DNA of 64,000 nucleotides from Dolomedes plantarius. Lineage: Eukaryota; Arthropoda; Arachnida; Araneae; Dolomedidae. The notes under the pieces are model-generated. The model did not search any database and was not told where the DNA came from. It worked only from the letters and a program-made list of their open reading frames with translations. The DNA is taken from NCBI GenBank assembly GCA_907164885.2, contig OU015495.1, positions 4,167,308 to 4,231,307 on the forward strand, given 5' to 3'. Made by a program: the position numbers and the translations under genes. Position 1 is the first letter of the stretch, and every line of letters begins with the position of its first letter. Shown here piece by piece: positions 1-64,000 of the stretch.

Positions 1-1279
1 CCAACATAAAACTAATTGTAATACATCACCACAATTTTTAATATTTTGACAAGCATGACTGAGTTCAATATAGGCTCAATGCTTACAACTGCTCCCGAAA
101 CGATAGTCTTCTCTGTCGAAGGCACATGAACAGCCACGTACAGAACACACTTTCTCCGCCCACCAGAGCAGACTCGCCCTTTCATAGCCACTAATTTGCG
201 TACATTTTCAACACTTGACTGGTTCTGAGGTTTATGGAATAAAGAAAAGATGAACACCTTACTACTAATCTATCCAAAACTTTCGAACCTAAAACAATTT
301 TATAGAAAAATATTTTATTCACAATGTAATGCATTACCCTCTCTCTTTTACCCGATACCTAAATTAAAATTACTTTTTAGAATTTAAAATGTAATAAATT
401 ACGTTATTAGATTTACACTACATACTAAAGCCTTTACATATTCAACATAGGTTTTAAAAACTGGCTTAAACTTATGTATACAGCTCTGGAATGGAAATGC
501 TTCTTTTTAAAATATTCCAATAATGTTCTTTTATTAGATTTTCTATTCCACTTTACGAGTACGAAAAAAATCACTGTAAAATGAATGGATTTCGGTGATA
601 CAAGATTTCCCTTTTTTTTATGGGAAAGTTAATCCCCGAGTGCAATTTAATTTTTGACGCCCTTGCTTCCGCCACGATGATTCTGGATATTTTATAGTAA
701 CGCGTGAATGGAAAGTTTTGCATCAAGATTTGATGTTTTTCGATTTATTCTATTATAAGCGTTTGATCTCGACATACCATTGCATCTAAAAGTGATATGC
801 AAATGACATTCCAGTGATGCCTGTCAGAATACGAAATATTCGTTCAAAATCCAAAATTTATTCAAAACGTATTTTGGTTGCCTAGAACTTTAATGCTATT
901 TTAATCTTAACTTTTATCTTACAGCTTACATGTTTGTTCAAACAAGTGAAGTCATATAAAGCATAACGCACTTGAGGTCTTAAGAAGTTGGAATTTTTAG
1001 ATTTGGATAGAGTGGATGTTCAACTTCTTAAAAAATATATGAAACTGGTCTTTTAGGGCGAAAAAAAGACCAATTATTTAGTCTCTGTGAGTTTCTTGTA
1101 ATTTAACTAATCATGGAAACAGACGTTCCTTCATGGGAGGAATTTCTTTTTCAATTTGGATTATAAATAAGTAACATAATTCAGGATCATAGGTATTTAT
1201 TTCTTCAGCCAGTTTTTCGGTCGTGACCAATCTATTCTTCATGTTCATGGCTTTCTATACGCTTTAATTAAACCCTCCT
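1..1279. other. AT-rich sequence, nothing recognised
   Basis: No coding signal, repeat end or RNA gene that I can support. The short open frame near the left edge (minus strand, first 260 bases) has no recognisable domain and no convincing exon borders. Confidence 0.5.
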
Positions 1280-1654
1280 TTAACCCTTCATCGGGCGCGC
1301 CAATTTTCGGGAACACCAGCAGGAGCGCGTTACATAAAATGCAACGTCTCTTTCAACCTTGATTATTCCTTTTATAATAAACTGTTCTTTTTGAAATTGA
1401 AAACAATAATTCTGCATTTTATGACAAGATATAAAATGTTGATAATATTGAGATATATTTATAATTAAAGGCTGAAGAATGCAAGCACAATCGCCTTATT
1501 TCAAAACTGTCCGGTTTATTGGATCTAAGGACAACTTGCGAATGGATTCCTATTATGTCCAAAAAACTTAAAAAACAATAAGATTGTCTATCTTCGCATG
1601 TGCGGGATACCGTGTAACAGCTGAACATTTGATCGAGCATTTGAACAGCTGAAC

Positions 1655-2135
1655 ATTTGATCAGAGATCCCCAAACTTGTTTGTCCCGTAGGCCCTGTGC
1701 CGATTTTTTTTGCTTTGGGTAGACCCCCTGCTATCCTAATATTGATTTTTTACAAATTCATCAACTTTTAAGTTTTGAAGCTGACACAGAGCTATTCACT
1801 TTGAGAGGGTTTACTGTAGCGTTAAAAATTTTAAAATAACAAAAAATTGACAACTACGCTGATTGACAACAGGGGGATTGACAACTACGCTGAAACCCCT
1901 TTCCACGAAGTATGAAGATGGAGAAGTATCAAAAGCTTTCTCGCGATCGTAAATAATGCAAGAACAGGTATGTCTCTTTGAAGCCAGAATTGTTGATATC
2001 CCTTTCTAAACTGCACCTTAAGTTCTTCATTGGTGATTATACCGAACAGTTCTTCTTGTAACATGACATCCGTGTCTTCAATGTCACCGTATCGATTGAT
2101 AAACCACTGTAGTTTTCTATAGTCAATACATCTTC
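1655..2135 (-). pseudogene. hAT transposase 3' remnant (ZBED5-like)
   Basis: Read on the minus strand, about 2125 down to 1925 gives a peptide containing DTDVMLQEELFG and FTIARKLL. Next comes a frame-disturbed stretch matching the 'xxYxVERGFSAV' end of the hAT dimerisation region (seen here as SWKGVSA). That order is what I recognise from ZBED5/FAM200-type hAT transposases, of which only the C-terminal part remains. Stops follow at once, and the fragment ends near 1657 in CAGAGATCCCCAAACTTG, which resembles a hAT terminal repeat. Catalytic residues and the BED finger are not present. It lies inside the piggyBac-like shell and is clearly non-functional. Confidence 0.5.
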
Positions 2136-2334
2136 AAACCTAATTTAAAAGTTTGTGCGACGGACATTTAAATGTTGAACGTAGGCTGAAAGGTCATCAT
2201 CCTGGCAGTTTGTCTGTGCCAAATGGGGAAACTGGAAAGTTCAATACTAACTCGTGGACCCCAATTTACATTTTATGCACCCCCAATTTTCTTTTTCACT
2301 GGAATGACTGGACTACATCAACTCCTGATTTTGA

Positions 2335-2875
2335 CGTATTGCCAGGGCCCGATTTAGAAAATTTTGACTATAGGCACAACTCGGGATGGGGGCCCCTAAC
2401 ACTGATGTGGGCGTAAAATTTCCAAAATTGCACACACACCAAAAAAAAAATGAATAAAAATAATAATAATAATAATCATGAATCATTGTGAAAGTACCAT
2501 TTAACCAAGAATTAGCTATTGGAAGAGTAGAAGCCTAAAACACTATCAAATAGCAAAAAGCAATATAACATATTTTAACTTCATCATTAAAACACCAATA
2601 CAATGCAACCAGAAAAACTTATTAATCCCTTACATACTCTATAAAATACATATGATTAACTATACATATAACAATACATATGATGAACCAATCAATCAAT
2701 CAAGTTTGAAAGGATATTATAAAAAATTGCTACTAAAAAGGTAAAATTAAAAAAAATTGAATTGGGAATTTTTCTTTTTCCTTTTAAAATTAAATTCTTG
2801 ATAGGGGCCCAACGTTCGGGGGCCCCTAGGCCCGGGCCTACCGTGCCTAATGGAAAATCAGGGCTTGCGTATTGT
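2335..2875. mobile_element. hAT MITE with 8-bp target duplication
   Basis: A 525-bp element (2343-2867) is flanked by cgtattgc (2335-2342) and cgtattgt (2868-2875), an 8-bp duplication with one change. Ends are CAGGGCCCGATTTA on the left and, reverse complemented, CAAGCCCTGATTTT on the right. Inside both ends a TAGGCAC and a GGGGGCCCC motif recur in mirrored order. The core is AT-rich, with an (AAT)n run near 2455-2475, and has no coding capacity. CA-GG ends and an 8-bp duplication fit the hAT superfamily. Confidence 0.7.
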
Positions 2876-3081
2876 AATCCAGTAAAATCGCTGGTTTACC
2901 ACGTTTAAGTCACGACAAACATGTATGGAAAGGATTAGAAGAATCAGAAAATCAGACCCGAATTAGAAAGGGCGTAGCTATAAATAGAAACTGCTTAGAA
3001 CAATCAAACCTTACATGTCAAACCATTCAAAATCACGAAAATGGTGCACTCTGTACACGGGCGCGCCCGCTGAAGGGTTAA

Positions 3082-5454
3082 TAAATCCATATTTTTCAAA
3101 TGAAAATAATTATATTCTTTCCACCCCACCCCCGCAGTCTGACTTTCAACATCATACAAATACTGCTACAAATCCTAGATATTGACTCCCCATGTACTTG
3201 TCAGAATTATGCACTCTTTCCATAAAGCGTGCCCCTATTTACCTAATTACGGTTATGCAAGTTTACGGGCGAGCAATCGCATGTTATTAACATCAAGTTA
3301 ATAGAAAATAATTCCAATAAGTACTTTAATTGCTGAGTATTGCACTCTGAGCAATTTTGATTTGATAGAGTCATTAATATTACATTTAATTTTAAACAAA
3401 ACCTGTCCAAGAAACTTCGAGGCTTTGTAATAAAATTATCAAATTATATCACCAGAGGCGAATGTGTAGGGATTTTGAGGCGCATATGCTAATTATATTT
3501 ACTTCACAGTCCTTTGCTCTGGGCAAAAATATCCATTTTACTTTAATTATAACGTCGAATCCGAGCAAATAATTAACTACAAGCCGACGAAACACATTAA
3601 ATATTAAGAATGCGTATCACTTCCGAAAGAATTTATTAAATGTCGGTGGTATTGACGTCTGTAAAGGACGTAAAATGTCTGACATCTGTAAATGAGATTA
3701 AAAAACATGTTATCGAGAATAAAAATGCAAGATAAATTTCCTAATTTTAAATATGTACATAATATTTAAATACGCAATGAATGAATATTTTGATACCTAC
3801 AAAATGTGTAAATTTATCAAAAATTATAAGTTAAAGTTAACGATTTTAGCAAATAGAACGTATGTTGCAGCCCGAATTGAGTTTAACTATACCCTCGCAA
3901 AAAATGTACTTTATCAAAGTTTATTTGCGTGGAATTTTCTGCGATCTCTTTAACAAAATGTGAGGTAACAAAACCTGAAATTTGAGTTTACAAACTCAAC
4001 CAAGCAAACAGTCGCAATTCCTTGAAATTCGCTTGATGGTAATCAAATTTTTCGATAAGTTTATAGTCAGGGTCCTTTTTGTAAATGCTACTAATTTCTT
4101 TAGGTAAATATGGGAAAAAAAATCTCTAACAAACAAAATATCAAAAACATAAAGAACTTGCGAAATTTATAGGATATGGCATCGTACTTTCCTTAAATAC
4201 AGGTGTCCCCGCCACAGAATCTTAATTTATCTGATTTAAGGATTGATTGAATCTTGTTACAATAAATCGTATTCCTCCATACTAAAGGGAAATTTCTGAC
4301 GCAAATTGTCCTCAAGTATCAATAATTAATACCTCTGAAAACATAAAAGGCAGCGAAATTGTAGTCCGAAGACCGGACAATCGTTTAAAAGCGTAATGGT
4401 ATTTCTGAAGATCACATTAAAATGCATGAGTTCGAGTCAATAACAGAGGTTTGAGTAACGTTTCACAGCGAACAGAGATTCTGTGAAATCGCTGATTCTC
4501 GTCGATTTATATCAAGAGGGCCCTCGGAATTCGAAATGTTCTGCTAAACCTGAGAGAATGTTAATATCCACGGTATGCACCATCAATCACGTGGGGAGAA
4601 ATCATTCAAATGTACTTACGTCTTGTGCGATTTCACCAGTATCTTAAAAAACTGCCGAGATGTCAAGATGAAGTATTAGAGCCTTGAAAAAGGCTCTTGA
4701 GACGCTATGAATCGGATTTGTTTTTTTATGGAGGTAAAAGACGCGCCAAAAGCTGCGCTCAGATTCTTGTGAGTAAAATGCATATAGTGCAAAAGAGAAT
4801 AGCCAGCTAAATCTCCCGAATCAGAATGAAAATCTACGAGACATAAAAGACAAGTTTTGATCATGAGGACTCCTCCTCAAGTTAAACAATTGAGGAGGAG
4901 TGGAAAATGGTGTTAAGGTTAGAGGTGATCGCATTCCTTATTAATTGTTCAAAATTTTTATATACAATATATTTTTTTTTAAGTAATTTGTTATTTAAGA
5001 CGTTTTCACCTATTTTGGAATTTTACTATTTTCTGTGTAATTTACCAGCAAGTTAAAGTTCAATCAAGTTTAATCTAATAGCTTTTTTCCTGTGACTTTG
5101 CAGCAAATTTTCAACACCCTAGTAAGTATGTATATTGTATGCAGGGATGTATATGCTTATATACACACGTATCTTCCGCTTCTGTTCTGAAATCTCCAAT
5201 ATTATACATAACTTAAAACTGAAAAATTTCCAGCAACGGTCAAATTAGTAACCCAAGCATTATAATTTTCTGGCCAATATTTTGACGTATGTTACTGCTA
5301 TTGTTTATGTTATTCTAAATTCAATTTTTTCCTAAATGCTGGAAAGCCGTTATTAGCCCTATTCCAAACCCTGGAGCTAACATAAATTTCCTCAAAACTA
5401 CGTCTTTTCCCTCTGCAAAATTACCCGAACGCGTTTTCTTAATAGAATCTCTCT
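3082..5454. other. AT-rich sequence, no gene seen
   Basis: No coding or mobile-element signal apart from one isolated hairpin at 4869-4901, listed separately. Confidence 0.5.
4869..4901. repeat. isolated 12-bp perfect hairpin
   Basis: ACTCCTCCTCAA (4869-4880) is followed after nine bases by its exact reverse complement TTGAGGAGGAGT (4890-4901). No element ends or gene flank it. It could be a remnant of a small foldback element or chance. Confidence 0.6.
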
Positions 5455-6560
5455 CTTCCTGATGACAATGATATTTTAATCCCCTAACAATTTGGCTTCA
5501 TAGTCAGCATAGCATCACGCACAGCTGCTCCATGTTGTTGAATTCGCTAGGGAAGGACTACAGTCACGAAGACCTATTGCTGCACTTTCTTAGACACGAG
5601 CGAACGCCTTTGATAAAATTTGGTATCTTAGGATCATATTTAAATTATTACAGCTTAATATGCCAAAAAAAATTATTCAGCCAATCGATCACTACTCTCC
5701 GCAACCATAATTTCCCGTAAGAATACACCACAATTCTCTCGTCGTCTAAATTTATTACTAGTAGCATTCAACAAGGCTCGATCCTTGGCCCAACTCTTTT
5801 AATCTATACGTCAATGATATTCTAGGGGAGATAATATTTTGCTAGCTATGTATGGAGACGATACTGCTATTTTATCAACTTCTCATAATCCTAATTTCTT
5901 TTCTAATCAAATTCAACACCATACAGGCACACTTACGAAATAGTGCACTCGTTGGAAAAATACAATTAATCACTCAAAATGTCCTCGACTATTTCTCTAA
6001 CAGCTATTCTAATCCTCCGCTGTATAGCTATAGAATTTAGAATGGGATAACACAGAAAAGTACTTAGGTGTCATCCTGATCGTAAATTGACTTGGAATGA
6101 ACATATGATTAAAGCTAAAAAATAAATACAATTGCCGTCATCATGCAACTTCGTAATTAGTTTCGGTCACCACCTTACCATTGAAATTAAAACTTTTCTT
6201 TTCAAACAAATTATACTTCCAATAGCTCTCTACACCATTCCTGTTTAGTTTTACGCTGACAAAGCGAATGTTATGCAACTTGAAACTCTCCAAACCAAGA
6301 GACACCAGCGGTATTCACCGCGCGTTTCATTACATGTCTAACCAAACCATCCGAAAAGATCTTAATATTTCATATCCTTTCTGCAGCAGCTCATAAACTT
6401 CTAAGAAATCTACTATTCAATTCCTAATATCATAACGAGATAATTGCCAGAGTTACCAGAAACTTCTCTCTCGAAAGAACCATAAACGTCCCCAGGCGTG
6501 CCTCCTTCGCAGCTAACATTAATTTTCCCTACCGTTATTACTTTTTTAATGTTAATTTTT
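5455..6560 (+). pseudogene. LINE reverse transcriptase relic (Jockey/I-like)
   Basis: Plus-strand frames, interrupted by many stops and indels, keep landmark reverse transcriptase motifs in the right order. A QQGSILGPT block lies near 5768-5795, a short LIY(V)ND-like block follows, and the catalytic box is MYGDDTAIL near 5848-5874 (usual form YADDT). Downstream near 6055-6110 is a YLGVI-DRKLTWNEHM thumb-like block, then IALYTIPVWF-like and KRLQRYSP-like fragments to about 6330. This is the arrangement of Jockey/I-type ORF2. There is no endonuclease domain, no ORF1 and no defined 3' tail, so it is a heavily decayed internal fragment. Confidence 0.6.
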
Positions 6561-6911
6561 CCCTGTCATTTTTGAGAACTTCTCACTTATCTCATTACGT
6601 ATTATTTTCACCTTTAACAAATCTGAGAACGTCCCACTATGGCCCTTTCAGTTCACTTGTGATTTCGTCCGGGTTCAAAACTCGGTGACTCCTGTATTTT
6701 TTTACTATTATTATTATTTGATTTTTTCTTTTTAGTTCACTTTCCTTTATTAATTTTTACTGTATTTTATTTTTAAATACATTTAACTGATAAGGATGTT
6801 ATTTAAGACTTTTTAATTTGCTGAGCAATATTTTATCAGAATTACTCCCTTAATGACTGGAAATAATAATTTTGATCCTGCATCTCCAACAACTTTAAAT
6901 TCTTTAATCCT

Positions 6912-6949
<38 letters not shown>

Positions 6950-7489
6950 GCATTTGATTTACGCCTGCTGTAAAATCTCAATTGCAGTCTTTTTCGTTTA
7001 GCAATCCATGGCACAGAGGGAAGGCAGACACTCAAAATAAGTACTCAGCATCGTCCAATTAATTAGCTGTTATTCGGTTCAAACTTCACGTAAACCAACC
7101 TCTCCAAGATATGCACGTTTCAGCGCTCGCCATTTCAAACTCGCGGATCCGGCTAGCGCACGGTCACTGCTACGAACGAATTAATCCCGAGCTCTGCGTA
7201 ATTCTAAGTCTTCATTAACGCGTCCCCCCTTATGGCGCATGCGCAGAGCACCACCTGGAAAATTCTAGAATCCTCCTCTGTTATCTAGCATAATTTTCCC
7301 GCCGACCCCTGTACATCATATTTTAAAATAACTTTCCTCCATGGAACTTCAATATCGCGAATCGAGTTCAACAAACGAAACAGGTAAAAACCCTTTTTTT
7401 CCGACACGATTTGCAAATGAGTTCCATATTAGATTTCGCTATTTAGCCCCATGTAATTTTCAATTTATGTTTGACATATATATATATAT
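6561..7489. other. AT-rich spacer with (TA)n run
   Basis: Contains a (TA)n microsatellite at about 6916-6946 and another at about 7475-7496. Nothing else recognised. Confidence 0.5.
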
Positions 7490-8005
7490 ATATATAACAC
7501 CAGAGGTAGCTGGTGATAGTGCGTCGGCTATCGGTACTGAGGGTGTTCGAATCAGATCCCGACAAGCGCCTATAAATACCTCCGTGTCTACCCAGATATG
7601 GGCACATTGATTCATAGACTAAAAGTCCCTTTGTTAGGTGGGACAGGTGATGTCCTAAGGGCTAGGGCGCTGGCCTTCGGTTTCAGATCCTGTGGTTAGA
7701 GTCCAACTGTTGGCATGGTTGTTTGTAGCTGTTCGGAATCGGCTTCAAACTGTAGCTCCCTACCTAATTAGCTCTCTTGCAACAAAAAGTTGACCGTAGC
7801 GCTTCAAACTAAACCCTCTGTTAGGTCAGACAGGGTGGGAGAGGGTACGATCCCCCCAAACGTCACCTTGTGGCTGCTCGGTCAAAAATTGAGGGTGGCA
7901 CCTTGCTAAATCGCGACTCGACTCTGTGGTGCCATTGTAAACTGGAGGTCACAACTCAGCCCGCTTGCTTATATGGACCTGGTCTGGGAGCATTAGAAAC
8001 AACAA
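7490..8005 (+). repeat. tRNA-derived SINE-like repeat
   Basis: The block is more GC-rich than its surroundings. It contains a segment (about 7660-7705) with A-box-like spacing (GGGCTAGGGCGCTGGCC) followed by a B-box-like GGTTAGAGTCC, as in degenerate tRNA-derived polymerase III promoters. The block ends in (AAC)n at about 7994-8010, a common SINE tail type, and then runs into (CA)n and (TA)n. No target duplication was found, so borders are approximate and the assignment is tentative. Confidence 0.4.
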
Positions 8006-8034
8006 CAACAACACACACAACACACACACATGCA

Positions 8035-8076
<42 letters not shown>

Positions 8077-8204
8077 TATATATAAATATATATATAATAT
8101 ATGATATATATATAATATAATAATATATATATATATAATAGATATATATAATATATATATATATATATATCTATATATATATATATATATATATTATATT
8201 TATT

Positions 8205-8258
<54 letters not shown>

Positions 8259-8300
8259 AGATAGAAGAGAGAGAGAGAGAGATGACGAGAGAGAAGGGGA
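8006..8300. repeat. compound (CA)n/(TA)n/(GA)n microsatellite
   Basis: (CA)-rich from 8010, then interrupted (TA)n from 8039 to about 8257, then (GA)n from 8263 to 8282. Open frames over it are low-complexity artefacts. Confidence 0.9.
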
Positions 8301-9000
8301 GAGAGGGGGGGTTAAACAATAAACAGATAGACAAATAAACATTCATAAACATATGTGTATTGATATACTCTAGGCATTTAGTTTATTTATTTATTTTCCA
8401 GGACTTATAAAACGATTATGTTTAGGGAGAGTATAAAAAAGTCAAAATAACAGCATATAAAATATAAACAAATACTGAAAAAATCTGGATAATAGAAAAA
8501 GTTTCAGTTTTGTTGTTTTACAGCAGTAAAATACCCATGATATTTATTGTGTGACTGAGATCCATGGAGAAAGTCAGAGAGAGCATTCAAAAAAACGGAC
8601 ACCCATGAAATTCTGCTCTAACATGTTCTCCTGCCCGAAACTGTCCGGTAGAGTAATTTCTTTCAAAACAATTCTATGTTAGAGCTAGTCCGACCTCTTT
8701 ATTCCATAGATAATGGTCCAAATGACTTTTTCCGGTTTGGAAAGACGAAAATGGCCCTTTAAGGAAGGTTTTAAAAGTTATGGTAATTGTTCAAAAAGAG
8801 CTAAGAAATTTAAAAGTATCGGAAAAATGATTTTAAGCCTACTTTCATGAAAAAGATTTCGAAGCATTTCGTTCGACTAAGTGACATTTTATGTAACAAG
8901 CATTAATTTCTTATGGTAAGTGCCTGAAAAATTATGTTAAACCTTTTCCAAAGATAATCTTTTAGAACAGTTCCGATAATTATAATAAACATAACTTGTA
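8301..9000. other. AT-rich sequence, nothing recognised
   Basis: No coding, repeat-end or RNA signal identified. Confidence 0.5.
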
Positions 9001-9082
9001 CAATAATATATATATATATAGATATATATATATATATATATTATATTATGTGTGTGTTGTATATATATATATATATATATAC

Positions 9083-9130
<48 letters not shown>
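9001..9130. repeat. (TA)n/(TG)n microsatellite
   Basis: Alternating (TA)n with short (GT)n blocks. Confidence 0.9.
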
Positions 9131-9132
<2 letters not shown>

Positions 9133-9308
9133 CTTATTCATCAAATGCCAGCTTGTTGACTATTAGGTCATAAGGCTTCGGGCTCTCCAATATTTTCTAC
9201 AACACAATTACAATAAGATAATGCACGCATTCCTCTATGTGCGTAGCAGTCATATCTTGCCGGTGGAACATAAAATTAATATATTATATATATTATATAT
9301 ATATAGTA

Positions 9309-11056
9309 TACAGGGGTGATTAATTAAAGTTTAAGTTTCAAAACGCTATAAAAAAAGAACCACTGATGAGAATGACGTCAAATTTGAACGGCATGTTATT
9401 GAAGAAGTCGGAAGCGTATGGCAGAAGGAAAAAATTAGTTTCAAATTTTAGCAACAGATGCCGCTGTAAGCGGCAGAATCACGACTAGAAATGAGAAATG
9501 CATTCGTCAAAACAACTGCTAAGGTGTAAGTTACACATAAAATGCATTGACAAATTAGAATTGTGAGGTAATTTTATTTTTATGACTGTACATATCACAT
9601 CGAAAGGGACAAATCGGTTTAAAGAGTTTTGCGGCGAAATGCGGAATAAGAACCATTCATCAAAGAAGTTCGGAAATGTCGCAATACTGGCGCAAAACAT
9701 GTTCACACAAGGTGTTCCACCGTTGTGTGCAACAAGTTGAAAGCGACAAACAGCATGTCCACAACGGATCGCAGTGTATCCGGGGGTGATGTTCAGAAGT
9801 GTGTTGCGAAATGCGTGCCTTTAATTCCGCTAAATTGCAACTTGGAGCACCGACACAACATTTTGAGATAAACCCCACAGCCAGAAGTCACAACGGAGTA
9901 AGATAGGTTGATCGGGACGGCCGGGCTGTAGGGAAATGACGGCTGATAATTCGAGCATTTCCGAAATGGCGCCTCAGCAGCTGCTTCACGGGATGTGCAA
10001 TGTGCGGAGGAGCGCCATCTTGCATAAAATGATTTCATCCACACATCCCGCTGTTGCAGAGCTGGAATGACGTGGTTGCGAAGAGACGCATAGCGCTGAC
10101 CAGTGACGGTAGCGGTAACAGAACCGGAAGCACTCGTCTGCTCGAAAAAATATGGTTGTAGGATGAATGATGCAGTAAAGCCGCACCATACCGTGACCTT
10201 TTCAGGATGAAGTGGTTCGGGGTGCGTTGCCAGTGAATTTTCTGTTGCCCATATTCGACAATTCTGGGTATTGACGTACCCTGTCAGATGGAAATGGGCT
10301 TCATCTGTCCACAAAATTTTCCACGGCCATTCATTATCCACTTCCATGCGACCAAGAAATTCTAACGTCTCCCTTACTGGAAGGTCAGACGGAAGCAACT
10401 CCTGCACATGGCCAATTTTGTACGGATAGCATTGCAGGATCTTTCGTACAATTTTCAGCACCGTGCTCGTAGGCCTGTCCAATGTTCGGGCAATTGCTCT
10501 TGCACTGCATGGTTACACATCCACCGGCCGACCCCTCCTGTAATGCTGTGGCCAATTCTTCAACTACCGTCGAATGCACTCGTTTTCTCCCTCTACAGAT
10601 TGCACATCAAACGAACCTGTCGTTTCGAATTTCGCATCATTTCTTCAGACCCACGACACTCATTGGACAACGCCTTCTTTTCATACCCTTCAGTGTCCTG
10701 ACTTTTGCAGAGCTACTCTTGCACAATCATCGTTTTGTAATACAGCTTTGCCAGCAGAGCGCGGTCCTGCAGGTGAGACCACCCATGGCGAACATCTGAG
10801 ACGCGAAATGAGGAAGCAGCCGTGTACCTGGCGGTTTTATAACACTGAAATGTGTCGTGCGCATGACAAGTATTTTAATTTACATCTTGCTGCCGCTTAC
10901 AGCGCCATCTGTTGCAACTTTTTGAAACTAATTTTTTCTTCTGCCATAACGCTTTCCGCCTTCTTCATTAACACGTCGTTCAAATTGACAAGATTCTCAT
11001 CAGTGGTTCTTTTTTATAGCGTTTTAAACTTAAGTTTTAATTATAATCACCCTGTA
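9309..11056 (-). mobile_element. mariner/Tc1-superfamily transposon, long TIRs
   Basis: The element (9311-11054, about 1.74 kb) is bounded by TA on both sides. It has imperfect terminal inverted repeats of about 170 bp (9311-9480 and 10885-11054). The left end reads CAGGGGTGATTAATTAAAG and the right end, reverse complemented, CAGGGTGATTATAATTAAAA. Both arms share GCTATAAAAAAGAACCACTG and CAACAGATGSCGCTGTAAGC blocks. A single degraded transposase lies on the minus strand between them. It sits at the edge of a (TA)n tract, which fits TA targeting. Confidence 0.85.
9820..10780 (-). pseudogene. mariner-like transposase (DUF4817 type), frameshifted
   Basis: The DDD/E transposase would cut and join the element's ends in the nucleus. 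N-terminal helix-turn-helix fragments (GLKKMMRKFETTGSFDV-like) occur near 10640-10600 in shifted frames. The first catalytic Asp is in WTDEAHFHLTGYV (about 10310-10275), followed by TVWCGFTASFI. The second catalytic block MQDGAPPH is present at about 10030-10005, but in a different frame from its upstream neighbour. The third-residue region CDFWLWGYLK lies near 9880-9855, again after a shift. At least four single-base shifts split a protein of roughly 340 residues, so it cannot be made as written, although the motifs themselves are well preserved. Confidence 0.8.
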
Positions 11057-12584
11057 TATATAACAGAACGGTAGCCTCTTGAGAAAGCTCAACTTAAGTA
11101 ATAACTAATTAACTCGAGGGAAAAATGAACATAATTCTTTGTGGAAAACAATTTTTTTAACCCAAATCTATATCAGTTAGAAATTTTTCTGTTGGAATTG
11201 AAGCTAATAGCGAAATAGTTTAGATTGTACGAATTCTTCTACTTTCAGAATCCCATCGTTAAGTGTTAATGTACAACTATGTAATAATGAATAGACAATA
11301 ACTGAAGATACGAGTATTACGTGATCATGATAGTGGGGCACGTTCATAAAATGCAAGAATACAGGAAGCCTATTCCAGGACGATTATGTGCAGAAATTAT
11401 TGACCTTACCCTTAACAGTGATTTCGTGTTGCAATTTATCAATAGAGAAACAGCATCTATGCTTCTAGTCTAAACAAGGGCTACAGCTGTATGTCGAACA
11501 AAGAACTTATTTTACGAAATTTTCATTTGAAATGTAATTGTTCTCCATATTTCCCTTTAAGCAATCAGTAAGCTTTTTTTCTACCATAATCTCAAAAAGG
11601 CAAAGATATTTGATGTTCGACTATCCAGATGTGTCTGCATGATCGATCACAAAGATGCGGCACTAGAATCCTAATGCGGGTGCAATCGATAGAAAAACTT
11701 CCCACGATCGAATTGTTGACAATTTCTAGTGTATGTAGTAATCGTCAACATTAAACATTCTTTCGATATACGTCTTAAGATAACATTTCGTTTCTGAAAA
11801 GATCGGCAGTAAATTTATGAGTCGGGCTGGACAAATCACGAAATACCTAGGTCACGCACACTCCGATAGAACTAGAAGGAAAGACAAATAATTAATTTGT
11901 CAGCTTGTGTTTGTTTTTCTACCTCGTAACACGTAATAAATTTTATCAAGCATTATAACATAATATATCAAGCACAATATGGAGTAAATGTTATTTTTCA
12001 TTTATAAAATGAAATATATAATAAAATCCAAATTCAAGGATCCGAAATATCGATTAAAGATAGGAAGATTATATTAATAATTCTTTCCAAAAATCATATA
12101 TATATATATATATATATAATATATATTATATATATATATCTTAAGATAATATACATTTGTTAACCTCGGATAAATATTCAAGCTCTATTTCATTCAGTGG
12201 CACAGTTTCAAGATTCAAAAAATCTCATTACTCAAAGTATTCCCTTTATTCATTGGAAATAAAACTTAGCGGCATCTCCGGGCGCAAAGTTTTACAGAGT
12301 CTTCAGGCCGAAAAGCCGCATCAGTTTAAAAGCAGTTCCGTGTCTGAAATCAATATGGCATTTTATCAGACCAGAAGGTATGCGTGTTTCTCGGTAAAAG
12401 TATCTAATTTTCCCGATAGCTCTGGGCAATTTTCTCTGATCTGGTCTCTCTATCCTCAGTTATTGGTTCTCTTACATAAAAGAGAGTCGGGCATTTAATG
12501 AAATGATTTAGCTATTTTTCTTCCTTTTATGCTCTACCAAATCTGTATTCTGTTATTTCAGAGCGTTATTCCGTACACACTGTT
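11057..12584. other. AT-rich sequence, no gene seen
   Basis: Includes a (TA)n patch at 12098-12140. A 113-codon open frame (12157-12498, plus) has no motif I recognise and is not called. Confidence 0.5.
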
Positions 12585-12640
12585 ATGCATATATATCTAT
12601 ATATATAATATATATATATATATAATATATATACATATCT

Positions 12641-12675
<35 letters not shown>

Positions 12676-12847
12676 TACATATATATATTATATACATATA
12701 TATATTATATATATATAGATATATATATATAGATATATATATATACATATATATACATACATATATATATATAATATATCTATATGTATATATATATATA
12801 CATACATATATATATATATAGATATATATATATGTATATACATATAT

Positions 12848-12909
<62 letters not shown>

Positions 12910-12957
12910 TATATATATTATATATATATATATATGTATATATTATATATATATATA
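12585..12957. repeat. long interrupted (TA)n microsatellite
   Basis: About 370 bp of TA dinucleotides with scattered TACATA, TAGATA and TAATA interruptions. It directly abuts the left end of the Tigger element. Confidence 0.95.
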
Positions 12958-15473
12958 CAGTTGGTTCTCTGTTTAACGACTTTCAAGGGACCGTGAAAAA
13001 TCGTCCTTAAGTAGAGATCGTCCTTAAACAGAATTTGATAAAATAACATTTCCCTTCAAACTTTACAGGCTTAGGACTGTCAATATATTTCTTAATATTG
13101 GCGTGTTTAAAAACGTTATTTTTATTATCATCATTATTTTATTCACAAAAAGTTATTTTAAATTACATTGAAAAAAAAAATACAAACAATACAATAAATT
13201 ACGTTTTAAAAATTCAAAAAGTGTTGATTGCTTCATTCGCCTTGTTTTCGTTATTCTCTTTTCCAGATTTTCTAAAATGTTAAATGAGTCACCTTCCATT
13301 TTCGATGTAATATAGCGTCGGAGAACATCTAGAGCAGAAATTGCATGTGTGTAAGACGGTGACAGTGTCTCGTTTTCCGTGTCTTCAACTTCACCTTCTT
13401 CGTCTGACACTGTGTTTTCGTTTACAATATCTTCATAAATTTGTTTCTACATTTCTGAAATCTGTTGTTAAAGCGTATTTATCACAATTGTAGAAATCTG
13501 AATTGAAACATCCTCATCTTCAACAAGATTCTCCATTCTTCAGGGGTAATGTCATCTTCGTTGATTTCTACATCCGTACTTTGCAGTTCCACTACAAGTT
13601 CTTTGTGAATTCCAGCAACGCGAAAGCAGTTTTTTATTGTGGATGAAGAAACTTCTTTCCATGCTGATGTTATCATGTAAATTGCTTCCAAGATTGTAAA
13701 TTTTCTAATTTTATACTGTCAGCCGAATTGTTTATTAATTTCCTAATTAAAGACTTTCTGTAGTATGCTTTAACACTACGAATGATACCCAGGTCTAATG
13801 GCTGCAACTTGCTAGTGCAATTAGCTGGTAAGAAATGGATAGTCAAATTTGTAAGTCCAGGGATATTTGGAGTATGTGCAGTGCATCGGTCGATTAAAAG
13901 TAAAACTTTTCTCTTTTCTCGATGCATTTTTGCATCAAATTTCTAATCCTCAATAAAAATTTGTGATGTCATCCTCGCTTTATTGTTATTGCGGTACTCA
14001 CAAGGTTTCCTGGTGATATTCTTAAAACCATTGGTTGCTTTGATTTGCCTATAACTAGCGGTGGAAATTTCTCAGATCCATCCGAATTAGTGCACAGTAA
14101 ACAGTCAATCGTTCTTACTGTGTTTCCACCAAACACTTTTCGCCCATATACGTTAAGTTTTATTAGGCACCATATTGTAGGCCCGAATGAATTGAATAGG
14201 CCCGTCTCATCTGCATTGAATATGTTCTTCTCATCATATACATCTAATATCCCCTTCAGCACTATTTTCCCTTCATCCACTATTTTTTCATCTACGGAGC
14301 CACTTTCGCCAGATATGCTTTTAAATACAAGCCCGTATCTTTCTTTGAATTTTGTTAGCCAATCAGCCGAAGCCTAAAAATTTTGCATTCCAAACTTTTC
14401 TGCCAGAATAATAGCATTTTCTTTAAATATCACTCCGGAAATTGGAATGTTAGATGCTCTTGCTTGATGAAACCATTGCAGGACTGCCTTCTCAAACTCT
14501 TCTGATCGGCCACTTGAATTTTCTGCCGTTTGGATTTGGATCCCAAACCAAATTTTTGTGCTGCTTCAAAAATTGTCTCTTTGCTTGCTAAAATGCCTTT
14601 GAGAGTAGACTCGGGTAGCTGAAATTGTCTTGCGAATTGGACTTTTGTTATTCCAACACTTTCTTCCACGTTTTCAATAATTTTCACATTTTCGTGTAGC
14701 GTAAGATGCTTTCGCTTTGATACCATTTTGCTCTGCTCACCTCGTATTCGTATTGGAATGAGCTCCTACACACAACCATGAATTCTCTAAACATGAACAC
14801 GTGCTTCCAGAAGGAGTGAGAGAGGGATGCTTTTGGACAGTTCGTAAGTCACATGACAACATGGTAGGTACAATAGAGTGATTCCACACCCGCACTAAGA
14901 AATTCGATCCACCAGGGAAGAATGTTCGATCTTCCGAGAAACAGTAATCCCCCCCCCCCCCGGTTTTTTTCCACTGCAACAAGTCTATTAGCGCGTACAC
15001 ATTCATGCTCTCCTCAGAATTCTGCGGGGAAACCAGTGATTTATGGGCAGCGGCCTGCAGAGCAGTCCTGCACTGATCTTGTGTTCGTCTTCTTTGCCCA
15101 GAGCATAAAAGAAAAGAAGGGACCATGGGGGCGGGAATGGGGATGAGAGTGAAATGAACCCTACCCGACGGATAGGGTTACCGTGACTAATGTGATGACA
15201 GGAGTTGGGGGTACTTCCCTGCAGAATTTCTGCTTGAATGTGGATGTACCATAAGATTGCAACAAACATAAAGGAAATTCCGGTCTGTTATTGAAACCAA
15301 ACTCCCCCACAGAAAGTAACCCTCCTGTAGATAAAACGTTGAAGAAAAAGTTTATCATGTAAGAAAAAATCGTCTTAAAATAGAATTTTTTACGTCGGAG
15401 GAACCGGGACCGGGAAATATCGTCTTTAAATAGAGATCGTCATTAAGTGGAGCGTCGTTAAACAGAGAACTAA

Positions 15474-15478
<5 letters not shown>
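12956..15478 (-). mobile_element. Tigger/pogo-type DNA transposon
   Basis: The element (12958-15476, about 2.5 kb) is flanked by TA and, on both sides, by (TA)n tracts. The left end is CAGTTGGTTCTCTGTTTAAC and the right end, reverse complemented, CAGTTAGTTCTCTGTTTAAC. Both ends carry further subterminal repeats (GATCGTCCTTAA-like and GATCGTCATTAA-like). CAG ends and a TA duplication are typical of Tigger/pogo. The minus strand encodes one transposase preceded by about 750 bp of leader that includes a C13 homopolymer near 14947-14960. Confidence 0.9.
13153..14726 (-). pseudogene. Tigger transposase (CENP-B HTH + DDE_1)
   Basis: The protein starts at 14726 with MVSKRKHLTLHENVKIIE, a psq-type helix-turn-helix as in CENP-B and pogo transposases. 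It continues in a shifted frame into the second CENP-B-type HTH (about 14490-14290, ending KERYGLVFKS), with an in-frame stop near 14377. The DDE_1 catalytic domain follows. FNADETGLF (about 14215) carries the first Asp. LLIDRCTAH (about 13890) carries the second, where most relatives have D-N-C-T-A-H. LQPLDLGIIRS (about 13800) carries the third. A C-terminal ISALDVLRRY block lies near 13345. At least three frameshifts and one stop split it. Motif order and length (about 500 residues) match full Tigger transposases. Confidence 0.85.

Positions 15479-15511
<33 letters not shown>
15477..15511. repeat. (TA)n microsatellite
   Basis: Pure TA tract immediately right of the Tigger element; with the tract at 12585-12957 it shows the element landed in a TA array. 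Confidence 0.9.
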
Positions 15512-15513
<2 letters not shown>

Positions 15514-17203
15514 GTGTATATTAAAATTAAGCCAAAATACTAATTATCTTTATACAGTAACATAAAAAAATTCTTTTAGAGGTAAAAAAACTTTCTCCTA
15601 CTTACAAAGGGGAGCGTAATCCATTAGGTTTACAGTAGAGTAAAGTTATACGCCATAAATCTTTCATGAAAATGGCGGGAAATTTCTATTTTCGTCTTTT
15701 TTAGAAAATCCAGATTGATTCGGTTGTTTCGTTTTCGAGTGTGCCCCGTTGCGTGACTTGTAGTCATAAAATTTCTCTCCCTGACAGACGACCCCTTTCA
15801 TGTCTACGCTACTGCCACCGACTCGACTTTTTTCTGGAAATTTCTTTTGTATATATTATTTTTTATGAACGTATTTAATGATCCTTGCATTTTCGAACTG
15901 TCCATAGAGACAATCCCATCTAATGCTCCCTGGCCTGATGAAGGTTATATTAATTACGTCGAAACGTGCTGCAATCTCGTACTGTGGATTTGTTCGTGAT
16001 ATGCGCTAGTTTCGTCTCAGTAATATTTTATGGGGATCATTGAATTACGTCGAGATGTTTTTTTATTTGTTGTACTAGGGGCTTTGCCCTAGGCTCGCTA
16101 CGCTCGCTCCTCTGTTATGGCTAATAGCGAGATACATAGGGGTGATTCTCGGGCAATGAAACAGCTTCCATCCATTTACTGTTGAAGGGGAATCACTGCG
16201 AAGGGGAATCACTGTTTCAGCTTTAAAATTCAATTAAAAATTGAAATTTTAAGATAGAACTTGAAATGAGGTTTTATGAATGAGAAAGTTTTCATCTTCC
16301 AGATGATGTTATTTTCTTTGTAAGATAAAAATTTGAGGAGTATCGATATTACAGCCACATATGTGACGATATTTCTCGAAAAAGTGGGTTTAATATTTTG
16401 ATGAAAATATTAGTCTGTTTTATTTTTAAACAAATGAGGTCTTGTTTGAAGGAGAAATGTCTGTAGTCTTAGATTGTAAAAAGATCAAAATTCTACGATT
16501 AATTTTTGGCGAGTCATCGTAATCTGAACATGAAAATGTCAATATTTTTCCACAAAACATAAAATAAAAAACTTAAAGTCCGACGAAGATGAGACATGTC
16601 TAACTTTCTTCCCCGCATTTTTCTGCATCTATTGGTATCAGTCTCGACCCTATAACCCCAGCGGTTTCGGAGGAGATAGCGTGACAAGCGTTTGACAACG
16701 GCGGCGTCGGCGGCGGCGCCAATTACTTTTTTTAGAATTGAGAGATAACCACTGGACAAACGTTTGCAAATAAAATTGAGCTCGTGAACATGGAGCTCTC
16801 CAGTGTCCTCTGAACCAATTTATAGAGATTTAATAAGGGGCACTCTACTTGAACAAAGATTCAAACACAGTTCTAAATTAATAAAAATGTTTACTATAAC
16901 TTTGAGTATAAATTTGCTTTTCAACATAACTACAGCGTACTACTGGTACGAGTATATATAACATTCATGCAACGGATATTATTCCTGTATAGATACTTTG
17001 CAAGAAAATACAGTTTGCAATACTCACAATACTTGAAAGTCAACCAGCAATGCTGCCACGTAAACTTTGGGCCAGAACGCAAAATAGCTTTCGTCCAACA
17101 CGAACTCGCGTAGGCTAGCATCAACCTAGCTAAGCACCTCGAGCTGCTGCTCGCAAACTCCTTTCACTTCCTTTCCCTTCCTCAACACTTCGCCTCTTTA
17201 ATC
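15512..17203. other. unassigned sequence with hammerhead-like core
   Basis: No coding region. Around 15934-15972 a CTGATGA is followed by CGAAACG after 18 bases, the core spelling of a hammerhead ribozyme, but the helices are poor (see findings). A short GGCGGC run lies at 16697-16717. Confidence 0.4.
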
Positions 17204-18416
17204 TACACTCAAGAGCCAAAACATTATGACCACCCCTACATTTTGCAATGAATTCACCTGGATGACGTGGAAGGCACGTGATCAGGTGGAAGTGGTATTT
17301 ACTGCTGCTGGAGAGTCTGAAGAATCATCTTTCACTTACTTCTGTGTGTGATGGGAAGGCTGCGGATCTAAGCGACTTTGATAGAGGGCAGATTGTAATG
17401 GCTCGAAGGCTCGGAACAAATTTTCCGAAACTGCACGACTCGTGGGTTGTTCGCGACCTACAGTTGTTAGTACTTATGCAAAGTGGATGAATGACGGTGA
17501 AACCAGCAGTAGACGACATGGTGTTGGACGTCCACACGCTATCAAAGAAAAGGTCGTCGGAGACTGTCTCGCATCGTGAATCAAAACCGGAGCCAGACAG
17601 TGGCTCAGCTGACAGCCCAATACAATGCAGGGCCAAGTAGAATAGTATCGCAGCACACTGTTCAGCGGACACTGTTGGATATGGGGCTACGCAGCAAACG
17701 TCCCACTCGTGTGCCTTTGCTGACCAAGCGTCATCGCCAACTGAGCCTGCGCTGCGCCCGGGAACATCGCGACTGGTCCATGGATCAGTGGGAGAGAGTT
17801 GCCTGGTCAAATGAATCACGGTTTGTCATTCATCACGCCGATGTCCGTGTCAGGATACGCCGTCTTCCAGGCGAACTGTTGCTCCGTCAATGTACAGTAG
17901 GTCATACACAGGCCGGTGGTGACGGTATTATGCTTTGGGGGACGTTCTCTTGGGCGTCTCTGGGAGCCGTGGTTGTGGTAGAGCAGACCATGAATGCTAC
18001 AGTGTATCTGAACATCATTGCGTCCAGTTACCCTTACATGGCCTCTGTTTTTCCAGCTGGAAATGGAATGTTCCAACAGGACAACGCCCCGTGTCACAAG
18101 GCTAAAATTGTATTGGAGTGGTTCCAGGAACATGATGCTGAATTCCAATTAATGTTCTGGCCGCCTAACTCGCCGATCTCAAACAGATAGAACACATTTG
18201 GGATGTCATGGGACGGCAGCTCAGAGTTCAAAGATCACCAATTCGCAATATCTCGGATTTGCGTGACCGTTGCTTAAACATCTGGTACAATCTGTCTCCG
18301 GCCATCTACCAAGGACTTGTGGCATCCATGCCAAGGCGGGTTGAAGCTGTGTTGCGCGCCAAAGGTGGGCCAACTCATTATTGACAAGTGGTCATAATGT
18401 TTGGCTCTTGAGTGTA
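17204..18416 (+). mobile_element. Tc1-like transposon
   Basis: The element (17206-18414, 1.2 kb) has TA on both flanks. Its inverted ends are CACTCAAGAGCCAAAACATT (left) and, reverse complemented, CACTCAAGAGCCAAACATTA (right), extending through ATGACCAC. Size, ends and one plus-strand transposase are those of a complete Tc1 copy. Confidence 0.92.
17351..18384 (+). pseudogene. Tc1 transposase, frameshifted, first Asp altered
   Basis: This is the DDE transposase of the surrounding Tc1 element. The N-terminal paired-like HTH begins DLSDFDRGQIVMARRLGT (about 17368-17420). It continues after shifts into the long frame 17576-18190, which contains QLTAQYNAGPSRIVS and the catalytic core. The first catalytic position reads AWSNESRF (about 17806), where relatives have W-S-D-E-S, so the first Asp is replaced by Asn. 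FQQDNAPCH (about 18072) has the second Asp. The third block PNSPDLxPIEHIW is disrupted at about 18175: loss of one G turns it into PNSPISNR then stop, while IEHIWDVMGRQL follows in the next frame. It ends PTHY at 18384. Expected length is about 340 residues. The Asn substitution plus frameshifts make it inactive as written. Confidence 0.85.
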
Positions 18417-20735
18417 GCTGCTTGGTATGTATACCAACCGCGTATGCCTTGAAATTAGCATATCTCAGCAGCTTCTTTTATTTATTTATTTAAAGTTCAA
18501 TTCTTGTGAATCGAATCTTATGTAAACCTTACAAAGTTATTAAAATCCCGTAGTGCAGTGCACCTATCGAAAAGCCCAGTATTTAAAACTTGTCTGGAGT
18601 TCTATAAAAAGAACAAAGGAGAATCTGTTAAATTAAAACGAAAAGATGGGTAGACTAACGTCGTGCCCAGTCAAAAATCCAACATTCCAGTCCGCAGAGG
18701 ACGGTCTGGAATAAGGTTCTTCTCATAAAGAAGACGTCGTCAGCTTTTTTCCGATGCAGATTAGAGAGCTCCAGCTTCACCATGTAATGACTTGACATTC
18801 CCCGCGCGTGAATTCCAAGAAGGCGTGCAACCGTTGGTATCTCAGCCGATTCATCCATGCCGGGGAGATCATCTTAGCGTATAGCGTTACAATGGCCTTG
18901 TAGCGGCTCCGACGATTTTTTACACGAAAGGAACATCCTTTGAGACATCCCCCATTTTCGGACAAAAACAAACCGGCAACAATGCAGAAGCAGCCTCCCT
19001 CCGGAAGACTATACGAGGACTATACTCGACACCCAGGGTGGTAATCGTCAGTCGTTCGTTTTTTTTTCTAGATGATAGGTGATCCTGAATAGGATGTCCC
19101 TGCAACGGACGCGTGCCTAGCCAGAACGTGGACAATCATCCGACTCATCATGACATCTCAAATCCTAATTTATTTGTAATTTTAATATAATCAAGATTAC
19201 CAAATAAATGCATTGGTTATCTTACAAGGCTGCCAGTCTCCTTTTAGGCAGTCCTTACAATCGCGTGGCAGGTTTTTCTATTCGTAAGAAGTCCAGCTGA
19301 ATAAAGGGGCAAGTGATGTCTTGGTATTTGAAGGATAGTAATTTCCCTTTTCGCCAAGAGTGGCCATTTCATTTACTTGCAGCCCACAGTGAAAAGGGGC
19401 TGTAGGTTAACACCACCTTTTAAACTCTCTAAAGTAACACTATCTTCCAATGTATGGGAATTACCTGTGTGTCTATAGTTAACAACGTCCTGAAGGGCTG
19501 AACTTCAATCGAATGGCTGTGTAGTGACACGATTGACTTGAATATCTTCTGGGAGATTCTTTTAAAACTTTAACGATGGCAATAAAATGTATCACCTTAA
19601 ATGAAATAGAATAAAACATCAATAACCCCCCCCCCCACCCCTAACGCTTTAAAACGTTATTCACAAGATTAAAACTAAATTTCCTTTGCATCATGTTGGA
19701 TCACTCCTTTTCTCTAGTTTGCCGTTTATGTGTACAGTCAGTTAGAAAAATACGGTTCAAGAAACTTCTAATTGTATACGGATACTCATTATTTGCTCAC
19801 CAAACTGACAATTCGCCATTAAGTGTCATCTCTGATAGAATAAATTAAAATCTAATAAGTGATTAACTCGTCCCCGGTTTTTAACAATTCAGTTGTTTTA
19901 TTACTTAGATGATCCTTTAAAGAAAATATCTCTATCTCCGGTTTTTTCCGAATGAATTTGAGTTGTAATTTGTAGGGCTAAAATTTTAAGATTTTCCATG
20001 ATTATGAAGCTGTTTATTGGTCTGTAGCTCCATGTATTGAAGTTAATATGCGTTGGATCTTTAAAAATATCAACATTTATTTTTTTTAAATTCAGTTCAT
20101 AACCTATTTGGCAAATGGTAGCCATCTCGTTTTTCAACTGAAGGTTTTGTTGAAAATAGCTAACAACACCAAAAACGGTAAAAATTAATACGGTGTGTTA
20201 TTACATAAGGATTAATTTTCTAAGAATAATTTCTTTAAAAATTATCACTATCATGCCTGTGTGCATGCCAACGTGTTTATATGAGAGAGCGAAAAGAGGA
20301 GTATATTGATTTTACGAAGTTTATATTAGCCATAATGTAACGCTAAATCCCTGGCAAGTAGAAGTCCAAATAGGAATTTCCCAAGATTATAACAGGACAA
20401 ACTAAATCTATAACTATTAATCGTTAAACTAATATACAGAGCTGCCGTGCAGGTCGCTATTTTTAGATATGTTCAGATATTTCTGCCGATAAATACATTA
20501 CGTTGCGATCGAAAATTATTGAAGCATAGCTTTTATCGATTAATGTCTTTCGCGTGTCTTGCAATGGAATTGACTCGCGGTATTTGAAATTCATCCCAAA
20601 ATGGTTAAAAATCAAATAACTGAAAAAGAATCCCCGAAAAGGACTGGAATCTTCACTGAAAAAATGTGACCTACATACCCAAAAAAATCTCATTTAGGGA
20701 AACAAGGTAGATTTAAAGGGTTTTTTATCATTTCC
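18417..20735. other. unassigned, no gene supported
   Basis: The stretch 18650-19140 is more GC-rich than its surroundings, but its frames contain no domain I know. A C-rich run lies at 19627-19640. The remainder is AT-rich with nothing seen. Confidence 0.45.
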
Positions 20736-20736
20736 A

Positions 20737-20789
<53 letters not shown>

Positions 20790-21633
20790 TAATATATTAA
20801 ATATTATGCCCTCCATTCTAGCATTTAAATTCCCTTTCCTAAATCCAATCCGAGTAATCTTAATTTATCGCTTTAATACCCTTAACAACAAAAGTTCCCA
20901 TGAATCGCATGCCTTTGCATTTCTACACGTCTGGAGAAAGGCGTCCCCAATATCTGCTGACCCTACAAAATAACAGGCACATGTTTTTTTTCGCCCTCTC
21001 GCGCGTAAGGTTGAAAGGTGATATTAGCTTCCGAGCCGTCTTCTGAAATGGGCGGATGTACTTTTGTCGCTGTAATAACGATTCGGCCAGACTGCATCAA
21101 AATATTGTTCCTTTCAGGCTGAGTCTAGCTCCAGCCGTGTAGATATGAGCTAGTTTTCCTTTTCAGGTTGTATTTTAAGGTCATGGATATATATATGTGT
21201 GTGTAAGTAATATCTAAAATATTATGCCTCCATTCTAGCATTTAAATTCCCTTTCTAAAATCCAATCCCCAGTAATATTAACTTATCGCTTTAAAACCCT
21301 TAGCCACAGAACTTCCCATGAATTGCATGTCTTTGCATTTCTACACGTGTATATGTCCCAATTTAAGACTGGGTTAGCATCGCAAGCCCTAAATTTGCTG
21401 ACCCTACGATTAATAGCCACATTCCTCTCGCCCTCTCGCGTTTAATGTTGAAAGGTGATATTATTCCGAGCCGCTCATCTGAAATGAACGGATGTACTCT
21501 TGTCGCTCTAATAAACGATTCTGGCCGACTGCTTCCAAATTTAATTTTTACTCCTTCAGCCATGTAAATATGAGCTAGTTTTCCCTTTCAGGTTATAATT
21601 TAAAGGCATGGTGTAATGGATATATATTTACTT

Positions 21634-21645
<12 letters not shown>
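20736..21645. repeat. tandem duplication of a ~435-bp unit
   Basis: Two diverged copies (about 20746-21187 and 21188-21620) each begin with (TA)n(GT)n then GTAAGTAATAT. They share, in order, CCATTCTAGCATTTAAATTC, ATGTCTTTGCATTTCTACAC-like, CGCCCTCTCGCG, GGATGTAC and GAGCTAGTTTTCC. Differences are substitutions as well as indels, so this is an older duplication than the 22-38 kb array. The second copy has a short extra segment near 21355-21385. Function unknown. Confidence 0.75.
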
Positions 21646-21671
<26 letters not shown>

Positions 21672-21698
21672 CTGTATATATGTGTGTGGTGGGGTGTG

Positions 21699-22080
21699 TG
21701 TGGGAACGCCCTCTGGCACCCACTTCTGGAACCCGCTTCTGACAACCGCCGCTGACGCTTCTGCCTTCCAGTCAGCGCCATCTGTGAACTCTCCGTGAAC
21801 CACTCAGAAGAGAATTGGCTTTCATAGTATTAAGACGTGTCTTCCCAGCTGACGGCTGTGGTGTGACTTTTGTTTCCTAACAATGTAGTACAAAGGAGTA
21901 ATTTCTATGTTATGAAGATTTAACTATGTGTTCTATGTTTAGTTCTAATTGATTTATGTTTAATGCACCGTATTGTCCAAATACAAGTTCGTCTGATGTG
22001 AATCGTAATTTTTGAGTCGTATAATGATTTAGAAGTTGATGACAACCCCTAAAACCCCTAGACACCCAGCTATTCTTACA
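21699..22080 (+). mobile_element. possible solo LTR
   Basis: A 382-bp block with TG...CA ends: it starts TGTGGGAACGCCC and ends CTATTCTTACA. Its terminal bases form a short inverted match (TGTRRGAA). It lies between a (GT)n/(TA)n run and a (TA)n run, so a target duplication cannot be verified. It is unrelated to the LTRs of the array that starts 60 bp downstream. The call is tentative. Confidence 0.35.
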
Positions 22081-22094
22081 TATATATATATATA

Positions 22095-22139
<45 letters not shown>

Positions 22140-22141
22140 TA
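22081..22141. repeat. (TA)n tract at left border of array
   Basis: A TA dinucleotide run ending exactly at the first TG of the array's first LTR. A (TA)n tract resumes directly after the last LTR at 38623, consistent with insertion into a TA array and a 4-bp TATA duplication that cannot be proven in such sequence. Confidence 0.9.
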
Positions 22142-22609
22142 TGTCGGACTTAAGCGGGAACGAATAATTATTCTAAATTTAAAGGGGGCTTAGTAATTAA
22201 TTTATTGTCGCGGCGTAATTCGCCACTATTCTCATATCTTGGTTCGAAATACATCGAGAGATATCGGGGAATTCCCTTTGGATTGATTGACATCTGTGGC
22301 CACGCCTATGGTCCAACTCCGGTGTATGCGTCACAGACCATGTAGGCATGCGCGGTGGCTTTGGATGGAGAAAAACAATAGCGTGTAATCAGACGGCGGG
22401 ATTTAATTCATTGCTAGTGGACGCGTGTCAGCTGGGTCCCTAATTTGAAAATGGCGAGAGCTCAAATATGCGCTACTTGGATCAGTGGTTGCTGGAAAAT
22501 GAAATAAATTGGAAAAGCTTGAACTATGTTTATTAATTGGATTTAGACTACTTACCACTCGCCACCAGTATTAACATGATGACTGCTAATGCAAACCACA
22601 CGCCTGTCA
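22142..22609 (+). repeat. array LTR 1
   Basis: Starts TGTCGGACTTAAGCGGG and ends CACACGCCTGTCA. It is richer in GC and CpG than the internal region. It contains a GAAAATGGCGAGAG motif (YY1-like core) and AATAAA-like words in its last quarter (GAAATAAATTGG). It begins directly at the (TA)n tract, which fixes the 5' border of the LTR. Confidence 0.75.
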
Positions 22610-22656
22610 AGAGCCGGCAGGATTCGAACCTGCGCGGGGAAACCCAATGGATTTCA
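22610..22656 (+). other. tRNA-Ser-complementary leader (PBS region), unit 1
   Basis: The plus strand is the reverse complement of the 3' half of a tRNA-Ser. Read on the minus strand it gives TGAAATCCATT (anticodon TGA, loop and stem 3' strand), then a GGGG-loop-CCCC variable arm, then GCAGG-TTCGAAT-CCTGC (complete T arm with canonical loop). It ends with CGGCT of the acceptor stem. It starts one base after the LTR end, where a primer binding site belongs, but it is about 47 bases long instead of about 18 and lacks the CCA complement. It is not a tRNA gene, because the 5' half is missing. This copy has one C fewer in the variable arm than the others. Confidence 0.75.
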
Positions 22657-22681
22657 GTATGGACATTCAAAGTATGGACTG

Positions 22682-23532
22682 ATGGAACAAGTGCCAATTG
22701 CTTATGAACCATTTGACCTAATCTCAGTTGATACAGTTGGAGGTTTTAACTATTATAATTCGACAAAAAAATATCTTCATCTGGTGATTGATCATGCAAC
22801 AAGATATATTTGGACTTTTCCTTCAAAAGTGTGACAAGTGAGACATACACAAACTGTTTAAAACAAATTTTCAAAATTAAAGTTCCGAAACAAATATAAG
22901 TGACAGAAATGCTGCATTTACTTCCTCAAGGTTTAAGAAATTCCTAAAACATCACAATACGAGACAACTACTTACTTCAGCCCACGACCCCAGTGTAATG
23001 GCAAAAATGAGAGATGTAATCAAACGATTGTATCCAAATTAAGGTGTAAAGTTAATACTTCTTCGAAAAAAATTCCATGGACAAAAATTTTAGAACAAGT
23101 GACTTCCGAATATAATAATCAACCCCATAGAGTAACTGGATTTTCCCCGAATTACCTCCTATTTGGAAATTTGCCATATAACTCACCATTACCTAAAATA
23201 ACTTCATTACATTATCCGCCAGTTGAAGAAGCAAGAAAGATTGCAGTGCAAAGAACAATTCAGCACCATAAAATTAATAAACAAAGATATGATAGAAATT
23301 TTATACAGTCAAACTTCAAAATTGGTGACTTAGTGATGTACGAAGAATTCAAATACCCAAATTCAAGAAAATTAGATCCACCCTATTCAGGCCCTTATAA
23401 AATTTTAAGCAGATTTCTAATGTTAATTTCGAAATTGATAAACCAAACCAATACACTGGAAAAAAGAGTGAAATTGTGCACTCAACTAGATTAAGGCATT
23501 TTCAGCCATATAGTGAGTTTAAATTACAATAA
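22682..23532 (+). pseudogene. gypsy-type integrase core + GPY/F, unit 1
   Basis: The integrase would join element DNA to chromosomal DNA. From the first ATG (MEQVPIAYEPF) the catalytic core follows: first Asp in SVDTVGG, second in ILSDRNAAF, Glu in NGKNERCN, in Ty3/gypsy spacing. Next are GFSPNYLLFG, the KIGDLVMYE block and the GPY/F module (PPYSGPYKIL), ending KLQ at 23532. The N-terminal HHCC zinc finger is missing: only its trailing KYGL remains upstream of the ATG. In this copy an A is lost near 22829, ending the frame at FPSKV. A T is lost near 22897, and a C near 23411 shifts the tail. The frame is open upstream through the tRNA-like leader to 22589. Confidence 0.8.
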
Positions 23533-25319
23533 TGTTGTTTCATCCACAATTTTGGGGAGGGGGGGGGAAATTAAGATAAAATGTTGATACGAGTTACAAG
23601 TAAAAAATTGAAATTATAAAGTTATGATTGTTAATGAGTAAATAAAAATTAATAACATTGGAACTGATGAAGTAATATTGTGAAAGTAAACTAGAAGATG
23701 ATTTGTATTGAATTTATTGGATGTTAATAATTATGTATTTTTGAATTGAAATTTAATAACTTATGAAAGAACTTTGGCTAACCTAAATTATTTTGAAAAT
23801 TTTGTTACCATCTTTGCAATGTTTGTTACATTAATGTGTGGAGCTGTATCTACATTTTCCCGAATATGACCAAATTGCCTATCCCAGAGATCCATCTCTA
23901 ATTGATTTTATATGTTGGGTGCCTAACACCCTCTTGACTCCACTTATGTGGTTAAACGTTGTGTACTGATCTCTTTTGAGGCCTTTCCCAACCTAGAGTT
24001 TCAGTGTCGTGCACTATACGCACCAATTTTCACTTTGAATTTTGTTTAGAGTTGTCGGTTGTGGTTTAAGACGGTGGAAATTGTTGAACCTGCTCTCCTC
24101 TGACCCAACCATGCACTTGTTCACTCAACTACACAACACACACAAACAAAAAACATACACCTTGAATTAAACAGAATGTACACAGATGAAGGAATGGTAC
24201 ACCAGTACCAAAGTGAATTGTTTTACATAATGAATCTATCATTGTGAAATATTAAGGTGAATGAAGTGTAAATTATAAAATGTTTGATAACTTTGAATTG
24301 TGATAAATTTGAATCAGATTTTTGTGTTATGGAAAAATTTTGAAGTGTAAATAATATGTAGAGATTTTGAATTTCATGTGTAATTTCATATGTTTGTATT
24401 TCATAAGTAAGTCGAAGGTATAACAGAGCTATAAAAAGATAAACTGTATTGTAATTGATGTCAAAATACATTTGTGTCCGTTCGGCAAGTACAAGATACG
24501 AGAAAATAATCCCTGGGAAATTGATCAATATTTATATTTTTTTTCAATTATTAATATGTTGTGTCTCTGAGTATTTTTACAGGGTCAACCATGTCAAGGA
24601 GGCCTCCAACAAGCCGGTCGACCGCATTTAGTTTTGTCTTTCATATATTTAAATATTTTTTTCATGTACCTCCATTTTCACATTACCATAATCTGTGTAA
24701 ATAAAGTCATACTTGTAGAATTTTAAACTGGAACTGTTATAAAATTATAAGATGAGTGGACAGCATACAAGACTGTTGATTACATTACCACTCAACGAGG
24801 CTGATGAAAGTATTCAAGCCTGGACTTTAGATTGTAAAATGCTACTAACATTCCACGTTAATGGGTAATAGTTATTTGTGATTTTCAATTAATTTGTTCC
24901 TAGGTGAGTTTTTGAAGTGACATTGTTTTTCAGGTGATGTCCTATTGAGATTATATATTGGTATAATTAAATTGATATTTTGAATTTATAGTGATATATT
25001 TTGAGATAATGCTGTAATATTTTCCTTTTTGCCTTAAGTCATCAGTGATATAAAATTGTACAACTCAAGAAATTTTGTGTAACTTGAAAAATTGTAAACT
25101 GTGTATTTTAAACCACTGCTCCAAGTCTTACAGACAGAAAGAATCAATCCAGGGGTTGTTAAGGGAACGGTTGATTTGTAATTAAGGGGGTTTTCACTGG
25201 AACCTGTTGTGTAGAGAGACGTCCCTACTCAGCATGTTTTCCAGTCTACTGATGTAATGTTTTTTTTATCGTAGGGGTTGTTGCCACAGGGAATTAGCTA
25301 CTCCTTGTGTGCACGCCTC
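23533..25319 (+). other. AT-rich 3' internal region, unit 1
   Basis: About 1.8 kb without a long plus-strand frame separates the integrase stop from the terminal polypurine tract. It carries a second purine tract (GGGGAGGGGGGGGG at about 23554-23570) 20 bases after the stop. It also has a conserved 38-codon frame at 24752-24868 and an AATAAAG at about 24702. The equivalents in the other units are 26734-28512, 29938-31732, 33139-34930 and 36343-38133. It may be a decayed env or untranslated 3' region; I recognise no protein similarity. Confidence 0.6.
24752..24868 (+). CDS. 38-residue ORF in array unit 1, unknown
   Basis: ATG-started frame MSGQHTRLLITLPL... ending HVNG then TAA. It is hydrophilic in its second half, with no signal peptide and no known domain. 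The same segment is present in every complete unit. Unit 2 changes the stop TAA to TCA followed by TAG, so it ends one codon later. It is too short to call with confidence, and its conservation may only reflect the youth of the array. Confidence 0.25.
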   Translation: MSGQHTRLLITLPLNEADESIQAWTLDCKMLLTFHVNG

Positions 25320-25337
25320 AAGGGGAGGGGGGAAAGT
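25320..25337 (+). other. polypurine tract before LTR 2
   Basis: AAGGGGAGGGGGGAAAGT immediately precedes the TG of the next LTR, the position of a plus-strand primer. Matching tracts end at 28531, 31751, 34948 and 38153. Their placement is the second argument, with the outer border, for putting the LTR start at TGTCGG. Confidence 0.75.
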
Positions 25338-25806
25338 TGTCGGACTTAAGCGGGAACGAAATAATTATTCTAAATTTAAAGGGGGGCTTAGTAATTAATT
25401 TATTGTCGCGGCGTAATTCGCCACTATTCTCATATCTTGGTTCGAAATACATCGAGAGATATCGGGGAATTCCCTTGGATTGATTGACATCTGTGGCCAC
25501 GCCTATGGTCCAACTCCGGTGTATGCGTCACAGACCATGTAGGCATGCGCGGTGGCTTTGGATGGAGAAAAACAATAGCGTGTAATCAGACGGCGGGATT
25601 TAATTCATTGCTAGTGGACGCGTGTCAGCTGGGTCCCTAATTTGAAAATGGCGAGAGCTCAAATATGCGCTACTTGGATCAGTGGTTGCCGGAAAAAGAA
25701 ATAAATTGGAAAAGCTTGAACTATGTTTATTAATTGGATTTAGACTACTTACCACTCGCCACCAGTATTAACATGATGACTGCTAATGCAAACCACACGC
25801 CTGTCA
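25338..25806 (+). repeat. array LTR 2
   Basis: A shared LTR between units 1 and 2. It differs from LTR 1 by a few single-base changes, for example GGAAAAAGAAATAAATTGG instead of GGAAAATGAAATAAATTGG near 25692. Confidence 0.75.
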
Positions 25807-25855
25807 AGAGCCGGCAGGATTCGAACCTGCGCGGGGAAACCCCAATGGATTTCAG
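25807..25855 (+). other. tRNA-Ser-complementary leader, unit 2
   Basis: The cleanest copy: GAGCCGGCAGGATTCGAACC followed by TGCGCGGGGAAACCCC and AATGGATTTCA. The T arm and variable arm are both perfectly paired when read on the minus strand. Confidence 0.75.
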
Positions 25856-25879
25856 TATGGACATTCAAAGTATGGACTG

Positions 25880-26733
25880 ATGGAACAAGTGCCAATTGCT
25901 TATGAACCATTTGACCTAATCTCAGTTGATACAGTTGGAGGTTTTAACTATTATAATTCGACAAAAAAATATCTTCATCTGGTGGATTGATCATGCAACA
26001 AGATATATTTGGACTTTTCCTTCAAAAAGTGTGACAAGTGAGACATACCACAAACTGTTTAAACAAATTTTCAAAATTAAAGTTCCGAAACAAATATTAA
26101 GTGACAGAAATGCTGCATTTTACTTCCTCAAGGTTAAGAAATTCCTAAAACATCACAATACGAGACAACTACTTACTTCAGCCCACAGACCCCAGTGTAA
26201 TGGCAAAAATGAGAGATGTAATCAAACGATTGTATCCAAATTAAGGTGTAAAGTTAATACTTCTTCGAAAAAAATTCCATGGACAAAATTTTAGAACAAG
26301 TGACTTCCGAATATAATAATCAACCCCATAGAGTAACTGGATTTTCCCCGAATTACCTCCTATTTGGAAATTGCCATATAACTCACCATTACCTAAAATA
26401 AACTTCATTACATTATCCGCCAGTTGAAGAAGCAAGAAAGATTGCAGTGCAAAGAACAATTCAGCACCATAAAATTAATAAACAAAGATATGATAGAAAT
26501 TTTATACAGTCAAACTTCAAAATTGGTGACTTAGTGATGTACGAAGAATTCAAATACCCAAAGTCAAGAAAATTAGATCCACCCTATTCAGGCCCTTATA
26601 AAATTTTAAGCCAGATTTCTAATGTTAATTTCGAAATTGATAAACCAAACCAATACACTGGAAAAAAGAGTGAAATTGTGCACTCAACTAGATAAGGCAT
26701 TTTCATCCATATAGTGAGTTTAAATTACAATAA
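25880..26733 (+). pseudogene. gypsy-type integrase, unit 2
   Basis: The best core of the five: one frame (25926-26294) carries DHATRYIWTFPSK, ILSDRNAAF and the NGKNERCNQ glutamate block. A second frame (26447-26695) carries the KIGDLVMYE and GPY/F tail. The breaks are an extra G near 25984 (separating the first Asp block), a lost A near 26288, and indels near 26371 and 26401. All are single bases in runs. Confidence 0.8.
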
Positions 26734-28531
26734 TGTTGTTTCATCCCAATTTTGGGGAGGGGGGGGGGAAATTAAGATAAAATGTTGATACGAGTTACAA
26801 GTAAAAAATTGAAATTATAAAGTTATGATTGTTAATGAGTAAATAAAATAATAACATTGGAACTGATGAAGTAATATTGTGAAAGTAAACTAGAAGATGA
26901 TTTGTATTGAATTTATTGGATGTTAATAATTATGTATTTTTGAATTGAAATTTAATAACTTATGAAAGAACTTTGGCTAAACCTAAATTATTTTGAAAAT
27001 TTTGTTACCATCTTTGCAATGTTTTGTTACATTAATGTGGAGCTGTATCTACTATTCCCGATATGACCAAATTGCCTATCCCAGAGATCCATCTCTTAAT
27101 TGATTTTATATGTTGGGTGCCTAACACCCTCTTGACTCCACTTATGTGGTTAAACGTTGTGTACTGATCTCTTTTGAGCCTTTCCCAACCTAGAGTTTCA
27201 GTGTCGTGCACTATACGCACCAATTTTCACTTTGAATTTTGTTTAGAGTTGTCGGTTGTGGTTAAGACGGTGGGAAATTGTTGAACCTGCTCTCCTCTGA
27301 CCCAACCATGCACTTGTTCACTCAAACACAAACACACACAACAAAAACATACCTTGAATTAAACAGAATGTACACAGATGAAGGAATGGTACACCAGTAC
27401 CAAAAGTGAATTGTTTTACATAATGAATCTATCATTGTGAAATATTAAGGTGAATGAAGTGTAAATTATAAAATGTTTGATAACTTTGAATTGTGATAAA
27501 TTTGAATCAGATTTTTGTGTTATGGAAAAATTTTGAAGTGTAAATAATATGTAGAGAATTTGAATTTCATGTGTAATTTCATATGTTTGTATTTCATAAG
27601 TAAGTCGAAGGTATAACAGAGCTATAAAAAGATAAACTGTATTGTAATTGATGTCAAAATACATTTGTGTCGTTCGGCAAGTACAAGATACGAGAAAAAT
27701 AATCCCATGGGAAATTGATCAATATTTATATTTTTTTTCAATTATTAATATGTTGTGTCTCTGAGTATTTTACAGGGTCAACCATGTCAAGGAGGCCTCC
27801 AAACAAGCCGGTCGACCGCATTTAGTTTTGTCTTTCATATATTTAAATATTTTTTTCATGTACATCCATTTTCACATTACCATAATCTGTGTAAATAAAG
27901 TCATACTTGTAGAATTTTAAACTGGAACTGTTATAAAATTATAAGATGAGTGGACAGCATACAAGACTGTTGATTACATTACCACTCAACGAGGCTGATG
28001 AAAGTATTCAAGCCTGGACTTTAGATTGTAAAATGCTACTAACATTCCACGTTAATGGGTCATAGTTATTTTGTGATTTTCAATTAATTTGTTCCTAGGT
28101 GAGTTTTTGAAAGTGACATTGTTTTCAGGTGATGTCCTATTGAGATTATATTGGTATAATTAAATTGATATTTTGAATTTATAGTGATATATTTTGAGAT
28201 AATGCTGTAATATTTTCCTTTTTGCCTTAAGTCCTCAGTGATATAAAATTGTACAACTCAAGAAATTTTGTGTAACTTGAAAAATGTAAACTGTGTATTT
28301 TTAAACCACTGCTCAAGTCTTACAGAACAGAAAGGAATCAATCCAGGGGTTGTTAAGGGAACGGTGATTTGTAATTAAGGGGGTTTTCACTGGAACCTGT
28401 TGTGTAGAGAGACGTCCCTACTCAGCATGTTTTCCAGTCTACTGATGTAATGTTTTTTTTTATCGTAGGGTTGTTGCCACAGGGAATTAGCTACTCCTTG
28501 TGTGCACGCCTTCAAGGGGAGGGGGGAAAGT

Positions 28532-29011
28532 TGTCGGACTTAAGCGGGAACGAAATAATTATTCTAAATTTAAAGGGGGGCTTAGTAATTAATTTATTGT
28601 CGCGGCGTAATTCGCCACTATTCTCATATCTTGGTTCGAATACATCGAGAGATATCGGGGAATTCCTTTGGAATTGATTGACACTCTGTGGCCACGCCTA
28701 TGGTCCAACTCCGGTGTATGCGTCACAGCACCATGTAGGCATGCGCGGTGGCTTTGGAGGGAGAAAAACAATAGCGTGTAATCAGGACGGCGGGATTTAA
28801 TTCATTGCTAGTGGACGCGTGTCCAGCTGGGTCCCTAATTTGAAAATGGCCGAGAGCTCAAATATTGCGCTACTTGGATCAGTGGTTGCTCGGAGGAAAA
28901 TGAAATAATTGGAAAAAACTGAACTATGTTTATTAATTGGATTTAGACTACTTACCACTCGCCACCAGTATTAACATGATGACTGCTAATATGCAAACCA
29001 CACGCCTGTCA
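28532..29011 (+). repeat. array LTR 3
   Basis: The most indel-rich LTR, about 12 bases longer than the others. It has scattered single-base insertions between 28668 and 28905, for example a G-G-A inserted in the TTGCTCGGAGGAAAATG segment. Confidence 0.7.
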
Positions 29012-29013
29012 AG

Positions 29014-29059
29014 GAGCGGCAGGATCGAACCTGCGCGGGGAAACCCCAATGGATTTCAG
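29014..29059 (+). other. tRNA-Ser-complementary leader, unit 3
   Basis: Same leader with two single-base losses (GAGCGGCAGGATCGAACC), which would disrupt the acceptor and T-loop complements. This fits the generally noisy unit 3. Confidence 0.7.
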
Positions 29060-29083
29060 TATGGACATTCAAAGTATGGACTG

Positions 29084-29937
29084 ATGGAACAAGTGCCAAT
29101 TGCTTATGAACATTGACCTAATCTCAGTTGATACAGTTGGAGGTTTTAAACTATTATAATTCGACCAAAAAATCATCTCATCTGGTGATTGACTCATGCA
29201 ACAAGATATATTTGACTTTTCCTTCAAAAAGTGTGACAAGTGAGACATACCCAAACTGTTTAAAACAAATTTTCAAAATTAAAGTTCCGAAACAAATATT
29301 AAGTGACAGAAATGCTGCATTTACTTCCTCAAGGTTTTAAGAAATTCCTAAAACATCACAATACGAGACAACTACTTACTTCAGCCCACAGACCCCAGTG
29401 TAATGGCAAAAATGAGAGATGTAATCAAACGATTGTATCCAAATTAAGGTGTAAAGTTAATACTTCTTCGAAAAAAAATTCCATGGACAAAAATTTTAGA
29501 ACAAGTGACTTCCGAATATAATAATCAACCCCATAGACGTAACTGGATTTTCCCCGAATTACCTCCTATTTGGAAATTTGCCATATAACTCACCATTACC
29601 TAAAATAACTTCATTACATTATCCGCCAGTTGAAGAAGCAAGAAGATGGCAGTGCAAAGAACAATTTCAGCACCATAAAATTAATAAACAAAGATATGAT
29701 AGAAATTTTATACAGTCAAACTTCAAAATTGGTGACTTAGTGATGTACGAGAATTCACATACCCAAATTCAAGAAAATTAGATCCACCTATTCAGGCCCT
29801 TATAAAATTTTAAGCCAGATTTCTATGTTAATTTCGAAATTGATAAACCAAACCAATACACTGGAAAAAAGAGTGAAATTGTGCACTCAACTAGATTAAG
29901 GCATTTTCATCCATATAGTGAGTTTAAATTACAATAA
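29084..29937 (+). pseudogene. gypsy-type integrase, unit 3
   Basis: The same core and GPY/F order as in unit 2. It is split into at least five frames by single-base indels near 29113, 29175, 29330, 29460 and 29537. SDRNAAF and the NGKNER block fall in overlapping frames (29128-29340 and 29303-29521). The tail frame is 29578-29781. Confidence 0.75.
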
Positions 29938-31751
29938 TGTTGTTTCATCCACAATTTTGGGGAGGGGGGGGGGGGGGGAAATTAAGATAAAATGTTGATA
30001 CGAGTTACAAGTAAAAAATTGAAATTATAAAGTTATGATTGTTAATGAGTAATAAAATAATAACATTGGAACTGATGAACGTAATATTGTGAAAGTAAAC
30101 TAGAAGATGATTGTATTGAATTTATTGGATGTTAATAATTATGTATTTTTTGAATTGAAATTTAATAACTTATGAAAGAACTTTGGCTAAACCTAAATTA
30201 TTTTGAAAATTTGTTACCATCTTTGCAATGTTTGTTACATTAATGTGTGGAGCTGTATCTACATTTTCCCGAATATGACCAAATTGCCTATCCAGAGATC
30301 CATCTCTTAATTGATTTTATATGTTGGGTGCCTAACACCCTCTTGACTCCACTTATGTTGTTAAACGTTGTGTACTGATCTCTTTTGAGCCTTCCCAACC
30401 TAGAGTTTCAGTGTCGTGCACTATACGCACCAATTTTCACTTTGAATTTTGTTTAGAGTTGTCGGTTGTGGTTAAGACGGTGGGAAATTGTTGAACCTGC
30501 TCTCCTCTGACCCAACCATGCACTTGTTCACTCAACTACACAAACACACACAAACAAAAAACATACACCTTGAATTAAACAGAATGTACACAGATGAAGG
30601 AATGGTACACCAGTACCAAAAGTGAATTGTTTTACATAATGAATCTATCATTGTGAAATATTAAGGTGAATGAAGTGTAAATTATAAAATGTTTGATAAC
30701 TTTGAATTGTGATAAATTTGAATCAGATTTTTGTGTTATGGAAAAATTTTGAAGTGTAAATAATATGTAGAGAAGTTTGAATTTCATGTGTAATTTCATA
30801 TGTTTGTATTTCATAAGTAAGTCGAAGGTATAACAGAGCTATAAAAAGATAAACTGTATTGTAATTGATGTCAAAATACATTTGTGTCGTTCGGCAAGTA
30901 CAAGATACGAGAAAAATAATCCCATGGGAAATTGATCAATATTTATATTTTTTTTCAATTATTAATATGTTGTGTCTCTGAGTATTTTACAGGGTCAACC
31001 ATGTCAAGGAGGCCTCCAAACAAGCCCGGTCGACCGCATTTAGTTTTGTCTTTCATATATTTAAATATTTTTTTCATGTACCTCCATTTTCACATTCCAT
31101 AATCTGTGTAAATAAAGTCATACTTGTAGAATTTTAAACTGAACTGTTATAAAATTATAAGATGAGTGGACAGCATACAAGACTGTTGATTACATTACCA
31201 CTCAACGAGGCTGATGAAGTATTCAAGCCTGGACTTTAGATTGTAAAATGCTACTAACATTCCACGTTAATGGGTAATAGTTATTTTGTGATTTTCAATT
31301 AATTTGTTCCTAGGTGAGTTTTTGAAGTGACATTGTTTTTCAGGTGATGTCCTATTGAGATTATATATTGGTATAATTAAAGTGATATTTTGAATTTATA
31401 GTGATATATTTTGAGATAATGCTGTAATATTTTCCTTTTTGCCTTAAGTCATCAGTGATATAAAATTGTACAACTCAAGAAATTTTGTGTAACTTGAAAA
31501 ATTGTAACTGTGTATTTTTAACCACTGCTCCAAGTCTTACAGAACAGAAAGAATCAACTCCAGGGTTGTTAAGGGGAACGGTTGATTTGTAATTAAGGGG
31601 GTTTTCACTGGAACCTGTTTGTGTAGAGAGCACGTCCCTACTCAGCATGTTTTCCAGTCTACTGATGTAATGTTTTTTTTTATCGTAGGGGTTGTTGCCA
31701 CAGGGAATTAGCTACTCCTTGTGTGCACGCCTTCAAGGGGAGGGGGAAAGT

Positions 31752-32218
31752 TGTCGGACTTAAGCGGGAACGAAATAATTATTCTAAATTTAAAGGGGGC
31801 TTAGTAATTAATTTATTGTCGCGGCGTAATTCGCCACTATTCTCATATCTTGGTTCGAAATACATCGAGAGATATCGGGGAATTCCTTTGGATTGATTGA
31901 CATCTGTGGCCACGCCTATGGTCCAACTCCGGTGTATGCGTCACAGACCATGTAGGCATGCGCGGTGGCTTGGATGGAGAAAAACATAGCGTGTAATCAG
32001 ACGGCGGGATTTAATTCATTGCTAGTGGACGCGTGTCAGCTGGGTCCCTAATTGAAAATGGCGAGAGCTCAAATATGCGCGCTACTTGGATCAGTGGTTG
32101 CTGGAAAAATGAAATAAATTGGAAAAGCTTGAACTATGTTATTAATTGGATTTAGACTACTTACCACTCGCCACCAGTATTAACATGATGACTGCTAATG
32201 CAAACCACACGCCTGTCA
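31752..32218 (+). repeat. array LTR 4
   Basis: Nearly identical to LTR 1 and LTR 5. It has an extra GC near 32080 (ATATGCGCGCTAC) and a lost A near 31985. Confidence 0.75.
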
Positions 32219-32267
32219 AGAGCCGGCAGGATTCGAACCTGCGCGGGGAAAACCCCAATGGATTTCA
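32219..32267 (+). other. tRNA-Ser-complementary leader, unit 4
   Basis: The leader is intact through the T arm. One extra A lies before the CCCC of the variable arm, and a C is inserted after the final TTTCA. Confidence 0.7.
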
Positions 32268-32292
32268 CGTATGGAATTCAACGTATGGACTG

Positions 32293-33138
32293 ATGGAACA
32301 AGTGCCAATTGCTTATGAACCATTTGACCTAATCTCAGTTGATACAGTTGGAGGTTTAACTATTATAATTCGACAAAAAAATATCTTCATCTGGTGATTG
32401 ATCATGCAACAAGATATATTGGACTTTTCCTTCAAAAGTGTGACAAGTGAGACATACACAAACTGTTTTAAAACAAATTGTCCAAATTAAAGTTCCGAAA
32501 CAAATATTAAGTGACAGAAATGCTGCATTTACTTCCTCAAGGTTTAAGAATTCCTAAAACATCACAATACGAGACAACTACTTACTTCAGCCCACAGACC
32601 CCAATGTAATGGCAAAAATGAGAGATGTAATCAAACGATTGTATCCAAATTAAGGTGTAAAGTTAATACTTCTTCGAAAAAAATTCCATGGACAAAATTT
32701 TAGAACAAGTGACTTCCGAATATAATAATCAAACCCCATAGAGGTACTGGATTTCCCCGAATTACCTCCTATTTGGAAATTTGCCATATAACTCACCATT
32801 ACCTAAATAACTTCATTACATTAATCCGCCAGTTGAAGAAGCAAGAAAGATTGCAGTGCAAAGAACACTTCAGCACCATAAATTAATAAACAAGATATGA
32901 TAGAAATTTTATACAGTCAAACTTCAAAATTGGTGACTTAGTGATGTACGAAGAATTCAAATACCCAAATTCAAGAAATAGATCCACCCTATTCAGGGCC
33001 CTTATAAAATTTTAAGCCAGATTTCTAATGTTAATTTCGAAATTGATAAACCAAACCATACACTGGAAAAAAGAGTGAAATTGTGCACTCAACTAGATTA
33101 AGGCATTTCATCCATATAGTGAGTTTAAATTACAATAA
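32293..33138 (+). pseudogene. gypsy-type integrase, unit 4
   Basis: Motifs as in the other units. The upstream frame 32146-32397 runs through the leader into SVDTVGG and stops after a lost T near 32356. More single-base indels occur near 32420, 32551, 32740, 32825 and 32890. One substitution (CCCAATG for CCCAGTG near 32602) lies in the pre-Glu block. Confidence 0.75.
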
Positions 33139-34948
33139 TGTTGTTTCATCCACAATTTTGGGGAGGGGGGGGGGGAAGGAAATTAAGATAAAATGTTGAT
33201 ACGAGTTACAAGTAAAAATTGAAATTATAAAGTTATGATTGTTAATGAGTAAATAAAATAATAACATTGGAACTGATGAAGTAATATTGTGAAAGTAAAC
33301 TAGAAGATGATTGTATTGAATTTATGGATTGTTAATAATTATGTATTTTTGAATTGAAATTTAATAACTTATGAAAGAACTTTGGCTAAACCTAAATTAT
33401 TTGAAAATTTTGTTACCATCTTTGCAATGTTTTGTTACATTAATGTGTGGAGCTGTATCTACAGTTTCCCGAATATGACCAAATTGGCCTATCCCAGAGA
33501 TCCATCTCTTATTGATTTTATATGTTGGGTGCCTAACACCCTCTTGACTCCACTTATGTGGTTAAACGTTGTGTACTGATCTCTTTTGAGCCTTTCCCAA
33601 CCTAGAGTTTCAGTGTCGTGCACTATACGCACCAATTTTCACTTTGAATTTTGTTTAGAGTTGTCCGGTTGTGGTTAAGACGGTGGGAATTGTTGAACCT
33701 GCTCTCCTCTGACCCAACCATGCACTTGTTCACTCAACTACACAAACACACACAAACAAAAAACATACACCTTGAGATTAAACAGAATGTACACAGATGA
33801 AGGAATGGTACACCAGTACCAAAAGTGAATTGTTTTACATAATGAATCTATCATTGTGAATATTAAGGTGAATGAAGTGTAAATTAGAAATGTTTGATAC
33901 TTTGAATTGTGATAAATTTGAATCAGATTTTTGTGTTATGGAAAAATTTTGAAGTGTAAATAATATGTAGAGAATTTTGAATTTCATGTGTAATTTCATA
34001 TGTTTGTATTTCATAAGTAAAGTCGAAGGTATAACAGAGCTATAAAAAGATAAACTGTATTGTAATTGATGTCAAAATACATTTGTGTCGTTCGGCAAGT
34101 ACAAGATACGAGAAAAATAATCCCATGGGAAATTGATCAATATTTATATTTTTTTTCAATTATTAATATGTTGTGTCTCTGAGTATTTTACAGGGTCAAC
34201 CATGTCAAGGAGGCCTCCAAACAAGCCGGTCGACCGCATTTAGTTTTGTCTTTCATATATTTAAATATTTTTTTCATGTACCTCCATTTTCACATTACCA
34301 TAATCTGTGTAAATAAAGTCATACTTGTAGAATTTTAAACTGGAACTGTTATAAAATTATAAGATGAGTGGACAGCATACAAGACTGTTGATTACATTAC
34401 CACTCAACGAGGCTGATGAAAGTATTCAAGCCTGGACTTTAGATTGTAAAATGCTACTAACATTCCACGTTAATGGGTAATAGTTATTTTGTGATTTCAA
34501 TTCATTTGTTCCTAGGTGAGTTTTTGAAGTGACATTGTTTTTCAGGTGATGTCCTATTGAGATTATATATTGGTATAATTAAATTGATATTTTGAATTTA
34601 TAGTGATATATTTTGAGAAATGCTGTAATATTTTCCTTTTTGCCTTAAGTCATCAGTGATATAAAATTGTACAACTCAAGAAATTTTGTGTAACTTGAAA
34701 AATTGTAAACTGTGTATTTTTAAACCACTGCTCCAAGTCTTACAGAACAGAAAGAATCAATCCAGGGGTGTTAAGGGAACGGTTGATTTGTAATTAAGGG
34801 GGTTTCACTGGAACCTGTTGTGTAGAGAGACGTCCCTACTCAGCATGTTTTCCAGTCTACTGATGTAATGTTTTTTTTATCGTAGGGGTTGTTGCCACAG
34901 GGAATTAGCTACTCCTTGTGTGCACGCCTTCAAGGGGAGGGGGAAAGT

Positions 34949-35415
34949 TGTCGGACTTAAGCGGGAACGAAATAATTATTCTAAATTTAAAGGGGGCTTA
35001 GTAATTAATTTATTGTCGCGGCGTAATTCGCCACTATTCTCATATCTTGGTTCGAAATACATCGAGAGATATCGGGGAATTCCCTTTGGATTGATTGACA
35101 TCTGTGGCCACGCCTATGGTCAACTCCGGTGTATGCGTCACAGACCATGTAGGCATGCGCGGTGGCTTTGGATGGAGAAAAACAATAGCGTGTAATCAGA
35201 CGGCGGGATTTAATTCATGCTAGTGGACGCGTGTCAGCTGGGTCCCTAATTTGAAAATGGCGAGAGCTCAAATATGCGCTACTTGGATCAGTGGTTGCTG
35301 GAAAATGAAATAAATTGGAAAAGCTTGAACTATGTTTATTAATTGGATTTAGACTACTTACCACTCGCCACCAGTATTAACATGATGACTGCTAATGCAA
35401 ACCACACGCCTGTCA
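34949..35415 (+). repeat. array LTR 5
   Basis: Clean copy; one C is lost near 35120 (GGTCAACTCC) and one T near 35218. Confidence 0.75.
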
Positions 35416-35464
35416 AGAGCCGGCAGGATTCGAACCTGCGCGGGGAAACCCCAATGGATTTCAG
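35416..35464 (+). other. tRNA-Ser-complementary leader, unit 5
   Basis: Identical to the unit 2 leader over the tRNA-related part. Confidence 0.75.
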
Positions 35465-35488
35465 TATGGACATTCAAAGTATGGACTG

Positions 35489-36342
35489 ATGGAACAAGTG
35501 CCAATTGCTTATGAACCATTTGACCCTAATCTCAGTTGATACAGTTGGAGGTTTTAACTATTATAATTCGACAAAAAAATATCTTCATCTGGTGATTGAT
35601 CATGCAACAAGATATATTTGGACTTTTCCTTCAAAAAGTGTGACAAGTGAGACATACACAAACTGTTTAAAACAAATTTCAAATTAAAGTTCCGAAACAA
35701 ATATTAAGTGACAGAAATGCTGCATTTACTTCCTCAAGGTTTAAGAAATTCCTAAAACATCACAATACGAGACAACTACTTACTTCAGCCCACCAGACCC
35801 CAGTGTAAATGGCAAAAATGAGAGATGTAATCAAACGATTGTATCCAAATTAAGGTGTAAAGTTAATACTTCTTCGAAAAAAATTCCATGGACAAAAATT
35901 TTAGAACAAGTGACTTCCGAATATAATAATCCACCCCCATAGAGTAACTGGATTTTCCCCGAATTACCTCCTATTTGGAAATTTGCCATATAACTCACCA
36001 TTACCTAAAATAACTTCATTACATTATCCGCCAGTTGAAGAAGCAAGAAAGATTGCAGTGCAAAGAACAATTCAGCACCATAAAATTAATAAACAAGATA
36101 TGATAGAAATTTTATACAGTCAAACTTCAAATTGGTGACTTAGTGATGTACGAAGAATTCAAATACCCAAATTCAAGAAAATTAGATCCACCCTATTCAG
36201 GCCCTTATAAATTTTAAGCCAGATTTCTAATGTTAATTTCGAAATTGATAAACCAAACCAATACACTGGAAAAAAGAGTGAAATTGTGCACTCAACTAGA
36301 TTAAGGCATTTTCATCCATATAGTGAGTTTAAATTACAATAA
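35489..36342 (+). pseudogene. gypsy-type integrase, unit 5
   Basis: The first Asp block to VTSETYTNCLKQ is open in one frame after an inserted C near 35524. It is then shifted by a lost TTT/A near 35678, an added C near 35794 and a lost A near 36098. The last third (NFEIDKP to KLQ) agrees with unit 2. Because each lesion here is absent from at least one other unit, the ancestral integrase of the array was probably intact. Confidence 0.75.
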
Positions 36343-38153
36343 TGTTGTTTCATCCACAATTTTGGGGAGGGGGGGGGGAAATTAAGATAAAATGTTGATA
36401 CGAGTTACAAGTAAAAAATTGAAATTATAAAGTTATGATTGTTAATGAGTAAATAAAATAATAACATTGGAACTGATGAAGTAATATTGTGAAAGTAAAC
36501 TAGAAGATGATTTGTATTGAATTTATTGGATGTTAATAATTATGTATTTTTGAATTGAAATTTAATAACTTATGAAAGAACTTTGGCTAAACCTAAATTA
36601 TTTTGAAAATTTTGTTACCATCTTTGCAATGTTTTGTTACATTAATGTGTGGAGCTGTATCTACATTTTCCCGAATATGACCAAATTGCCTATCCCAGAG
36701 ATCCATCTCTTAATTGATTTTATATGTTGGGTGCCTAACACCCTCTTGACTCCACTTATGTGGTTAAACGTTGTGTACTGATCTCTTTTGAGCCTTTCCC
36801 AACCTAGAGTTTCAGTGTCGTGCACTATACGCACCAATTTCACTTTGAATTTTGTTTAGAGTTGTCGGTTGTGGTTAGACGGTGGGAAATTGTTGAACCT
36901 GCTCTCCTCTGACCCAACCATGCACTTGTTCACTCAACTACACAAACACACACAAACAAAAAACATACACCTTGAATTAAACAGAATGTACACAGATGAA
37001 GGAATGGTACACCAGTACCAAAAGTGAATTGTTTTACATAATGAATCTATCATTGTGAAATATTAAGGTGAATGAAGTGTAAATTATAAAATGTTTGATA
37101 ACTTTGAATTGTGATAAATTTGAATCAGATTTTTGTGTTATGGAAAAATTTTGAAGTGTAAATAATATGTAGAGAATTTTGAATTTCATGTGTATTTCAT
37201 ATGTTTGTATTTCATAAGTAAGTCGAAGGTATAACAGAGCTATAAAAAGATAAACTGTATTGTAATTGATGTCAAATACATTTGTGTCGTTCGGCAAGTA
37301 CAAGATACGAGAAAAAATAATCCCATGGGAAATTGATCAATATTTATATTTTTTTTTCAATTATTAATATGTTGTGTCTCTGAGTATTTTACAGGGTCAA
37401 CCATGTCAAGGAGGCCTCCAAACAAGCCGGTCGACCGCATTTAGTTTTGTCTTTCATATATTTAAATATTTTTTCATGTACCTCCATTTTCACATTACCA
37501 TAATCTGTGTAAATAAAGTCATACTTGTAGAATTTTAAAACTGGAACTGTTATAAAATTATAAGATGAGTGGACAGCATACAAGACTGTTGATTACATTA
37601 CCACTCAACGAGGCTGATGAAAGTATTCAAGCCTGGACTTTAGATTGTAAAATGCTACTAACATTCCACGTTAATGGGTAATAGTTATTTTGTGATTTTC
37701 AATTAATTTGTTCCTAGGTGAGTTTTTGAAGTGACATTGTTTTTCAGGTGATGTCCTATTGAGATTATATATTGGTATAATTAAATTGATATTTTGAATT
37801 TATAGTGATATATTTTGAGATAATGCTGTAATATTTTCCTTTTGCCTTAAGTCATCAGTGATATAAAATTGTACAACTCAAGAAATTTTTGTGTAACTTG
37901 AAAAATTGTAAACTGTGTATTTTTAAACCACTGCTCCAAGTCTTACAGAACAGAAGAATCAATCCAGGGGTTGTTAAGGGAACGGTTGATTTGTAATTAA
38001 GGGGGTTTTCACTGGAACCTGTTGTGTAGAGAGACGTCCCTACTCAGCATGTTTTCCAGTCTACTGATGTAATGTTTTTTTTATCGTAGGGGTTGTTGCC
38101 ACAGGGAATTAGCTACTCCTTGTGTGCACGCCTTCAAGGGGAGGGGGGAAAGT

Positions 38154-38622
38154 TGTCGGACTTAAGCGGGAACGAAATAATTATTCTAAATTTAAAGGGG
38201 GCTTAGTAATTAATTTATTGTCGCGGCGTAATTCGCCACTATTCTCATATCTTGGTTCGAAATACATCGAGAGATATCGGGGAATTCCCTTTGGATTGAT
38301 TGACATCTGTGGCCACGCCTATGGTCCAACTCCGGTGTATGCGTCACAGACCATGTAGGCATGCGCGGTGGCTTTGGATGGAGAAAAACAATAGCGTGTA
38401 ATCAGACGGCGGGATTTAATTCATTGCTAGTGGACGCGTGTCAGCTGGGTCCCTAATTTGAAAATGGCGAGAGCTCAAATATGCGCTACTTGGATCAGTG
38501 GTTGCTGGAAAATGAAATAAATTGGAAAAGCTTGAACTATGTTTATTAATTGGATTTAGACTACTTACCACTCGCCACCAGTATTAACATGATGACTGCT
38601 AATGCAAACCACACGCCTGTCA
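38154..38622 (+). repeat. array LTR 6 (terminal)
   Basis: A complete LTR with no internal region after it. It ends CACACGCCTGTCA and switches at once to (TA)n. This defines the 3' LTR border independently of the tRNA-like leader. Confidence 0.8.
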
Positions 38623-38626
38623 TATA

Positions 38627-40398
38627 TATATATCTTGTATGAAGAAATTTGCGCAAAGTTACCAACTGCATGAAAGAATCAAAAAGATAACACTTGCACA
38701 ATTCTATGTAAAAGAGAAAATTTTCACACGATCATCAAACTTTTTTCCCCAAAACGGCTATTTCTCAGAAGTTCTGAAACGTCATTAGATATTTTCCCCG
38801 TTTTTTATACTTTAAAAGTGCTACTGTTATCTCATTCAATGATTTGCTTTTCTGCTTGTTACAAGTTTGCCAAAAGATCCAATAAAACACATAATGCAGC
38901 AATGGCCATGGCGATGTTTAACAGATGGAGATAAAATAATGAATTTAATCAATAGCACATTGGAACGCTCTTGAAATCTCGAAACCGAGTATTTTGTATT
39001 TTTGAAAATTATGTTTTCGAACGCAGAAAAAAAAAATCCAGAAATCATTAAATACACTAACGTCTGTAGTATATTTGCTTTCCTCCATCTGATAAACAGT
39101 CTTAAACTGTCCTCAAATTCATTTGTCAGATTGAAAGATAATACAGTAAAAAAAATCGTGATTTCTGAAATATAGAAATAAATTATAATAAATTATATTA
39201 TTTGTGAAACTTTGAACGCATAACAGTACTTCTTTATTCTCTAAATATCATATTTTCTGCTATTGTTCTTTCCAACAATACTCTGTATCCTGCACCTGAA
39301 GATGTACCTATTAAGGAGATAGAATCCTCCCAATACATGCTTGAAACAAAATTATGCCTTAAATGTCACATTTAAATATTTCCCTCTTAATGGCACGAGT
39401 TAATAAGGGGGGGGGGGGTGAGTCAACACAAATCCCTAACTCCCTGTATAGATATTTCGGTAACCTGCAGGAAGGTAACAGTGAAACCAAGGGTTTCATT
39501 TACATAGTAAGAATTATTTGATAATTCCCGGTTGCTATCTCATAATGATTGTCATTATTCAACGCTCGGAGTATCAAGGAATAGTAAAGCCTTAGTGTTC
39601 CTTATAATTAAGGCTAAGAGAACGTATGCACAGTAAGCTAAGACAGGCAAATGCCTTGTCTTAATTGTGTATTATGGTTGAAATGCTGCCCAAGGTAGCG
39701 ACAATATTTTTACCTGTGCAGAAAGGTTTGTTGAAAAGACATTTAAGACACTGAGAGTTCATGAAGTACCGATAATGAAAATTGATACTGAACATCAATT
39801 TAGATGCGGTTTCGCATCTTGGAATAAACATTTTGGAAATTCAGATACTTAGTTGTTTAACATTAACGGTATCTTAATGATATAGGAGAAAAATATTCGC
39901 TTCACATCCCAAAAGTTCTACAACGATCGACCTCAATTAATCAGAGAGAAACATTTGAAACTATTTAGATAACTGCAATTTCAACTCTTAGCTGTTGAGC
40001 AACAATATAAAGAAAAATAAATGTTAACCGAGGCTCGATATTAGAAAAGAAAATGAGTAGAATTTCAGAAATAAATGAAGTGCTAGATAAACCAGGCAAG
40101 GGGCGAAGGAAAAAGTCCAGAGCTTACCACTCCGATAAAATAATCCTCCATTCAGATTTCAACTAGGCCTAACCGCTCAGTAAGTCGGAGTATTACTAGA
40201 ATAGCGAATAAGTCTCTCTGGGAACAGCCGCTATTCAAGCCATTATAAAATTCATTAATGATCCCATCCGGGCTTAATACTATCTAAGAATCATTTACTT
40301 TGTAATATATAGCCTTTAGTATTTTCAAGAGTGATACGTTGCCAAATATCCTTCAAAGGAACTTTTATGGCGCCCATTAAAATTGCATGGTTTTAGAA
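38627..40398. other. AT-rich sequence, nothing recognised
   Basis: No coding or repeat-end signal; a G10 run lies at about 39407-39418. Confidence 0.5.
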
Positions 40399-41417
40399 TA
40401 CCGTAAGATACATTGTGATGATACTTTTAGATACTTTGTGACAGATTTTAAGTTTTTACTGTGCTAGCCGGTCAGTTTTAAAAGCAGCCCAAAACGAACA
40501 GTTGCAAAACGTTGGTACAATCCTTTCCTTACTTAGTAATGTATTGCGCTAACCCGGATCTTAAATAACCATTGAGACATTAAAATTCAAATCACACACA
40601 AAGTTGCCCGCGGAGTGGGGCTACTTTGTGACATCTGTGTTTTCGACTTGAAATTCCAAGAGGAAAAATTACTTGAAAAATTTAAACAATAAAACGTTTA
40701 TCAAAAGCTTAATACACAATTATATATATATACTATATATATATATATATATATTTCAAATATTGGATAGCTTTTTCTATATCTTTGACATCAAAGAGAC
40801 CTCGAGTGCTGGGGCAGCCATTAGTTCTTTTAGAAAATGAGGAAATTCCTCTTTCGGCATATTCTACTCCTTCGGGTAATTTTTTTCCAAATAGTCAATG
40901 CTTCTTTCTCTCCAGTGGTATTTTAGAGGACGGAGGAAAGGCAACATCGAGCGGCTGGAGGAGTTGGATCGACTTTGTTGGTTATTTTGTGCCAGTGTCA
41001 ATGAGTCACAAAGTAACCCCCGTCACCTTTCGATATTTCGGTAATGTTCTCATAACTCTCGGAAATATCACTACATAAAAGTTATATTGCTCGAAATCTA
41101 AACAACATAGTGACAATAAAAAATAATGAACTGTGGTAGTTGGTTGTATAATGTGTTAGCCTTCAGCACACAAAGCTTCCAAGTTTGTTTGAGTCAACAG
41201 CTTGACAACAGATGAGAACAATACACTGGCCAGCGAAAACAAATGGCACGCAGAATCTTCGGATATAGCCACGAGGTGTCTCTGTGTGTCAGACAAGATG
41301 TTGCGCTGTTCTTTGCCTACCCGGTATCACGGGTGTGGAGCAAGATCCGAAATACGAAAAATTACTATGTGTCACAAAGTAGCCCCTGCAGTCACAAAGT
41401 AAACCCCATCTTACTGT
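40399..41417 (-). mobile_element. deleted pogo-like transposon
   Basis: TA at 40399-40400 and TA at 41416-41417 flank a 1.0-kb element. Its ends are CCGTAAGAT (left) and, reverse complemented, CAGTAAGATGGGG (right). A TACTTTGTGAC motif recurs five times in mirrored orientation: near 40433, 40621, and on the minus strand near 41004, 41371 and 41390. Three of these are preceded by GGGGY. This looks like subterminal transposase binding sites. Internally only a C-terminal transposase piece remains. Confidence 0.55.
40760..41000 (-). pseudogene. pogo/DDE_1 transposase C-terminal fragment
   Basis: Minus-strand frames contain FLRPLKYHWRE (about 40940-40908), then ALTIWKKNYPKE, then MPKEEFPHFLKEL (about 40860-40822). 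I recognise this as the segment just after the last catalytic Asp in pogo/jerky-type DDE_1 transposases, where a 'PLK..W+..L..W' block is followed by 'LPK..FP.LLK.L'. No catalytic residue is retained. Frameshifts and a stop (near 40866) break it. Confidence 0.5.
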
Positions 41418-42724
41418 AACATTCTTTTTAGTTTGCATTATTCGTTCGTCCATCTTTTAAAAGGATCGTGTTTTGTCGATTTTTGACATTTCTATTGAAA
41501 TATTCCTGGATATAACAACACTCGAATCCAATCTCTGTCAAGTTGTAAGTCAGGCACCGCAACAAAATGCAGAAATGAAAACAAAACTTCCCATTACCTT
41601 AGACCTGTGTATTTTCTTCCGTCGATTTCATGTGCGCTGGTTCAAGACAAAAGTGAATAGATTGGTAATTGGATGGTAATCAAATCGATACGACTTTATT
41701 TTCAACAATCCGAAGCGAATACGAAGTTAGGCTAACAGACGCACGGTAGGTCAGTGCCATTCGAACGACAATCAAAGACTGACTGCCAGTAGCGCTCCTC
41801 GCTAGAGGGCGCTGCAGACAACAATTTACATTTCACATAGGATGTTGCCTTAATACGAATAGACTTCTTCTCAATTTATAAATATTTATAAAGAAGATAC
41901 ATACCTTACAAGAAACAGCATGCCTTAAAAATTATCCGATGAAATATTTTCTTTTGAGTGCTAAAAGGAAATTTAATTTCATAAAACTCCAAAAACATTC
42001 CTTTGTTTCTGTGGGGGAAAAATTTTTCTTTGGAAACCCCCCCAAAAAATTGATTTATTTCAACATGAAAAGCAAATCAGTAGCGGCAGTTTTCAGCGAT
42101 GTAGCATGATTATTGAAGTTTTTAGATATTGGTAATGAAAAATACACAAATAAAAAGTCTATGTAGTTTAATAAAGTTTTTTAAGCTTATTTACGTTCTT
42201 CGTAAGGTATAGAGTTTTAGGAGGGAAAAAAGGGATAGGAAAAATTTATTGAAAGGTACAATTAAAATATATATCGCTGACCTGAAAATGGATATAAAAA
42301 GTAGTTTTGTGTTCTAAGCCTCCTTTTGAAGTTTGTACGAGGGTTTTGTACTTAATCAAATCTCAGGAAATATAAAGAAAACAAATTATTGATTATCGTA
42401 AGATTTCGATCCTGCAAAACTAGAAACAAACAGAATAAAAATATGATTTAAGAGCAATGTGCAAAACTAACTTCCAACGGGACGTTTCAGCTTGTTTATG
42501 ATTGTTGTCACTGTAAAGAATATTGATTAGTCTGGAAGCATCATAGAATGAAATATATAATATATATATATAAATAAGTATAGTTGATAACTCATGATAT
42601 GTTTCCTATAAAAGAAATAAAATACAACGTGCCTTTAAATATAACTCTGCCTAGGGTAGACGTAATTTAACTATAATCAGGTATCAAAAAATTTTTCTGA
42701 GTCATTAAATTTACTTGTGTTTGT
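41418..42724. other. AT-rich sequence, nothing recognised
   Basis: No supported gene; a short (TA)n lies at about 42558-42570. Confidence 0.5.
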
Positions 42725-44160
42725 CATCTGCCCATTTACATAGTTATTAGATACGACACATGGGCATGTACTAACAGGCAATATGGTATTGTGGAGAGTG
42801 ATGCACTGCGAGATTTGATGAATTTAGGAACTAAGTTTAGAATACCATGTACTAATATAATAAGAAAATCATTAGTTTCTAAATGCTGATTTAGAATAAA
42901 TTTATTTACAAAATAGCAATTAATTATTCTGTACCTACTGAGAGCTTTCAACCCTTGGAAAATTAATTTACTAAAACTAGTACACGCTAAATTACCCAAT
43001 AATAGTAATAACATTAATAATCCTTATAACACTTTAAAGCTGCTATTACAAAATTACAAGATGACTTTATAGTCACTTATGTAGATAAAGCAGCCAACAA
43101 CTATGCTATAATTTGTAAAAATATTTTGCCATATGTTTAAAAAACAGTTAGAAAATAGTGATCTTTTTTCAGCCATTAAATGAAACTACTAATATTATTA
43201 TTAAGAAAATCATAGCTAAATATAAACTGCTAGGTATTTTCATCTAACATTTATCATTTTCCTTATATAACTTTATTGCCAAAATTTCATAAAACACCTA
43301 TTGCTTTTAGAGCAGTAACCTGTGGTCATAATACTTATGCTACAAAAGCAAGTAAATTATTATTAAAATACCTTAAATTAATCTATAAAAATATAACATC
43401 AGGTGTTTTGTGGTATAATTGATAATAGCTATAGTCTAATTAGAAACTACAAACATTAGATAACTGTAAATATATTGTAACTTATGATTTAAAGATCTAT
43501 TAATATATGATATAATTGATTTAAATAGAATAATCATAATGTTAGTACAAAATAATATTCAATACTTAAACAACGCAATAAACTAACTCGTTTCAATAGG
43601 CTCCTGAATTAGTAACTAAACATAATTACATAGTTCATAATAATAATATATACTTACAGTCCAAGGTGTACCACAAAGGTGGAATGCTTCAAGTCTGCTA
43701 GCTAATTATACTTATATTATTTTGACATTAATAATATAGAAAATAGCAATTACAATATATTTAGATATATAGATGATATATAGTAATAAATCAAAGTAAT
43801 AACCCTATAGACTTTAAATTTTTACCCTCCTAATTTGGAACTAATTAAAAGTAGCCATGTAATATTAAGGTAAACTTTCTAGATATCAATATAAATAAGT
43901 ACTAACAATAAATTAACTTATACTTATATGACAAAAGATCTGAATATAATTTTAATATTGTTAAATTTCAAAATTATCTAACCGTTTACATAAATCTGTT
44001 TTTAATAAACATTATTGTAAATCAGTTAGTTCGTATAAATAGGCTATGTTCTAAAGACAATAGGATTAAGCATATTATAGACTTGAAAGCTGTGCTAACT
44101 AGTAATAATTACCCAGTTAGTCTATCCAAAACATAATTGGTTGTTTTTGTTTTAATGATA
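42725..44160 (+). pseudogene. Penelope-like reverse transcriptase relic
   Basis: A very AT-rich plus-strand region with no long frame but ordered motif remnants. HGHVLTG lies near 42759, LRDLMNLGTKFRIPC near 42810-42850 and FIVTYVDKAANNYAIIC near 43065-43115. PKFHKTPIAFRAVTCG lies near 43280-43325, KYIVTYD near 43470 and GVPQGGNAS-like near 43665-43690. The catalytic FRYIDDI is near 43760-43780, and FLDINI with YMTKDLN near 43878-43940. The 'VDKAANN...PKxHK...FR..C...RYIDDI...FLD' order is what I know from Penelope-like and related RTs. A GIY-YIG endonuclease was not found. The base composition is more extreme than that of its neighbours. Confidence 0.55.
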
Positions 44161-44695
44161 GTTTGTTCTGTTGCATTAATAAGTTAAACATAAATAGGTT
44201 AAAATAAAATAATAACTACTAAAAAACAAAATAAAACATAAGAATAATAAAAAATGAATTAACTAATAGTAGTAACAATAATAAAACTAAATAAATAAGG
44301 GAATAATAGTCTTAAAATAGTTAACCTATAAGTCTGTAACTAAGTATCCACTACCTCAATGGTTGCAAGTTATGACGTCAGTCATTCTTGCGGTTACAAG
44401 TCTAACTTCCACTCTGACTAGCGCCAGGCTTGGTGTTCTTTGGTTAAGTACTTTAATACAAATTCATTTATTATTCAATTCTTCTGTTAATAATGGATTG
44501 TACGGTGTCTGAGTGTGTTTATTTAATAGATCATACTCATCAGAAACAATCCATTGGTTTTTAGACAGTAATTGACACCGCTGATGAAGAAATGCTGTCA
44601 AAAACCGTATTCATCCTTATCTTTACATGTTGGATGTTCCTGGCTTCATGTAGCTTTAGAGCTATTACTGGTTTTCTCTTTCATCTATTCTTATT
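44161..44695. other. unassigned, possibly element 3' sequence
   Basis: No gene. The phrase GCTGATGAAGAAATGCTGTC near 44570 resembles end sequences of retroelements but forms no supported ribozyme. Confidence 0.4.
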
Positions 44696-44723
44696 TATAT
44701 ATATATATATATATATTATATAG

Positions 44724-44755
<32 letters not shown>

Positions 44756-44781
44756 TATACTATATATATAATATATATATA
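44696..44781. repeat. (TA)n microsatellite
   Basis: Interrupted TA tract, directly upstream of a LINE fragment. Confidence 0.9.
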
Positions 44782-44782
44782 G

Positions 44783-46430
44783 CTTAGAATCCTGAGATCT
44801 TGAGCATGAACATATAGAGAACCTGGTGTAAAGAGCAGGAGGAGACTTAACATCCTGAATATGTCTCTGGGAGAGATTGGGGTGTCTGATGCCAATATCC
44901 TGAGGACAACCTATATATCTCTAATTAGGCCCGACTTAGAATACGTTTTCAAATTTACTTCTGTGCGTCATCTCTAGCATTTTAAAATTAGAAAAGAGTA
45001 CAATTGAGTGCTGCTCGATTTATCACTGCATGCGAATTAGTTGTCCTGCTGACTGTTCTTTATGAGAGTGATCTGCAGCCTCTGAGTTTGAGAAGAAGTG
45101 CAGGGCTTGTAAAATATTTCAACAAACCTTTACAGTTTTTATGATCATAATCGACATCTTCATTCCTCAGAAATTGGTCAAACAATCAAAGACTAAGGAA
45201 AAATAGTCCTTTTCTCAGATGGAGTTAATGGCTTATTGGACCAAAATGTTGAAAGGCACTCCTTGAGGCCAATTGTCACCCTTTGGAGGGACTGCCTAGA
45301 GTTCATTTCCAAACAGAACTCTCGTCCCTCACAAGCAAAAAATATGACTTACCAGAATACTGCATCAGCTTGCTCTTGAAATTATAAATCTTATCCCTCA
45401 TACTGCTATTCAGATTTATAAAGATGGCAGTAAAGATGAACACAATGCCTGCGGCAGTGGTATTTTTATCAAGACCCTACTAACTCAAAACATTACAAGT
45501 TTAGGAATCCAGATCACTGCTCAGTTTCAGATCTGAACTTATTGCCATTGAAGAGGGGATTGAAAACTATTAAAAATGAAACCTCTCACCGCGATATTTG
45601 GATCCTAACTGACAGCCGCAGTGCCATTCAGCACTTGAGCAGCTGGACAAGAGTTGGGGATAAAACTTCACTGTCGATACTGGGAGTCCTCAAAGACCTT
45701 TCTAAACAACAAAGGTATACTTACAATGCGGGTGTCGTCTCATATAGGACTTTTTGGAAACGAGACTGCTGATATTCTTGTTAAGGATGGAGCCTCACTT
45801 CCTATTTCTTCGCGAGATACTTTAACTTACCTTGAAATTTACTCAAGAAGAAAACTTATTAATCAGCAATTATGGAAGACCCCTCCGACACACCACTGGT
45901 ACGACCGAAAATCTCCTGGTGGTGCCCTTACTGTCAAGGGCGACAGAAGGATGTAGACCACCATTATCAGATTTGCTAGTGGACACCTAAAGTGTCTTGT
46001 TTACAATCAGGACAAAAATCTTTCCCTTTTTGCTCTAAATGCAATAGTGCTGAAGCCGCTCCTGGCCATATTCTAAACTGCCTGGGGCTTGCCAAGGAGG
46101 ATATTTATAGAGACCCTCTGCTTGTTAATGATTTCATAGTAACTTTTGGCCTCTTGGGACCTGGTCTAGCCTACGGCTAGATCGGGTGGAATAAGACCAC
46201 ACACACATAGGGCCTGTTCACATAGGAGTCCGTTGCGTTGCGTTAAGGAAAAGATGACGTTGAGGACGAAAATAAACCAATCATAGGCGTTAAAAAATTT
46301 CATTGCTAATCGTTTGGAGGCATATGATTGGTTTATTTTCGTCTCAACGTCATCTTTTCCTTAACGCAACGCAACGGACTCCTATGTGAACAGGCCCTTA
46401 AATAAAGGTTTTTTAAAAATTTCTTTCCTG
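44783..46430 (+). pseudogene. Jockey-like LINE ORF2 3' end (RT thumb, RNase H, zinc finger)
   Basis: A 5'-truncated non-LTR retrotransposon. From about 44835 the frames read RLNILNMSLGEIGVSDANIL and TTYISLIRPDLEY (RT thumb), then SAARFIT and SPFSQMELMGLL. The RNase H domain runs about 45415-45830, with a YKDGSKDEHNACGSGIF start, an ELIAIEEGI block, ILTDSRSAIQHL and SSHIGLFGNETAD. Its Asp, Glu, Asp, Asp set appears present across shifted frames. A C-terminal CSKCNSAEAAPGHILNC finger (about 46036-46085) and a stop at 46180 follow. The tail ends AATAAAGGTTTTTT near 46420, interrupted by a MITE. At least four frameshifts and stops are present. Confidence 0.8.
46210..46397. mobile_element. palindromic MITE inside LINE tail
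   Basis: A 188-bp near-perfect foldback. It starts GGGCCTGTTCACATAGGAGT and ends with its reverse complement. Arms of about 75 bp (through GTTGCGTTGCGTTAAGG and GACGTTGAG to AAACCAATCATA) enclose a short loop. It splits the LINE 3' tail between CACACACATA and TTAAATAAAGG. The target duplication is not resolved (TA, or an imperfect TTA). The end sequence is shared with the element at 55717-55887. A Harbinger-like origin is possible from end spelling only. Confidence 0.8.
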
Positions 46431-47784
46431 TGCTTCTAACTTTCATCTGGCGTATTTCCTGTATTGTAATTTGCCCTGTAAGTTTTTATATCACGACTAT
46501 AAATAAAAAAAACTCTGGTGAAAATAAAAAACCAGATTATTTTTACTTCAAAATTTTAAGTGGCTCTCTATGTCAAATTCTCTGGTTCTAACGGTTCCCT
46601 GATTTTAAACAAAGATGCGGGTGTTTTTTCTCCTTCACGAAACACTGATTTTAAAAAGATTTTGACTTAAAATTAAAAACTCTTTTAAAAAGCGCATGTA
46701 ATCTCATTCTGAAGACAATAAAACCAGCTTAAAGGAAACTCGATGAGGTGTGTCAAATTATTATTCGCACGAGAATTGGTTAATTGCAGACAATGGCGGG
46801 AGACGCCTGCTACTCAGCTTGAATAGAATGAAAATCAAATCAGATGTTTTCCATCGCGCAAGTCCTAGACGATCGACTTTTCAATTACAGAATGATTACA
46901 GGATTTACTTTTATGACGTATATAATGTTCTAAAAATATTTCACATTACTGTGACACTTTAAAAATATGTTACTACCACAATTTCGAGTTCGAAGATGCC
47001 TGTTATCCAAGAGAGATCCATAAAGTCATAAGGCGACGATTACTCGTTACTTATCCGTCGTGATTCATTTATCTTGCAGAAGCTTCCAGTATCGGGAATG
47101 AGGCGGGATAATTACGACAGTTCGCGAGCTCTTATAACTGGCAATTTATGCTTGATTGCTTCGAGATCATTTAGAAACTCCATTAGCTTATCAACTCTTT
47201 AGATTTATCTTTTGATTTTCGAGTCGATAATAAGATTTTTTACTATCCCTTAGTGATACGGAGATAAATGTAATTAGATATATATTTATTCATTTAATGC
47301 TTCTGAGAAAATTATAGCTAGTCTCTTTTCAAATATTCACTGAAGAAGAACCGAGAAATAAAAAGTTATCTTTATAGAAAAACTTGAAAATATCTTTTGC
47401 TTTATGTTGTCTGTTAGGTTAAATATTTAGGCAAATTAGGTAATTCTTAGGTAATTAGGTTCAACTTCATTTCTATTTTATTTCCATGTGGTAAGACTAT
47501 GTTTAAATTTTGATAATTAGTTCTATTTTTGTATCAAATGCGTGTGAGAGAGATATGGCACTATAACAACTTTATAAAATAACTGTTATAACAATTTATC
47601 TTAAAAAACATGAAATTTCTCTAGAATAACATAAAGTATCAATTATTGAGTATCAAGTAAGTGTAGGATACTACAGTATCTTAAAATTTTGCAAATTTAA
47701 CCGAAATTGTATATCACATATACAGGCGAAAATTTTAACATTTCGGAAACATATTGTCAAGGTGACAGTATGTCTACGGCTTTA
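46431..47784. other. AT-rich sequence, nothing recognised
   Basis: No gene or repeat end that I can support. Confidence 0.5.
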
Positions 47785-47984
47785 TATTAGATCTTTTCTG
47801 ATAGCCCGCTATCTCGGGCAATAGAGAGAAAACCTAAGACCATCCGGACAGGTAAATTTGGGGTAAGATGGAATGGTGTGCGTGAAGACAAACCAAGGAG
47901 AGTCCCTGCTAAGCATGAACAGAACGCTAGACGCGATGTCGCCCGGTGGAACAGAGGAACGCAAGAAATCCCGTGCCGTACGCA

Positions 47985-48069
47985 TATTACCATATCTTAC
48001 ATGATTCACGCCATTACATCGTTTGGCGGCTGCTGATTGGTCAATTAAGTTTGCATAGGTAATTGCCAT
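47985..48069 (-). repeat. dispersed repeat, copy A (minus)
   Basis: On the minus strand it reads ACTTAATTGACCAATCAGCA, GCCGCCAAACGATGTAATGG, then CGTGAATCATGTAAGATATG. The plus-strand copy at 48785-48865 shares about 75 bp at high identity in the opposite orientation, after which the two diverge. Unknown family; the embedded ATTGACCAATC contains a CCAAT box. Confidence 0.6.
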
Positions 48070-48213
48070 AATATTTGATCCTAAGCACATTTTAAATGAG
48101 AAAAATGCTAAAATAATTTCTTAGTTGCTTTCATTTCGATAATTGCATAATATTGATCCTAAGCGTATTTAAATGAGATAAAATCTATTTCTTAGTTGCT
48201 TTCATCTTTATAT
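48070..48213. repeat. tandem duplication of ~72 bp
   Basis: Two adjacent diverged copies (about 48070-48146 and 48147-48213) share TTGATCCTAAGC, TTTAAATGAGA and TTTCTTAGTTGCTTTCAT. Confidence 0.6.
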
Positions 48214-48784
48214 ATATTTTTTACGCCATATTTTACAAGGAACGTGAATTTTTTTTAAGTGGCGCCACCTATTAATGTAAAAGTAATTTAAAGTGACAAG
48301 CTATTTGTAAAAGAAATTTTCGCCATTAATGCTTCATATTTCTTTTTTGTGCATGGAAAATTTAAGAAATTACCAATTTCCGTAGTAATTTCACTGTAAA
48401 TTTTAGGCGTAGAATAAAATAGAGTAAATATTACTCAAAATTGAATTTTTTCTTAAATTTAAATGCTGAATTCAAAAGAAGGAAAGATATTTTCTTTTTT
48501 TTTAATTTAAATGTTGAATTCAAAAAAAATGAAAGCTTTATTTATTTTTAAATTTAAATGTTGAATTTTAAAAAAATTTGTTTATTTTTTTTAATTAAAA
48601 TCTTAATTGCAAGATGCAAATTATGCATTTTTTGCTGTTTTGCGCACTTTAGTTTTTTAACCTTACTCTTAAAAAATAAAAATTATAAATACTCTTCTAA
48701 AAATTACCGAAAATAGTGATGGAAGTTTTGATTCTTGAAAAACAGACATGCTTTCATAAGCATCAGCGCACCAAATACACAAAT
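48214..48784. other. poly-purine/pyrimidine AT-rich spacer
   Basis: Several degenerate repeats of a TTTAAATGTTGAATTC-like phrase occur between 48455 and 48565; no gene. Confidence 0.45.
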
Positions 48785-48865
48785 ACCAATGTAAACTCAA
48801 TTGACCAAACAGCGGCCGCCAAACGATGCAATGGCGTGAATTCATGTAAGGAATGGCAATATGCA
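48785..48865 (+). repeat. dispersed repeat, copy B (plus)
   Basis: AACTCAATTGACCAAACAGC, then GGCCGCCAAACGATGCAATGG, then CGTGAATTCATGTAAGGAATG. This is the inverted partner of the copy at 47985-48069, about 700 bp apart. A C9 run follows at 48869-48878. Confidence 0.6.
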
Positions 48866-49276
48866 CCCCCCCCCCCTCGGAGCTTCGGCGAAGAGCGTGA
48901 TAACGGCAGCGAACGGGAAAAGGATAAAAGAAGCGACCGATAGGAGCTAGTAGAAAGTTTAATTTCACGAACACAAATAAAAAAAAAATTTTTATGATAC
49001 GGTAGCTTGATACGGTAAAAAATATTTATTCGTGTTTGTGAACTCAAACATTCTATTAGATCCTATCCCTAACCTTTCTCCTAGCAAAATGGCAGAAACT
49101 CCTCTGATCATTTCAGTTTTGTATAAGCTCGTGGATCGACAGGGCACCCTCTATCCTCCAATCACTTTATACGTAATTTCTCTCTCACTTACGGCTAAGA
49201 TTATTAAAAAAAATCCGTCGAATGTTCTTTCGGGGATTTGCAGATCCATCACTCGGACGTACTTTTTTTGTGAAGT
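48866..49276. other. unassigned, 5' flank of Merlin-like gene
   Basis: No domain recognised; may hold the 5' end of the Merlin-like element, but I could not find its terminal repeat. Confidence 0.4.
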
Positions 49277-49383
49277 ATGGCTTCTGTATCGAATGAGAGA
49301 GTGAATTGGATTTTTTTTCGGGATTTACAAATGCGGGTAAGAGAAGTGTGATTGATTATTGTACTCGTATGTATGTTGGGTTA
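49277..49383 (+). pseudogene. Merlin/ISXO2-like transposase, N-terminal part
   Basis: The frame opens at ATG 49277 with MASVSNERVNWIFFRDLQ. After a single-base shift near 49328 it continues as NAGKRSVIDYCTRMYVGL up to the BEL/Pao insertion point at 49383. Removing the insertion and one copy of its duplicated GGTTA lets the frame run on in phase into LANTYHFPNCSLPM at 55256. I therefore read this as the first exon-like part of the same transposase gene. Confidence 0.6.
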
Positions 49384-49579
49384 TGTTGCGTACTTAAATA
49401 TCAATCGGTTCGGGAAAGAAATACATCGATAGTCAAACACAACAACTAACTTTATTCGTATCTTACAGGCGACGGTAGAACACACACAGCACTCGGCCAA
49501 AATATATACAGCTCTTCTATTTGGTTATGCGCAAGCACAATGCGCATTGCGTAAGGGCGAGATCTCTTCTGTTGCCACA
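49384..49579 (-). repeat. BEL/Pao 3' LTR
   Basis: Plus-strand ends are TGTTGCGTAC and TTGCCACA. The only difference from the other LTR is one extra G in GCGTAAGGGCG (49551-49561). Confidence 0.95.
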
Positions 49580-49581
49580 TA

Positions 49582-49595
49582 CACTCCCACCTTTT
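49582..49595 (-). other. BEL/Pao polypurine tract
   Basis: On the minus strand AAAAGGTGGGAGTG lies three bases before the 3' LTR, the expected site of plus-strand priming. Confidence 0.7.
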
Positions 49596-49761
49596 GAGTG
49601 GGTAACTATACACGTCAAAATAAACATACACAGAATGATATATATAGCTTACAATACTTCTACAAATAACATACATTTGAACACATAATAAAAAGAAGTG
49701 AAACCGAGTAAAGTGAATTTTGAAATAAATAGTCTGAATACAAAATTACCTTAAAAGTGTT

Positions 49762-52700
49762 TTAAACAATTCTGCCACTACTAGTTGTTAAAGGCGTAGG
49801 CTCGTCATAATAGTCTGTTATTGCATTTTCCAGTTCTAATCTGTACAATCTTTGAACCGGTCTTAATAATTCTGAATTATTAGTTTTTATAAGCGCTAGT
49901 CTTATTTGGCCATCTCGACAAGGTATAACCTTTAAAACACGAGCCAGGTTCCAAAAAGAACGTTTTTTATTAGTATCTTCAAGCAGGACAATTTCTCCCA
50001 CCTTAAGTGGTTTGGTTTTATAGCATTTAAGGCATGCTGCCGTAACTGCCCTAAATACTCTGAACGGAATCTAACTCTTAATGTTTCTCTTAGCCTTTGC
50101 AAATACTTTGTTCTTTTACTCAATTTCACTTTATCCACATTATCAGTATCTGGTACACCTGAATGCGGAGTTTCGTGCAAGAATTTTTCAGGGGTTATAG
50201 GAAAGTCATCATCAATGTCTTGTGATACATAGGTAAGAGGTCTGGAGTTAACAACTCTCTCACAGTCGCACAGTACAGTAAGTAATTCCTCGTAATCAAC
50301 ACAAGCTTGACCCAATATTTTTCTTAAGATTTGTTTTACAATTTGAATTAAGCGTTCCCACCATCCGCCCCACCAGGCTGCGGATGGAGGATTAAACTTC
50401 CATTCAATTTTTTGTTCTGCAGCCTTAAAACGGAGACCATCCCAGTCAATAGCTCGCAAAAATTTATCTGCACCTTTGAAATATTTTCCATTATCTGAGT
50501 ATATGGTCCTAGGTCGCCCTCGACGAGCGATAAAACGCCTTAAAGATTGAAAAAAGGTTTCAGTGGATAACGAAGTTATCAATTCTAAGTGGACGGCCCG
50601 ATATACAGAACAAGTAAAAAGTACAATATATGATTTTCGACCATCTTTCAAATACAATGGACCAGCAAGATCACATCCTACTATTTCAAACATACATGCA
50701 TCGCAAACCCTATCACTTGATAAAATTCCTGGGATTGTCTCACATTTTTTAGCTTTGAATTTTTGACATCTTACACATTTTCTTATGCAATTTCTTATTG
50801 TCTTACGTGATTTTAAAATCCAAAAATTTTCTCGTAACTTTGACATTAACAATGAAGTACCAGCATGTAATAAATCATTATGCACACTTATTAACAATTT
50901 TACAACAGGGTGATCAGAAGGTAATATGATAGGAAACTTAAAATCATATTTATCATCTCTATAAGCAACCTTTGATTGAGCTCTTATAAAACCATGACAG
51001 TCAACTATTGGTCTAAGTTGTCTTAATTTGTCATCATTTTCTCCCTTAAAAGATTCCCTTTGAATCAGTAGCATTACGCTTTCTCTCCTCTTTCCATTTC
51101 ATGCACAGATAAGTCCTTTGAGAGATTTTTGTCAAATTTCCTTACATTGTTATAAAATCTAAAAATCCAAGATAACATTCTTACAATTTTCTTAAACGAA
51201 GAAAATATTTATAATACCATTTATGATTTTCATCATTTTTCACCAATGTCACGAGAACAGTTTTACGAATTTCAGCATTGATTAAGTCCTCATTTGGGTC
51301 CTCATACGACTTCGGCCAATCTCCTTCCCTTTCGCGCAACCAGTCCGGTCCCTCCCACCATTTTCGTTCAACTAAATGTTCTGCAGAACATCCTCTAGAT
51401 AGTAAATCGGCGGGGTTAAGAGAACCTGAGATATGGTGCCACATTGCATTAGAGGTCAAAGAACGAATCTCTAGAAACGCGATTATGAATAAATGTTGCC
51501 CAATTTTGATCTCGTTGAATCCAACATAAAGCCGTTGTCGAGTCAGTCCAGCAATAAATATTTACCCCCTCTAAATTAAGATCTTTGAGTACGGAAGATA
51601 ACAACCTAGCCCCTATACTACAAGCTAAAAGTTCTAAGCGAGGTATGGTAATAGGTTTTAAAGGGGTTACTCTAGATCTTGCCTGCACTAAACTAATTCT
51701 GACCCCATTGTCATTTTCGACTCTTAAAAAAACACATGCACCATATGCCCTTTTACTGGAGTCGCAAAAAAAGATGTAAGCTTATTGAGTCATCAGTGGA
51801 TTGGAGACCGAACCATCTAGATATACTTATACTTGAAAGCAAATGCAATCTTTTATTCCATAATTTAAATTTTTGGGCTAAATCATCAGGAAGGACATCA
51901 TCCCATTTAATTTTTAAGTTCCAGGTTTCCTGCAAAATAAATTTTGCAATTAACACCACTGGAGCCGTATAGCCTATAACATCAAATACTTGGTTGGTTA
52001 CGGCTAAAACCAGTCTTTTTGTGATCGGGGTATCGATAGCCTCTTCCACTTTGCATGATAACGTATCACTACATGTATTCCATACAAGGCCCAAGAGAGG
52101 TACACTTTCCTTTGTGGAGTAAACCTCTTCAAATATTTCACTACTTAAGTTCGAATTCCAACATCTTAGATTAAAATGACCTGAAGCCATAATTGCCTTT
52201 GATTCCAAGAAAAACTTTTTCATTTCGAGCTCAGACTTCAAACTTGTCACACAATTATCTACATAGAAAGCTGTTTTCAGTATATCTGCGGTGTGCTTTA
52301 AATTTTCCGGAACCTTACTCAAATGATACTATAAAGTTGCGTTTAATAAATATGGGCTGCACGTAATGCCAAACACTACCCTTCGATGCCGATATCCCTC
52401 CACCAGTTCCCGATTTTCTCGACTGAACCAAAGAAACCTTAAAAAATCGCGATCCTTTTCTCTGATTGCGATCTGCAAGAACGCCTTCTCAATGTCAGAG
52501 GTAACACCTACGTAATTCATCCGAAAACGATTTAAAATTGATGGAATCGTTTCAATTAAATTTGGTCCAGTAGACAAACACTCGTTTAATGATGGGAAGC
52601 CTGGTAAATGGGAACTAGCATTAAAAACTGGCCTAATACTCGTAGTACTAGCTTCTTTAATCACTGCCCTATGCGGCAAATAATGAACACCCCTTAGTTT

Positions 52701-53825
52701 ATCATTTGGTGCCCTTTCAATTATGCCAAGAGCTAACCAGTCCTCAAAAACATTACAGTAATCGTTAAATTTTCCAGAATTTGTTAATTTTCTTTTGGCA
52801 CTTAACATAGATTTCTCAGCATTTATTTTGTTATCGGGTAAAAGTGAACTGTCATGAACCCAAGGCAATGCTACCTCGTATCGCCCCTCACTGTTTACAC
52901 TAAGAGTCTCTTCAAAATATTTCTGCGTATCCTCCTGTAACTGAGCTTTAGTTTTGCTTAGCGAAGGTTCTGCAATCCCCAAAACATCCAGATTCCAAAG
53001 ATTACTTATACAACGATCCTTTACAAGCAGAGACGAAATAAGGGAAGCTGAACTCGCAGAATTTGGCTCAGTGCCAGGATTCGCATTTAATTTTCCCATA
53101 ACAGTCCATCCCAATTTTGTATTTATAGCCGTAATGCCACATTTGAGACTCACAATTTTTCCAGTTAACAATTTTCCAGCAATGTCTGCACCAATTAACA
53201 ATTTTATTTCTTTATTAACCCCCAATTTATTATTTTCCAAATCATTTAATTTTATTCCGCGTAACTTTAGTTCATGCAACCAAGGACCACATGGAACCTG
53301 TTTAATTTCAGAACAAATACGGTTTTGACCAAGTACTTGTAATTTACACTTATTTCTACCATCAATATCACTTAATTCAATTAAATAATTTCTATATACG
53401 CTTTCAGGGGTTTCAACACCACCAAACAGAGATTGCTTAATTTTTGTTTCTGCAATGCACTTACATTTCATACTTTGAGCAACATCTTCACAAATATAAG
53501 ATTTCATACTCCCACTATCATAAACAGCTCGAATAAGCATTTGCTTGGAACCATTCTGAATTCTTACAAGAATAGTTTGTAAAAATACATCTGACATATC
53601 AACATGATTGTTAAGAGTGCTTGTTTTGTTTTTACTTCCCTCTACGTTAGAGACATTATCAACTTTGTTATTTGTTAAATCTGGACATAAAATCACGAAA
53701 TGTCGATTTTTGCAAATGGGACACCTATGCTTTGACTTACACTGATTAGCCCTGTGATTTCTTTTCAAGCATACAAAACAAGCATTCTTTTTTCTAACAA
53801 TATCTTTTTTACAATCCAAACTCAT
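49762..53825 (-). pseudogene. BEL/Pao pol (PR-RT-RNaseH-IN), frameshifted
   Basis: Polyprotein for copying and inserting the element. From 53825 come zinc-knuckle CX2C pairs (CFVCLKRNHRANQC, CPICKNRHF), then a DUF1758 aspartic protease (AVYDSGSMKSYI). RT has its motif A at VTSDIEKAFLQI and its catalytic box as FYVDNCV at about 52215, where YVDD is usual. RNase H (WTDSTTALCWI) and integrase follow. The integrase has an H2C2 finger, GCDLAGPL, SDNGKYF and WWERLI as D, D, E. The DUF5641 tail (GEIVLLED...RVLKV) comes last. Breaks are an in-frame TAG at 52329-52331 and one-base shifts near 51770, 51477, 51192, 51066 and 50011. All the shifts lie in short homopolymers. DUF5641 ends GRIV at 49762. 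Confidence 0.9.
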
Positions 53826-54967
53826 TGAAGATGCTTCATTACAATTTCTGACGTATGTGATTTCTCACAAAAAATACACTCAAACTTTTTAAACTTATTT
53901 AAATTTTCACTAGCGTTACTACTACTCTTAATATTAGCATTAAGCAGTTCACATGTAGTCGGTATACCAAGTTTTTGTTCAGAGTACTTATTTTTCTTAA
54001 CATTAGTTTTTTCTGAACTAAAAGTATCATGAGTCATTTTAATTCTGAACTCCGTTTCCACCTCATTTTTTAGAAAATCCATTAATAAATCTAAATCACT
54101 CTTACCTGTTTCAATACAAGTGTTTCTCTGCCTTTCCCATATCTTTATTAAATCCGTCGGTAGTGCTGATTCGATGAGGGGAAAGAGCATATAAGCAAAC
54201 TTATCTTGAGTGACGCCCAAGGACTCTAATGCACGTAACTGCGTTTGTAGTTTATCGTGTAGTTCCATCAAGTTCATTTGTGTTTTGTCCTTTATAACAA
54301 GCTTCAATAGTTCACGCACGTAAATCTGTATTAAAGTACTTTCATTGCCAAATCTCTCCTTTAAGTAGCTGACCGCTTTTCCGTAGTTTGTTTCAGTTGC
54401 AGGAAAACTCATGACAATTTGTCTTGCTATTGAATCGGGCTTTGTAGATTGCAATAGATACTGGAACTTGTCACGCACATCAATTCGTTTATCTTCATTA
54501 ATTTTGCTGAATTGAGTCCAGAAGGTGAGCCAGTTTCTTGGATCTCCATCAAACTTCATAAGCTCAATTTCTGGTAATTTCTGTTTTGCAACAGTCCTTG
54601 CTTCTGAAGACTTATCACTTTCGGCGCACATATTTAGGTTTGCTTTAATTCTGTTGCACTTCACTTTGATCTCAGATACCTTTTCGTAATAATCCATGGC
54701 TGCTTCGTACTCCTTATCGTATTCATCTTGCGTGCAGCCTTTTAATTGCAATAATTCTAAAAACTTCTCTTGAGGACTTCTTAGCATTTTTTGTTTTTCC
54801 AATAATTGATCCAACAGCATTTCCATGTTATCTAAGTCAGGTTTATCTTCAGCAATCAATTCTGCTAACTTATTTACAGTTCTTGTAAATGATGCTCTAC
54901 ATGACTTTCGATGCTGTCTGGCGTTGTCAAAATTCTCATACGGTTTCGCTGGTTTTGACGTTTCCAT
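53822..54967 (-). CDS. gag: BEL/Pao gag (DUF1759)
   Basis: A 381-codon frame starts METSKPAKPYENF. The N-terminal third is charged and helical (coiled-coil-like, about residues 20-130). A DUF1759-type capsid region follows from LPEIELMKFDGDPRNWLTFW (about residue 130) through KAVSYLKERFGN to about residue 300. The C-terminus reaches the first zinc-knuckle half (CIFCEKSHTSE) and then terminates. The other half (NC) is found in the pol frame, because one A is missing near 53845. In BEL/Pao elements gag and pol are normally continuous, so the stop at 53822 is probably not genuine. It would assemble the particle in which reverse transcription occurs. Confidence 0.85.
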   Translation of the reverse strand: METSKPAKPYENFDNARQHRKSCRASFTRTVNKLAELIAEDKPDLDNMEMLLDQLLEKQKMLRSPQEKFLELLQLKGCTQDEYDKEYEAAMDYYEKVSEIKVKCNRIKANLNMCAESDKSSEARTVAKQKLPEIELMKFDGDPRNWLTFWTQFSKINEDKRIDVRDKFQYLLQSTKPDSIARQIVMSFPATETNYGKAVSYLKERFGNESTLIQIYVRELLKLVIKDKTQMNLMELHDKLQTQLRALESLGVTQDKFAYMLFPLIESALPTDLIKIWERQRNTCIETGKSDLDLLMDFLKNEVETEFRIKMTHDTFSSEKTNVKKNKYSEQKLGIPTTCELLNANIKSSSNASENLNKFKKFECIFCEKSHTSEIVMKHLQ

Positions 54968-55033
54968 TTCTTAATAAAACGTATTTTAGTTCGTATTTAA
55001 ATTTAACTTAATTTGACTATCGGAATAATACTC

Positions 55034-55053
55034 GCATCCCGGCAGGGATGCCA
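55034..55053 (-). other. BEL/Pao primer-binding region, palindromic
   Basis: On the minus strand TGG starts two bases after the 5' LTR and reads TGGCATCCCTGCCGGGATGC. The TGG and spacing are standard for a tRNA primer site. The sequence also folds on itself (GCATCCC, four-base loop, GGGATGC). I could not assign the cognate tRNA. Confidence 0.55.
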
Positions 55054-55055
55054 AA

Positions 55056-55250
55056 TGTTGCGTACTTAAATATCAATCGGTTCGGGAAAGAAATACATCG
55101 ATAGTCAAACACAACAACTAACTTTATTCGTATCTTACAGGCGACGGTAGAACACACACAGCACTCGGCCAAAATATATACAGCTCTTCTATTTGGTTAT
55201 GCGCAAGCACAATGCGCATTGCGTAAGGCGAGATCTCTTCTGTTGCCACA
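55056..55250 (-). repeat. BEL/Pao 5' LTR
   Basis: The promoter-side LTR for the minus-strand element; 195 of 196 positions match the other LTR, which suggests a very recent insertion. Confidence 0.95.
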
Positions 55251-55255
55251 GGTTA

Positions 55256-56180
55256 CTTGCTAATACTTATCATTTTCCAAATTGTAGTTTACCAATGACT
55301 TTAACAGAGAGGAAAGATATCAATGATGGATTTTCTTGGGTGTGTCGTGTTCGGTATGGTGGGAGGAACCATGACAATAAAAGATCGATTAGATGTGGTT
55401 CCTGGTTCGAAGAGAGTAAATTAGATTTAATTACGGTTTTAAAATTAACTTATTTATGGGTTAAAATAAAAACGCATTGCTCTTGGATTACAGGCGAATT
55501 GAGGGTATCGAAAAACACTGTTACTGATTGGATGAATTTTTGGGGGGGGGGGGGGGGAGGAGTTATGTAGATGGACAATGAGCGAAAGTGTCATGCTTGG
55601 TGGGCCAGGAATCATCGTCGAAATCGATGAAAGTAAATTTGCAAAAAGAAAATATAATTGGAGAAAACGATTTAACGGTGAATAGGTGTTTGGGATGTAC
55701 ACAGAGGGACGAATAAAGGCCTGTTCACACAGAATCTGTCAGCGTAAGCGTTACTCGTATTGTCACATTTTAAACCAATCACATGCCTTAACAGTTTCGA
55801 GGCTAATCGCTTGGGGGTTTGTAATTGGTTAAATATATTTCAATACGAGCAACGCTGACGCTGATGGATTCTAATGTGAACAGGCGCTTAGTGAAGCCCC
55901 TTGTGGAAGTAGTTGAAAACAGAGGAAAGGTTGTGTTGTTGAATGTTTTACGAAAGCATGTGATTACGGGAACTACTGTCATCTCTGATTGCTGGAAGGC
56001 GTACGATTACCTTCAGGATGAAGGCTTCGTGTATCCGAATCTAAATCATAGCAGGACGTTTAAGGATCCGGACACAGGAGTTCATACAAATGCGGTCAAG
56101 GGGATGTAAAACTGTATCAAGCCTTCTTTACGTGGCGTTCGTCACTTGCATCAGGATGATGCCCCTAAAATGTAAGCTTC
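55256..56180 (+). pseudogene. Merlin/ISXO2-like transposase, main part
   Basis: The DDE transposase of the IS1595/ISXO2 class (Merlin in animals). After the insertion the frame gives LANTYHFPNCSLPMTLTERK, retaining part of a zinc-binding CX2C, then KRSIRCGSWFEESKL and VSKNTVTDWMNF. A G16 run near 55543-55558 destroys the next segment. The catalytic domain continues GGPGIIVEIDESKF (first Asp, about 55600), is cut by a MITE at about 55717, and resumes LVKPLVEVVENRGK. It then has VISDCWKAYDYL (second Asp, about 55980) and DPDTGVHTNAVKGM (about 56070). Relatives have E two residues after the N-x of the last block, and here it reads Lys. An in-frame TAA follows GM. Nonfunctional. Confidence 0.75.
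55717..55887. mobile_element. palindromic MITE inside Merlin-like transposase
   Basis: About 170 bp, ends AGGCCTGTTCACA and, reverse complemented, AGCGCCTGTTCACA. The arms share CAGCGTWAGCGTTRCTCGTATTG and ACCAATCACA-like segments around an AT-rich middle. Same end family as 46210-46397, but with diverged arms. The target duplication was not resolved. Confidence 0.7.
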
Positions 56181-56446
56181 CTTCCTTGAGGCTGGAAAGA
56201 AAGTTTACCCTCCAACCACAACCGACCAGCCCAAAATTACGAGCGAACAAACATCAAAAAGAAAAGAAACTGAGTAACCGGTAAGTGCTTTTTCAATAAA
56301 GTGGAACTTCTCTCGCCAGCCACCGCTCCCGACGGCCCTTATTTAACTTCATTTTTATAGTTTCTTGATGATTTTTCCGTGACATTATAGTTTTGCATGT
56401 TGACATTTATATTATCTCATTATATTATAATAATTTTCCCGTTACC

Positions 56447-56535
56447 CGCTGCGATGGAACCGCCATCTTGCTTACGTCTCCCATCGTCAACTTGGCAATG
56501 GGAGTCGTAACCAAGATGCCGGTTCCATTGCAGCG
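56447..56535. repeat. 89-bp hairpin element
   Basis: The left arm (from CGCTGCGATGGAACCGCCAT) and the right arm pair over about 38 bases with few mismatches around a 13-base loop. The inner arms are CTCCCAT and ATGGGAG. CCGCCATCTTG matches a YY1-type site. No target duplication seen; it may be part of a larger foldback element. Confidence 0.65.
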
Positions 56536-56869
56536 CAATATATGGTGCACCATGTTTTGGGAATGGACCGCAAACATCCAACAACTTAAATATGAATGGA
56601 ATTTTAAATGATACTAAAAATAACGAAATTTTGGTTTAGAAAATTTTAAACGATCCTTCGAAACAATTTCTCCTGATCAGTTGAAATCTTCGGATATTTT
56701 CTAGGATGTAAGAGAAGAAATTATACGAACTTTTATCTGGGTAGACTACCATTGTTAAGGAAAGAGTGCAAATTTATTTAAGAAATTCCTTAAGTTATTT
56801 CAGAGACAAATGAATTTTTTTTGTAAATAATGTGTTTTAAATACCGGATGAAATACGTTTTTATTGAGT

Positions 56870-57026
56870 ATACGATGCAGTGGCGTAGCGAGCATAACTG
56901 GGCGCCCGAGACACGATACCTTTTTGGCGCCCCCCATGGTCTTGGGGACCATTTGGCGCCCCTCTGCGAGTGGCGCCCGGTTCATGATAGACCCCCTGCC
57001 CCCCTCGCTACGCCACTGATACGATG
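56870..57026. mobile_element. hAT MITE, perfect 8-bp duplication
   Basis: The element (56878-57018, 141 bp) has perfect 15-bp ends CAGTGGCGTAGCGAG and CTCGCTACGCCACTG. ATACGATG is duplicated on both sides (56870-56877, 57019-57026). The GC-rich core contains four GGCGCC-type motifs. The ends and the 8-bp duplication are classic hAT. Confidence 0.92.
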
Positions 57027-59221
57027 AGGTACAAAATACATCTTTCTTTCACATGATTTTCATAAAATTAGTTCCTATCTCAAAACTTTCAGTATTTAGA
57101 CATTTAGGATAGAAAAAAAAAGAAGACATAAATTTTAAATCTCTGTCATATTCCCTACATATAGTAGCTGCTCGACAGCGTAAAATTAGATAACCTTGCG
57201 TAACCAGAAAATTTCCCAACTATTTAATGTTATTACTCGGAAAATTAAATCAGCTATAAATCAAAAATAAGCTATTCCTCGAATAAACATCTCGCAATTT
57301 ATTGCAGGAAACTTGTGCTATCTTTTGCCACAAGTGTCTCTTGGTATTACTATTAATTAATTCCCCAGTATTACGGCTCTACTTAAAACCACGTTAATCA
57401 ATAATAATAGCCATTCGGGGAAGATACAACTCTTCTACCACCCATTAAGTGTAAGACCAATATTTTTAGGTTTATCATTTAGAGTTTATCCCATTTGATT
57501 CGTTAGTGTAGGAGTGTAACAAACGGGGAATAAATATTTGCTAAATACGTTTTGTGACAGTTCTTTGTCATTGAAAAATTGCCCACATTTATTTGAATAC
57601 CTTTCTCAGCGTATAGTTAATCGGATATTCAAACGTTTATGTATTCAATAAAGCGAAGCGCGTGGATGCAAAGAATGACTTAATATCAGCAACAGAAACA
57701 AATGAAGTTTTTCAAACTTTGCGTTGATCGATTAGTATGAAAAGCGAATTTTTACCACCTGCTTTAATCTGACTATTCAACTCAGAAATAACCATGATAT
57801 AAAAACCCTATAACACCTTGAAAATTTCAGCGGATTATTCGAGTGATTATGTAATAAATTCAAGTCTATATAATGAGTTCAATTTGCTCAAAATTTGTAG
57901 AAATGCTTCGGAAATTTCTGATAGTGAAATTTTCCAATTATTGAGGAAATCGAACAGAATTTTAGTTGTATAAATATAAGAATCGCTTAAAATTTTTGTC
58001 TACTAGATTTTAATAAAAAAGATTAATAATTTTGATAAATCAACTTTTTAAATCTAGATATGAAGCACTTAATATTTTTATCATGCAAATTATGTGAGGT
58101 GCTTAAAGTGTTTTGGCAAGTAAAAACTTTTCTGTCATGCAGAATAAAATGTTCCATCGAGCTTTAAAACAGCTTGAATCAAAACAAAATTATCTTTCTC
58201 TAGGCATCAAACTTTTCGAACAGAATGTGACTGAGCGAAATTGAATTTAGCTCTTTTTACCTCAAAAGTTGAAGAAAACTCTTGTTTTAAGACGAAAAAA
58301 GCTTTTATATGTTAAAATGTTTAACTTTAAAACGGAGTTATATACTTCATGGTCATTCTTTTTTAAAGTGCCCTGGTATAAAATGGTGATAATGGTAGCA
58401 TCAAGAAGTTAATTGTTAACGAGAACGCAAAAAATCTTTATTGTAGAAAGTTTCTCGAACTGAAATTCTCACTTTAATAAGAAGACTTAACAACTAAGCG
58501 ATTTCACATTTAAAAAAATTAGTAAATAAACAAATTAAAGGAGGATTTAAATTTCAAAATATTCTACCAGACAGAATTCAAAACATCAAGAGGTTTTAAT
58601 TTTGAATTGGGATGTAATAAAAGAAGAATGTATTTTACTTTATTTGAATTCGATAAAATAATTCTACAAAATATTATGCTGTATACGCAGACTATATATT
58701 TAAATTTTGAACAAAATCAGATTTAAAAAATTGTAAGCTTTCAGAAAAAAATGAACGTTAAGATAATATCACATTTATTATACTTCCCCAGCTTTAATTT
58801 TAAAAAAAATATGCTTCTCACTGAAACTCGCAAACAACTAGTCTTGCTTATATCTGGGGAATTTTCATATTAGTTATGACAACCAACCACTCGTAATCCG
58901 ATTATCTGCCATGCTTGTTTATGAACTGTTATTGGAGCATTTTCTCTCCTAATCTAGCAAATTTTGAATTATACTCGCGATAACAAACACTATTAAAGTT
59001 CCTTAACTCAAACTTAAACAATTGCTAAATGGTAGACTCAAGAAATGAAAACGCGTTTCGTTTGCTAATCGCAATTTAAATCATTTTAAATAATTTCCAA
59101 TATTTTAGTGAATTTTTTTTCCACATTTTTAAATAATTCATAAAACATAACTAAATCTTTGCGACAAGGGATGTTTAGTGGAACGAACGAAGACTGGGTT
59201 GATTAAATAAGACCTTTTTCG
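57027..59221. other. AT-rich sequence, nothing recognised
   Basis: No gene, RNA or repeat end identified. Confidence 0.5.
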
Positions 59222-61198
59222 CATGTTTTTATTAACTTGCTTTCTTGTTTGTTTGTTTGTGTGTTTGTCCAGTACAAATCTTGCAATCGATTCTTAACTA
59301 ACTTCCCGACTAGCTAGACATTTGAAACTTTTAGAGTAGCTCATAACACGATGATAATGCATTCTTTTAATACTTTTAGCCATCTTTAAGCATAATTGAA
59401 TTCATTTTCAGTTAATTTCGTTTTGTAGACTGGTGCAGCCATCTATCGCTGGGACGGGAATGAAAAGTTAAACGCAAGTTAACTTCCGATTAACTTCATT
59501 TTCTTTCAAGTTGATGGGATAATTCATCAAAAAAAATTTTTTTAAAGTATTTATTAATACATAGAATTGTCAAGTTTATATAATTCAGCAGAAAATTTAA
59601 AAACATGGTATATAAAAAGTTCTTTTTATCTTGAAATTATTCACATTCAGGCGTGAACATCAGCGTTAAACGTAATTGAATTTTTTTAACCAACTTCAGA
59701 GCAGAAAGCAGTGATGTCATCTGTTAACAATAAGGTTTGTATATGTTCATCGCCGTCGGAGATCCCGTGATAAGTCAAGCCAATCACAGGTTAATCGAAA
59801 AACCATCCCCCGGAGCTTTAGCGAACCTGGATGCAATCGACGTTCTTCTTTAAAACTTTTTATCTAGACAGAAAACTGCTTCATTTCACCATTGCTCTAA
59901 TATAACTTTTCTTAGATCATGAGATGTTGGTTTGTTCTTTTAAATTCTTTTGTGGAATACGAAGGAAAAGGATCCAATATCCGACAACCTAGGTTCAATT
60001 TAAAGTATTTGGGATTCCGTCAGCAAAATAAATTTATATGTGGTAACGTCTTGTGAAAGGTTCCATTTCTAAAAATTATTAACTCTCAATAACTAAAGTC
60101 GGAGTTTCAACAGGTTATTTGTTCTGAAGAAATAAAATTTTAATTTCGAAAATGATAAACAAAGCTGACACGAAAATGCACTGCTCATACACACTGTAGA
60201 CTCTTCAAATGAATGAACTTCGATGTTTGTGAAAGGTACATGTATATATGCAGACCAGATGTCATACATTCTAATTGCAAAGTAAAACTTCAGATGAAAG
60301 TTTTGAAGCATGAAATGATTATTAAAATTTCACTCTCTCCTAGGAAGTAGCTTCACGAAAACTCTAGCTTGCATCAAAATAATAATAGTAAGTTTGAAGC
60401 AAGAATGGGATTAAATGCAGTCCGAATGATAATATACAGAGAATAAGGAAATATGTCCATAATTTTAGAGGCACAGACTTGATGGGAGTATAATATGTAA
60501 CAGAATGAAATCCCATGATGTTTATATTAAATATATCAGACGAGCAGGCGTCAAATGCTGTGGTAAGCGGATCAGTTTCTAAATCTCCAAACTTTTACAA
60601 GGAATTCCGAAAATTTCCTCTTGACGACATTTCCCGAGAGTAGCAGTTGTTACCTTTCTACTCTCGAGCAAGTTGATCATGGAAGGCTATTTCGATCGAC
60701 AGCACTTTCATTCTGTCTTTGAGAAAATTTGATCGTTTTCAAGTGAACTGAAAAATATTCACGAGGAATTTAAAATTACAGTGAATATAACAATAATAAT
60801 TTCAAGATAAAAAGAACTTTTTATATACCATGTTTATAAATTTTCTGTTGAATCATATAAACTTGACAATTCTATGTATTAATAAATACTTTTGAAAAAT
60901 TTTTTTGATGGATTATCCTATCAACTTGAAAGAAAATGAAGTTAATTGGAAGTTAACTTTCGTTTAACTTTTCGTTCCCGTACCGGTCGATAGATGGCTG
61001 CACCAGTCTACAAAACAAAATTAACTGAAAATGATTTTAATTCTGCTTAAAGATGGCTAAAAGTATTAAAATGATGCATTGTCATCGTGTTCTGAGCTAT
61101 TCTAAAATTTTCAAATGTCTAGCTAGTTGGGAAGTTAGTTAAACATCGATTGCAAGATTTGTACTGGACAAACAAGAAAGCGAGTTAATAAAAACATG
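59222..61198. mobile_element. long-TIR foldback-type element, non-coding
   Basis: Left arm 59222-59641 and right arm 60795-61198 are inverted repeats of about 410 bp, starting CATGTTTTTATTAACTYGCTTTC. Shared landmarks in mirrored order are TTGTCCAGTACAAATCTTGCAATCGAT, CTAGCTAGACATTTGAAA-like, TAGCCATCTTTAAGC, TGTAGACTGGTGCAGCCATC and the inner ATGGTATATAAAAAGTTC. Arm identity is clearly below 95 percent, with substitutions. The 1.15-kb centre has no transposase. No clear target duplication was found, so the superfamily is open (MULE, Foldback or other). Confidence 0.75.
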
Positions 61199-64000
61199 GT
61201 AAAAATAAATATCTAAACACACTGGTGAAGTGGTTATTGTAGAAAGTTCTAAGTTATTTATTTGTTAAGCGGCAGTCCTAAATTACAAAAATTCTGAGAC
61301 GGAAAATTTCCCGTAGCTTAACATTGGAATTGAAGGTCAGACATGATAAAATATGTACTACCTTAGGGCAAGAGTTTTTGGCCCAACATTCAAGACAACT
61401 TTCTAATCCACAACACTTTCTGGTTTATTGTTAAGGTTGTGCCAATAAATCATACTATAGCATTTTTTTTTTGCGCTTCTATAAATGTGTCAGGGCACAT
61501 TTAAAATGTCTTTCAAGGATTCCTTATATATTCCAATACATGTTTTCAGTTTCACAGGATTAAATAGAGACGCTTTTTCCGTCTTGGAACTAGCATTTTT
61601 TTTACATTAGCAATATTCTATCGACTCATAAACAGTAAATAAATTTCAGACACAAACATTCAATGGCTTTCGGGTCTTCGGAAATAAGAACTATAATTAC
61701 GGAAACTCAGTACTTCCTTCTTCCGGTAATGTCTGTGTAAAATTTTTGTTTTTGTTTTATGGCATCCTAATGAAAATTGGAATAACCTTTAATCTTACAG
61801 TTATTTTATATTGAAAATTATTGTCTGTCCGGAGTTTTTTAACTACAGAAAGAAACGAAAAGGAATGATTTCTTAATAACCGCAATGTAATTTAAAGGAC
61901 GACTGCATGTTTCGTACTAATGAATAGTTCATCGTCAGGCAAGGAGAAATAAGAGTGATTGTCCCTATGAACAATTCACGCAAGCTGATTGTGAACTTTT
62001 GTGAATAGCATTTGTGCACTGCTCACTTTAATAACAACTGTAGTTTTTTTTTTCAATGGCTGGGGCCATGAAGCTAAGATACCACTGGCAACTTGTCTAA
62101 ATTTAGGGAGAAGATAGGTCTCATACCCTAGAAAAGGGAAAAATTTTCAATTGTTCATCAGTAAGATTTGCCATAATCAGTAAGATTTGCATATGAGTAA
62201 ATTGTTCATAATGGCAATCACATCTAATGCTCCTAGCATGACGATGTACCATTCATTACTTTGAAACATTAAGCCGTCTTTTAAACTAAATTGTGGTTTT
62301 CAAAATTTTAATACTCCCCGTTTGTGTTTCCACGAGTTTTCTGTCAGCTCTAGAAAGAAAATCTGGATATCTTGCGATATACTACAGCTTCACATACTTA
62401 ATATTCATTCAGCTCTAAATTACGATCATAATATCACTTCTCCACAGTGACTAGCATCAGGAAACTTCCGACGAAGGCATAATATTTATGTAAACCAAAA
62501 CATAGTCTTTTCGTTACTGTGTATCTCTCTTTTGAAAAAAGTCTGTAAATGCTACTATCGGAATTCTCAGTCTCATGATGAAAAATATTACTTTTCCTAC
62601 TTCTAGAGGATCGCGTTCCTTTCATTTGCAATCCTAATGGATCCCGGTGTTCATTTTCAACGAATGATAAGAAACTAAGCCTCTTACATTACCTCGTAAT
62701 GAATTGTTTCTGATGCAGAAGAAAGCAATACCATTGTACTCGCAGAATCCCCAAAGGAGGAAGTAGGTATTGAATTATAATTTCCAATTGGGCTGATGTT
62801 TCGTAGGGTACGAGAGATGGTGTACAATGCCTCGGAAATCTCACATTCAAAGCAGTGAATCACCAGTGAGTCCATTTACTCTAAGCTAGTATCTATAATC
62901 TTTAAAAAAAACAATCACTGGGGTGATAGACTTCATACCGTCTTTGAATTCTGGAGAAATGGGTGCTAAATGTTTTTCTTCTTTAAAAGAGTTAATAAGT
63001 TGCATTTTAAACATCTGGTTTTAATCCTTTTCTGCACTTTCATTAAGATGTTTTAACATATTAACGGCTAGAGACATGAATTAATGTCACTGTATAGGCA
63101 ACGCTTTTGAACCAGAGACATAAATGAATGCCCAATCTCATTATTAAAGCACTTGTTGAGTCAACTCAAGCGAACCTTTTCTCACAATAAAAACTTTTTG
63201 TCAGTGTTTATTATCACTTGATCCGGATAATAACAATTTTCAACAAGATTTTCATGGAAAAAAACAGGAACACTTTGTGCAATACTTCGACCAAACATGC
63301 ATTTGCAACAAGTTTTCACTAAACAAATATAAACTTTTCTTGACAATGTGTTGTCAAAGCACATATTTTCCTAAAAAAAAATAAGAATGTTACTTTATGA
63401 TATATGTGGGGAACAGCTGTAATATCTGCATAGAACGACCGGTCCTCAAGGAGTTAAAATGATATTTGTTACCCTACACTGCATGGTGAGTCATATGAAT
63501 CATACCATTTTCGACTAAGCTGAAACCAAAGTATTTAATATTTGCCGCTACTGCATAGCTTACCGTATCTGCCTCAATCCGAACTACCTTTTATCACTTA
63601 TTTTTGCTAGTAGACGGCAGGACATACGCAATTTTATGTCCTTATGTTTAGCTATTCTGTTGTTTGAATGATTTGTAGAATTCCACGTGGGGAAACTGTA
63701 TTTATAAACTGAAAAAGAGTATTAAACAAAGGAAAAAAATATTCAGTGTATAGCTGCAAGATAAGTCTAATCACACGTTATGATATTTTTCAATTTGATC
63801 GATTTTATATTTATGTTTTGAACAGTAATAGGTATGATTTATATGTGCATCTTTATGCATTGAGGGGATCACTATTGAATTCTGTCGTCAAAATCAATTC
63901 TTTGCGGAACAACTGGTTATGCCTCTAATTTTGAAATTTACACTGGTTGTGAGCATGACACAAGGAAAAGATTGCCTGAAGAAGTTGATCTCAGAGCGTC
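61199..64000. other. AT-rich sequence, nothing recognised
   Basis: Only short open frames without domains; no element ends or RNA genes found. Confidence 0.5.

Follow-up and report, generated by a model that had tools for sequence, protein, structure and literature searches.

The window analysed here is a 64,000-nucleotide stretch of the genome of Dolomedes plantarius (contig OU015495.1, positions 4,167,308 to 4,231,307). It holds, at C5:4189449-4205929, an LTR-retrotransposon array that, in this assembly, consists of six LTRs (467-480 bp; 95.2-100% identical to LTR 1) alternating with five internal regions (2725-2740 bp), the layout given in the first-pass annotation. Its features, in window positions, are as follows.

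22138..22141, no strand: left target-site tetranucleotide TATA in (TA)n (the family makes a 4-bp target-site duplication, TSD, for which TATA in a TA repeat is not diagnostic)
22142..22609, forward: LTR 1
22610..25337, forward: internal region, unit 1 (2728 bp)
22610..22655, forward: tRNA-Ser scar, unit 1; AG, then 44 nt of tRNA-Ser 3'-half complement (anticodon to acceptor stem)
22656..22668, forward: junction filler AGTATGGACATTC, unit 1; the first A is perhaps still tRNA complement
22669..23530 (end approximate), forward: truncated integrase region, unit 1 (lacking H2C2; sequence of the rve core and C-terminal part present)
25338..25806, forward: LTR 2
25807..28531, forward: internal region, unit 2 (2725 bp); tRNA scar 25807-25853
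28532..29011, forward: LTR 3 (the longest; several 1-bp insertions)
29012..31751, forward: internal region, unit 3 (2740 bp); tRNA scar 29012-29057
31752..32218, forward: LTR 4
32219..34948, forward: internal region, unit 4 (2730 bp); tRNA scar 32219-32266
34949..35415, forward: LTR 5
35416..38153, forward: internal region, unit 5 (2738 bp); tRNA scar 35416-35462
38154..38622, forward: LTR 6 (0 substitutions vs LTR 1)
38623..38626, no strand: right target-site TATA

The array begins exactly at an LTR start (TGTCGG) and ends exactly at an LTR end (CCTGTCA), each flanked by (TA)n, so the borders first proposed hold. TATA adjoins both ends, but within (TA)n it is not diagnostic as a TSD; between units, which share their LTRs, there is none. 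LTRs 1, 5 and 6 show 0 substitutions among the three. The large deletion said to be common to the five internal regions is indeed so, with an identical junction in all units apart from minor deviations in the third and fourth; aligned to full-length relatives, unit 1 shows one large deletion, which removes the integrase zinc finger (H2C2) and leaves the rve-core region. The earlier description of units that keep only integrase is thus right as to the lost H2C2 and the retained core, but loosely worded, since most of every unit lies 3' of the integrase frame. That frame is interrupted in unit 1 in this assembly, and the only stop-to-stop frame of at least 150 aa within the array (185 aa, unit 1) has weak domain and structure matches. 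Neither a search of a phage collection with the integrase piece nor scans of the window for tRNAs and Rfam families gave a match.

The full-length parent, for which a genome search had been suggested, was found: a 7.27-kb Ty3/gypsy element whose closest proteins come from orb-weaver spiders. Pfam matched, on pieces of the copy L009, a protease followed by RVT_1 with RNase H and finally by H2C2-rve-p58_C (the order PR-RT-RNase H-IN); its first frame, presumed gag, gave no Pfam match. Family LTRs run TGTCGG..TGTCA, and the 4-bp flanks match in 12 of the 13 two-LTR copies read (the exception is L017), a sample in which L028 repeats L011, most TSDs are TATA in a TA repeat, and three copies are informative (L009, L010, L020). 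The (TA)n repeat is the usual target of the family. In the family's primer site the match to tRNA-Ser starts at position 70 rather than at the CCA end, with one extra base in most copies, and all 11 two-LTR copies picked for a 6.8-kb LTR spacing (L011 and L028 being one insertion) carry the short primer site only, followed by the normal leader.

Every unit of the array carries, between LTR and deletion, a tRNA-Ser complement that the earlier reading lacked. Each deletion is bordered by 46-48 nt that are complementary to tRNA-Ser over its 3' half, compared with a normal primer site of 13 nt; in units 2 and 5 the scar agrees with the complement of a tRNA-Ser gene at 43 of 45 bases, and the two differing bases face each other as a single pair in the T stem. 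A count of tRNA genes came to 100. No tRNA-Ser gene with the array's exact T-stem type was found, and every one of the six places that fit the pattern with one mismatch or none is a scar. Within the unit 1 filler, AGTATGGAC repeats the flank just downstream and has the look of a templated insertion. Helenus-type small-RNA elements and TRIMs, as outlined in PMC10886601, are very short and have tRNA-like sequence inside the LTR; in the array the tRNA-matching portion is antisense and sits at the primer-binding site (PBS), beyond the LTR, and the unit is 3.2 kb.

The deletion junction was spanned in five of 40 scored places (from 247 candidates in all), every one of them in the array, while the other 35 match the downstream flank only; a dispersed integrase-only subfamily is therefore disfavoured. 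Independent or nested head-to-tail insertions of such a subfamily, in line with the repeated in-trans mobilisation proposed in the first-pass annotation, accord with units that alternate with full LTRs, but we consider them very improbable given the confinement of the junction to the array, the shared LTRs with no TSD between units, and a junction register and filler that are alike in units 1, 2, 3 and 5 (unit 4 differing slightly).

Differences between units bear the mark of sequencing error, in 1-bp indels and transversions, resembling the noisy duplicate of one insertion that is present twice in the assembly with the same flanks (L011/L028). Measured against agreeing relatives, each unit has 15-33 indel events, whereas three clean copies have 1-7 and the noisy L028 has 31. 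Sequence quality is thus poor across the array, the differences looking like assembly noise, and five is a provisional unit count, that of this assembly. Since the differences are noise-like, the age of the array cannot be read from them, and dating by unit divergence was rejected. Both the indel load and the twice-held insertion would also fit a smaller array, of one to four units, stretched by the assembler from noisy long reads. However, in 89 of 90 gap-free variable columns the substitution is private to one unit, so the units are not pasted copies of a single sequence (one pattern is common to units 3 and 4), and a cleaner array of the same design lies on C14; such inflation seems to us unlikely.

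Scars of this kind are not confined to the window. Across 43 loci, an LTR end is followed by such a scar at 49 places (the union of two pattern searches, which gave 39 and 41), with reversed-pattern controls giving 0. At the 18 scarred loci read, which include the window and count the C14 array once, the next sequence is rearranged or foreign in 15 (a deletion, an inversion, another LTR, or sequence unmatched to the element), the normal leader in two, and a filler followed by U5 end, PBS and leader in one. L047 is an LTR-tRNA-LTR joint, and L072 a head-to-head LTR-tRNA/tRNA-LTR joint with two tRNA-Ser types. By eye, templated-looking short fillers stand at the window, L043 and L058 junctions, and microhomology or short templated insertions, the features expected of alternative end-joining by polymerase theta, at several joints; reverse-transcriptase template switching can look alike. 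The unscarred L063, with a normal site, is deleted at a GGATT microhomology. We found no published report of such scars in the open-access literature, at the level of listings and abstracts, where LTR-sharing arrays are already known.

Could the extended complement have been inherited in one element lineage, with deletions arising later beside it by ordinary recombination? Several scars share a GCAGG tRNA type, for which no exact gene was found, with AG after the LTR end, and L043 carries its scar within an otherwise leader-bearing element. Yet the scars range from 33 to 55 nt, represent more than one T-stem type, fall into TGA and CGA types by an anticodon base, and adjoin various LTR ends (AG, AC, GT, AA and others), while rearrangement sets in right at the scar's end, all of which makes inheritance quite unlikely.

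The array on C14 is a second scarred, LTR-sharing array of the same family, with at least four units that differ at 1-13 of about 1665 bases; over 47 bases its scar type shows no difference from a tRNA-Ser gene. At LTR sites 5, 6, 151 and 183, a base common to LTRs 2-4 and the partial fifth is absent from LTR1 and from the outside LTRs compared, and at sites 20, 81 and 227 LTR1 alone differs. Because the inner LTRs share mutations absent from LTR1, amplification followed their divergence; that is, this array grew after insertion. Unequal exchange between LTRs, one of the origins first suggested, gains support from this, and we infer it for the window's array.

We favour, with a probability of roughly 0.55, one scarred non-autonomous insertion into (TA)n followed by expansion through unequal LTR recombination. 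In this view a young Ty3/gypsy element would have given rise to a non-autonomous deletion derivative during reverse transcription, when plus-strand strong-stop DNA ran past tRNA position 58 and copied the tRNA-Ser primer to the anticodon. The over-extended DNA would mispair with the normal primer-binding site, and its end would probably become linked to the mid-integrase region through a short templated filler, giving LTR, tRNA complement and deletion in that order; the product would insert once into (TA)n and be expanded by recombination between LTRs to several units, five in this assembly. We infer both over-extension as the cause and the kind of joining. Counting for this explanation are the junction found only in the array, the identity of the scar as tRNA-Ser complement, the rearranged state of scarred loci, and the absence of substitutions among LTRs 1, 5 and 6. 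Against it, going from one unit to five needs several exchanges in a short time, assembly noise would mask any shared mutations and with them a record of stepwise growth, and no exact tRNA-Ser gene was found for the array's T-stem type. Two scarred loci keep their leader and the unscarred L063 is deleted, and thus over-extension is neither sufficient nor necessary for deletion.

A multimer may instead have formed before integration, which we regard as possible though doubtful. Here the scarred junction would have closed a one-LTR circle, host alternative end-joining (alt-EJ) uniting the U5-tRNA end with the truncated internal end, and read-through transcription or strand displacement around the circle would have given an LTR-sharing multimer that integrated once. 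The scar is the expected remnant of a joined U5-tRNA end, and the fillers together with the L047 and L072 joints resemble end-joining, although template switching can leave fillers too. The one-LTR circle raised earlier thus fits the scar junctions, but the C14 array, of the same family and likewise scarred, grew after insertion. Circularisation of LTR-retrotransposon cDNA by alt-EJ was reportedly described by Yang et al. in 2023. As summarised in PMC12786077, PBS-guided alt-EJ gives one-LTR circles in fly and mouse, similar to our case in joining at the PBS and in its one-LTR products; those are replication intermediates in cells, whereas here we see integrated genomic scars matching the primer tRNA. 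Rearranged one-LTR circles are reported as abundant in the relevant part of PMC12132167, which ascribes them to auto-integration.

In HIV-1, m1A58 is the plus-strand stop, and products extending either as far as position 37 or through to the end of the tRNA are inactive, according to PMC13191261. The resemblance lies in HIV-1 without m1A58, where, in the same account, the primer tRNA is copied past position 58 and one product stops at position 37; the over-extended HIV-1 product is inactive, whereas in this genome such sequence adjoins LTR ends at 49 places. Quite tentatively, the scars may be a genomic fossil record of a failed replication step, in which plus-strand DNA copied the primer tRNA on to its anticodon region and host end-joining closed the U5-tRNA ends into one-LTR circles or linked them to other cDNA, the circles seeding rearranged, sequence-capturing and tandem copies, including the window's array. 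If true, the joining and circularisation step inferred in flies and mice could be read directly from an arachnid genome. The birth of internally deleted, tandem and rearranged LTR elements is usually unexplained; here the junction seems labelled by a copied piece of primer tRNA, and if so, second-strand transfer with end-joining becomes testable from genome sequence alone. An LTR end plus extended tRNA complement is a simple search motif for other genomes, and the scars bear on why modification of tRNA position 58 matters to retroelements.

The head-to-tail order is less unusual than originally claimed: plants are known to contain LTR-sharing arrays, and there are mentions of them for kangaroo, yeast and Drosophila (PMC11899658, PMC7215508). 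The plant tandem structures, as presented in the former, likewise alternate LTRs and internal regions, share inner LTRs, have an LTR at both ends and are mostly gypsy; a TSD surrounds the whole in the described cases, and unequal exchange versus multimeric insertion is unsettled there too. The present arrays differ from them in their animal host, in their five (and at least four) strongly deleted units, and in the primer-tRNA scar of each. The Cassandra TRIM, as portrayed in PMC7215508, is similar as a non-coding derivative whose LTR-sharing arrays are long, with 12 or more repeated LTRs; its LTRs carry 5S rRNA sequence and the family is dispersed, whereas we found our deletion unit at a single locus.

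At least one LTR-sharing tandem elsewhere (C7:121475203) is unscarred, which counts against our favoured explanation in that scar and tandem need not be linked; we claim no link. Mismatches at position 32 in the scars of loci that were read are a hint of tRNA base modification and were rejected as proof, because snap-back copying predicts the same base; L066 shows snap-back. A 927-bp filler at L020 is unsupported as captured cell sequence, part of it being, by eye, the reverse complement of the L068 tail. C1:32948561-32958615, which its spacing hinted to be a three-unit array, was rejected as such: both halves, when read, show a single long element that has an additional 5' module of 2.8 kb. 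The L068 tail aligns to this module.

A strictly alternating array had been described in the first-pass annotation, and repeat search, BLAST and alignment bear out both its six LTRs and five internal regions and its outer borders, which are exact LTR ends inside (TA)n:

Window 22142-38622, + strand: five head-to-tail deleted LTR-element copies (units 1-5) sharing six LTRs.

The window lies at C5:4167308-4231307 (C, contig; L, individual locus) in the 2.78 Gb and 390 contigs that we searched. Each unit consists of an LTR, a 46-48 nt complement of the 3' half of tRNA-Ser (the 'scar'), a 13-nt filler, and parent sequence that starts in the integrase region, at base 4119 of the full-length copy L011, and continues to the end. 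The integrase zinc finger is absent, as had been claimed, and the rve region is kept. The longest open stretch is 185 aa, found in unit 1 only; it shows a weak match to Ty3 integrase (E 9e-5) and reaches the cut-off for no Pfam family. No unit can be autonomous.

A genome search with LTR 1 recovered the full-length parent. Of 2272 candidates 40 were scored, many of them paired ~6.8 kb apart, and most of the two-LTR copies read were 7.27 kb long, with LTRs of 469 bp and TSDs of 4 bp (TATA, TGTA or TACA), the flanks matching in 12 of 13 (L017 is the exception; L028 repeats L011). Pieces of the full-length copy L009 matched Pfam protease, RT, RNase H and integrase (H2C2, rve and C-terminal parts), while its first frame matched none. 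Among proteins, the integrase is best matched by those of Trichonephila clavipes, an orb-weaver (73% over 88%); Araneus, Stegodyphus and a pseudoscorpion are among the other sources, so a spider or some other arachnid is the probable host. Two loci, L022 (C1:32958146) and L068 (C7:121475704), form a subfamily in which an extra 2.8-kb module separates the LTR from a second U5-end/primer-binding site (PBS); by eye, the 927-bp filler of L020 appears to be partly this module, inverted.

The units carry a longer tRNA complement than the two-LTR copies. In all 11 two-LTR copies compared (L009-L014, L016-L019, L028; picked for their 6.8-kb LTR spacing), the 5' LTR is followed by AG, then AGCCGGCAGGATT, then leader, with one extra base in most copies; L019 and L028 also differ in other small ways. 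This normal site stops at tRNA position 58/59, whereas in the units the complement runs on as far as the anticodon. ARAGORN confirmed a tRNA-Ser(TGA) gene at L071, in a cluster on C4, and called no tRNA gene at five other places run alongside. The complement of this gene agrees with units 2 and 5 at 43 of 45 bases, and both mismatches belong to one T-stem pair, one on each side; scars of the type in a second array, on C14, show no differences over 47 bases. The pattern search turned up no gene whose T-stem is exactly of the window's type: all six places at ≤1 mismatch are scars. The apparent tandem cluster of tRNA-Ser genes (C4:155954824-156172764; TGA and CGA anticodons, many ~303 bp apart) holds 91 of 100 listed long-pattern places, of which only L071 is ARAGORN-confirmed.

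Such scars recur across the genome. Two 51-base patterns, set-free and allowing up to three mismatches, hit 39 and 41 places, together 49 places in 43 loci (grouped at 10 kb); reversed-pattern controls gave none. By eye, CA plus two bases precede the tRNA part in 48 of the 49, although the pattern itself favours this arrangement. Most scars end at tRNA positions 27-35, with L049 ending earlier, in the variable arm. An exact pattern extending past position 27 occurs at 102 places; none of the 100 listed coincides with any of the 49 scars, and C4 carries 95 of them, at 155.95-156.33 Mb. C stands at base 32 in 99 of the 100 listed, but in only three (L051, L070, L074) of eight read scars reaching position 27 (not in L047, L052, L066, L072 or L073; Fisher p 3e-6, for loci not randomly drawn). 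This change may stem from base modification in the copied tRNA, or from snap-back copying. Twelve further places (e.g. C13:19259713) carry tRNA-Ser halves with a changed base 32 and are absent from the LTR-end scar lists; they may be tRNA pseudogenes, or scars left by other LTR families. At C1:14493434 and 14493511, two scar places whose LTR ends are of the GACA type lie 77 bp from each other, possibly a miniature tandem.

Among 30 loci cut after scoring 40 of 793 candidates, 18 were scarred (the window and C14 arrays each counted once), and in 15 of these rearranged sequence follows the scar:

Rearranged sequence after the scar
Deletion: window, L045, L049, L059, L060, L061
Inverted pieces: L052, L057, C14 array
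Filler, then deletion: L044
Another LTR: L047
Little or no match to the element over the 1.5 kb read: L051, L058, L065, L066

Leader is kept in two of the 18, L043 (with a short duplication) and L048 (with a repeated U5 end), and in L046 filler is followed by U5 end and leader. Five more loci of this set are unscarred: the leader is normal in L062 and L064 and a different one in L068, L063 has a deletion at GGATT microhomology, and L067 diverges inside the primer site. At L072 (C2:136209420-136209580), two LTR-tRNA ends whose tRNA-Ser bodies differ in type meet head-to-head at the anticodon.

We infer that ectopic joining, whether by reverse-transcriptase switching or by host end-joining, rescued over-extended U5-tRNA ends and gave the scarred derivatives. 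For HIV-1, m1A58 is described as the normal stop of plus-strand strong-stop DNA, and products reaching position 37 or the tRNA end as inactive (PMC13191261). LTR-sharing arrays are already known (PMC11899658, PMC7215508); the open-access literature searched yielded no report of rearranged LTR elements that carry primer-tRNA scars as a mark.

How the array itself arose had been left among several routes. The C14 array (C14:128426609-128433532) comprises four units of ~1665 bp, 1-13 bases different from each other, and part of a fifth LTR, then N. LTR1 alone is changed at three sites, while LTRs 2-4 and the partial fifth have four other changes in common that set them off from every one of the eight outside LTRs compared (seven at sites 5 and 6, L046 being gapped there). 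Because LTRs are identical at insertion, yet the inner ones share changes absent from LTR1, the sequences indicate that this array grew after insertion, matching the prediction of unequal LTR exchange; gene conversion could have contributed to the pattern. We therefore prefer unequal LTR exchange for the window array too. The one-LTR circle is kept as the main rival; alternative end-joining factors are reported to act in second-strand transfer via PBS microhomology and to produce one-LTR circles (PMC12786077). Among the best 40 of 3418 matches, a list that leaves out more divergent arrays such as C14, LTRs flanked on both sides by internal sequence were the window's four inner ones and one unscarred case on C7.

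The units' own differences are noisy. Their internal regions have 90 gap-free variable columns, of which 89 are confined to a single unit (unit 2, 41; unit 4, 22; unit 3, 18; unit 1, 6; unit 5, 2) and the remaining one is common to units 3 and 4. Scored at columns where five clean copies agree, the units carry 15-33 indel events each, versus 1-7 in three clean copies, and together 35 transitions and 67 transversions. L011 and L028 (C11, 31.06 and 31.12 Mb) share their flanks and represent a single insertion that the assembly contains twice, likely as an assembly duplicate or an uncollapsed haplotype. Between them there are 12 transitions, 31 transversions and 100 indels, the second copy being full of 1-bp indels, whereas 45 pairs of ten other full-length copies are 1-11 indels apart. 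Given these unit counts and the noisy duplicate, most of the unit differences are errors of sequencing or polishing, although unit 2 has 50 substitutions, some of which could be real; the copy number of five is not proven.

Other repeats in the window are as follows:

49382-55251, minus strand: second LTR element, LTRs at about 49384-49579 and 55056-55250 (terminal repeats ~197 bp, 99.5% alike), apparent TSD of 5 bp (GGTTA), with 511-, 388- and 382-aa open frames.
59262-59641 and 60795-61174: inverted repeat pair, ~380 bp, 93% alike.
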